Source of the DNA: Tissierellia bacterium
Lineage (GTDB): Bacteria > Bacillota > Clostridia > Tissierellales > Sedimentibacteraceae
Length of the DNA stretch: 38,460 bases
NCBI GenBank assembly: GCA_012519555.1
Contig: JAAYPY010000022.1
Coordinates: forward strand, 1 to 38,460
Direction: 5' to 3'
Numbering within the stretch: position 1 is the first letter of the stretch; every line of letters begins with the position of its first letter. The notes under the pieces are model-generated. The model was not told the origin of the DNA and made no database searches. It saw nothing but the letters and a program-made list of their open reading frames with translations. Shown one piece after another: positions 1 to 38,460 of the stretch. Position numbers and translations under genes: made by a program.

Positions 1-282
1 CTTCGAAATATTCTTGAGAGAGCTTCAAATGTATCAATCGGAAACTACATAGATATTCAGCATTTGCCTGATTTTATCAGTAATAAGCTCACTAATGATG
101 TAATAAAGACGAATAAGCATACGTTAAGATATAAATTAGCTGAAGTAGAAGTGAGTGCAGTTATGGAAGCACTGAAATATTGCAATGGAAACAGGACAAA
201 AGCGGCAAATCTATTAGGCATTCATCGAACAGCACTATATAAAAAATTGAGCAGCTATGGTATTGATGTAAAGACTATCTAA
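1..282 (+). CDS. Sigma-54-dependent transcriptional activator, C-terminal end (5' truncated)
   Basis: The frame is open from base 1, so the gene starts outside the window; 93 codons remain. The first residues (LRNILERA, then a HLP motif near residue 22) match the end of the AAA+ sigma-54 interaction domain, where LxNxxER is followed by the linker. The last 45 residues form a Fis-type helix-turn-helix (NGNRTKAANLLGIHRTALYKKL), the usual DNA-binding end of enhancer-binding proteins. A candidate operator lies 1 base after the stop and a sigma-54 promoter about 225 bases downstream. The likely target is therefore the acetoacetate/3-hydroxybutyrate operon, like AtoC acting on atoDAEB. The sensor domain is not visible, so the signal is unknown. 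Confidence 0.9.
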   Translation, partial: LRNILERASNVSIGNYIDIQHLPDFISNKLTNDVIKTNKHTLRYKLAEVEVSAVMEALKYCNGNRTKAANLLGIHRTALYKKLSSYGIDVKTI

Positions 283-283
283 C

Positions 284-301
284 TGTAGACAAACCTCTAC
301 A
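284..301. promoter_or_regulatory. Candidate enhancer (UAS) for the sigma-54 activator
   Basis: Perfect inverted repeat TGTAGA-N6-TCTACA, starting one base after the activator stop codon and about 208 bases upstream of the -24 element. That is normal spacing for an enhancer-binding protein. The half-site TCTACA recurs near 325-330 and 404-409. It has no T-run, so it is not a terminator. Assignment to the upstream activator is inferred from position. Confidence 0.5.
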
Positions 302-388
302 TTACAAAAAACTATATACGATTATCTACATGCAATTTTTTATCCCAATAGCAACAAGAAATTTATAAGTATTATTTTTCATAAAAAG

Positions 389-421
389 GAGTGTATATAA
401 TTATCTACACTCTCTTTTTTT
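389..421 (+). terminator. Rho-independent terminator of the activator gene
   Basis: Stem GAGTGTA (389-395) pairs with TACACTC (406-412) around a 10-base loop and is followed by a run of seven T (415-421). It sits between the candidate enhancer and the sigma-54 promoter. Confidence 0.7.
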
Positions 422-508
422 ATTAGACTGTTTTTAATATTACTTGAAAAAATATCCAAGGAATCATTTAAATATCAACGTATAAAAAGTGCGAAAATAG
501 AGAAAGAA

Positions 509-526
509 TTGGCATAATAATTGCTT
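509..526 (+). promoter_or_regulatory. Sigma-54 (-24/-12) promoter of the acetoacetate/3-hydroxybutyrate operon
   Basis: The sequence TTGGCATAATAATTGCTT matches the sigma-54 consensus TGGCAC-N5-TTGCW with one mismatch (C to T) and exact GG-to-GC spacing. It lies about 55 bases upstream of the thiolase start codon. The second sigma-54 promoter in the window (34333-34350) shares its first ten bases. Confidence 0.85.
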
Positions 527-581
527 CAAACTATATTGAATAATCTTAATAATTATTCAATTTTACTTAAGGAGGTTAATG

Positions 582-1760
582 ATGAGAGAAGTCGTAATTG
601 TAAGTGCTGTAAGAACACCAATAGGCAGCTTTGGAGGAAGTCTTAAGGATGTAACTGCTGTTAAGCTTGGTGCTTTTGCTGCAAAAGGAGCACTTGACAG
701 AGCAAATGTTAAACCGGAAATGGTTGAAGAAGTTATTTTCGGAAATATTCTTCAAACCGGTATAGGGCAAAACTTAGCAAGACAGGTTTCTATTGCCATA
801 GGTGTTCCTATTGAAGTTCCTTCTATGACAATCAATAAAGTTTGCGGTTCGGGATTAAAGGCTGTACAGCTTGCTGCTCAAGCAATCATGTGCAATGAAG
901 CTGATATTATTCTTGCAGGTGGTGCAGAAAATATGAGTTTGGCGCCATATATTGTTCCAAATGCAAGATGGGGGTTAAGGATGGGCAACGGTGTAATTGT
1001 CGATACCATGGTAGCAGATGGATTAACTGACGTTTTCAATAATTATCATATGGGTATTACAGCAGAAAACATTGCAGAGCAGTGGAAAATTACCAGACAG
1101 GAACAAGATGAATTTGCGGTAAAAAGTCAAAACAAGGCAGAAGCTGCAATTAAAAGCGGAAGATTTAAAGATGAGATTATCCCCGTGGAAGTACCCCAAA
1201 GAAAAGGTGAACCGATAGTAATAGATACGGATGAATACCCTAAGTTTGGTACTAACATAGGAAATTTGGCAAAGTTGAAACCTGCATTTAAAAAGGATGG
1301 AACTGTAACTGCCGGTTCTTCATCCGGTATAAATGACGGAGCGGCCGCTGTAATGGTTATGTCAAAGGAAAAAGCGGATGAGCTTGGAATAAAACCTTTG
1401 GTAACTATTGTAAGCTTTGCCTCTGCCGGTGTTGACCCGAAAATCATGGGATATGGACCTGTTCCTGCTTCAAAGAAGGCATTAGCTAAAGCCAATATGT
1501 CCATAGAAGATATAGACCTGGTTGAAGCTAATGAAGCTTTTGCAGCTCAATCGATAGCAGTAGCAAGAGATTTAGGATTAGACCCTGAAAAAACCAATGT
1601 TAATGGCGGAGCTATTGCATTAGGTCATCCCATTGGATGTTCAGGTACAAGAATTCTTGTTACATTAATCCATGAGATGATTAAAAGAGATGCCCATACG
1701 GGCTTAGCAACACTATGTATTGGCGGAGGGCAAGGTACATCAATAATTGTTAAAAGATAA
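582..1760 (+). CDS. atoB: Acetyl-CoA C-acetyltransferase (thiolase)
   Basis: Condenses two acetyl-CoA to acetoacetyl-CoA, or cleaves acetoacetyl-CoA in the catabolic direction. It is full length for the family at 392 residues. All active-site elements are visible: nucleophile Cys88 in VCGSGLK, NEAFA, His349 in [11 protein letters not shown], and Cys379 in CIGGGQG. Two ATGs stand in tandem at 579 and 582. The GGAGG at 571-575 lies only 3 bases from the first and 6 from the second, so 582 is preferred. It is the first gene of a sigma-54-driven operon with CoA-transferase and dehydrogenases. That context points to short-chain ketoacid or hydroxyacid use rather than only butyrate synthesis; thlA is an equally valid name. 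Confidence 0.95.
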
Positions 1761-1771
1761 AGGAGGACTGA

Positions 1772-2425
1772 ATGAATAAAGTTATTTCTTTGAATGAAGC
1801 TGTTGATATGATTCATGATGGCATGATTATTATGGTCGGCGGATTTTTAGGATGCAAAAACCCGTTTAAGATAATTGATACCATTATTGAAAAGGGTGTA
1901 AAGGATATTACTTTAATTGCAAACGATACTGCTTTCCCCGAAATAGGAATCGGAAAGCTTATTGTTAATAAACGGGTAAAAAAGTTAATAGCTTCTCACA
2001 TAGGTACAAATAAGGAAACAGGAAACCAAATGAATTCCGGTGAAATTGAGGTGGAATTAGTGCCGCAGGGTACATTGGCTGAAAGAATCAGGGCAGCAGG
2101 AGCAGGGCTTGGTGGAATTCTAACACCAACAGGATTAGGTACTATAGTAGCTGAGGGTAAAACTATCATAGAAGTAGATGAAAAAGAATATCTTTTGGAA
2201 AAACCTTTGAAAGCTGATATTGCTCTTATAGTGGGTGCTGTAGTTGATAAAAAAGGTAATGTAAGATATTCAAAGGCAACAAGAAACTTCAATCCACTAA
2301 TGGCTGCAGCGGCGGATACAGTAATTGTCGAAGCAGATAAAATTGTTGAAGTCGGAGAAATAGATCCGGATGATGTCATGACTCCCGGAATATTTGTAGA
2401 TTATATAGTAGGAGGCAGTGAATAA
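1772..2425 (+). CDS. atoD: Acetoacetate/butyrate CoA-transferase, subunit A
   Basis: The alpha subunit of a family I CoA-transferase moves CoA between acyl-CoA and acetoacetate or butyrate. The 217-residue length is typical. The N-terminal half carries the glycine-rich VGGFLGC loop and the [13 protein letters not shown] segment that contact CoA. The AGGAGG at 1761-1766 is 5 bases before the ATG. The stop overlaps the next start by one base (TAATG), consistent with translational coupling of the two subunits. The exact acyl specificity cannot be read from the sequence. Confidence 0.93.
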
Positions 2426-3081
2426 TGGATGATAAAAATTACATTGCTAAAAGAGTCGCTAAAGAATTAAAAGACGGTGATGTTGTTAATTTAGGAATAG
2501 GTTTACCTACATTAGTATCTAACTACATACCTGAAGGCGTTGAAATAACATTGCAGTCAGAAAATGGGTTCTTAGGAATGGGACCAGCTGCAGAACCGGG
2601 TAAAGAAGATCCATATTTAGTAAATGCAGGGGGAATTCATGTAACAATTAATCCGGGAGGTGCATTCTTCGATAGTGCAGAATCTTTTTTAATCATAAGA
2701 GGAGGACATGTGGATGCAACAGTCTTAGGCGCCTTGGAAGTTGACGAAAAAGGCAACCTTGCAAACTGGATGGTGCCCGGAAAAATGGTCCCCGGAATGG
2801 GAGGAGCAATGGATCTTGTAACAGGAGCAAAAAAGGTAATCGTTGCTATGAGCCATACGGCAAAAGGTAAGCATAAAATTTTAAAGGAATGCAAACTACC
2901 TTTGACAGCTGTAAATGCAGTTGACTTAATAGTTACTGAAATGGGAGTAATGGAAGTAACAAATAAAGGTCTTGTTCTGACAGAAATTAATCCCAAGTAT
3001 TCTGTTGAAGATGTACAGAATGCTACAGGTGCTGCTTTAATAATATCTGAAAATTTAGTAGTAATGGAAAAACAGAATTAA
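2425..3081 (+). CDS. atoA: Acetoacetate/butyrate CoA-transferase, subunit B
   Basis: The beta subunit carries the catalytic glutamate that forms the CoA thioester intermediate, here Glu46 in the [10 protein letters not shown] motif. It has 218 residues, the standard length. The [12 protein letters not shown] and HTAKGKHKI segments are typical of the family. It overlaps subunit A by one base and is followed 22 bases later by the SDR dehydrogenase, behind its own ATGGAGG ribosome-binding region. With the thiolase it converts acetoacetate to acetyl-CoA. Confidence 0.93.
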
Positions 3082-3103
3082 ATTTTATAAATGGAGGTTT
3101 ATA

Positions 3104-3865
3104 ATGCTAAAAGACAAAGTATGTATTGTAACCGGAGCAGCAAGCGGTATTGGTCTAGCAATAGCTGAAACTTTTGCAAAGGATGGAGCAAAAGTTGTAA
3201 TGGCAGACATTAATGAAGTTAAATTACAAGAAGAAGCAAAAAGAATAGGTGGAGTTTATTTAAAAGCTGATTTAAGCAAAAAGGAAAATTGTAAAGCTTT
3301 GGTTGATTTTACCGTATCAAATTTCTCCACGGTGGATGTATTGGCAAATGTTGCAGGAATTCAAACAGTGAGCCCGATTGAAGATTTTCCTGAAGAAAAA
3401 TGGCAATTCATGATTGATTTAATGCTGACTGCACCCTTCTTACTGACAAAATACGTTTGGCCTTATATGAAGGAAAAAGGCTGGGGAAGAATAATTAACA
3501 TGGGCTCCATCCACGGACTTATTGCTTCGGAGTATAAGGTTGCTTATATTTCTGCAAAACACGGTCTTGGGGGGTTAACAAGGACATCAGCCGTAGAAGG
3601 CGGGAAATATGGAATTACATGCAATATGATTTGCCCGTCATACGTCAGAACTCCTTTAGTTGACAAACAGATAGCTGACCAGGCTAAAACTCACGGCATA
3701 CCTGAAGATAAAGTTGTATCAGACATTATGCTTACAAAAGCATTTATTAAGAAATTATTGGACCCAAAAGACATCGGAGAAGTTGCTAAATTCTTATGTT
3801 CTGATACGGGAGATTATATTACGGGCTCAATGCTTACAATTGATTGCGGCTGGACCGCATCTTAA
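3104..3865 (+). CDS. SDR oxidoreductase, probable 3-hydroxybutyrate dehydrogenase
   Basis: Short-chain dehydrogenase of 253 residues. It has the nucleotide-binding TGAASGIG motif at the N terminus, the NVAG motif, catalytic Ser135, and the Tyr148-x3-Lys152 pair. The Asp in MADINE after beta-2 suggests NAD(H) rather than NADP(H). The C terminus (GSMLTIDCGWTAS) closely resembles bacterial D-3-hydroxybutyrate dehydrogenases. Placed between CoA-transferase and a GntP-type permease, oxidation of 3-hydroxybutyrate to acetoacetate is the natural role. SDR substrates are hard to call from sequence, so the exact substrate remains an inference. Confidence 0.82.
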   Translation: MLKDKVCIVTGAASGIGLAIAETFAKDGAKVVMADINEVKLQEEAKRIGGVYLKADLSKKENCKALVDFTVSNFSTVDVLANVAGIQTVSPIEDFPEEKWQFMIDLMLTAPFLLTKYVWPYMKEKGWGRIINMGSIHGLIASEYKVAYISAKHGLGGLTRTSAVEGGKYGITCNMICPSYVRTPLVDKQIADQAKTHGIPEDKVVSDIMLTKAFIKKLLDPKDIGEVAKFLCSDTGDYITGSMLTIDCGWTAS

Positions 3866-3873
3866 TGCTTCAC

Positions 3874-3897
3874 TAAGGTGCAGAAAGCTGCACCTTA
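3874..3897 (+). repeat. Intercistronic hairpin before the permease gene
   Basis: A ten-base-pair stem, TAAGGTGCAG paired with CTGCACCTTA, closes a four-base AAAG loop. It has no downstream T-run on either strand, so it is not a canonical terminator. It lies 9 bases after the dehydrogenase stop and 15 bases before the permease ribosome-binding site. It may set mRNA stability or processing within the operon. Confidence 0.6.
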
Positions 3898-3923
3898 TAA
3901 AAAAATATAATGGAGGTATGCAT

Positions 3924-5210
3924 ATGTATGGAATTATTTTAGGCTTAGTTCTATTAATGTTTTTAGCATACAGGGGATATTCTATTCTTTGGGTTGCACC
4001 TGTATGTGCGTTGGTTGTCGGTTTAACAGGAGGACTTAATCCTGTTGAAATGTATAAGGAAACTTATATGACAGGTCTTGCAGGTTATGTAAAATCTTGG
4101 TTCCCGGTATTTATGTTAGGTGCAATATTCGGAAACTTAATGGATTATACAGGTGCTGCAAAATCTATCGCTCGCTGGCTTACACAGAAATTAGGTCCCA
4201 AAAGAGCTATTATAGGCGTTGTTGTTGGATGCGGAGTATTAACATACGGCGGAATAAGCTTGTTTGTTGTTGTATTTGTTATGTATCCGTTAGGTCTTGA
4301 ATTATTTAGAGAAGCAAATATTACAAGAAAATTGCTTCCCGGTGCAATAGCACTTGGTTCATTTACATTTACAATGACTGCTATTCCCGGAACTCCTCAA
4401 ATCCAAAATATTATCCCTACAAATTATTACGGGACTACCCCTACTGCTGCCCCTGTAATGGGAATAGTTGCAGCTGTTCTTATGTTTGTATTAGGAGTAT
4501 TATGGCTGCAGTATAGAGAAAGAAAATTTACACAAGCAGGCGATGTATTTACTGAGCCTAAGAATAGAGAAGGTATTGAGATAGACTACAGCGCCCTGCC
4601 AAATCCATTCATATCATTTTTACCTTTAATAACTGTTGTAGTAACAATGAATATTTTTAAACTTGATATTATTGTTGCTTTGATAAGCGGTATTGTTCTT
4701 TCGATGATTATAAGCTTCAATAAATTTCAAGGATTTACCAAATCAATCAGTAACGGTGCTACAGGCTCAATGACTGCTATTTTAAATACATCGGCAGCAG
4801 TTGGTTTTGGTACGGTTGTTAAAACAGTACCCGGCTTTGCAACATTGACAGACGTCTTGTTAAATGTACCGGGAACTCCTCTTATATCAGAAGCAATAGC
4901 AGTTAACTTACTGGCAGGAGCTACAGGTTCTGCTTCAGGAGGTATGAGTATAGCTTTGGAAGCATTAGGCGAAAAATATTTGCAGATAGCTCTGGAAACA
5001 GGAATCAGCCCCGAGGCATTCCACAGAATTGCTTCTCTTGCATCTGGAGGACTTGACACCCTTCCTCATAACGGAGCTGTTTTAACCTTATTGGCAGTAA
5101 CGGGATTGACACATAAGGATTCTTACATTGATGTTATGATGACTTCACTAGTACTTCCTATTGTAGCATCAATACCGGCTATTATATTAGGCAGTATAGG
5201 TATTTACTAA
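3924..5210 (+). CDS. GntP family permease, probable 3-hydroxybutyrate/short-chain acid transporter
   Basis: Integral membrane protein of 428 residues with about 12 hydrophobic segments, the length and layout of the gluconate:H+ symporter (GntP) family. Typical elements are YGGISLFVVVFV in the first half and the glycine/serine-rich GATGSASGGMSIALEALG in the second. The open frame extends upstream into the dehydrogenase gene. GGAGG at 3912-3916 lies 7 bases before the ATG at 3924 but only 1 base before the ATG at 3918, so 3924 is chosen. Within an operon for acetoacetate/3-hydroxybutyrate breakdown, uptake of such acids is more likely than gluconate. Confidence 0.85.
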   Translation: MYGIILGLVLLMFLAYRGYSILWVAPVCALVVGLTGGLNPVEMYKETYMTGLAGYVKSWFPVFMLGAIFGNLMDYTGAAKSIARWLTQKLGPKRAIIGVVVGCGVLTYGGISLFVVVFVMYPLGLELFREANITRKLLPGAIALGSFTFTMTAIPGTPQIQNIIPTNYYGTTPTAAPVMGIVAAVLMFVLGVLWLQYRERKFTQAGDVFTEPKNREGIEIDYSALPNPFISFLPLITVVVTMNIFKLDIIVALISGIVLSMIISFNKFQGFTKSISNGATGSMTAILNTSAAVGFGTVVKTVPGFATLTDVLLNVPGTPLISEAIAVNLLAGATGSASGGMSIALEALGEKYLQIALETGISPEAFHRIASLASGGLDTLPHNGAVLTLLAVTGLTHKDSYIDVMMTSLVLPIVASIPAIILGSIGIY

Positions 5211-5228
5211 AATACCTTAAAGAAATAT

Positions 5229-5260
5229 AATAAAGATGTGGCAGTTGCTACATCTTTATT
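5229..5260 (+). repeat. Intercistronic hairpin after the permease gene
   Basis: Left arm AATAAAGATGT pairs perfectly with ACATCTTTATT. The inner GGCA/TGCT extends the stem to about 14 pairs with one G-T pair. The right arm ends in ATCTTTATT and no clean T-run follows. Partial termination or 3' protection of the upstream message is possible. The last operon gene starts 39 bases later. Confidence 0.55.
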
Positions 5261-5298
5261 GAAATTTAAGAAGGTGCTGTGTATCAAAAGGAGGAAAA

Positions 5299-6243
5299 AT
5301 GAAATTACAAGATATTAAAAAAATCGGAGTTGCCGGCGGCGGCACCATGGGCTCAGGTATTACTCAAATATTTGCTCAAAAGGGTTATCAGGTAGTTGTA
5401 ACTGATATAGCTGAAAAGTTTTTAGAAAATACAAAAAGAATAATTCAATTAAATCAGAAAACGTTAATTAAAGAGGGATTATTAACACAGGATGAAGCAG
5501 ATGAATCATTTAAACTAATTACTTACTCTACCGACAACAAGGTTTTTGCCGATGCAGATTTAATCGTTGAAGCTATTATTGAGAAAATGGATATTAAACA
5601 AGAATTTTGGAAAGAAGTTGAAGGAATTGCTCCAAAAAACTGCATATTTGCAACCAATACTTCAGGATTAAGCATTAACGGAATATGTTCAAAGTTGAAA
5701 AATAAAAAACGATTTATTGGAATGCACTGGTGGAATCCTCCTCACATTATTCCCTTAATTGAGCTTATTAAAAATGATGAAACATCTGATGAAACTGTTC
5801 AGGTTTTAAATGAATTGGTTGATAAAATCGGCAAAGAAGCTGTTGTAGTATTAAAAGATGCAAATGGATTTATCGGTAACAGAATTCAGTTTGCCGTATA
5901 TAGAGAAGCTTTAAAAATTGTTGAAGAGGGTATTGCTACAGTTGAAGATGTGGATAGAGCTATGAAATTTGGTCCGGGATTTAGATATCCTGTACTTGGA
6001 CCTTTTGAAACATCTGATTTGGGAGGATTGGATACATTCTATTATATTTCATCATATCTCTTTAGTGAGTTAAGTGACGTTAAACATCCTACAAAACTTC
6101 AGCAAGAAAAGATGGATAATAATCACTTAGGTGTTAAAACAGGCAAAGGATGGTACGACTACTCGGAAGGTAAGGGCGAAGAAGCCATGGCAAGAAGAGA
6201 TAGAAACTTTTTTAAAATGTTAAAAAACATTCATAATAAATAA
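5299..6243 (+). CDS. 3-hydroxyacyl-CoA dehydrogenase family protein, probable 3-hydroxybutyryl-CoA dehydrogenase
   Basis: NAD-dependent dehydrogenase of 314 residues. The N-terminal Rossmann motif is GVAGGGTMGSG and an acidic VVTDIAE follows beta-2. The catalytic-His region reads HWWNPPHIIPLIEL, where classic Hbd enzymes have HFFNP. The C-terminal helical domain contains NGFIGNRI and GPFETSDLGGLD. It is about 30 residues longer than clostridial Hbd (about 282). GGAGG precedes the ATG by 5 bases. In this operon it would interconvert 3-hydroxybutyryl-CoA and acetoacetyl-CoA. The altered motif leaves room for another 3-hydroxyacyl or carnitine-like substrate. Confidence 0.8.
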   Translation: MKLQDIKKIGVAGGGTMGSGITQIFAQKGYQVVVTDIAEKFLENTKRIIQLNQKTLIKEGLLTQDEADESFKLITYSTDNKVFADADLIVEAIIEKMDIKQEFWKEVEGIAPKNCIFATNTSGLSINGICSKLKNKKRFIGMHWWNPPHIIPLIELIKNDETSDETVQVLNELVDKIGKEAVVVLKDANGFIGNRIQFAVYREALKIVEEGIATVEDVDRAMKFGPGFRYPVLGPFETSDLGGLDTFYYISSYLFSELSDVKHPTKLQQEKMDNNHLGVKTGKGWYDYSEGKGEEAMARRDRNFFKMLKNIHNK

Positions 6244-6254
6244 TTAGATACATA

Positions 6255-6300
6255 AAAACCTGCCTAAGGGTGAACTGTTAACTAACTCTTGGCAGGTTTT
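6255..6300. terminator. Bidirectional terminator between convergent genes
   Basis: AAAACCTGCC (6255-6264) pairs with GGCAGGTTTT (6291-6300), with an inner AAGGGT/ACTCTT extension. T-runs flank the stem on both strands. It serves the hydroxyacyl-CoA dehydrogenase gene on the plus strand and ychF on the minus strand. Confidence 0.75.
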
Positions 6301-6352
6301 GATGTCATATTAAGCGTAAGCAAAAGATCTCTAACTCGAACGCACAAGCTTG

Positions 6353-7444
6353 TTATACATTGAATCTAAATAATACTATATCTCCATCTTCCATTATATA
6401 ATCTTTGCCTTCAAGGCGCATCAATCCTTTTTCTTTGGCAGCCTGCATCGAACCATAGTTTACAACATCATCGTACTTTGTCACTTCTGCACGTATGAAA
6501 CCTCTTTCGATATCTGTGTGTATTTTACCTGCTGCTTGTGGGGCTTTTGTACCTTTTACTATTGTCCAGGCTTTTGATTCTATAGGACCTGTTGTAAAAA
6601 AGCTTATAAGACCCAAAAGGCGGTAGCTTATTCTGATAAGCTGGTCAAGCCCAGATTCTGCAAGTCCCATTTCCTTCAAGAATTCAATCTTTTCATCATC
6701 TTCCAAAAGGGATATTTCCTCTTCGATTTTTCCGCAGATAACAATTACCTCCGAATTATCCTTCAAAGCATGTTCTTTTACAATATCCACATATTTATTG
6801 GCTGAGGGGTTAGAGAGGTAATTTTCATCAACATTTGCAACATACAAAACAGGTTTTGATGTTATTAAATTAAATGTTTTTAAAAGCTTCAGCTCATCGT
6901 CCGTATAGGTTAAGTAACGAGCTAATTTTTCGTTTTCCAATCCTTCAACTATTTTTTTTACCAATTCAAACTCTGCTTGCAATGTCTTATCATTCTTGAC
7001 CATTTTAGTCAGTTTATCAAGCCGTTTTGACATTACTTCCAAGTCTGCTAATATCAGCTCTAATTCTATTATTTCTATATCTCTTTCAGGGTCTACACTT
7101 GTCTCCACATGGATTACATTTTCATCATCAAAACATCTCACCACATGAACAACAGCTTCCACTTCTCTTATATGTGAAAGAAACTTATTTCCAAGTCCTT
7201 CTCCTTTGCTGGCACCTTTAACCAAGCCGGCAATATCAAAAAATTCTATAACTGCAGGAACCGTTTTGGCGGAACCACTCATTTTTGTTAAAAAATCCAG
7301 TCTTTTATCCGGAACCTCCACCATGCCTATATTAGGCTCTATGGTACAAAAGGGATAATTGGCGGAATCGGCACCGGCCGATGTAATTGCATTAAACAAG
7401 GTGCTTTTGCCTACATTTGGAAGTCCCACTATACCTAATTTCAT
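6353..7444 (-). CDS. ychF: Redox-regulated ATPase/GTPase YchF (Obg-like)
   Basis: Ribosome-associated P-loop NTPase of the OLA1/YchF family. It has 363 residues, the usual length. Visible motifs are G1 GLPNVGKST at residues 6-14, G3 DIAGLVKGAS, and NVDE in place of the NKxD guanine-specificity motif. That change is known to make the family prefer ATP. The C-terminal TGS domain includes FFTTGPIESKAW. A GGAAAGGA ribosome-binding site precedes the ATG on the minus strand. It is a single-gene unit, convergent with the 3-hydroxybutyrate operon and divergent from the SSB-like gene. Confidence 0.96.
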   Translation of the reverse strand: MKLGIVGLPNVGKSTLFNAITSAGADSANYPFCTIEPNIGMVEVPDKRLDFLTKMSGSAKTVPAVIEFFDIAGLVKGASKGEGLGNKFLSHIREVEAVVHVVRCFDDENVIHVETSVDPERDIEIIELELILADLEVMSKRLDKLTKMVKNDKTLQAEFELVKKIVEGLENEKLARYLTYTDDELKLLKTFNLITSKPVLYVANVDENYLSNPSANKYVDIVKEHALKDNSEVIVICGKIEEEISLLEDDEKIEFLKEMGLAESGLDQLIRISYRLLGLISFFTTGPIESKAWTIVKGTKAPQAAGKIHTDIERGFIRAEVTKYDDVVNYGSMQAAKEKGLMRLEGKDYIMEDGDIVLFRFNV

Positions 7445-7489
7445 AACTTACCGTCCTTTCCTTTCCGTTTGGTAACTGATAGCAGATTC

Positions 7490-7518
7490 ATTATATAGTA
7501 TTTAATTTTGAAATACAA
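7490..7518 (-). promoter_or_regulatory. Sigma-A promoter of ychF
   Basis: On the minus strand TTGTAT (7518-7513) is followed by a 17-base spacer and a perfect TATAAT (7495-7490), about 45 bases upstream of the ychF ATG. Confidence 0.65.
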
Positions 7519-7581
7519 TATGTTTGCTTTCATAAACCCAAAAATATAGACAACTTTTAGCTTTTGAAAGCATATATTTTA

Positions 7582-7610
7582 TTGCTTTGAATATTAATAA
7601 AATATATAAG
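7582..7610 (+). promoter_or_regulatory. Candidate sigma-A promoter of the SSB-like gene
   Basis: TTGCTT (7582-7587), a 17-base spacer and TATAAG (7605-7610) lie 25 bases upstream of the start codon. Four of six and five of six bases match the consensus. Confidence 0.45.
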
Positions 7611-7635
7611 ACAAATTATAGGGGGAAAAAATTAT

Positions 7636-8310
7636 ATGAATGATAAACAGATGCAGTCCAATTATATAAAAATAGTCGGGATAATTTTCAACAATTTGGA
7701 ATTCAGTCATGAAGTTTTTGGAGAGAAATTTTACGAATTTTTTATAGAAGTACCAAGATTAAGTGACACCAAGGATATATTGCCTGTTATAATATCCGAA
7801 AGGTTAATTAATGATATAAATATGGACATTGGAAATTACATAGTAGTTGAAGGACAGTTCAGATCTTATAACAGATATGAGGATACTAGCAATAAGCTTT
7901 TGCTAAGAGTATTTGTAAGAGACATATATGTTCCTGATGAAACTGAGCTTGAAGAAATGAAAAGACATCCAAACGAAGTTTTTTTAAACGGATACCTTTG
8001 CAAAGAAACTAAATTCAGAACTACTCCATTTGGCAGAGAAATAACTGATATGCTGTTAGCAGTCAACCGTTCTTATAATAAGTCCGATTACATACCTTGC
8101 ATTGCATGGGGGAGGAATGCAAGGTACTGTGAAAAATTAGAGGTTGGAGACCATATAAAAGTTTGGGGAAGAATACAAAGCAGGAAATATCAAAAGAAAA
8201 CCGAAAATGAATCTTATGAAACAAAGACGGCCTATGAAGTATCTGTTACCAAGTTAGAACATATAAAGACAGAAAACAACAGAAAAAAGGACGATGAGGA
8301 AATGGAATAA
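7636..8310 (+). CDS. Two-OB-fold single-stranded DNA-binding protein-like
   Basis: A 224-residue protein that appears to hold two OB folds in tandem, about residues 10-105 and 112-215. The second has the SSB-like pattern: NEVFLNGYLCKE, then a TPFGREITDMLLAVNR strand pair, then YIPCIAWGRNARYC and a GDHIKVWGRIQSR hairpin. That is how bacterial SSB and PriB repeats read. The acidic protein-interaction tail of classical SSB is absent; the end is basic/acidic (NNRKKDDEEME). It sits upstream of topoisomerase III and 8-oxoguanine glycosylase, separated by a terminator, so a DNA-maintenance role is plausible but unproven. The GGGGG ribosome-binding site lies 10 bases before the ATG, a long gap. Confidence 0.75.
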   Translation: MNDKQMQSNYIKIVGIIFNNLEFSHEVFGEKFYEFFIEVPRLSDTKDILPVIISERLINDINMDIGNYIVVEGQFRSYNRYEDTSNKLLLRVFVRDIYVPDETELEEMKRHPNEVFLNGYLCKETKFRTTPFGREITDMLLAVNRSYNKSDYIPCIAWGRNARYCEKLEVGDHIKVWGRIQSRKYQKKTENESYETKTAYEVSVTKLEHIKTENNRKKDDEEME

Positions 8311-8327
8311 TAATATATGGAAATTTC

Positions 8328-8352
8328 AAGAAACCGTAAAGGTTTCTTTTTA
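8328..8352 (+). terminator. Rho-independent terminator after the SSB-like gene
   Basis: AAGAAACC (8328-8335) pairs with GGTTTCTT (8341-8348) around a GTAAA loop and runs into a TTTTT tract. It separates the SSB-like gene from topB. Confidence 0.7.
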
Positions 8353-8428
8353 CATATTAAAACAATTTAATAATTTGACAAATTATGATACAATAAAAAG
8401 AAAAATCATAAAGATTAAAGGAAAGAAT

Positions 8429-10609
8429 ATGAGACTTATTTTGGCAGAAAAACCTTCTGTGGGGAAGGACTTGGGAAGAGTATTAAATTGCAATAAATCC
8501 GGAAGCGGTTTTGTAGAAGGGAAAAAACATATTGTTACATGGGCTTTGGGTCACTTGGTAACCTTAGCAGACCCTGAAAGCTACAATTCAAAATATGCGC
8601 GCTGGGAATTGGAGGACTTGCCCATAATCCCAAAATCAATGAAAACAGAGGTAATCAAACAAACAAGAAAGCAGTTCAGTCTGGTAAAAGAACTGATGCT
8701 TCGAAATGATGTAAAAGAAATTGTAATTGCAACTGATGCCGGAAGAGAAGGGGAATTGGTTGCAAGGTGGATTATCGAAAAGGCAGGCGTTAAAAAGCCT
8801 CTTAAAAGACTATGGATTTCATCTGTTACGGACAAAGCGATAAAAGACGGTTTTAACAATCTTAAAGACGGACGTCTGTATGAAGCTCTTTATGCCTCTG
8901 CTTTGGCACGGGCTGAAGCCGATTGGATTGTCGGAATAAATGCAACAAGAGCTTTGACAACAAAATACAAGGCTCAATTATCATGCGGGAGAGTGCAGAC
9001 TCCGACTCTTGCTATGATAAAAGCTTTGGAAGATGAAATAAGGGATTTTAAACCTGTATACTATTACGGTGTTGAGGTAACAGCCGAAAACTTTAAATTC
9101 ATATGGCATGATAAAAATGATAATAGAATATTTGACGAGGTTAAATGTGACTATATTATTGAAAGCATTAAGGGGAAAAAATTAGAAATTGTAAATATAT
9201 CAAGAAAGAAGGCACTTAAATATGCGCCTCTCTTGTATGATTTAACCGAGCTGCAAAGAGATGCAAATAATATTTACGGCTTTTCCGCAAAGGAAACCCT
9301 ATCCATAATGCAGGCTCTATATGAGCGCCATAAGGTTCTCACATATCCAAGAACAGATTCCAGATATTTAACTGAAGATATAGTTGAAACATTAAAAGAC
9401 AGAGTAAGGGCAGTCAGTGTTGGACCATATTCAAAAATAGGGTATAAAATAAGCTCAAATCCTATTAAGCCTAATAAGAACTTTGTCAATAACTTAAAGG
9501 TTTCGGACCATCATGCTATTATACCCACTGAACAAAGGATAATTTTAACTGAGCTTTCAGACAGAGAAAGAAAAATATTCGACTTGGTTGTAAAAAGATT
9601 TTTTGCAGTCTTATCCGAGCCCTTTGAATATGAAAAAATAACTCTTGCAGCCAAAATAAATAATGAAGACTTTACCTCCTCGGGCAGGATTACACTTAAA
9701 GCGGGTTGGAAGGAAGTGTACGGAAGCTATGAGGATGAAGAAATATTAGTTGAGCATTCCAAAGAAGAATTAAATAAATTGAAAAAAGGCAGTTTAAATG
9801 TAAGAACAGTAAAGAAAATCAGGGGAGAAACAAAATCGCCGGCAAGGTTTACGGAAGCAACTTTGTTATCTGCCATGGAAAACCCCGTTAAATATATGAA
9901 AAATGAAGACAAGGAGCTAAAAAAGACAATCGGAGAAACAGGTGGTCTTGGAACTGTTGCAACCAGAGCAGATATAATTGATAAACTATTTAACAGCTAT
10001 GTAATTGAAAAGAAAGATAAATACATTTACACCACATCCAAGGGAAGACAGCTTTTGGAGCTGGCTCCCACAGACTTGAAATCTCCTGTTTTGACTGCTA
10101 AATGGGAGCAAAAGCTTAATGATATATCCAAAGGTAATTTAGAAAAAAATAAATTTATAGATGATATGATTAATTATACGAGATTAATCATAAAAGAAAT
10201 CAAAAACAGCGACAAAAAATTTCTTCATGACAATGAAACAAGGGAAAAATGCCCCAATTGTCAAGAATACCTTTTAGAGGTAAAAGGTAAAAAGGGAACC
10301 ATGCTCATATGTAAAAACAGAGAATGCGGTTACAAAAGAGGTATTTCTCAAATTACCAATGCAAGATGCCCAAACTGCCATAAAAAGTTAGAGCTTAAGG
10401 GAGAAGGGGAGGGCAAAATATTTGTATGCAAATGCGGTTACAGAGAAAAGCTGTCAGCATTCAACAAAAGAAAAGAAAATGAAAAAGCATCGATTTCAAA
10501 CAGAGAAGCAGCCAAGTATTTGGCAAAACTAAATAAAAAATCAGAAATAAACATTAATACAGCTTTGGCAGATTCTTTAAAGAAATTAAAGCTGGACAAG
10601 GAGATTTAA
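8429..10609 (+). CDS. topB: DNA topoisomerase III
   Basis: Type IA topoisomerase of 726 residues that cuts and passes single strands, acting in decatenation and recombination. The N-terminal Toprim domain begins with ILAEKPSVGK and contains ATDAGREGE. SCGRVQTPTL and the catalytic Tyr306 in TYPRTDSRY follow. The C terminus holds two zinc ribbons of the CPNC..CKNRECGY and CPNC..CKCGY type, more elaborate than E. coli TopB. The frame is open further upstream, but AAAGGA 6 bases before the ATG at 8429 and the Toprim motif right at the N terminus fix the start. The ogg gene follows after 3 bases. Confidence 0.94.
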   Translation: MRLILAEKPSVGKDLGRVLNCNKSGSGFVEGKKHIVTWALGHLVTLADPESYNSKYARWELEDLPIIPKSMKTEVIKQTRKQFSLVKELMLRNDVKEIVIATDAGREGELVARWIIEKAGVKKPLKRLWISSVTDKAIKDGFNNLKDGRLYEALYASALARAEADWIVGINATRALTTKYKAQLSCGRVQTPTLAMIKALEDEIRDFKPVYYYGVEVTAENFKFIWHDKNDNRIFDEVKCDYIIESIKGKKLEIVNISRKKALKYAPLLYDLTELQRDANNIYGFSAKETLSIMQALYERHKVLTYPRTDSRYLTEDIVETLKDRVRAVSVGPYSKIGYKISSNPIKPNKNFVNNLKVSDHHAIIPTEQRIILTELSDRERKIFDLVVKRFFAVLSEPFEYEKITLAAKINNEDFTSSGRITLKAGWKEVYGSYEDEEILVEHSKEELNKLKKGSLNVRTVKKIRGETKSPARFTEATLLSAMENPVKYMKNEDKELKKTIGETGGLGTVATRADIIDKLFNSYVIEKKDKYIYTTSKGRQLLELAPTDLKSPVLTAKWEQKLNDISKGNLEKNKFIDDMINYTRLIIKEIKNSDKKFLHDNETREKCPNCQEYLLEVKGKKGTMLICKNRECGYKRGISQITNARCPNCHKKLELKGEGEGKIFVCKCGYREKLSAFNKRKENEKASISNREAAKYLAKLNKKSEININTALADSLKKLKLDKEI

Positions 10610-10612
10610 AGA

Positions 10613-11476
10613 ATGAATATTATTCAAAATAACAATAAAATAACTATACATGATGTAAAGGATTTCGATGTAAAACATATTTTTGAATGTGGCCAATGCT
10701 TTAGATGGAATAGAGAAGATGACGGCTCCTATACGGGAGTTGTTAAAAACAAAGTTATTAATGTGTTACAGGAAGGCACTACTGTTGAATTTAGAAATAT
10801 AGATGACTTTGAAATCATAAAAAATTATTTTGATTTGGATACTGATTACGGAGTTGTTAAAAACATCTTGAATACTGATGAAATTATGCAAGAAGCCACT
10901 AAATTCGGCAGCGGCATAAGAATTTTAAACCAAGATGAATGGGAAACCATGATTTCATTTATGATTTCAGCAAACAACAGAATCCCAATGATTAAAAGAG
11001 TAATTGAAAATCTATCCGCTTGCTTTGGTGAGTTTATATGTAATTTTAGAGGGAAGGATTATTACAGTTTCCCTACAGCAGAAAGATTATCGGCTGCACC
11101 TGTTGAAAAGATTCTTGAGTGTAAGGCAGGATTCAGATCTCCAAGGATAAAGGAAGCAGCAAGAAGATTTTTAAGTGAAAAAGAAGTAATTTACAATATT
11201 AGAAACATGACCTATGATGAAGGATTAGCTTATCTGAAAACCTATAGCGGAATTGGGGACAAGGTGGCAAACTGTATTTTATTGTTTTCCATGAGACATT
11301 TTGCCACTTTTCCTGTTGATGTTTGGATACGAAGAGTTATGCAGACACTGTATTTGAGCAAAGATACAAAGGATGAAGATATAAAAAAATTTGCCGAAGA
11401 AAAATTCGGGAAATTTTCAGGTTTAGCTCAGCAATATCTTTTTTATTACGCCCGCGAAAAAGAGATTGGAAAGTAA
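10613..11476 (+). CDS. ogg: 8-oxoguanine DNA glycosylase/AP lyase
   Basis: A base-excision repair enzyme of the HhH-GPD superfamily, Ogg1/AlkA-like, 287 residues. The N-terminal domain contains FECGQCFRWNRE, typical of Ogg. The helix-hairpin-helix reads YSGIGDKVAN with catalytic Lys217. Asp236 in FPVDVWI follows 19 residues later, the spacing seen in human OGG1 (Lys249/Asp268). It starts 3 bases after the topB stop and uses an AAGGAG inside the topB end, so the two genes share an operon. Confidence 0.93.
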   Translation: MNIIQNNNKITIHDVKDFDVKHIFECGQCFRWNREDDGSYTGVVKNKVINVLQEGTTVEFRNIDDFEIIKNYFDLDTDYGVVKNILNTDEIMQEATKFGSGIRILNQDEWETMISFMISANNRIPMIKRVIENLSACFGEFICNFRGKDYYSFPTAERLSAAPVEKILECKAGFRSPRIKEAARRFLSEKEVIYNIRNMTYDEGLAYLKTYSGIGDKVANCILLFSMRHFATFPVDVWIRRVMQTLYLSKDTKDEDIKKFAEEKFGKFSGLAQQYLFYYAREKEIGK

Positions 11477-11530
11477 TTTTTCAGCAGTCTCTTTATGCAG
11501 CTTTTACTGCATAATTAAAATAACCTATAT

Positions 11531-11546
11531 TTTGTAAATTTACAAA
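11531..11546. promoter_or_regulatory. Perfect 16-bp palindrome upstream of selO
   Basis: TTTGTAAATTTACAAA lies between ogg and selO, about 70 bases before the selO start. It could be an operator for a dimeric repressor, but its AT-richness makes a chance palindrome possible. Confidence 0.35.
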
Positions 11547-11614
11547 TAAAAATCAAGATTAAACATATATCTTCATGTAAATAATAGATAAAAAGAAAAA
11601 ACATTGGAGATAAT

Positions 11615-13072
11615 ATGACAAATTTAAAAACAAAAACAAGCTGGAATCTAGTAAACAGCTATGCTGAGTTACCTGAATTTTTTTATTCCAAAATAAATTT
11701 AAGTAAAGTCAGCTCACCGGAATTAGTGGTTTTAAATAATAATTTAGCCGAATATTTAGGTTTGGATATAGGTGAGCTAAAAAGCAAGGAAGGAGTATCC
11801 TATTTATCCGGAAATTCCCTGCCGAAAGGCTCAATACCCATAGCATTAGCTTACGCCGGTCATCAATTCGGTTATTTTACAATGCTTGGCGATGGCAGGG
11901 CAATACTTTTAGGAGAGCAAGTTACACCGAAAGGCAATTACGATATTCAATTAAAAGGCTCGGGCAGAACTCCTTATTCACGGGGAGGAGACGGCAGGGC
12001 AGCACTAAGTCCCATGCTTCGAGAATATATTGTAAGTGAAGCAATGCATAATTTGAACATCCCTACAAGCAGAAGCTTAGCTGTGGTAACAAGCGGGGAG
12101 CCTGTAATAAGAGAAAAACTCCTTAAAGGAGCAGTTTTAACCCGCGTAGCAAGCAGTCATATTCGGGTTGGCACATTTGAATACGCCGCTAATTTCGGAA
12201 CCCAAGAAAATGTAAGACAATTAGCGGATTATACCATTGACAGACATTTCAGGGATCTAGCAAGGGAAGATTCTCCATATCTTAGTTTTTTGAAGGAAGT
12301 TGTTAAAAGACAGGCTTCATTAATTGCAAAATGGCAGCTTATCGGGTTTATCCACGGTGTGATGAACACGGACAACATGGCCATAAGCGGAGAAACAATT
12401 GACTATGGTCCCTGTGCTTTCATGGATGCTTATAATCCTGATACAGTTTATAGCTCAATTGACACTTATGGACGTTATGCTTATAAAAATCAGCCGCAAA
12501 TAGCTGTTTGGAATCTATTTAGATTTGCAGAAACCCTCTTGCCGCTTATTCACGAAAATAGTGATAAGGCAATTAAACTTGCCCAAGATTCGGTAATTGA
12601 ATTTAATAATTTATATCATAAAAATTGGATATCCGGTATGCGTTCAAAATTAGGAATATTCAATGAGGAAGAAAACGATGAAAGCTTAATTGAGCTGCTT
12701 TTAAATATTATGCTTAAGAATAATGAGGATTATACAAATACTTTTATTAAATTAACTTTCGGAGAAACACTCACGAATGAGACAAAAGAATTTAAAGAAT
12801 GGCACAAGAAATGGAAGGCTCGTCTTCAAAGACAAACACAAACAAAAGAGGAATCATTTGAATTAATGAAAAATTCAAATCCTGCGGTCATACCTCGCAA
12901 TCACAGGGTAGAGGAAGCTTTAAGTGCAGCTGATGAAAAAGGGGATTATAGTGTTATGGACAATTTAATCGGTGTTTTATCTAAGCCCTTCGCTCATACA
13001 GCTGACCAAAAAGAATATGCCAAGCTTCCGCCTCCGTCATTTTGCAATTACAAAACTTTTTGCGGGACTTAG
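11615..13072 (+). CDS. selO: SelO family protein adenylyltransferase (YdiU)
   Basis: Pseudokinase-fold enzyme that transfers AMP from ATP to protein Ser/Thr/Tyr residues. It has 485 residues, normal for bacteria. Conserved segments seen are [34 protein letters not shown] (ATP-binding Lys/Arg loop), [10 protein letters not shown], and [24 protein letters not shown] (metal-binding Asn/Asp). The protein ends in FCGT with a single cysteine, so the C-terminal Cys/Sec redox pair of some relatives is absent. GGAG lies 5 bases before the ATG. It appears to be a single-gene unit. Confidence 0.93.
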
Positions 13073-13111
13073 CAGAAGGTGAGGCAGGACTTAGAGGATA
13101 CCGAGTCTTGT

Positions 13112-13564
13112 TTAATGACCGGGTATTTGCGGTTGTAATATAAAATAGAAATTCGGCTCACCGCTAATATCTACATCGCGTAAATACACATTATAAGTGG
13201 TTGTTATATTCGGATAAACAGGAACATTTAGTATATAAGCCGGGCAAAATCCCTGAGCTTGAACAGAGACATTATATATTTCGTTTTCATTCGTTAGCAC
13301 AGGCAACTCAAAGATAGGAACTGAACCATTTTCATCTGATATAGCAGTTGTTAAAAAATAACCGGAACCGGATTCTCTGTAAAAGCCTCCTATAACTAAT
13401 TTTGACACTCTTACAAATGCATCAGCAACAGGAGTTCTTTGGACATAGCGGTAAACATTGAGTTTCAAATATCCGTTTTCTTGCGATTCAATAGTGTTTA
13501 GTTCTCTGCATCCAAAGTTAACGATTTTATTTTTTACCAAATATGGTGGAATCCCATTATACAT
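13112..13564 (-). CDS. Uncharacterised protein with carboxypeptidase-regulatory-like fold, resembling the SleC pro-domain
   Basis: A 150-residue protein without signal peptide or membrane segment. From about residue 31 it reads GYLKLNVYRY, then TPVADAFVRV, TAISDENGSVPIFELP, YNVSVQAQGFCP and ILNVPVYPNITTTYNVYL. This is the beta-sandwich pattern of carboxypeptidase-regulatory-like domains. The same layout occurs in the N-terminal pro-region of clostridial spore cortex-lytic enzyme SleC, as I recall it. No peptidoglycan-hydrolase domain follows, so it is a stand-alone copy. GGAGG lies 6 bases before the ATG on the minus strand. It converges with selO with only 39 bases between them and no obvious terminator. 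A spore role is inference. Confidence 0.6.
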   Translation of the reverse strand: MYNGIPPYLVKNKIVNFGCRELNTIESQENGYLKLNVYRYVQRTPVADAFVRVSKLVIGGFYRESGSGYFLTTAISDENGSVPIFELPVLTNENEIYNVSVQAQGFCPAYILNVPVYPNITTTYNVYLRDVDISGEPNFYFILQPQIPGH

Positions 13565-13717
13565 AAATAACCTCCATAAGGCTTAATAATACTACAAAAC
13601 TGAAAATTCATCATATAATCATAATATGATATAAGTTAAAATATGTTTCAAATTATGTAAAAACTAACATCGGATAAAATCAGCCTGAATGTGGAAGGCA
13701 GAGAGGGAAAAATTTCA

Positions 13718-13746
13718 TTGACAAAAACCTTCTTGGAGCTTATAAT
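13718..13746 (+). promoter_or_regulatory. Consensus sigma-A promoter of the tRNA-Pro gene
   Basis: Perfect TTGACA (13718-13723), a 17-base spacer, and perfect TATAAT (13741-13746). Transcription would start about 5 bases before the tRNA. It is probably also the only promoter available to niaR. Confidence 0.9.
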
Positions 13747-13757
13747 GTTAATGTTGT

Positions 13758-13831
13758 CGGGGTGTAGCGAAGCTTGGTATCGCGCATGGTTCGGGACCAT
13801 GAGGCCGAAGGTTCAAATCCTTTCACTCCGA
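13758..13831 (+). tRNA. tRNA-Pro (anticodon CGG)
   Basis: A cloverleaf can be folded. Acceptor arm CGGGGTG (13758-13764) pairs with CACTCCG (13824-13830) with one G-T pair, and the discriminator base is A13831. The anticodon stem CATGG/CCATG closes the loop TTCGGGA, giving anticodon CGG (13792-13794) for proline CCG codons. The T-loop is TTCAAAT. The 3' CCA is not encoded. Confidence 0.95.
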
Positions 13832-13845
13832 TTTTACTGACAGGG

Positions 13846-13878
13846 TGCCGGCAAAATATTTGCCGGCATCAGTTTTTT
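13846..13878 (+). terminator. Terminator/attenuator between tRNA-Pro and niaR
   Basis: TGCCGGCAAA (13846-13855) pairs with TTTGCCGGCA (13859-13868), followed by TCAG and TTTTTT. It is a strong GC-rich stem, but its T-run is displaced by four bases, which may allow readthrough into niaR. Confidence 0.8.
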
Positions 13879-13900
13879 CTTAGTATGAAGGAGGATTACC

Positions 13901-14419
13901 ATGACTTCAGAAGAAAGAAGAAAGCATATTGAAGAAATATTAAACAGTAATACAGAGCCTGTTACTGCCTCTTATCTTGCTAAAGAATTTTCCGTAAGCC
14001 GTCAGGTTATTGTGGGAGATATTGCTCTCATGCGTGCAGGAGGGCTAAAGGTTTCAGCAACACCAAGGGGATATATATTAGACAGAGAAGTGGACAGCCA
14101 AAATGTATTTACGGTTGCATGCTGCCATGATGAAAAGACTATGGGAGATGAACTCTATGCAATTGTTGATAACGGAGGTATAGTACAAGATGTTACCGTA
14201 GAGCATCCCATATACGGAGAAATTATAGGCGAGCTGCAAATCAGGTCCAGATATGATGTAGAGCTATTTTTGAAAAAGGCGGCAGAAAATAAAGTTCAGC
14301 CTTTGTTGTGCCTTACAGACGGTATTCACCTTCACACGATTAAATGCAAGGATGCAGAAACAAAAAATAGGATAATTAATGTATTAAAATCAAAAAATAT
14401 TATTTTAGACCAGCAATAA
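13901..14419 (+). CDS. niaR: Niacin-responsive transcriptional repressor NiaR
   Basis: A 172-residue regulator of NAD-precursor genes. The N-terminal winged helix-turn-helix (SYLAKEFSVSRQVIVGDIALMR, DeoR/HTH_11-like) is followed by a 3H domain with the expected histidines in CCHDE, VEHPIYGE and GIHLHTI. These bind metal and nicotinic acid. Length and order match Bacillus/Clostridium NiaR (YrxA). GGAGG precedes the ATG by 7 bases. The predicted niacin transporter gene starts 113 bases downstream behind its own promoter and candidate operator, the classic NiaR-NiaX pairing. Confidence 0.92.
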   Translation: MTSEERRKHIEEILNSNTEPVTASYLAKEFSVSRQVIVGDIALMRAGGLKVSATPRGYILDREVDSQNVFTVACCHDEKTMGDELYAIVDNGGIVQDVTVEHPIYGEIIGELQIRSRYDVELFLKKAAENKVQPLLCLTDGIHLHTIKCKDAETKNRIINVLKSKNIILDQQ

Positions 14420-14444
14420 AGCAAAAATCCTAAAAACCTACCTA

Positions 14445-14473
14445 TTGACAATAAGAAAAAATTAAAGTATAAT
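14445..14473 (+). promoter_or_regulatory. Consensus sigma-A promoter of niaX
   Basis: Perfect TTGACA (14445-14450), a 17-base spacer and perfect TATAAT (14468-14473). The predicted transcription start near 14480 falls just before the candidate NiaR operator. Confidence 0.85.
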
Positions 14474-14484
14474 TTTGTCCATAT

Positions 14485-14507
14485 ATGTCAAGACACATGA
14501 CAAGACA
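14485..14507. promoter_or_regulatory. Candidate NiaR operator
   Basis: Directly downstream of the niaX transcription start are two CAAGACA repeats (14489-14495 and 14501-14507), each preceded by TG-rich sequence. The left part, ATGTC-AA-GACA, is a near palindrome. A repressor bound here would block the consensus promoter. Assignment to NiaR rests on position and the adjacent gene. Confidence 0.5.
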
Positions 14508-14532
14508 ACATAATGTCGGAAAGGATAGAAAA

Positions 14533-15105
14533 ATGAATAGAAATAATAATCACTCAATGGTAATATCTGCCCTTCTATGTGCAATTGGAATAGTAATACC
14601 CATAATATCACCGCTTAAAATAACCTTGGAGCCGGCATCATTTACTCTTGCCAGCCATGTGGCAATTTTTATTGCAATGTTTATTTCACCTGCTACTGCC
14701 TTATTTGTTGCAGCAGGAACAGCAGCAGGATTTTTTTTGGCAGGATTTCCTCCAGCAATAGTTTTGCGAGCAGGAACTCATATTATTTTTGCGGCAGCAG
14801 GGGCCATATACTTGAAAAAACATGCTGATGCATTAAAATCCTTTAAATCATCTCAGATATTTTCTTTGGCAACAGCATTACTCCACGGTATATGCGAAGT
14901 GTTAATAGTAATGCCCTTTTATTTTGGAAACAACATGAGCACCGCATATTATGCCAAGGGATTTGTAGTTTCCGTACTAGTATTGGTAGGCCTGGGAACT
15001 GTCATACACAGCATGGTGGATTTTTATTTAGCTCAGGTAATTTGGAAGCCGGTTACGAAAGCTGTAAAAATTCCGGTTGATGTCAGTGTGAAATACAATT
15101 TATAA
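14533..15105 (+). CDS. niaX: Niacin ECF transporter S component NiaX
   Basis: A 190-residue integral membrane protein with about six hydrophobic segments and a basic/hydrophilic start, the form of ECF substrate-binding subunits. It would bind nicotinate or nicotinamide and work with a shared EcfA/A'/T energising module encoded elsewhere. The frame opens earlier at an ATG at 14485, but that lies inside the candidate operator a few bases after the predicted transcription start and has no ribosome-binding site. AAGGA at 14521-14525 lies 7 bases before the ATG at 14533, so 14533 is chosen. The neighbouring niaR supports the call; sequence alone would only give ECF S component. Confidence 0.85.
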   Translation: MNRNNNHSMVISALLCAIGIVIPIISPLKITLEPASFTLASHVAIFIAMFISPATALFVAAGTAAGFFLAGFPPAIVLRAGTHIIFAAAGAIYLKKHADALKSFKSSQIFSLATALLHGICEVLIVMPFYFGNNMSTAYYAKGFVVSVLVLVGLGTVIHSMVDFYLAQVIWKPVTKAVKIPVDVSVKYNL

Positions 15106-15119
15106 AGATATTTGACAGA

Positions 15120-15146
15120 CGGTTGATAGTCAGCCGCTTTTTTTTT
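15120..15146 (+). terminator. Rho-independent terminator of niaX
   Basis: CGGTTGA (15120-15126) pairs with TCAGCCG (15130-15136) around a TAG loop, followed by C and a run of nine T. Confidence 0.85.
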
Positions 15147-15173
15147 GTAATAGTTATCAAGCTGTGCTATAAT
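15145..15173 (+). promoter_or_regulatory. Promoter of the acyltransferase/radical SAM block
   Basis: TTGTAA (15145-15150), a 17-base spacer and perfect TATAAT (15168-15173) lie 27 bases upstream of the first gene of the block. The -35 box overlaps the end of the niaX terminator T-run. Confidence 0.6.
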
Positions 15174-15199
15174 GGACTATAAAAATTTATGGAGCAATC

Positions 15200-16279
15200 A
15201 TGGAATTAATCATAGCAAACAAAGATAAAAGAAAAGACTTTTTAGAATTCTATAAAAAGCAATACTTAAACAATGATTTGAAAAGAGATACCTTGTCGGG
15301 CATGCTGAAGAATATTTTGAACGGAAGAACGGTGCTGTGCGGCTCTGTTGATACAGAGCCTGTTATGGTAGCGGACAATAATGAAATCATAATGATTTCT
15401 CTTCTTGCTCACGCACAAAGGATGCCGGAATATTTACAAATATGCTTCTTTGAATCTGAGGAATTCAACATGGAAGCCTTTAACCTGATTTTAGAAAGAG
15501 CTCTTGACAAGGCCAAGGAAAAGAAAGCTTCTAAATTAACAGGTTCCTTAAACATACATGTTAATTACGGCCTTGGTTTTTTGGCTAGCGGTTTCGATAA
15601 AAGACAAAGTTTCGGAGCACCTTACAATCCTGAATTTTATAACGATTATTTTGAAAAAAGCGGTTTTGAAACAATAAATATGGTCTCTTACAGAAAAGAC
15701 ATGGTTAACTCACCTCCTCTGATAAGCAAGGAAGTGAGAGAAAAGCTTAAAGATATATATACCGTAAGAGAAGTAAATTTTAAGGACTTTAAGAAGGAAA
15801 TTGAAATATATACAAAAATTAACAATCAAGCATTCAGCAATCATTTATTTTATTATACCAGGAAGACAGAAGAAGATTATGAGCTCTTCAAGGACTTAAA
15901 ATATTTAATTAGGGAAGAAAATTTAATTTTTGTGGAAAAATCAGGGATACCGGTAGGTTTCATGCTATGGTATCCTGATTTTAACGAATTAATTAAAAAA
16001 GGCGAAAGCATCGGCTTTAAAACGGTTGTGAAAAACAAATTACTTTCTCATAGAATAAAAACATTTAAAATAGTTGAAATGGGCGTTATTCCAGGTGAAA
16101 GAAACAAGGGTGCCATACTTGCCCTGTTTGATTATTGCTATAAATGCACCAAGGGAAGGTATGATACTATGGAATCAAGCTGGATACTATCAGAAAATAC
16201 AAAATCAAAAAGTTTTGGCATGAAGTGGGCAGATGAAGAATTTAAACATTATAAAGCATATGTTAAGGATCTTATATGA
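15200..16279 (+). CDS. GNAT-type acyltransferase, YghO-like
   Basis: A 359-residue soluble protein. The central stretch GSLNIHVNYGLGFLASGFD followed by APYNPEFYNDYFEKSGFE (about residues 113-155) resembles the YghO-like N-acetyltransferases, where a similar PYNPxYY..GF motif follows the first domain. The second half (VEKSGIPVGFMLWYPD, MGVIPGERNKGAILALFDY) has the acetyl-CoA-binding GNAT pattern with RNKGA in place of the usual R/Q-x-x-G-x-G/A loop. Substrate and acyl donor are unknown. It is the first gene of the block, and its stop overlaps the next start by four bases (ATGA). Confidence 0.65.
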   Translation: MELIIANKDKRKDFLEFYKKQYLNNDLKRDTLSGMLKNILNGRTVLCGSVDTEPVMVADNNEIIMISLLAHAQRMPEYLQICFFESEEFNMEAFNLILERALDKAKEKKASKLTGSLNIHVNYGLGFLASGFDKRQSFGAPYNPEFYNDYFEKSGFETINMVSYRKDMVNSPPLISKEVREKLKDIYTVREVNFKDFKKEIEIYTKINNQAFSNHLFYYTRKTEEDYELFKDLKYLIREENLIFVEKSGIPVGFMLWYPDFNELIKKGESIGFKTVVKNKLLSHRIKTFKIVEMGVIPGERNKGAILALFDYCYKCTKGRYDTMESSWILSENTKSKSFGMKWADEEFKHYKAYVKDLI

Positions 16280-17220
16280 TAATATATAAAGCAGATGAAC
16301 TTAAAGTTATAAAAACAATCGACTTAAATGAGGACTATATAAAACTCTTGTCATTGCTTGAAAAAATAAATCCATGTAAGCAGTATTATGAAATAGGAGA
16401 GGACTATTTAATCATCAGCTATGAGATAAGATTGAATTTATTTAATTTTAGAAATTTACTGCCCTTAACTGTGAAAGCCCAAATTATAGGACTTCCTATA
16501 TCCTTATCCCAAAGAGGCTGCTATGGAAACATAAATAAGGCTATTGAAGCCATTAAGAAAAGAAAAGGATTAAAAATACTTTTAAATGCCGATGAAGAAA
16601 TTATTAAAAATGCCAGAACCTTGTCTACTTTCTTGTTTGAAAACCGCTTTGAAAGCTTTGATGATTATTTAAACAAACTGAGGAGTTCATACAGGAGGCG
16701 TGTTAATAAAGCTCTGAAATACAGAGATAATTTAATAATTAATAAAATTCAAAACTATGATTTCAGTGAAAAGCATTACAAATTGTATTTAAGCATAATG
16801 AAAAGAACCGATAATCCCTTGGAAACTCTGTCAATTGAATTCTTTCAAAACTATGAAGCAGAAATTTATGAGTTTATTGATAAAGATACAAAAAGCATTA
16901 TTGGATTTATCCAGTTAAAAGAATTTGACGGCAGGCTTTGCTTTTTGTTTGGAGGATTTAACAAGGCTGATGTTAAAAAATATGATTTATATTACAATAT
17001 GCTTATAAAGATTATTGAAGTCGGTATTGTAAAGAAGGTTAATTTTATTGAATTTGGTCAGACAGCGGAAGAAAGCAAATTAAAAATCGGATGCAGGGAA
17101 GTAGAAAAGTACCTTTATGTTCATCACAGCAATTCTCTTATAAATTTCGTAAGTCAGAAATTGCTTCCCTTTATGTCATACAGACCCTACAAGAGAGTTC
17201 ATCGTGTTTTTAAGGAATGA
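16276..17220 (+). CDS. GNAT/FemAB-like acyltransferase
   Basis: A 314-residue soluble protein. The segment FLFENRFESFDDYLNKLRSS, RRRVNKALKY, and later SIIGFIQLKEFDGRLCFLFGGF with YNMLIKIIEVGI and INFIEFGQTAEESK-type sequence match Acetyltransf_6/BioF2-like proteins. These are related to FemAB and to N-acyl amino acid synthases. The C-terminal end is basic. It overlaps the upstream acyltransferase by four bases and is followed four bases after its stop by the first radical SAM gene, so it is translationally coupled on both sides. No specific substrate can be named. Confidence 0.62.
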   Translation: MIIYKADELKVIKTIDLNEDYIKLLSLLEKINPCKQYYEIGEDYLIISYEIRLNLFNFRNLLPLTVKAQIIGLPISLSQRGCYGNINKAIEAIKKRKGLKILLNADEEIIKNARTLSTFLFENRFESFDDYLNKLRSSYRRRVNKALKYRDNLIINKIQNYDFSEKHYKLYLSIMKRTDNPLETLSIEFFQNYEAEIYEFIDKDTKSIIGFIQLKEFDGRLCFLFGGFNKADVKKYDLYYNMLIKIIEVGIVKKVNFIEFGQTAEESKLKIGCREVEKYLYVHHSNSLINFVSQKLLPFMSYRPYKRVHRVFKE

Positions 17221-17224
17221 GAAT

Positions 17225-18502
17225 ATGATAGTATTTTTAGAAAAAGTAAGAGTTAAAACCATATTTTCAATAATTGACCCTGTAAAGGTCGAACCCTTGG
17301 AATTATGTTATTTGAAATCAGTTTTGAATAATATGAATATTGATAGCTATATTGTAGACCGGATGTTTGGTTTTAACCCTCCCAAAGATGTTACTCCGGA
17401 TATAATAGTGCTGACAGGTTATAATACGGCAGAAAATGAAATAATAATAAGATCTGAAACTTATAAGAAAAAATATCCCGAGGCGAAAATAATCGCAGGG
17501 GGAGTTCATGTACAGGAAAATGCAGAATATTTCAGAGTCAATACAATAGATTATATTTTCCATTCAGTCAGCTTAAACACATTTAAAATATTGATTGAAA
17601 AGATAAACAATAATGATAAAATTCCTTTAAACTATGGAGTTGATTCACGGAATAAAGACGGATGGCATCTAGGAGAAAAAGAAAGCATTTATGAATATGA
17701 GAATATTAAACCAGACAGGGACTTTTTTTATGCAGTAAAATCAAAATTAAAGTATCTTGATAAAAGAAATGTAGCTCTTATAAAATCCTCTGTGGGCTGT
17801 CCCTATAGGTGCTCATTTTGCTATTGCAAGCTTCTTAACAACAAGCGCTTCATAGCTGCGGATTATGAGAAAATGATTGAAGAAATGGAAACTATAGATG
17901 CGGACTATTATTGGGTGGTTGATGATGTATTGTTTTCTACAAGGGATGAAGCTTTAAAATTTATAGAAATCGCAGAAAAAAGAAAGTCCAACTTAAATAT
18001 TATAGGATATTTAAGAGCAGATTTCATATGCAGAGAAAAGGACTTGTTAAGGAAACTTAGAAATGCAGGAATTCGGGAGGTTATTACAGGCTTTGAAGCA
18101 ACCATAAATCAGGAGCTGAAAGATTACAATAAAACAACCGATGCAGCAGACTATCCCTTGGCAATATCCTTGTTGAAAGAAAATCATATTGAACTGACAG
18201 CTCTATTTATGGTAAAGCCTGGCTATGGACTTAAAGATTTTAATATTTTGAGAGAATTTATTAAAGCAAACAAAATAGATGTCTACACCATATCAATTAT
18301 GACTCCCATAAAGAAAACAAAGCTGTATGAAGAACTGGAAGAGCTTTTAATTGATAAAAGACCTGAAAGATATGATTTTTTGCACCTGGTATTAAAGCCC
18401 AAACTGCCCAAGCTCATATTTTATGCTTTGTTTTACGGACTTCACATAAGACTTTTAAGATCAAAAAGAATAAGGAAATTTCTACTTGATATGGACAGGT
18501 GA
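17225..18502 (+). CDS. Cobalamin-type radical SAM protein 1
   Basis: A 425-residue protein with an N-terminal B12-binding-like Rossmann domain (residues 1-130; TPDIIVLTGY and IIAGGVHV are typical strands) and a radical SAM domain with the 4Fe-4S motif C192-PYR-C196-SF-C199. It lacks the DxHxxG cobalamin ligand, as is common in class B radical SAM methylases. It continues with VVDDVLFS and EVITGFEA. It is closest to the protein at 19121 (both GCPYxCSFCxCK). AAGGA lies 8 bases before the ATG at 17225; an earlier frame start at 17204 has no ribosome-binding site. Likely a C-methylase or related radical enzyme; the substrate is unknown. Confidence 0.82.
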   Translation: MIVFLEKVRVKTIFSIIDPVKVEPLELCYLKSVLNNMNIDSYIVDRMFGFNPPKDVTPDIIVLTGYNTAENEIIIRSETYKKKYPEAKIIAGGVHVQENAEYFRVNTIDYIFHSVSLNTFKILIEKINNNDKIPLNYGVDSRNKDGWHLGEKESIYEYENIKPDRDFFYAVKSKLKYLDKRNVALIKSSVGCPYRCSFCYCKLLNNKRFIAADYEKMIEEMETIDADYYWVVDDVLFSTRDEALKFIEIAEKRKSNLNIIGYLRADFICREKDLLRKLRNAGIREVITGFEATINQELKDYNKTTDAADYPLAISLLKENHIELTALFMVKPGYGLKDFNILREFIKANKIDVYTISIMTPIKKTKLYEELEELLIDKRPERYDFLHLVLKPKLPKLIFYALFYGLHIRLLRSKRIRKFLLDMDR

Positions 18503-18506
18503 GCAT

Positions 18507-19124
18507 ATGTTTAATATATGGAATTTTTGGGCAGATAAATATGACAAGCTGTGGGTACAGAAATATTCTCTAAAGCCCACAAGACATTATATTATCAAAG
18601 TCCTTTCAAACTACAAAAATAAAGATGAATTAAAAGTATTAGATTTAGGTTGCGGTACGGGAGAATTAATAGGGGAATTAACAAAGGAATTTAAAAATAT
18701 CAAGATTACAGGTCTTGACTTCTCTGAAAAGATGATTCAAATTTCAAAGAAAAGGAATCCTTCAGTCAAACATTTGATAATGGATGTATCAGAGTTAAAT
18801 TTCTTGGATGAGGAATATGACATAATAATTTCCACCCATTCCATACCTTATTATAAAGAGCCGCAGCTAATTTTCAAACACTTGTATAAAATGCTTAAGT
18901 ATGATGGAAGAATATTTGCGGCCTTTGCCAGTGGGGACAGCATATATGACAAATTCATTTTAAGCTTTGTGAAGCTTACCACTGGCAGGGCAAACTATCC
19001 GTCGGATTATGAATTCAGGTTGTTAATATCTCCATTTTTCGATGTGGAGAACTTAGAAATAATAAGGAAGAAATGTTTTATGCCTCGAATCGCAGTATAC
19101 ACATTAAAAAAGGTGAAATCATGA
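18507..19124 (+). CDS. Class I SAM-dependent methyltransferase
   Basis: A 205-residue soluble methyltransferase. Motif I is VLDLGCGTGEL at residues 44-54, ITGLDFSEKMI follows as motif II, and DIIISTHSIPYY and MLKYDGRIFAAF are motifs IV and V. It is a small-molecule type (Methyltransf_11/25-like), without an RNA- or protein-binding extension. AGGTGA 5 bases before the ATG at 18507 fixes the start. It lies between two cobalamin radical SAM genes and overlaps the next by four bases. It probably performs an O-, N- or C-methylation on the same pathway product. Confidence 0.82.
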   Translation: MFNIWNFWADKYDKLWVQKYSLKPTRHYIIKVLSNYKNKDELKVLDLGCGTGELIGELTKEFKNIKITGLDFSEKMIQISKKRNPSVKHLIMDVSELNFLDEEYDIIISTHSIPYYKEPQLIFKHLYKMLKYDGRIFAAFASGDSIYDKFILSFVKLTTGRANYPSDYEFRLLISPFFDVENLEIIRKKCFMPRIAVYTLKKVKS

Positions 19125-20485
19125 AAATACTTTTGGTAAGGCCAAAACCCCATAAAGATACCATAGGCTTGCAGCATGTAATGATTTGCGAGCCCTTGGA
19201 ATTGGAATATTTGATATCTAATATTCCTGATGATATTAAAAGTGAAACTCAAGCAGAAATTCTAGATATGATACTTGAAAAAGACAGTTTTGAAGACATT
19301 GTAACTAAAAAGAAGCCTGAATTCATTGTATTTACAGGTTATATTACTCATGTGGGGATAATAAAGAAAATGGCAGAAGCTGCAAAGAATATGCTTCCAT
19401 CAGTTAAGACCGGGGTAGGGGGAGTTCATGCAGAGGTTGTCCCTGAGGACTTTAGCTCAGAATATATAGATTTTATTTATAATAGAAACGGAATTGACAA
19501 TTTCAATTTAACCTTAAGAGGCTTAATCAATAAAAAAAGCTTAGAGGAAATTAATAAAGAAATAAATACAGGAGATAAGAGAAGTACATTTGACTACAAG
19601 TACCCTGACAGAAAAGCAGTAAAGAAGTATAGAAAGAAATATTATTACATGTTTCACAACCCTTGTGCCTTGATAAAAACATCCTTCGGCTGTCCATATA
19701 ACTGCTCCTTTTGCTTTTGCAAAGAAATTACTGGGGGACGATATTATACCCGTGAAATAAAGGATATTATAAAAGAATTAGCCTCAATTGAAGAAGAGGA
19801 AGTCTATATAGTAGATGATGACTTCTTGTATGACAGAAATAGGCTTAAAAACTTCATTGCTGAACTCAAGGCAAATAAGATAAATAAGAAATTTTTAGTT
19901 TACGGGAGAGCTGATTTTATAGCACAGAACAAAGATATTATTAAGGAGTTAAAAACCGTCGGCTTGCAAGCTGTAATCGTTGGAATAGAATCCGTCAGGT
20001 CAGGGGATTTAGAGGATTACAAGAAGGGAACAACGGTGGAAATAAATGAAAAATGCATTCAAATACTTCAGGAGTTAGATATCGAGTTATATGCAACGTT
20101 GATTATTCCGCTGAATTTTAAGAAAGAAGACTTTAATCAGCTAGTAAGCTGGCTTAAGAAAGTGAATGTAAAATTTGTCAATCTCCAGCCCCTTACGCCC
20201 CTTCCGGGAACTGATATATTTGATGATTATAAAAGATTACTCTTAGAGGACAGACAGACATTTCAGGTGTGGGATATGGCACATGTTATTTTAAAACCGG
20301 AACATATGAGTATCAGAGCATTCTATGCGGAAATTCTAAAAGCATATTATAAGGTTGTTATGAGACCCAAGCATCTAATATATTTAATCAAGAAATACGG
20401 CTTGAAAGCAAATTTAAAAATGCTTGCAGGCTCAAGTCTGATTAGCTTTCAGTATTTACAAAAGATAGTAAGGAGTAATAGATGA
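19121..20485 (+). CDS. Cobalamin-type radical SAM protein 2, HpnR-like
   Basis: A 454-residue protein. The N-terminal B12-binding-like domain starts MKILLVRPKP; the radical SAM cluster is C191-PYN-C195-SF-C198. Downstream are YIVDDDFLYD, VIVGIES and a C-terminal part reading PLTPLPGTDIFDDY, then WDMAHVILKP and an IRAFYAEILKAYY stretch. That order resembles hopanoid C-3 methylase HpnR as I recall it. It uses ATG at 19121 with AAAGGTGA upstream and overlaps the methyltransferase by four bases. No hopanoid cyclase is visible in this window, so a hopanoid role is not implied. Confidence 0.82.
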   Translation: MKILLVRPKPHKDTIGLQHVMICEPLELEYLISNIPDDIKSETQAEILDMILEKDSFEDIVTKKKPEFIVFTGYITHVGIIKKMAEAAKNMLPSVKTGVGGVHAEVVPEDFSSEYIDFIYNRNGIDNFNLTLRGLINKKSLEEINKEINTGDKRSTFDYKYPDRKAVKKYRKKYYYMFHNPCALIKTSFGCPYNCSFCFCKEITGGRYYTREIKDIIKELASIEEEEVYIVDDDFLYDRNRLKNFIAELKANKINKKFLVYGRADFIAQNKDIIKELKTVGLQAVIVGIESVRSGDLEDYKKGTTVEINEKCIQILQELDIELYATLIIPLNFKKEDFNQLVSWLKKVNVKFVNLQPLTPLPGTDIFDDYKRLLLEDRQTFQVWDMAHVILKPEHMSIRAFYAEILKAYYKVVMRPKHLIYLIKKYGLKANLKMLAGSSLISFQYLQKIVRSNR

Positions 20486-21804
20486 AAAAAATTTTATTGA
20501 TACAACCAAGCCCCTATGACAAAAACCATAAGCCCATAAAGAAAAACAAATTGTATTTTGTTGGACTTGCCATGCCTTTATTGGCAGCAATGATGCCTGA
20601 AGACTGGGAAGCAGAAATTATTTTAGAAATAATCGAAGATATTCCTTTTGATACGGATGCTGAATTAGTAGGAATAAGCACCATGGGACATGGAGTTATT
20701 CGCTCGATTGATATTGCAAGGAATTTCCGTGAAAGGGGAAAGACTGTAATATTGGGTGGATACATGGCAAGCATTATGGCTGAGGAAGCTTTGAAGCACT
20801 GTGACAGTCTTGTTGTTGGGGATGCAGAATTGGTATGGCATGAGCTTTTAAAGGATTACCAAGAAGGAAGGCTTAAAAAAATATATGAAAAGAATTTGAA
20901 AAGCGGATTTTTTTCAACTCCTATACCTCGATTCGACCTTATAATAAATAAAAAAATAGGGAATTTTCTACCGGTTCAGGCAGGAAGGGGCTGCCCCAAC
21001 ACATGCAGTTTTTGCTCAGTTGCCTGCATGTATAAGGGTCATTATATAAAAAAGCCTCTAAAAGAAGTCGTTAGAGATATTAATCAGGTGAAAGAGTTAG
21101 GATTTAAAAAGTTTCTTCTCTTGGATGACAATATTTTTTCAGACAGAGAATATTTGGACAATCTCTTGATTGAAATAAAAAATTTAAATATGAAATGGAT
21201 GAGTCAGTGTGACATTCGTATAGGCAAGGATAATGAGCTCTTGAAAAAATTATCAGACAGCGGCTGTACCACCTTAAGCTTTGGTCTTGAAAGCATTTCA
21301 AAGGAAAGCTTGAAAGGCATGAATAAATCCTGGGCAAATCCTTCGGAGTATGGTGAACTTATACAAAACATCCACTCTCACGGTATAGATGTTTCAACGG
21401 AAATGGTTGTGGGAGGAGAGGGTGACACTTTACAATCCATAAGGGAAACTAAAAAGTTTATAGAAGATAACAAAATCACGGTACCAAGATTCTATATATT
21501 AACTCCTATTCCAGGAACTAAATTTTTTAAGGATATGACAGAGGAAGGGAGGATTATCAATGAAGATATTTATTCCTTTGATGGGACTGAGGCAGTGCAT
21601 CTGCCTAAGAACATGTCTCCCGATGAATTGACATCTGCTTATTGGAAATTGTATGAATCACTGTTTACCTATAAATCAATTTTAAAACGAAATATATTTA
21701 GAAAAGAATTTTTGAAAAAACCGAGAAAATATTTATTTTATTCTCTTGTAAATTTATTTTATAGATACCAGATAAAAAACAAAATTACTCCGAATATATT
21801 TTGA
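20482..21804 (+). CDS. Cobalamin-type radical SAM protein 3, HpnP/BchE-like
   Basis: A 440-residue protein. The B12-binding-like domain carries GISTMGHGV and VILGGYMAS. The radical SAM cluster is C171-PNT-C175-SF-C178 within GRGCPNTCSFC. The core continues with KFLLLDDNIFSD and TTLSFGLESIS. The C-terminal region (LTPIPGTKFFKDM, then HLPKNMSPDEL) resembles the DUF4070-type ends of HpnP and BchE proteins. It is clearly a different subfamily from its three neighbours. Its start overlaps the upstream radical SAM stop by four bases with AAGGAG before it. The next gene is 270 bases away across a hairpin element. Confidence 0.82.
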   Translation: MKKILLIQPSPYDKNHKPIKKNKLYFVGLAMPLLAAMMPEDWEAEIILEIIEDIPFDTDAELVGISTMGHGVIRSIDIARNFRERGKTVILGGYMASIMAEEALKHCDSLVVGDAELVWHELLKDYQEGRLKKIYEKNLKSGFFSTPIPRFDLIINKKIGNFLPVQAGRGCPNTCSFCSVACMYKGHYIKKPLKEVVRDINQVKELGFKKFLLLDDNIFSDREYLDNLLIEIKNLNMKWMSQCDIRIGKDNELLKKLSDSGCTTLSFGLESISKESLKGMNKSWANPSEYGELIQNIHSHGIDVSTEMVVGGEGDTLQSIRETKKFIEDNKITVPRFYILTPIPGTKFFKDMTEEGRIINEDIYSFDGTEAVHLPKNMSPDELTSAYWKLYESLFTYKSILKRNIFRKEFLKKPRKYLFYSLVNLFYRYQIKNKITPNIF

Positions 21805-21840
21805 TGCCCTAACCCTATTTTTGGGGATTTAACAGTTTGC

Positions 21841-22033
21841 GAAAAATAATAAAAATAACCGCTCTAGGTTTCGGACACGAATAATTCTAAAGCTCATTCC
21901 GACTAAAAATCCTACAGCTTGCAAACTCACTGCGTTCAAACAGTGCAAGCTGCTTAACGGATTTTTAGCCTCCATTCGCTAAGAATTATAGTCGTATCCT
22001 GCAAAAGTTCGCTTGTTATTTTTATTATTTTTC
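21841..22033. mobile_element. 193-bp imperfect inverted-repeat (MITE-like) element
   Basis: The ends are a perfect 19-base inverted repeat, GAAAAATAATAAAAATAAC at 21841-21859 and its complement at 22015-22033. Pairing continues inward through AATTCT/AGAATT, CTAAAAATCC (21903-21912)/GGATTTTTAG (21959-21968) and CAGCTTGCA (21915-21923)/TGCAAGCTG (21944-21952). The whole element folds into one long hairpin. It has no coding capacity. It separates the third and fourth radical SAM genes. No clear target-site duplication was seen. It could be a non-autonomous transposon or a structured RNA. Confidence 0.65.
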
Positions 22034-22073
22034 ACCGACACTTCGAATATAAGGGCAAAAGTGAGGACTAAAA

Positions 22074-23435
22074 ATGAGAATACTATTAGTTAGACCACCT
22101 CGAATTAAACAGGCAATAACATTAAGCGACTTTATGTTTTCGGAGCCCTTGGGCTTGGAAATGATTTATGGCGCTTTAAAGGAAGAGCATGAAGTTGAAA
22201 TTTTTGACATGATGATTGAAGCAGAAAGCTTAAGCGAAAAAATAAATGAATTTAGGCCCCAAATGGTTGGGATAACATCCCTCTGCATTGATGTTGTAAA
22301 GGTTTTAGAGCTGTGTAAGGAAACAAAGGAAATAAATTCATGTATAATAACGGCTGTTGGAGGGACTCAAGCCTATTTGAACCCGGAAGGATTTTATGAC
22401 TATAATGTGGACTATATTTTTGAATATACTACAAAAGACAACTTAAATAGTTTCTTCGCTTCAATTAATAAAGAAGATATTATACCGCCAAAAGACGGAA
22501 TAAGGTCAAGGTCATGGTCTTATAAATCTACAGGGCAGAAAGGAAGAAATGAATATATGCTGCCTGATAGAAAGTCTACTGAAAAATACCGACAGGAATA
22601 CTCATATTTTGGTTACAAACCTGCTGCAATAATGGAATTTGGCACAGGATGCGAAAAGGTATGCGACTTTTGTCTCCGGTGGAGAATTGAAGGTGCAAAA
22701 GAAAAACTGATAGATATTGATTTAACCAAAAATGATTTAAGAAACATTAAAGAGCCCACTATAATGTTTATTGATAATGATTTTTTGTGCAGTGAAGAAA
22801 AACTCATCAATTTTATTAATATTGTCAGAGAACTTAATTTAAAAAAGAACTATATTATGTACGGCTCCACAAAGGGGGTAATACTGTACGAAAAGTATTT
22901 AAAGCTATTATCTGATATAGGGCTGAAAGCTCTGCTTGTAGGATATGAAACATTCAGCAATGATGAATTGTCAAAGTATCATAAAAGCTCATCGACAGAC
23001 GATAATATAAAGGCTGCCGAAATACTGAGAAAATACAAGATTGATGTCTGGGCATCCTTTATGGCTCATCCGGACTGGGATAAAAAAGACTTTGATTCTC
23101 TAAGAAAATATATACAAAAACTTAAACCTCAAATTACCACCATAAGCCCCTTAACTCCATTTCCTAATCTGCCTATGTTTAAAGTTTTTGAAGACAGACT
23201 TTTATACGGCAGGGAGGATTACGAAAGATGGAGCTTTGGTCAGGTGATGATAAAACCTTCAAAAATAAGTTTGAAGGACTATTATTATGAATTATTAAAA
23301 ACAAATCTATATGTGAATATTTTTTTCAATAAGAATACGGAAATGATTAAAAAGTACGGAATAAAAAATATATATAGAATATTAAAAGGCTCTTTGAGAG
23401 CAGTAAAAAAATATACGACCTTAATGAATGAATAA
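22074..23435 (+). CDS. Cobalamin-type radical SAM protein 4, HpnR-like
   Basis: A 453-residue protein starting MRILLVRPPR, with a B12-binding-like domain up to about residue 130. The radical SAM cluster is C193-EKV-C197-DF-C200; the context GTGCEKVCDFCLRW differs from the GCPYxCSFC of its paralogues. TIMFIDNDFLCS, ALLVGYETFS, AHPDWDKKDF and SPLTPFPNLPMF follow in the HpnR-like order. GAGGA lies 7 bases before the ATG. It is the last gene of the block and ends at a bidirectional terminator. Expression depends on readthrough of the hairpin element or on an unseen promoter. Confidence 0.8.
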   Translation: MRILLVRPPRIKQAITLSDFMFSEPLGLEMIYGALKEEHEVEIFDMMIEAESLSEKINEFRPQMVGITSLCIDVVKVLELCKETKEINSCIITAVGGTQAYLNPEGFYDYNVDYIFEYTTKDNLNSFFASINKEDIIPPKDGIRSRSWSYKSTGQKGRNEYMLPDRKSTEKYRQEYSYFGYKPAAIMEFGTGCEKVCDFCLRWRIEGAKEKLIDIDLTKNDLRNIKEPTIMFIDNDFLCSEEKLINFINIVRELNLKKNYIMYGSTKGVILYEKYLKLLSDIGLKALLVGYETFSNDELSKYHKSSSTDDNIKAAEILRKYKIDVWASFMAHPDWDKKDFDSLRKYIQKLKPQITTISPLTPFPNLPMFKVFEDRLLYGREDYERWSFGQVMIKPSKISLKDYYYELLKTNLYVNIFFNKNTEMIKKYGIKNIYRILKGSLRAVKKYTTLMNE

Positions 23436-23459
23436 AAAAACCACGAATTCGTGGTTTTT
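23436..23459. terminator. Bidirectional terminator between the radical SAM block and rsgA
   Basis: A perfect 24-base palindrome: AAAAACCACGAA followed by its exact complement, with T-runs on both strands. It overlaps the rsgA stop codon. Confidence 0.85.
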
Positions 23460-24525
23460 AATAATTGTACTTGTTTTTGTCTTTAATGTATTTTCGGGCT
23501 TTTTTCATGCCGCCGGTATCTTTAAACATTCTCTTGATTTTTTGCGTTTCAATCTGCTTAAAATTTAAACCTTCATATTTTGCTTCGTTTTTAAGCTTAA
23601 AGTAACTTTCAAGTCTTTCTTGGGATAAGCTGCCTGTTTCTATTGCTTTTTTAACTGCACATCCCGGCTCCTTAGTGTGACTGCAGTCGCTGAATTTACA
23701 CAATTTGGACAGCTCCTCAATATCTGCAAAGGACTTTGAAAAGTCAGCACTTTCAATTCCTAACTCTCTCATGCCGGGAGTATCGATTACTATACCCCCT
23801 TCCGGCAAAAGAATCAATTCTCTTTTGCTTGTTGTGTGTCTGCCTCTGTCATCCTTTCTTATTTCTTTCGTTTCAAAAATATCCTCACCCATAAGCTTGT
23901 TGATGAGGGTGGTTTTGCCGACTCCGGAGGAGCCGATGAAAGCTACTGTCTTTGCGGGTTTAATATATTTTTTTATACCTTGGTAATCGTCGGCAATGCT
24001 TGATGTAATCAATATATCAAGTCCTAAAGAAATGTCGCTCAGCTCATCTAAAATAGAGTCAATGTTGCTGCAAAGATCTGATTTTGTGAGAATTAGAACA
24101 GGAAGAGCTCCGCTGTCCCACCCGATGGATATATAACGCTCCAATCTTCTTAAATTAAAGTCCTTATTAAGGGACATGCATATGAATACCGTATCTACAT
24201 TAGCAGCAACAACCTGGTCCTTATTTGAAGTACCTGCAGCCCTTCTAATAAATGCGCTCTTACGGCTTAAAACATGATGAATTACAGCATTGCCGTCATT
24301 TTCATCCAACATGACAAAATCACCAACTGCAGGATAATCCGATATATTCACCGAATTGTATCTTAATTTTCCTGAAATTTGTGCTTTAAATTCACCCTTT
24401 TCAGTTATTAGTTTGTATAAGCCTTTATCTTGTGAAATAATTCTTCCGATACTTAAATCATACATTTTTGACTCAGCAATAAACCTGTCACTGAGTCCAT
24501 AGTCTCTCATATCAGTTTTACTCAA
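23458..24525 (-). CDS. rsgA: Small ribosomal subunit biogenesis GTPase RsgA
   Basis: A circularly permuted GTPase for late 30S maturation. An OB fold occupies residues ~20-95 (GKLRYN, GDFVML). G4 is LTKSDL, G1 GSSGVGKTTL, the switch region TTSKRE, and G3 DTPGMRE. The C-terminal zinc site is CKFSDCSHTKEPGC. The preferred start is the TTG at 24525 (protein MSKTDMRDYG, 355 residues), because AGGAGG at 24536-24531 stands 5 bases upstream. A GTG at 24609 in the same frame has its only Shine-Dalgarno one base away. The leader contains a hairpin and a possible small ORF, described separately. Confidence 0.92.
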   Translation of the reverse strand: MSKTDMRDYGLSDRFIAESKMYDLSIGRIISQDKGLYKLITEKGEFKAQISGKLRYNSVNISDYPAVGDFVMLDENDGNAVIHHVLSRKSAFIRRAAGTSNKDQVVAANVDTVFICMSLNKDFNLRRLERYISIGWDSGALPVLILTKSDLCSNIDSILDELSDISLGLDILITSSIADDYQGIKKYIKPAKTVAFIGSSGVGKTTLINKLMGEDIFETKEIRKDDRGRHTTSKRELILLPEGGIVIDTPGMRELGIESADFSKSFADIEELSKLCKFSDCSHTKEPGCAVKKAIETGSLSQERLESYFKLKNEAKYEGLNFKQIETQKIKRMFKDTGGMKKARKYIKDKNKYNY

Positions 24526-24545
24526 TCTATCCTCCTGAATATTAA

Positions 24546-24599
24546 TTATCGGAGGTTTACCTCCGATGGTGCAAATAAGTTTCCAAAAATATAGCTCAT
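24546..24599 (-). CDS. Candidate 17-codon leader ORF upstream of rsgA
   Basis: An ATG at 24599 opens a 17-codon frame (MSYIFGNLFAPSEVNLR) ending in TAA at 24546, 10 bases before the rsgA AGGAGG. AAGGGAG (24615-24609) lies 9 bases before this ATG. The frame runs through the leader hairpin. It is not recognisable as any known peptide and could be accidental. Its Shine-Dalgarno and its position between promoter region and rsgA are the only support. Confidence 0.35.
   Translation of the reverse strand: MSYIFGNLFAPSEVNLR
24548..24567 (-). promoter_or_regulatory. Leader hairpin with anti-Shine-Dalgarno arm before rsgA
   Basis: On the minus strand ATCGGAGG, loop TAAA and CCTCCGAT form a perfect 8-bp stem 11 bases upstream of the rsgA AGGAGG. 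The CCTCC arm can pair either with the GGAGG of its own stem or with the rsgA ribosome-binding site. This allows two exclusive structures and translational control. No known riboswitch class is recognised. Confidence 0.5.
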
Positions 24600-24767
24600 A
24601 AGACAACACTCCCTTCGGATTAATATTAGCAAATAAATAGATTTTGCTATAATGATTTTATTATAAGTATTAAAAATAATCAATTTAAATTTTGGGAATT
24701 TAATTTCATAGATTTAGATAAATGTGCAATAATAATCAAGAGAAATTAATTAAAGAAAGGGAGTATT

Positions 24768-24941
24768 ATGGATAAAAAGTTTGAAGAAATTAAAGAAAAA
24801 TTTATAAATGCAAGTTTAGATGAAAAAATAAAAATATATTCTACAACACAAGGATTGACTGTAGAACAGTTTAAAGAGCTGTTGGCATATTTCCCTATAA
24901 AGCATTTAGATAAGCTTGAAGAAGCGGTAAACAGTCTTTGA
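24768..24941 (+). CDS. Small uncharacterised protein (57 aa)
   Basis: An ORF of 57 codons starting MDKKFEEIKEKF and ending EEAVNSL. AAAGAAAGGGAG lies 4 bases before the ATG. It is acidic/basic and mostly helical by composition, with no signal peptide, membrane segment or cysteine motif. LTVEQFKELLAYFP looks like a folded helix pair rather than random sequence. It stands alone between divergent rsgA and a repeat block. No family was recognised. Confidence 0.6.
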   Translation: MDKKFEEIKEKFINASLDEKIKIYSTTQGLTVEQFKELLAYFPIKHLDKLEEAVNSL

Positions 24942-24948
24942 GGTATGA

Positions 24949-25011
24949 GACGCACCAAACAAGGTATGGGGACACACCAAACAAGGAATGTCCCTATACT
25001 TGAATGTCCCC
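24949..25011. repeat. Short direct and inverted repeat block
   Basis: Two copies of GACRCACCAAACAAGG start at 24949 and 24971 (22-base period), differing at one base. GGGACA at 24969-24974 can pair with TGTCCC at 24989-24994 or with the second TGTCCC near 25005-25010, so alternative hairpins exist. It lies directly after the stop of the 57-aa ORF and before the membrane protein gene. It resembles intergenic REP-type debris. Confidence 0.5.
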
Positions 25012-25062
25012 TAATATGTATATAATGCCTCAATTTGGAAATAATTTCATTGAGGTGATTTT

Positions 25063-25944
25063 ATGATTAAAGATAATAAAGTAAGAAAAACTTTTGTAAA
25101 AGAAGCATTGGTAAATAGGAATTATTTAAGCTATAGGATAGACTTAATGCTTTTAAAGATACTTATATGTTTTGTGGTCTTTATAATAATATATTTTAAA
25201 TATTTGGATATTATTTTGTCTTTATTGTCAGCATCCTTGGTATTTGCCATTATTACATTAGTAAATAAAATTAATGTAGAAAAAAAGAACGAAAAAGGCA
25301 AGGACCTGCTGCTAAAAAGGGTCAAGAAGGGATATTTTTTATCTAAGATTGAAGAAATTAATCAAAGTGATTTTGAACTGCTTATTAAATTGTTTTTCAG
25401 CAATGAGGGATACAATAATATTATTAAAAAAGGCAGAAGCTTGTATTTGGCAGAAAAGGAAGGATACATAACCTGTATAAAGATATTTAAGCTTTATGAC
25501 GGAACAGAAGTTGAAAAACTAGATATAAGAAGCCTGTTAACTTTTATGGGAAACAGTAATATTAGAAAAGGTTTTTTGGTTACTACATGCAGTTTAAGTG
25601 AAGATGCGGCTGATCTTATTGACAAGTTTAAAGATAAATTCGAAATAACCATAATCGATATTGAGGGTATGTATAGTTTAGCTGACAAGTACAATATGCT
25701 GCCGGAAGAGCCCTTTTTTTATAAAATGTTAAATGAAGAAAAGGCTGTTACAAAAAAGGATGTCAAGGATAATATGCTGAGTATTAGAAAGGTATATTCA
25801 TATGTTGCAGCTTCAATCTTCTTTTATATGTCTTCCGTCTGGATGCCTGAAAACAGATTAGTCATATATATTTCATATTTCTTTATAGTATTGACAATTA
25901 TTAACATTATATATTTTTTAGCAGACAAATATATAGACAGATAA
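25063..25944 (+). CDS. Membrane protein with degenerate Mrr-like (PD-(D/E)XK) domain
   Basis: A 293-residue protein. Two hydrophobic segments (about residues 28-46 and 50-66) lead into a cytoplasmic domain from ~95 to 225, and two more segments lie near 248-262 and 268-285. The soluble domain begins SDFELLIKLFFSNEGY and continues with AEKEGYITCIKIFK, a KGFLVTTCSLSEDAADL stretch and ITIIDIEGMYSLA. This is the order of Mrr_cat/restriction-endonuclease-like domains. The usual catalytic Asp before the AEK strand is replaced in GRSLYLAEKEG, and the Q-x-K strand reads CIK. Cleavage activity is doubtful. A GAGGTGA ribosome-binding site precedes the ATG. Function unknown. Confidence 0.65.
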   Translation: MIKDNKVRKTFVKEALVNRNYLSYRIDLMLLKILICFVVFIIIYFKYLDIILSLLSASLVFAIITLVNKINVEKKNEKGKDLLLKRVKKGYFLSKIEEINQSDFELLIKLFFSNEGYNNIIKKGRSLYLAEKEGYITCIKIFKLYDGTEVEKLDIRSLLTFMGNSNIRKGFLVTTCSLSEDAADLIDKFKDKFEITIIDIEGMYSLADKYNMLPEEPFFYKMLNEEKAVTKKDVKDNMLSIRKVYSYVAASIFFYMSSVWMPENRLVIYISYFFIVLTIINIIYFLADKYIDR

Positions 25945-26044
25945 AGATTATTCACACTTTATGTGGTTGGAAAAAAATATAAAAAAGATTATTTACTTGA
26001 TTTTAGGGTATATCATATATAAATATATATGAAGGAGATAATAT

Positions 26045-26806
26045 ATGAATACGGATAATTTAATGATACAAAGACAGTTAGCTCACAGAACAATTCGTGA
26101 ATTTAAGGATGAAAGAATACCCCAAGAAGTGTTTGCTCAATTAATTGAAGTTGCGAGACGAACTCCAACATCAAACGGAATGCAGGCAAGTTCCATAATC
26201 CGAGTGACTGATCCCGAAAAAAGAAATGAAATTGCAGCTGTATGTAAACAGGAATATGTAGCAAGAGCACCAGAATTGTTAATTTTTCTTGTCGACCAAT
26301 ACAGAAATTACAAAATTGCAGAGGATAAGGGCGGCTATGAACCAAGCGCCAGGGATATGGACAGATTCTTCCAAGGTTTTACCGATGCTTGCTTAACTGC
26401 CCAAAATATAACTAATGCAGCTGAAGCATATGATTTAGGGGTAGTATTTTTGGGAAGTATTTTAAATGACGCAGAAAAAATAATTAAAATATTAGAGCTG
26501 CCTGAGCTGACTATGCCCGTTGTAGGACTTGGAATCGGATATCCCAATCAAAATCCCCAGCTTAAACCAAGAATGAGCATGGAGCTTCGATTATTTGAAA
26601 ATACTTATAAGATATTTGATAATTACCTTGAAGAAATCAAAGAATATGACATTGAAATGCAGACCTATTATGATTTAAGAGACGCAAACAAAAGAGTGGA
26701 CAGCTTCAGTAATCAGGTTGTTACAAGACTCAAGAATCTAATACCTAAGCGCTCAGACATGTTGAAAATAATGAAAAGACAAGGATTCGATCTGAACATT
26801 GATTAA
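26045..26806 (+). CDS. NADPH-dependent FMN nitroreductase, NfsA-like
   Basis: A flavin reductase of 253 residues, the size of NfsA/Frp enzymes. The N-terminal HRTIREFKDERIP and the RRTPTSNGMQASS motif bind FMN phosphate. GVVFLGSILND and VVGLGIGYP form the core. The C-terminal tail with KRVDSFSN is where NfsA enzymes bind NADPH. Likely substrates are quinones or nitroaromatics, in a detoxifying or redox-balancing role. GAAGGAGA stands 8 bases before the ATG. It is probably a single-gene unit with no functional link to its neighbours. Confidence 0.88.
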   Translation: MNTDNLMIQRQLAHRTIREFKDERIPQEVFAQLIEVARRTPTSNGMQASSIIRVTDPEKRNEIAAVCKQEYVARAPELLIFLVDQYRNYKIAEDKGGYEPSARDMDRFFQGFTDACLTAQNITNAAEAYDLGVVFLGSILNDAEKIIKILELPELTMPVVGLGIGYPNQNPQLKPRMSMELRLFENTYKIFDNYLEEIKEYDIEMQTYYDLRDANKRVDSFSNQVVTRLKNLIPKRSDMLKIMKRQGFDLNID

Positions 26807-26830
26807 TGTCTCCGGCGATTAATTTTTTTG

Positions 26831-26859
26831 TTGTATTTTTAACTAATTTATATTATAAT
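26831..26859 (+). promoter_or_regulatory. Promoter of the pduL-like gene
   Basis: TTGTAT (26831-26836), a 17-base spacer and perfect TATAAT (26854-26859) lie 31 bases upstream of the start codon. Confidence 0.65.
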
Positions 26860-26889
26860 TCTTCTATAGATTAATTTACGGAGGATGTT

Positions 26890-27468
26890 ATGAAATTTAA
26901 TGCTACAGTCGGACTGTCAAATAAACACGTTCATTTGAGCAAGGAACATATTGATATACTTTTCGGAGAAGGTCATGAGCTTACACCCATTAAGGATTTA
27001 AGCCAGCCGGGACAATTTGCTTGTGATGAAAAGGTTGATTTGGTAGGACCTAAAAGAACAATCAAAGGCGTAAGAATTTTGGGACCCGCAAGAAAAGAAA
27101 CTCAGGTTGAAATATCATTATCTGATGGATTTACTTTAGGTATTGCAGAAGTTCCCGTAAGAGACTCAGGAAAAATTGAAGGAACACCCGGACTTAAACT
27201 AGTAGGACCTAAAGGCGAAGTGGAGCTTGAAAAAGGTGTTATTGCTGCAGCAAGACATATACATATGCATACATCAGATGCAGAAAAATATGGTCTTAAG
27301 GACAAAGATATAGTACAGGTAAAGGTAAATGGTCAAAGAGGTCTTACTTTTGACAATGTATTAGTAAGAGTAAATGATGAATATGCATTAGACATGCACG
27401 TCGATATAGAAGAAGGAAATGCAGCAGGACTTAAAAATGGTGATGAAGTAGAAGTAATAATTCAGTAG
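26890..27468 (+). CDS. pduL: Phosphate acyltransferase PduL-type
   Basis: Interconverts acyl-CoA and acyl phosphate (propanoyl or acetyl), and is structurally unrelated to Pta. It has 192 residues. The tandem beta-barrel signature is clear: zinc-binding GLSNKHVHLS near the N terminus, LSQPGQFACDEKV, GPARKETQVEIS and RHIHMHTSDAEKYGL. There is no N-terminal encapsulation helix, and no microcompartment shell genes are nearby, so it should be a cytosolic housekeeping form making acetyl phosphate. GGAGG precedes the ATG. Own promoter and own terminator. Confidence 0.93.
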   Translation: MKFNATVGLSNKHVHLSKEHIDILFGEGHELTPIKDLSQPGQFACDEKVDLVGPKRTIKGVRILGPARKETQVEISLSDGFTLGIAEVPVRDSGKIEGTPGLKLVGPKGEVELEKGVIAAARHIHMHTSDAEKYGLKDKDIVQVKVNGQRGLTFDNVLVRVNDEYALDMHVDIEEGNAAGLKNGDEVEVIIQ

Positions 27469-27494
27469 GCAACATAAAATAAATTATGTTAACT

Positions 27495-27526
27495 AAAGCA
27501 GAGGATAAATAATCTTCTGCTTTTTT
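27495..27526 (+). terminator. Rho-independent terminator of pduL
   Basis: AAAGCAGAGGAT (27495-27506) pairs with ATCTTCTGCTTT (27512-27523) with one G-T pair and a five-base loop, and runs into TTTTTT. Confidence 0.85.
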
Positions 27527-27527
27527 G

Positions 27528-27557
27528 TTGTTTTACATAGATATTAAATGGTATAAT
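27528..27557 (+). promoter_or_regulatory. Candidate promoter of the YgiQ-type gene
   Basis: A perfect TATAAT at 27552-27557 with a weak TTGTTT at 27528-27533 (18-base spacer), 27 bases upstream of the start codon and directly after the pduL terminator. Confidence 0.4.
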
Positions 27558-27584
27558 AAAAATACTAGATTTCTTGGAGGAACT

Positions 27585-29369
27585 ATGGATTTTTTACCTA
27601 TTAATAAAGAAGATATGAAAAAAAGAGGATGGTATGAATGCGATTTTGTTTTTGTTACAGGAGATGCCTATGTTGACCATTCTTCATTTGCTGCAGCCGT
27701 CTTGTCAAGAGTATTGGAGAGATTTGGTTACAAAGTCGGAATAATATCTCAGCCTGATTGGAAGGAGCTGTCTGCTTTCAAAATCTTAGGCAAACCGCGC
27801 CTGGCCTTTCTTGTTAACTCAGGGAATATAGATTCAATGGTTAATCATTATACGACATTTAAGAAAAAAAGACATACCGATGCTTATTCTCCGGGAGGCA
27901 AAGCAGGATTAAGGCCTGACAGAGCCGTTACAGTATATTCCAATCGCATAAGAGAAGCATACAAGGATGTTCCCATAATTATAGGCGGTATTGAAGCAAG
28001 TTTAAGAAGATTAAGCCATTATGACTATTGGAACGATAGTGTAAAAAGGTCTGTATTATTGGATTCAGGTGCCGATATATTGGTATACGGCATGGGAGAA
28101 AAACCTCTGATTGAAATTGCAGAAGCATTGGAATCCGGCATTCCTGTTGAAGAAATAACATTCATAAAGGGGACCGTCTATAAAACTAAAGACAAAGAGC
28201 GTCCATACGACCCAATTTTTTTACCTACCTATAAGGAAGTTGTATCTTCAAAGAAAAAGTATGCAGAAAGCTTTAAAATACAATATGAAAACACCGACTC
28301 CAAAAGTGCAAGGACCTTGGCGGAGCAGTATGATACAGTATATGTGGTTCAAAATCCACCAATGGATCCATTATCAGAGCAAGAATTAGACGATATCTAT
28401 GACATGGATTATATGATGGACTACCATCCTATATATAAAGATTTGGGAGTGCCTGCACTTAATGAAGTAAAATTCAGTATTGTCAGTGTCAGGGGGTGTT
28501 TTGGAGGCTGCAGTTTTTGCTCTCTTAATTTCCATCAAGGAAGAATAATTCAAAAAAGAAGCCATGAGTCAATATTAAATGAAGTTGAGAAGATGAAGAC
28601 AAACAAAGACTTTAAGGGTTATATACATGATGTGGGGGGACCTACCGCAAATTTTAGAATTAAAGCTTGTAAAAAGCAGGAAAAGCACGGAGCCTGCATT
28701 AACAAAGAATGCTTAACACCGACTAAGTGTAAAAATTTGCAGGTAGATCATAGTGATTATATAGAATTATTGAGAAAGATCAGAAAGATTGGAGGTATTA
28801 AAAAAGTTTTTATTCGTTCAGGCATAAGATATGATTATGCCATATATGATGATAATGATGACTTCATAGAAGAATTGTGCAAATACCATGTCAGCGGACA
28901 ATTGAGAACTGCTCCCGAGCATGTTTCGGAATCAGTTTTAAAACTCATGGGTAAACCTTCAATAATAACATACAATAAGTTTGTGGAGAAATTTAATGAT
29001 ATAAACAAAAAGATAAAAAAAGAGCAATATATAGTACCTTATTTTATATCATCCCATCCCGGTTCTCGCTTGAAAGATGCCATAGAGTTAGCCGAATATA
29101 TAAGGGATATGGGTCATATGCCAGAGCAGGTTCAGGACTTTTATCCAACGCCGGGAACACTGTCAACATGTATGTATTATACCGGCTTTAATCCTTTAAC
29201 TAATGAAGAAGTGTATGTTCCAAAGGATAAAGAAGAGAGAAGAATGCAAAGGGCTTTGCTTCAATATTCAAAAAAGGTAAATTATGAGCTAGTTTTAAAA
29301 GCACTAAAAAAAGAAAAGAGGTATGATTTAATCGGAAAGGGACCAAAAGCATTAATAAAGATGCCCTAA
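27585..29369 (+). CDS. YgiQ family radical SAM protein
   Basis: A 594-residue member of the UPF0313/YgiQ family, a widespread but uncharacterised radical SAM group. The N-terminal domain contains [16 protein letters not shown] and [11 protein letters not shown]. The 4Fe-4S motif is C305-FGG-C309-SF-C312. [10 protein letters not shown] and a C-terminal [16 protein letters not shown] region are family hallmarks. GGAGG lies 4 bases before the ATG at 27585; the frame is open upstream to 27525 inside the pduL terminator, which is not a plausible start. The stop codon falls inside a short sequence also found at 21803. No functional link to the radical SAM block is seen. Confidence 0.92.
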
Positions 29370-29426
29370 CCCCATTTTGCCCTAAGACCGGTTCGATTGC
29401 TTAATGTAATTTTAATATTTAATTTC

Positions 29427-29455
29427 TTGCAAAATCTTTCATAGTAAGATAGAAT
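29427..29455 (+). promoter_or_regulatory. Promoter of the capA-like gene
   Basis: TTGCAA (29427-29432), a 17-base spacer and TAGAAT (29450-29455) lie 31 bases upstream of the start codon. It may also serve cdaA, cdaR and the activator gene downstream. Confidence 0.55.
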
Positions 29456-29485
29456 TAAAATGTAATTTATTTAAAGAGGTAGTAT

Positions 29486-30748
29486 ATGAACAGAAAATAT
29501 AGACGACGTAAAAAAAGAATTAAATTAATGTCATGGTCATTCTTACTATTGATCGGAGTATTAGCAGCTTCTTTTGTTGTAAACGGTTTTGGAAAGGACG
29601 AGAAAAAAGAAAAGCCATCTATAGAAGAGCCGGCAGAACAAGTCGGAGAAGAAACAACAAATGAACTTAAGGAGCAGCAGCCTGAACCTGATGTATCTAT
29701 AAGAATTAGGGCTACGGGAGATATAATGTTTCATCCCTCACAATTAGAGGGAGCATATGATTATACAACAAATACATATAATTTTGAAAATAGTTTTAAA
29801 GCAATAAAGGATATTATCCAGGAAGCAGATATAGCTCTTGCTAATTTTGAAGGAACGACTGCTGGAAATGAAGTATACAGCTATCAAGGTTATCCCTTGT
29901 TCAATGCTCCGGATGAAGCATTGGATGCTATAAAAAATGCAGGATTTGACATATTAGCAACCGCAAACAATCATAGCCTTGATACAAGAAAAGCCGGTAT
30001 TATCAGGACAATTGAGCAAATCAAAGCTAGGGGAATGGAGCCCATCGGAACCTTCAAAGAAAAACCTGAAACAAGGGTTTTAATTAAAGAAGTTAAGGGT
30101 ATAAAGCTTGCATTTCTAGCATATACGGAAATGGTAAATGGTCTTGAGTCAGTCCTTAGTACTGAGGAGCTGGATACAATGGTTAATATTATTAACGAGA
30201 CAAAAATGAAAGAAGATATAACTTATGCAAAAGAACAAAATGCTGATATGATAATTGCAGTCTTACATTGGGGAGATGAGTATTCAAGAATTCAAGCACA
30301 AAGACAGGAAATTTTGGCTGATATGCTTTTCAGGTCTGGCGTAGATATAATATTGGGAAGTCATCCTCATGTTATTCAACCAACGCAAACATTGGAATAT
30401 GAAGGTAAAACTAAATTTATAGCATATTCAATGGGCAATTTTATATCAAATCAAAGGGTTGAAACCTTAGTTCCTTACGGTCTTACAGAGCATGTTTCAA
30501 AGTATACCGAAGATGGAATTATCATAGACATTGAAATAGAGAAAAAGGGTGATACAAAAGAAGTAACGATTAAAAACATAAATTACATACCCTTATGGGT
30601 TTATAAGGGCTTTAAAGAAAACGGCGCTGCGGAGCATGTTGTTTATCCAATAATGGATTATATCGAAAGTGCAGAATTAGATGAGGATTCAAAGGCAAGA
30701 ATGAACAGGTCCTATGCTGATACAATGGCGCAAATGAACAGTGAATGA
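29486..30748 (+). CDS. CapA family metallophosphatase-like membrane-anchored protein
   Basis: A 420-residue protein with a very basic start and one transmembrane anchor (about residues 13-33). An acidic low-complexity linker follows, then an extracellular PGA_cap (CapA) domain. Metallophosphatase-type motifs are ATGDIMFH, ALANFEG, TANNHSLD, LHWGDEY and GSHPHVIQ. Such proteins are linked to poly-gamma-glutamate synthesis or cell-wall metabolism. No capB/capC genes are nearby, so a wall- or envelope-related role is more likely than capsule. The cdaA start lies 14 bases downstream of its stop. Confidence 0.85.
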   Translation: MNRKYRRRKKRIKLMSWSFLLLIGVLAASFVVNGFGKDEKKEKPSIEEPAEQVGEETTNELKEQQPEPDVSIRIRATGDIMFHPSQLEGAYDYTTNTYNFENSFKAIKDIIQEADIALANFEGTTAGNEVYSYQGYPLFNAPDEALDAIKNAGFDILATANNHSLDTRKAGIIRTIEQIKARGMEPIGTFKEKPETRVLIKEVKGIKLAFLAYTEMVNGLESVLSTEELDTMVNIINETKMKEDITYAKEQNADMIIAVLHWGDEYSRIQAQRQEILADMLFRSGVDIILGSHPHVIQPTQTLEYEGKTKFIAYSMGNFISNQRVETLVPYGLTEHVSKYTEDGIIIDIEIEKKGDTKEVTIKNINYIPLWVYKGFKENGAAEHVVYPIMDYIESAELDEDSKARMNRSYADTMAQMNSE

Positions 30749-30762
30749 TATGGGGGATATTT

Positions 30763-31602
30763 ATGTATGATATTATGAATCGTATCAGATTAATAATTTC
30801 TAATGTGGGTTTAAATACCTTGGTAGATATAGGCATTGTTTACTATGTTCTTTATCACGGATATATTTTGATTAGAGATATGAGAGCAAAACAATTGGTT
30901 AAGGGTATTGTGCTTTTAGTTGCATTAATTCCTATATCCAGTATATTTGACTTATACATGGTGGAGTTTATTTTAAGCAATACCTTTCAGGTTGGATTAA
31001 TTGCCTTGGTTATAGTTTTCCAGCCTGAAATCAGAAAAGCTCTTGAATATTTGGGAAGAACCTCCTTTACCTTATCAAATGTTGAAAAAACAAATGAAAC
31101 TTCAAGAGAAATAATAAAAGAAATCATATCTGCAATAACTTCTCTTTCAAGACAAAAAATAGGAGCTTTAATTATATTTGAAAAGCAAATCGGGCTTAAT
31201 GATATAATTGAAAGCGGAACTAAAATTAATGCAAATATCTCCAGCGGACTACTAATAAATATTTTTATTCCAAACACTCCCCTTCATGACGGAGCAGTTA
31301 TTATAAAGGATTATACAATTAAGGCAGCAGGATGTTTTTTACCCCTTACTGAAAACAATCTGCTTAGCAAGGATATAGGGACAAGGCATAGAGCTGCAAT
31401 AGGGATGACTGAAAGATCGGATTCAATAGCCTTGATAGTGTCGGAAGAAACAGGATATATTTCTTATGCTGTGGAAGGAAGGCTTTACAGGAATATTCAA
31501 AATGAAGAACTTCAAACATTGTTGTCTGATATTTATATAGAAAACGAAAAGATGAGTATTATAGATAAATGGAGAAACAGAAATGAAGATAAAAAACGAT
31601 AA
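30763..31602 (+). CDS. cdaA: Diadenylate cyclase CdaA (c-di-AMP synthase)
   Basis: A membrane-bound enzyme that makes c-di-AMP from two ATP; 279 residues. Three N-terminal transmembrane helices occupy about residues 12-95. The DAC domain follows with LHD176GA and GTR208HR, the two catalytic motifs. GGGGGA lies 6 bases before the ATG at 30763. An upstream ATG at 30745 overlaps the previous stop but lacks a ribosome-binding site. cdaR starts inside the end of this gene, with a 20-base overlap. c-di-AMP controls potassium and osmotic balance and wall homeostasis in Firmicutes. Confidence 0.95.
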   Translation: MYDIMNRIRLIISNVGLNTLVDIGIVYYVLYHGYILIRDMRAKQLVKGIVLLVALIPISSIFDLYMVEFILSNTFQVGLIALVIVFQPEIRKALEYLGRTSFTLSNVEKTNETSREIIKEIISAITSLSRQKIGALIIFEKQIGLNDIIESGTKINANISSGLLINIFIPNTPLHDGAVIIKDYTIKAAGCFLPLTENNLLSKDIGTRHRAAIGMTERSDSIALIVSEETGYISYAVEGRLYRNIQNEELQTLLSDIYIENEKMSIIDKWRNRNEDKKR

Positions 31603-32821
31603 ATTAGTAATTCAAATTACCTGTCTTATTGTTGCCATTGTACTATGGATGACTGTAATGCTTGTAACTAATCAAACTCTTGAACAATCATACCCAAATG
31701 TATCTATAACTATAAGAAATTTATCTGCCTTGGAAAATTCAAATTTAGTAATGATGAATCCGGACAAGGAAAACATTACAGTGACAGTAAAGGCAACCGG
31801 ATTAACAGAACAATTAAACAGTATCAGCAGCAGAGACTTTACCGCATATATAGATGTTCTAGGCTTTAAAGAAGGAGTAACAAATGCAAAAGTAGAAGTT
31901 GTCGGACCGAGCGGTGTCGATATAGTAGGTGTATACCCTCAGCAAATAGCCTGCAACATAGAAGGAGTAATATCTAAGGTAATGGATGTTACAGTTCAAT
32001 TTGATGGAATGCATGCTAATAACTATTACAGGGCACAAACAATGTTCAGCCCGTCATCCGTAAAGATAACAGGGCCGAGAAGTGTTGTAAATTCTGCAGA
32101 TAAAGCAGTGGCTACAATAAATATAGAAGGAGCTGTTGATGATGTGATTAAAACTGTTCCTGTAAGGATATATGATGATACGGATACTGAAATATTCTTA
32201 TCTGCTCCAATAGGAAATGTAAAAGTTACAGTTCCAATATACCCGACTAAATATGTTGCACTTGAGCCTTCGGTAGTCGGAGTTCCCGAAGAAGGATATG
32301 AATTGGTTGATGTGACAGTAAAACCGGAAAGGGTGAGGATAGCTGCAGAGCAGGATGTTTTAGATACAATAAAGGTACTAAATTTAGAAGAGCTTGATAT
32401 TACCGGTGCATACAACAATATACTATCAGTCAGAAGCATATTGGATGCAGAAGGGTTGATATTATTGGACATGGCATCAAAACCGGTTGTAAATGCCATA
32501 GTGGAAAAAATCATAGAAAGAGAATTTACCTTCAGCTATGATGATATTCAGTTTATTAACAAAAAAGAGAACAGTGATGTAATTCTTGAAGAAAGGGATG
32601 AAGAAATTACTGTAACCGTGCGGGGAACGTCAACCTTAGTTAATGAATTGGAAAAAAGCGATTTAATTCTAACTTCAGATTTATCTGATACGGTTACAGG
32701 TGTAAATACTGTTAATTTACAATGTGTTTCTGAATTTTCCTTCAAGGAAATCATACTGAGTACAGAAACCGTAACCTTGGAAATTGTAGAAGGATCTTTA
32801 AGACCTCAGAAAGAGGAATAA
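31583..32821 (+). CDS. cdaR: CdaR, YbbR-domain regulator of CdaA
   Basis: A 412-residue protein with an N-terminal signal anchor (about residues 9-30) and an extracytoplasmic part of repeated YbbR domains. Recurrent segments such as VTVKATG, VRIYDDTD and VTVRGTST, each ending a beta-rich unit of ~85 residues, indicate about four copies. CdaR binds and modulates CdaA at the membrane. The gene overlaps cdaA by 20 bases. In many Firmicutes glmM follows; here a sigma-54 activator follows instead, 3 bases after the stop. Confidence 0.92.
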   Translation: MKIKNDKLVIQITCLIVAIVLWMTVMLVTNQTLEQSYPNVSITIRNLSALENSNLVMMNPDKENITVTVKATGLTEQLNSISSRDFTAYIDVLGFKEGVTNAKVEVVGPSGVDIVGVYPQQIACNIEGVISKVMDVTVQFDGMHANNYYRAQTMFSPSSVKITGPRSVVNSADKAVATINIEGAVDDVIKTVPVRIYDDTDTEIFLSAPIGNVKVTVPIYPTKYVALEPSVVGVPEEGYELVDVTVKPERVRIAAEQDVLDTIKVLNLEELDITGAYNNILSVRSILDAEGLILLDMASKPVVNAIVEKIIEREFTFSYDDIQFINKKENSDVILEERDEEITVTVRGTSTLVNELEKSDLILTSDLSDTVTGVNTVNLQCVSEFSFKEIILSTETVTLEIVEGSLRPQKEE

Positions 32822-32824
32822 GAA

Positions 32825-34204
32825 ATGGTAAAAATTAATTTTAACAGCATGGATTATCAAGGATTGTTAGAAGCGGTTTTTCTTGCCACACAGGATGCTA
32901 TAAGTGTTGTGGATGAAAAAGGCGAGCATATATTGGTAAATCCTGCATATACAAGGATAACAGGTATCGAAAATGATGATATAATAGGGAAAAATGCTCT
33001 TTTTGACATTGAAGATGGTGAAGAAAGCGTGCATATGAAAGTGCTTTCAACCAAAAAACCTGTGGAAAACACTAAGTTAAAATTAAGACCCAGCGGTAAA
33101 ACTGTTGTAGCTCAAGCTGCACCCATAATTGTCAATGGTGAAATGAAGGGAAGCGTTGCTGTTCTACATGATATTTCTACAATAAAGGACTTGACGGACA
33201 AATTAGAGGAAGCTGAAAAAAAATTAAGACAGCTAACTTATAAATATAAGCCGGAAGATATAATAGGACGCTCAAAAGCCATAAATGAAGTGAGAAAACT
33301 TATAGAAAAAGCTGCAAAGGTCCCTGCAACAGTTCTTTTAAGAGGTGAAAGCGGTACGGGAAAGGAATTGTTCGCTAATTCAATACATGCCCAAAGCTCT
33401 CGCTCACACAAAAACTTTGTAAGGGTAAATTGTGCAGCCTTGTCTGATTCCTTGCTGGAAAGCGAGCTCTTCGGATATGACGAGGGCTCATTTACCGGAG
33501 CATTGAAGGGAGGCAAGAAAGGACTCTTTGAAGAAGCAAATAAGGGCACCATCTTTCTTGATGAAATATCTGAAATAAGTTTAAATACACAAGCAAAACT
33601 TTTAAGGGTTCTTCAGGAAAAAGAAATAATGCGGGTTGGAAGCAATAAGAATATTCCCATAGATGTGAGAGTAATTGCTGCTACAAATGCAGATTTGTCT
33701 AAGGCTGTTCGTGATGGAAAATTCAGAGAAGACTTATTTTACAGATTGAGCATACTTCCCATATACATACCTCCTCTGCGCGATAGGATGGAAGATATTC
33801 CTTTGTTAACCAAAAGCTTTATTGCAAAGTTCAATGATGAATACGGAAGGAATATTGTTGATATATCAGATGAAGCATTGATGGTTTTAAAGTCCCATGA
33901 TTGGCCGGGTAATGTAAGGGAATTGGAAAATATAATAGGCCGAGCTATTATATATATGAATATAAACGAAAGGATTATTGATACAATACATTTGCCTCAT
34001 TTGAATAAAAAGAAATATACTGAAGAAGTGGTAACAATTAATGAAGAGGTCCATAGCTTGGATAATGTTTTGAATAAAGCAGAATCTGAATATATCAATA
34101 AAGTATATTTGAGATTTAATAAAAATAAAACCCGTACCGCAAAGGAGTTGGGAATATCTTTAAGGTCCTTATATTATAAAATGGAGAAGTACGGTATTTC
34201 CTGA
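32825..34204 (+). CDS. PAS-domain sigma-54-dependent activator
   Basis: An enhancer-binding protein of 459 residues. A PAS sensor domain (about residues 12-120; DAISVVDEKGEHILVNPAY) is followed by a short coiled coil. The AAA+ domain (about 147-375) has Walker A G174ESGTGKE, the sigma-54-contact loop GSFTGA (residues 221-226; Ser replaces the usual Ala), Walker B TIFLDEI and the R-finger region FREDLFYRL. A Fis-type helix-turn-helix ends the protein (NKTRTAKELGISLRSLYYKM). It starts 3 bases after cdaR, so it is co-transcribed with cdaA/cdaR. Its probable target is the ptb-buk-vor operon directly downstream, whose promoter is of the sigma-54 type. The PAS ligand is unknown. Confidence 0.93.
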   Translation: MVKINFNSMDYQGLLEAVFLATQDAISVVDEKGEHILVNPAYTRITGIENDDIIGKNALFDIEDGEESVHMKVLSTKKPVENTKLKLRPSGKTVVAQAAPIIVNGEMKGSVAVLHDISTIKDLTDKLEEAEKKLRQLTYKYKPEDIIGRSKAINEVRKLIEKAAKVPATVLLRGESGTGKELFANSIHAQSSRSHKNFVRVNCAALSDSLLESELFGYDEGSFTGALKGGKKGLFEEANKGTIFLDEISEISLNTQAKLLRVLQEKEIMRVGSNKNIPIDVRVIAATNADLSKAVRDGKFREDLFYRLSILPIYIPPLRDRMEDIPLLTKSFIAKFNDEYGRNIVDISDEALMVLKSHDWPGNVRELENIIGRAIIYMNINERIIDTIHLPHLNKKKYTEEVVTINEEVHSLDNVLNKAESEYINKVYLRFNKNKTRTAKELGISLRSLYYKMEKYGIS

Positions 34205-34205
34205 C

Positions 34206-34223
34206 CTTGCAAAATGTTGCAAG
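34206..34223. promoter_or_regulatory. Candidate enhancer site 1 of the ptb operon
   Basis: A perfect inverted repeat, CTTGCAA-N4-TTGCAAG, starts 2 bases after the activator stop and 110 bases upstream of the -24 box. It lacks a T-run. Confidence 0.6.
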
Positions 34224-34234
34224 AATTTTACTTC

Positions 34235-34266
34235 CTTGAAAAATTTTGCATGCAAGAATTTTCAAG
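34235..34266. promoter_or_regulatory. Candidate enhancer site 2 of the ptb operon
   Basis: A 32-base dyad: CTTGAAAAATT on the left and AATTTTCAAG on the right surround the palindrome TTGCATGCAA (34246-34255). The TTGCA half-site is shared with site 1, as expected for a pair of activator binding sites. Confidence 0.55.
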
Positions 34267-34292
34267 ATATGCTATTGGAAGATTTTGTATAT

Positions 34293-34326
34293 ACAAATCG
34301 TTGAAGTTTCAACGATTTGTTTTTTT
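34293..34326 (+). terminator. Terminator between the activator gene and the ptb promoter
   Basis: ACAAATCGTTGAA (34293-34305) pairs with TTCAACGATTTGT (34308-34320) and runs into seven T. It insulates the ptb operon from the cda/activator operon and sits between enhancer sites and promoter. Confidence 0.85.
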
Positions 34327-34332
34327 AATATC

Positions 34333-34350
34333 TTGGCATAATTGTTGCAA
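34333..34350 (+). promoter_or_regulatory. Sigma-54 (-24/-12) promoter of ptb-buk
   Basis: The sequence TTGGCATAATTGTTGCAA matches TGGCAC-N5-TTGCW with one mismatch and exact spacing. It lies 27 bases upstream of the ptb start codon and shares its first ten bases with the promoter at 509-526. Confidence 0.88.
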
Positions 34351-34376
34351 TAAGTATATTGAGGTGATAACAAAAT

Positions 34377-35270
34377 ATGAGTAGATTCGACAATTTATTG
34401 AAGTTGGCAAAAACCACCAAGACAAAAAAAATAGCAGTCGCAGCTGCACAGGACGACGATGTGTTAAAAGCTGTAAAATCTGCTATAGAGGAAAAAATAT
34501 GCCTTCCGATTTTGATTGGTGACAAAGAAAAAATAATAGAATTATCTCAAAAAATTAACTTGGACCTTAACGACATTCAAATTATTGAAGAAAAGGATAA
34601 TAATGAAGCCGCAAGAAGAGCGGTATCCATGGTAAGCAGCGGTGAAGCAGATATTGTAATGAAAGGTTTATTAGATACTTCCCTTATACTAAAGGCTGTT
34701 TTGGATAAGGAAATCGGACTTAGGACAGGGAATATTCTAAGTCATGCAGCAGTTTTTGAAACGGATAAGTATCATAAGCTTTTCATTTTAACTGATGCGG
34801 CAATGAATATTGCACCTTCTGCATCTGAAAAAAAGCAAATAATTGAAAATACCCTTCTCTTGTGTCGCTCCTTAAATATTGAAAACCCAAAAGTGGCAGT
34901 AATATGCGCAAAGGAAAAAGTAACGGATAAAATGCAGGCTACTCTTGATGCCGAGACACTTGTTAATATGTATAAGACCGGCGAAATAAAAGGCTGTATA
35001 ATTGAAGGACCCTTCGGCCTTGATAACGCCATTTCAAAAGAAGCTGCCGCCATAAAGGGAGTGAAGGGAGAGGTTGCAGGGGATGCTGATGTTTTATTGA
35101 TGCCGAATATTGAAGCAGGAAATGTAATGTATAAAACATTAACATACTTGGCAGATTCAAAAAATGCCGGAATTATTTTAGGGGCAAAGGCTCCTATCAT
35201 TCTTACTTCGAGAGCGGATTCAGATGAAGCTAAACTATATTCAATTTTATTAGCAGTAATTTGTTCATAA
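34377..35270 (+). CDS. ptb: Phosphate butyryltransferase
   Basis: Converts butyryl-CoA or branched acyl-CoA plus phosphate to acyl phosphate. It has 297 residues, normal for Ptb. Recognisable segments are [56 protein letters not shown]-like ([10 protein letters not shown]) and [13 protein letters not shown], all conserved in the family. It stands directly behind a sigma-54 promoter and is followed by butyrate kinase. The vor genes in the same direction suggest isobutyryl-, 2-methylbutyryl- or isovaleryl-CoA as substrates alongside butyryl-CoA. Confidence 0.94.
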
Positions 35271-35281
35271 AGGAGACTAAG

Positions 35282-36349
35282 ATGAAGCAATTAATTATAA
35301 ACCCAGGTTCAACATCAACAAAAATAGCTGTATATACAGATGAAAGCATGATTTTTGAAAAAACCATAAGACATACAAATGAAGAATTGCAATCTTTCAA
35401 AAAGGTTGTAGACCAGTTTCAATTCAGAAAAGAAATGATAATATCCTCATTAAATGAAAATAACATATCATTAAACGAATTAGATGCTGTTGTAGGACGA
35501 GGAGGTTTACTAAAACCAATTGAAGGCGGAACTTATTCAGTAAATGATAAGTTAGTTGAAGATTTAAAAACCAATATTAAGGGAGAGCACGCTTCCAATT
35601 TAGGAGCATTATTAGCACGTTCCATTGCGGATGAAGTAAATATTCCTTCATTTATAGTAGACCCGGTAGTGGTTGATGAAATGGAAGATGTTGCAAGGAT
35701 TAGCGGGCATCCTGAGTTTGAAAGAATCTGCATATGGCATGCACTTAATCAAAAGGCGGTTGCAAGAAGGGCTGCTCAGGAGAAGTTTGGTAAAAGATAC
35801 GAAGAAGTGAACTTTGTTGTTGTTCATTTAGGCGGTGGAATATCCATTGGAGCACACAAAAAGGGAAAGGTAATTGATGTAAACAACGCACTTAACGGGG
35901 AAGGACCCTTTTCTCCCGAAAGATCAGGCTCACTGCCTGCAGCACAATTAGTTAAGATGTGTTTTAGCGGCAAATATACTGAAGCTGAAATAAATAAAAT
36001 AATAGCAGGTAAAGGCGGAATTTGTGCATATTTGGGAACAAACAGCGCCAAAGAAGTCAGTGACAGGGCAAAAGCGGGAGATGAAAAAGCAAAACTCATA
36101 TATTCAGCAATGGCATATCAAGTTGCAAAAGCAATCGGAGAATATGCTGTAGTCCTTAACGGAGATGTTGATGCTATTTTAATAACAGGAGGAATTGCTT
36201 ACGACAAGGATTTTGTTAAGATGATTGAAGATAAAGTAAAATTCATAGCAAAGGTCATAGTTTCTCCCGGAGAGGACGAGCTATTGGCTTTAGCTCAAGG
36301 CGGATTGAGAGTTTTAAAGGGTGTTGAGGAAGCTAAAACCTATAAATAA
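35282..36349 (+). CDS. buk: Butyrate kinase
   Basis: Makes ATP from acyl phosphate; ASKHA (acetate kinase) fold, 355 residues. The N-terminal phosphate loop is [13 protein letters not shown]; later motifs are [30 protein letters not shown] and [14 protein letters not shown], and ITGGIAY lies near the C terminus. AAAGGAG is 6 bases before the ATG at 35282; the frame opens earlier inside ptb but without a ribosome-binding site. With Ptb it completes substrate-level phosphorylation from acyl-CoA. Confidence 0.95.
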
Positions 36350-36385
36350 TGACATAAATAAATATTCTTAAAGGAGGGATATTTA

Positions 36386-37060
36386 GTGCATGACAGAAGA
36401 TTGGTTATTGTTATCGGTCACTACGGCAGCGGAAAAACTGAATTCGCAGTAAACTATGCCGTAAAAATGAAGGAAATCTATGAAAATGTCAGCATTGCTG
36501 ATTTAGATATTGTTAATCCTTATTTCCGTTCAAGAGAAAAAAGAGAATTCTTTGAAGAAATAGGAATTAAATTATTCGATTCCAGCATACAAAATACAGC
36601 TGTTGACTTGCCTGCCCTGCCTGCTGAACTGATGGGGGTTATAGAAAATCAAAATGTTAAATCAATACTTGATGTTGGAGGAGATCCGGTAGGGGCAAGA
36701 GTTCTATCAAGATACTCAGAGCAAATTAAAAAAGTTGATTATGATATGCTGTATGTAATTAACGGAAACAGGCCTTCAACGAGCACAGTTGAAGGGGTTT
36801 TGAAATATTTAAAAATGATTGAAGCTACATCAAGGCTCAAAATCACCGGATTAGTCAACAATACGCACATGCTTAAAGATACCACAGTAGAAGATGTAGA
36901 ATTCGGTCATGAGCTTACTAAAAAGGTATCCTGGGAAACAGATATTCCCATAAGATATGAAGCTGTAATAAAAGAGACAGCTGAAAAAATAAAAAATCAA
37001 GAAATTCTAGAAAAATTATTCCCCATAAATCTTTATATGAGGGAAGAATGGATGAGTTAA
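36386..37060 (+). CDS. P-loop ATPase of SIMIBI type, function unknown
   Basis: A 224-residue soluble protein. The P-loop is VIGHYGSGKTEFAVN near residue 10. ADLDIVNPYFRSREKRE follows like a switch I, then DVGGDPVGARVLSRY as switch II, and LVNNTH near residue 155. This is the pattern of CobQ/MinD/ArsA-like ATPases that assemble cofactors or clusters. The start is GTG at 36386 behind AAGGAGGG; no ATG in frame is near. It lies between buk and the ferredoxin subunit of the 2-oxoacid oxidoreductase, 13 bases from the latter. A maturation role for that enzyme is a guess. Confidence 0.72.
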   Translation: MHDRRLVIVIGHYGSGKTEFAVNYAVKMKEIYENVSIADLDIVNPYFRSREKREFFEEIGIKLFDSSIQNTAVDLPALPAELMGVIENQNVKSILDVGGDPVGARVLSRYSEQIKKVDYDMLYVINGNRPSTSTVEGVLKYLKMIEATSRLKITGLVNNTHMLKDTTVEDVEFGHELTKKVSWETDIPIRYEAVIKETAEKIKNQEILEKLFPINLYMREEWMS

Positions 37061-37073
37061 AGGAGGTTTAATA

Positions 37074-37289
37074 ATGGCGAAAGGTAAGGTTACATTTAAT
37101 GACGATGCATGCAAGGGCTGTGAACTTTGCGTTGCGGTTTGTCCGGTAAAAATTATTGAATTAAATAAGGAAAAAATAAATATTAAGGGTTATAGCCCGG
37201 CACATGTAATTGACCAAGAAAAATGTATTGCTTGTGCCAATTGTGCAATTATGTGCCCTGATTCAGTAATAACAGTAGAAAGATTATAA
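37074..37289 (+). CDS. vorD: 2-oxoacid:ferredoxin oxidoreductase, ferredoxin (delta) subunit
   Basis: A 71-residue 2[4Fe-4S] ferredoxin with motifs CKGCELCVAVCP and CIACANCAIMCP, spaced as in the delta subunits of Vor/Kor enzymes. AAGGAGG stands 8 bases before the ATG, and vorB follows after 12 bases. It would carry electrons from 2-oxoacid oxidation to ferredoxin. The gene name depends on the substrate of the complex; korD is equally possible. Confidence 0.87.
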   Translation: MAKGKVTFNDDACKGCELCVAVCPVKIIELNKEKINIKGYSPAHVIDQEKCIACANCAIMCPDSVITVERL

Positions 37290-37301
37290 TGGAGGTAGAT
37301 T

Positions 37302-38363
37302 ATGTCAAAGATATTAATGAAAGGTAATGAAGCAGTCGGAGCTGCTGCCATTAAAGCAGGCTGTAAATTTTTCTTCGGTTATCCCATAACACCATCAAGT
37401 GAAATTCCTGAATATATTTCAAGAGCATTACCGGAAGCCGGAGGAGTTTTTCTGCAGGCAGAAAGTGAAATTGCAGCAATAAACATGGTTTATGGTGCAG
37501 GCGGAGCAGGAGCAAGAGTTATGACTGCGTCATCAAGCCCCGGAATATCACTGAAACAAGAAGGTATTACTTACATTGCAGGCGCTGAAATTCCATGTGT
37601 TATAGTAAATATGATGAGAGGCGGCCCAGGACTGGGAAGCATACAGCCGGGACAGGCAGACTATTATCAATCTACAAGAGGCGGCGGAAACGGCGACTAT
37701 AGAACATTATGTTATGCACCTGCAAGCATTCAGGAGTTGGTTGACTATGTAATGCTAGCTTTTGACAAAGCGGATTATTACAGAAATCCGGTGCTTATAT
37801 GTGCAGACGGAATGATTGGTCAAATAATGGAAGCTGTTGAATTTAAAGAGCCAAAGCCAATGGAACTTCCTCCTAAAGACTGGGCTACAACCGGAACAGG
37901 CGGAAAAAGAAAACCTAATGTTGTAAACTCACTTTATTTGCAGGCAGAAGAGCTTCAGGTACACAATAAACATTTGGAAGAAAAATATAAACAAATGGAA
38001 GAAAATGAAGTTGTTTATGAAGCATTCGGTTTAGAAGACGCAGAGGTTGTTTGTGTTGCGTATGGTACTACATCAAGAATAGTAAAAACAGCGATAAAGC
38101 AAGCACAAGCAAAAGGTATAAAGGTTGGCATGATCAGACCCATAAGCTTGTGGCCATATCCATATGATGTATTCAAAGAAATTGGAGATAAGGCTAAGGG
38201 CATACTCACGGTTGAGATGAGCCAAGGTCAAATGGTTGATGACGTAAAAATAGGTATTGCCGGAAGACTGCCTGTGTATTTTAACGGTACTCAAGGCGGC
38301 ATGGTTCCAACACCTGGCAGTATCTTGTCGGATATTGAGAAAATAGCAGGAGGTGCAAAATAA
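37302..38363 (+). CDS. vorB: 2-oxoacid:ferredoxin oxidoreductase, alpha subunit VorB/KorA-type
   Basis: A 353-residue alpha subunit with pyrimidine-binding domain I (GNEAVGAAAIKAGCKFFFGYP, then ITPSSEIPEYI) and AESEIAAINMVYGAGGAGARVMTASSSPGISL. Domain II follows from about residue 245 (VVCVAYGTTSRIVKTAI). The EIPCVIVNMMRGGPGLGSIQPGQADY stretch is typical of the 3-methyl-2-oxobutanoate (VorB) branch. Oxidative decarboxylation gives isobutyryl-CoA and reduced ferredoxin, feeding Ptb-Buk upstream. GGAGG lies 7 bases before the ATG. The stop overlaps the next start by one base. Confidence 0.9.
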   Translation: MSKILMKGNEAVGAAAIKAGCKFFFGYPITPSSEIPEYISRALPEAGGVFLQAESEIAAINMVYGAGGAGARVMTASSSPGISLKQEGITYIAGAEIPCVIVNMMRGGPGLGSIQPGQADYYQSTRGGGNGDYRTLCYAPASIQELVDYVMLAFDKADYYRNPVLICADGMIGQIMEAVEFKEPKPMELPPKDWATTGTGGKRKPNVVNSLYLQAEELQVHNKHLEEKYKQMEENEVVYEAFGLEDAEVVCVAYGTTSRIVKTAIKQAQAKGIKVGMIRPISLWPYPYDVFKEIGDKAKGILTVEMSQGQMVDDVKIGIAGRLPVYFNGTQGGMVPTPGSILSDIEKIAGGAK

Positions 38364-38460
38364 TGACAATTGTATATGAAAAATCAAAGGGCTTAACTGA
38401 TACACCTTTTCATTATTGCCCTGGTTGTACTCATGGTGTTATTCATAAATTAGTTGCAGA
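38363..38460 (+). CDS. 2-oxoacid:ferredoxin oxidoreductase, beta (TPP) subunit, 3' truncated
   Basis: The ATG at 38363 overlaps the vorB stop (TAATG) and is preceded by AGGAGG. The 32 visible codons read MTIVYEKSKGLTDTPFHYCPGC followed by THGVIHKL. HYCPGCTHG is the cluster/TPP-proximal start of VorA/KorB beta subunits. The window ends inside the gene. Confidence 0.88.
   Translation, partial: MTIVYEKSKGLTDTPFHYCPGCTHGVIHKLVA

Follow-up and report, generated by a model that had tools for sequence, protein, structure and literature searches.

Background

The bacterial ceramide cluster consists of spt, acpR, aasR, cerR and cerS/yghO and is represented by CC_1162-1165 together with CC_1154 in Caulobacter and by ECD_02850-02854 in E. 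coli BL21, as given in PMC9386255. Tes is described as a radical SAM protein in PMC8941075, and Sedimentibacter is not mentioned in the passages of PMC13274423 consulted. The present study concerns a block of genes in 38,460 nt of DNA from a Tissierellia bacterium of the family Sedimentibacteraceae (contig JAAYPY010000022.1, assembly GCA_012519555.1; this whole stretch is from here on referred to as the window), in which a putative N-acyltransferase of the ceramide synthase family is encoded together with several B12-binding radical SAM proteins. No description of such a cluster was found in the literature searched, most subscription journals lying outside the scope of that search.

Results

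Layout of the block

Seven co-directional open reading frames, A to G, were found in the ORF list of the window between 15200 and 23435 on the plus strand (Table 1), and both this arrangement and the gene types agree with the initial annotation, which had proposed two acyltransferases, one methyltransferase and four B12 radical SAM proteins. The four-base ATGA overlaps it had placed at most junctions are present at three of the six (A/B, D/E and E/F), while B/C and C/D are separated by 4 nt each and F/G by 269 nt. As for the suggested single promoter and single terminator, a candidate site and a palindrome do exist but this organisation is unproven, since the region holds 53 promoter-like sites compared with 40.4 in shuffled sequences (sd 7.2), an excess not clearly beyond chance. 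The gene upstream of the block is taken by us to be that of a niacin transporter, and the labels lysA and dapF are likewise presumptive.

Table 1. Position of the putative genes and other sequence features of the block in the window.
Feature	Position	Strand	Description
Gene A	15200..16279	+	Putative GNAT-type N-acyltransferase, bacterial ceramide synthase (CerS/YghO) family, distinct subfamily; core
Gene B	16276..17220	+	FemAB/Acetyltransf_6-like transferase; core
Gene C	17225..18502	+	B12-binding radical SAM protein; content differs among loci, several copies in some; GTG 17204 also possible as start
Gene D	18507..19124	+	Class I SAM methyltransferase (BioC/UbiE-like); accessory; TTG 18486 also possible as start
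Gene E	19121..20485	+	B12-binding radical SAM protein, distantly HpnR-like; core
Gene F	20482..21804	+	B12-binding radical SAM protein, separate lineage; core
Gene G	22074..23435	+	B12-binding radical SAM protein, distantly HpnR-like; accessory
Palindromic repeat element, 193 nt	21841..22033	.	F/G gap; 19-nt perfect terminal inverted repeat
Promoter-like site TTGTAA-17-TATAAT	15145..15173	+	Directly 5' of gene A; TG ahead of second hexamer; consensus match only, 10/12
Terminator-like palindrome	23436..23459	.	Common to block end and convergent RsgA-like gene

The gap between F and G, which had been pointed out as possible room for a hidden peptide, turned out to be filled by a palindromic repeat with eight other near-full copies in the host genome. 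F and G are spaced by 9–34 nt in five relatives and the remaining junctions of the block are -4 or +4 nt, and no RiPP precursor gene was found in the block.

Conservation and distribution

When 391 genomes of the same class were searched, strong matches to A, E and F were found in the same 13 genomes, far beyond what is expected by chance, and in all 13 (12 and the window) A, B, E and F are located in one cluster, which in one genome (G268) is a minimal block of these four genes only. Matches to A occur in 22 of the 391 genomes, nine of which have weak ones only (58–113 bits), and around eight of these nine (G110 being left out) none of B, E or F was found; one of the eight, G300, carries an A match with two internal TAG codons.

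From a set of 100 loci, 13 were dropped before scoring (five duplicate genomes and eight weak solitary A matches), and the 87 that were scored had been fetched by E in 80 cases, where E is thus present by design, and by A in seven; those fetched by E are the 80 best among 119 places confirmed, which leaves distant relatives under-sampled. All four of A, B, E and F are present in 54 of the 56 loci not cut by a contig end, the exceptions being L125 (A, E, F and a C-type gene, B lacking) and L133 (limited to E and F); open reading frames were called by a mechanical procedure that overlooked genes at some loci, such as L125, which was rechecked. Gene order differs among loci, with B several genes away from A in a few of them. 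The content of C, D and G varies among the 87 loci, D being present in 32 and a G-type gene in 29 of the 56 uncut ones, and A-B-E-F are therefore regarded as the core. A fixed set of four radical SAM genes and a methyltransferase, as implied by the initial annotation, was consequently not recovered in relatives, but its core genes stay together and no scattering was seen. The block is a conserved unit, and the recurrence of a gene set with co-occurring core genes suggests a specific product under selection.

Within the genus the distribution is patchy, with A present in 16 of 25 genomes, and the flanking genes are kept in all eight inspected genus genomes lacking the block. In Sedimentibacter hydroxybenzoicus a mosaic exchange of the tailoring half of the block was observed. 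Named carriers include S. hydroxybenzoicus DSM 7310, Proteocatella sphenisci DSM 23131 and Geosporobacter ferrireducens IRF9, and the set is found again, frequently with its gene order kept, in many Clostridia, in anaerobes of the rumen and elsewhere and in genomes labelled Kiritimatiellia, Lentisphaerales, Calditrichales, Fibrobacteria and Desulfopila, the record titles spanning several phyla.

The putative acyltransferases A and B

The window copy of A gave no match in Pfam or NCBIfam, but 44 of 64 aligned members of its family match a GNAT model (E <= 0.01). Alignments of A with CerS/YghO proteins, made with plasmid homologues in place of the Caulobacter protein itself, extend over the full length with tblastn E values down to 1e-17; four YghO-type plasmid proteins scored 110–119 bits with the A-family HMM (positions 3 or 4 to 358) and a fifth, from Shinella, 52 bits, and hhalign of A against the CerS/YghO family gave probabilities of 99.7 and 100 over 348 and 356 columns. 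By its sequence A is a full-length homologue in the bacterial ceramide synthase (CerS/YghO/CC_1154) N-acyltransferase family, within which it forms a distinct subfamily. In the PDB the best match to A was a weak one, to an archaeal N-terminal acetyltransferase (0.031). Four of the five inspected plasmid homologues adjoin an oxoamine-synthase-like gene and are arranged as ceramide clusters, the Shinella one being the exception; a reductase is annotated near three of the five, and an ACP and a fatty acyl-AMP ligase near two.

A search for the enzyme forming the sphingoid base revealed a single oxoamine synthase match in the host genome, which is 88% complete (281.6 bits), and by eye we take it to resemble 2-amino-3-ketobutyrate CoA ligase (KBL) rather than serine palmitoyltransferase (SPT). 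G313, a genome in a single contig, likewise has the block and gave no oxoamine synthase match at E <= 1e-15. Such enzymes were found in nine of ten carrier genomes searched, mostly without finer assignment, and in G268 an SPT-like one (408 bits) is encoded elsewhere in the genome beside an ORF read by eye as dehydrogenase-like; the label of the dehydrogenase neighbours of KBL is presumptive, as is that of KBL itself. Ten locus listings showed no SPT next to the block. With the sole oxoamine synthase of the host being KBL-like and none found in G313 at that threshold, A was placed as a family relative of the ceramide synthases, itself a candidate for that activity at most.

B of the window shows a weak match to FemAB_like (PF04339), below the gathering cut-off (17.8 against 27), while among its family members Acetyltransf_6 (PF13480) is matched by 44 of 59 and FemAB_like by 15 of 59. 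Its best plasmid match outside such blocks belongs to a cluster of lipid type that also encodes a desaturase and a DevBCA-type exporter, and no credible match was found in a PDB sequence search.

The radical SAM proteins

Each of C, E, F and G exceeds the Pfam cut-off for Radical_SAM, and the cysteines of the CxxxCxxC motif are invariant in their ortholog alignments, F having the highest mean column identity of all seven gene alignments (85%). The B12-binding model PF02310 matches all four; E and G pass its cut-off of 32.1, which C (19.7) and F (25.7) do not reach. Cut-offs of named NCBIfam families are attained by none of the four (for E and F among the best 25 of 33 matches): against HpnR (TIGR04367, cut-off 650) the scores are 164.5 for E, 164.0 for G, 88.1 for C and 58.0 for F, all far below, with E and G aligned over about 415–424 residues to the first 413–422 positions of the model, and among the matches listed for F are PhpK (93.6 of 600 bits), HpnJ (85.4 of 577.6) and BchE (75.8 of 481.35).

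In a phylogenetic tree C, E, G and F each make up one side of a branch, and C, E and G group apart from HpnR, which is situated outside their clade on a long branch; C, E and G are sister clades, distantly HpnR-like. PDB sequence searches gave weak best matches, AprD4 6fd2 for E (4.2e-9) and 9ccb for F (4.2e-12). The C-terminal 75 residues of the four proteins have a net charge of +6 to +10, but since amphipathicity exceeds that of shuffled versions in the tail of G only, membrane binding by the tails is weakly supported.

Gene D and the variable partners

D was identified as a class I methyltransferase by Pfam search. An AMP-binding ligase is found in 18 of the 87 loci (848–971 bits), with a fragment of one in a nineteenth, and an ACP in 16 (92–138 bits), both with search models built partly from these same loci, and the three ligases scanned are FadD/MenE-like. 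They join the block in some loci, mostly of Lachnospiraceae, as they do in ceramide clusters. The window block is without its own ligase or ACP; among the eight genomes searched for PP-binding domains the host has three matches, none on the contig of the window, and G268 has one. Within the block no gene for forming an amine was recognised. Of the recurrent neighbour clusters, those of the ligase and the ACP were examined and recognised as travelling with it, and a transporter may be present among the others. What is presumably an EamA-like transporter gene adjoins the block in five Sedimentibacter-group loci, but this may be plain synteny since these loci share neighbouring genes.

Discussion

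Taken together, we consider it rather probable that the block is an operon dedicated to the synthesis of an N-acylated (amide-linked) lipid or lipid-like metabolite, the chain of which is modified at unactivated carbons by B12 radical SAM enzymes. The acyl chain would be presented as acyl-ACP or acyl-CoA, from the general pool in the host and, at some loci that are mostly from Lachnospiraceae, by an acyl-AMP ligase and ACP dedicated to the pathway. A could then transfer the chain to an amine and B form a second acyl or aminoacyl linkage, whereupon E and F, a near-invariant pair, would perform the C-H chemistry that defines the pathway, C-methylation of the chain being the likeliest. For E this reaction is favoured because of its resemblance to the lipid methylase HpnR, a likeness which is no more than suggestive for the block enzymes; B12 radical SAM relatives of the HpnR-like and BchE-like types also perform cyclisation or ring contraction. 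C, G and D may act as exchangeable tailoring enzymes, giving products that vary between lineages. The earlier proposal of an undescribed C-methylated acyl metabolite or lipid is strengthened in its acyl or lipid part by the family of A, the ligase and ACP and the kept A-B-E-F set, while its C-methylation is unproven and stays a suggestion from the likeness to HpnR.

The membership of A in the CerS/YghO family, a ligase-ACP pair that mirrors AasR-AcpR (PMC9386255) and the SPT-like enzyme of G268 would also fit a modified sphingolipid pathway, with A as a true ceramide synthase, the radical SAM enzymes decorating ceramide and the sphingoid base supplied by an unlinked SPT. This is unlikely: a simple ceramide pathway is disfavoured by the KBL-like nature of the only oxoamine synthase in the incomplete host genome and by the lack of a match in G313 at E <= 1e-15, and SPT is also missing beside the block in the ten loci listed. 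The FemAB_like matches in part of the B family, with B itself matching weakly and perhaps acting on the cell wall or on tRNA-borne amino acids, would be in line with B and A attaching acyl or aminoacyl groups to peptidoglycan or another polymer and the radical SAM enzymes modifying the group. Acetyltransf_6 is however the commoner match, the ACP and fatty-acyl-type ligase of some loci point to acyl chains and the best plasmid match of B is in a lipid-type cluster, which leaves cell-envelope modification improbable.

As an alternative to a membrane lipid, the patchy presence of A, the variable C, D and G content and the mosaic exchange in S. hydroxybenzoicus would suit a diffusible secondary metabolite or signal of N-acyl amino acid or amide type, made in different versions by swapped tailoring enzymes; with ligase and ACP as the travelling partners recognised among the neighbour clusters examined and the EamA-like neighbour possibly due to synteny, we regard this as doubtful. 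B12 radical SAM enzymes often modify peptides, and NCBIfam RiPP radical SAM models are among the matches listed, but at 17–77 bits these fall far under the cut-offs, and acyl ligase and ACP accompany the block in other loci; a RiPP or other peptide-modifying block with an overlooked precursor is highly improbable and was rejected since the only gap is a genomic repeat. Methylation of hopanoids or isoprenoids by HpnR-type enzymes is hardly to be expected either. It could draw on the HpnR scores of E and G and on partial hopene-cyclase C-domain matches, just above the family cut-off, in two of eight carriers searched (G313 and G415), but no squalene-hopene cyclase C-domain (PF13243) was found in the host (G000, 88% complete) or in five of the seven other carriers searched, and it was rejected for the host on this ground together with the scores below cut-off and the position of HpnR in the tree.

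More tentatively, the amide lipid proposed here might represent an undescribed class of bacterial amide lipids, in which a CerS-type and a FemAB-type enzyme build the scaffold, E and F C-methylate it or join carbon to carbon, and exchangeable radical SAM and methyltransferase genes diversify it. If a B12-dependent amide lipid is indeed formed, it would be a new lipid family for anaerobes, linking vitamin B12 to their membranes or signals, as well as a candidate marker compound for anoxic habitats and a source of several new C-H-modifying enzymes; the presence of the block in named strains makes direct testing possible.

Comparison with known systems

The block shares with the ceramide cluster a CerS-family N-acyltransferase and, at a portion of its loci, the acyl-AMP ligase and ACP as well, but differs in having no recognised SPT or ceramide reductase and in adding B and several B12 radical SAM proteins. 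Like HpnR, the hopanoid C-3 methylase, E and G combine B12-binding and radical SAM regions over the aligned residues, whereas they score far below the family cut-off, belong to a C/E/G clade of their own and occur in a host genome without a hopene cyclase match. The B family matches both FemAB_like and Acetyltransf_6 transferases, although B of the window is below the FemAB_like gathering score. A cluster with five radical SAM genes on a plasmid of Citrobacter portucalensis 64A:C (NZ_CP134684.1) resembles the block in having F-type B12 radical SAM proteins around a GNAT, and also contains GH3-type, PAP2 and desaturase genes, but its GNAT matches neither A nor B and the C, E and G types are missing. 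The Mss/Tes membrane-spanning lipid synthases, which couple lipid carbon chains in related anaerobes, are likened to the block by description and not by sequence.

Conservation of the block

The seven-gene block (A to G) is very probably one conserved pathway, a statement made with much more confidence than the one on its product. Profiles of A, E and F were each run on a draw of 391 genomes of the class, with the same handles used where these are listed. Strong matches to A (at least 205 bits) were found in 13 of the 391 genomes, and strong matches to E (at least 328 bits) and F (at least 365 bits) in the identical 13, in one of which (G328) the E gene is split in two pieces. A, B, E and F form a single cluster in all 13 carriers (12 and the window); co-occurrence of the seven genes in other Clostridia, raised as a question in the initial annotation, was thus seen for these four genes in each of the 13. 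Weaker matches were seen in additional genomes for A (nine, 58–113 bits), E (two, 276–277 bits) and F (13, 239–288 bits), and the stretches around eight of the nine weak A matches contained no B, E or F.

When named genomes were scanned with E, 119 places were confirmed and 80 of these retained; together with seven further loci this gave 87 scored loci, 56 of them uncut by a contig end. A, B, E and F occur together in 54 of the 56 uncut loci. In one exception, L125, A, E, a C-type gene and F are present but B was not found, and the other, L133, has just E and F. The remaining genes were found in 53 (C-type), 32 (D), 29 (G-type), 13 (ligase) and 11 (ACP) of the 56. The exact order A-B-C-D-E-F-G is kept in 22 of the 87 loci (17 of the uncut ones) and the remaining loci are rearranged, with the minimal form A-B-E-F in genome G268. 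Two loci, L094 and L095, hold extra genes between the G-type gene and F, which encode an ABC-type ATPase, another protein of P-loop-like type and a small Fe-S protein (scanned in L095).

All seven open reading frames are present in the window as first described, and the four-base ATGA overlaps reported between them are found at A/B, D/E and E/F but not at B/C and C/D (4-nt gaps) or F/G (269 nt). A promoter-like site upstream of A and a palindrome downstream of G could be identified, both as sequence features and neither as proof of transcription. No known B12 riboswitch was found, Rfam at gathering thresholds giving only a tRNA in the window. The window is contig C215, one of the 248 contigs of the host genome (2.43 Mb, 88% complete), and the host is a member of the Sedimentibacter group.

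Coordinates of features in the window and in other records
Feature	Record	Position	Strand	Details
Palindromic element, 193 nt	the window	21841–22033		19-nt perfect terminal inverted repeat
Near-full copies of the element	host genome G000, contigs C174, C24, C115, C158, C14, C248, C29, C26
Radical SAM protein with PF08497 N-terminal domain	the window	27525–29369		unrelated to the block; presumably YgiQ-like
Two end pieces of G, middle lacking	relative G004 (L049)	6744–7378
SPT-like enzyme, adjoining dehydrogenase-like ORF	G268, separate contig (L207)	6283–8280		408 bits (enzyme)
B-like transferase	Nostoc sp. C052 plasmid (L217)	7455–8645		155 bits, model covered in part
Analogous cluster	Citrobacter portucalensis plasmid NZ_CP134684.1 (L215)	7717–19812		five F-type B12 radical SAM genes

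The F/G gap, named in the initial annotation as the one place with room for a hidden peptide, holds a palindromic repeat (folding z-score -7.5) with eight more near-full copies in the host genome (84–94% identity) and several fragments; it is an inserted small repeat, labelled MITE-like here, and contains no peptide gene. The element resembles a small mobile element of the non-coding kind, and its insertion may weaken the coupling of G to the remaining genes of the block. The spacing between F and G is 9–34 nt in five relatives (L035, L037, L040, L042 and L043), 95 nt in L049 and ~420 nt, unread bases included, in L051, and at these distances an insert may be present in the latter two as well. 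In relative G004, where G is left only as end pieces, A is incomplete at the contig edge.

Presence, absence and mobility

Within the genus A is present in 16 of 25 genomes, that of the window counted. In all eight A-less genomes inspected the flanks are kept: the gene upstream of the block, which we take to be niacin-transporter-like, is followed after 1.0 to 2.2 kb by the gene beyond the RsgA-like gene of the window, the RsgA-like gene also being undetected at that place in these eight. The ninth A-less genome, G011, holds a fragment of G and is probably an incomplete carrier. Since the flanks are kept in A-less genomes and the block sits in other surroundings in other carriers, it acts as a single unit that can be moved or lost.

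Further carriers are, by record label, Kiritimatiellia, Lentisphaerales, Calditrichales, Fibrobacteria and Desulfopila, the last being a complete chromosome and several of the others being MAGs with possible mis-binning. Among cultured strains the block is carried by Sedimentibacter hydroxybenzoicus DSM 7310, S. acidaminivorans DSM 24004 and Geosporobacter ferrireducens IRF9. Matches to A, B, E and F were also seen in the 2.63 Mb record NZ_CP154629.1 (L213) of Acetoanaerobium noterae, filed as plasmid pTPELB2 but, judged by its size, probably a chromosome.

Radical SAM proteins

A domain search identified C, E, F and G as B12-binding radical SAM proteins, none of which reached the cut-off of a named family among the matches listed. 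In a tree of 82 rows, made by a quick method, a single branch separates from all other rows the 21 rows of C (SH-aLRT 99), the 19 of E (96), the 15 of G (100) and the 19 of F (100), each as a group of its own. C, E and G together split, with support 97, from the hopanoid C-3 methylase HpnR of Kozakia and a S. cattleyicolor protein, both outsiders being on long branches, and F clusters with F-like proteins from Citrobacter and Paraclostridium plasmids. From these groupings C, E and G seem to have arisen by ancient duplication inside the system, F having been recruited separately.

When compared with the window, the block of Sedimentibacter hydroxybenzoicus (L048/L126) agrees at 63% for A, 63% for B and 82% for F, and at 42% for D, 50% for E, 42% for the G-like gene and 35% for the fourth radical SAM gene, and in the tree the closest partner of its E is a lineage of uncultured Clostridia. 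This block is a mosaic, in which A, B and F are those typical of the genus and another lineage supplied D, E and the genes like G and C, which suggests swapping of tailoring genes; the tailoring genes and E seem to have been exchanged, A, B and F staying.

Acyltransferases and methyltransferase

The window copy of A has no Pfam match. A tblastn search with A against plasmids gave 35 records, one of them a carrier of the block (Acetoanaerobium). In P. veronii the match bears the annotation YghO (1e-17), and proteins were also matched in Rubrobacter (4e-17), in Rahnella (1e-16) and in Klebsiella (5e-16). Neighbourhoods were inspected in five of the 34 non-carrier records, and in four the homologue adjoins an oxoamine-synthase-like gene (39–87% alike) in the arrangement of a ceramide cluster. 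A reductase is annotated in three of the loci and an ACP with a fatty acyl-AMP ligase in two (Klebsiella and Rahnella), the genes of matching size and position in P. veronii being annotated hypothetical; the neighbourhood of the fifth homologue, in Shinella, is unlike ceramide clusters. According to PMC9386255 the acyl-CoA N-acyltransferase of ceramide synthesis is yghO (ECD_02850), present in E. coli BL21, and CC_1154, the latter named cerS in PMC11324152.

Profile comparison showed full-length homology between A and the CerS/YghO proteins, with 10 invariant positions in an alignment of 11 rows. Since residues conserved within A, such as H120 and H215, are not shared by the four CerS-type proteins, A is, as judged from the alignment, a subfamily of its own. 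B gave no useful alignment with A or CerS in the profile comparison, and its family members match Acetyltransf_6 in 44 of 59 cases and FemAB_like in 15 of 59. D is a class I methyltransferase, BioC/UbiE-like and below every NCBIfam cut-off among the matches listed. The B-like transferase on the Nostoc plasmid lies in a lipid-type cluster with a desaturase, SDRs, a nitric oxide synthase oxygenase and a DevA/DevC exporter.

Acyl donor, acceptor and proposed product

An AMP-binding ligase accompanies the block in 18 of the 87 loci (and a fragment in one more) and a carrier protein in 16, as scored with models built from 11 and 8 of these very sequences, so that the scores are partly by construction. 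Both lie on the strand of the block, in most cases immediately ahead of A but within the block in L123, and the three ligases scanned are FadD/MenE-like, under curated cut-offs. The window has neither ligase nor carrier protein and the host genome has three PP-binding matches elsewhere, so general acyl carriers may serve here.

A profile of the four plasmid oxoamine synthases, run on 10 carriers, found an oxoamine synthase of some kind in nine, the single match in the host (281.6 bits) being presumably 2-amino-3-ketobutyrate CoA ligase-like, and none at E ≤ 1e-15 in the single-contig carrier G313. In the minimal carrier G268, with its SPT-like enzyme, a sphingolipid route is possible, but taking the results together a sphingoid base is probably not the general acceptor.

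Read most economically, the product would be a lipid or lipid-like metabolite of the N-acyl (amide) type, which A and B would build, E and F would modify in its carbon chain by radical chemistry and C, D and G would tailor. Since E and G are HpnR-like along most of their length, C-methylation would be the likeliest radical chemistry, with carbon-carbon coupling or cyclisation as a possible alternative. On balance we lean slightly towards a pathway dedicated to an acylated amide product whose carbon chain is radically modified.

No description of such a cluster was found in the literature searched, which is not proof of absence; the enzyme families are all known, and their combination and its conservation appear to be undescribed. 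The Citrobacter plasmid cluster, besides its F-type genes, also holds a GH3-type ligase, a GNAT matching neither A nor B, a PAP2 phosphatase and a fatty acid desaturase. The ligase and carrier pair found with the block resembles the AasR-AcpR pair of ceramide synthesis (PMC9386255).
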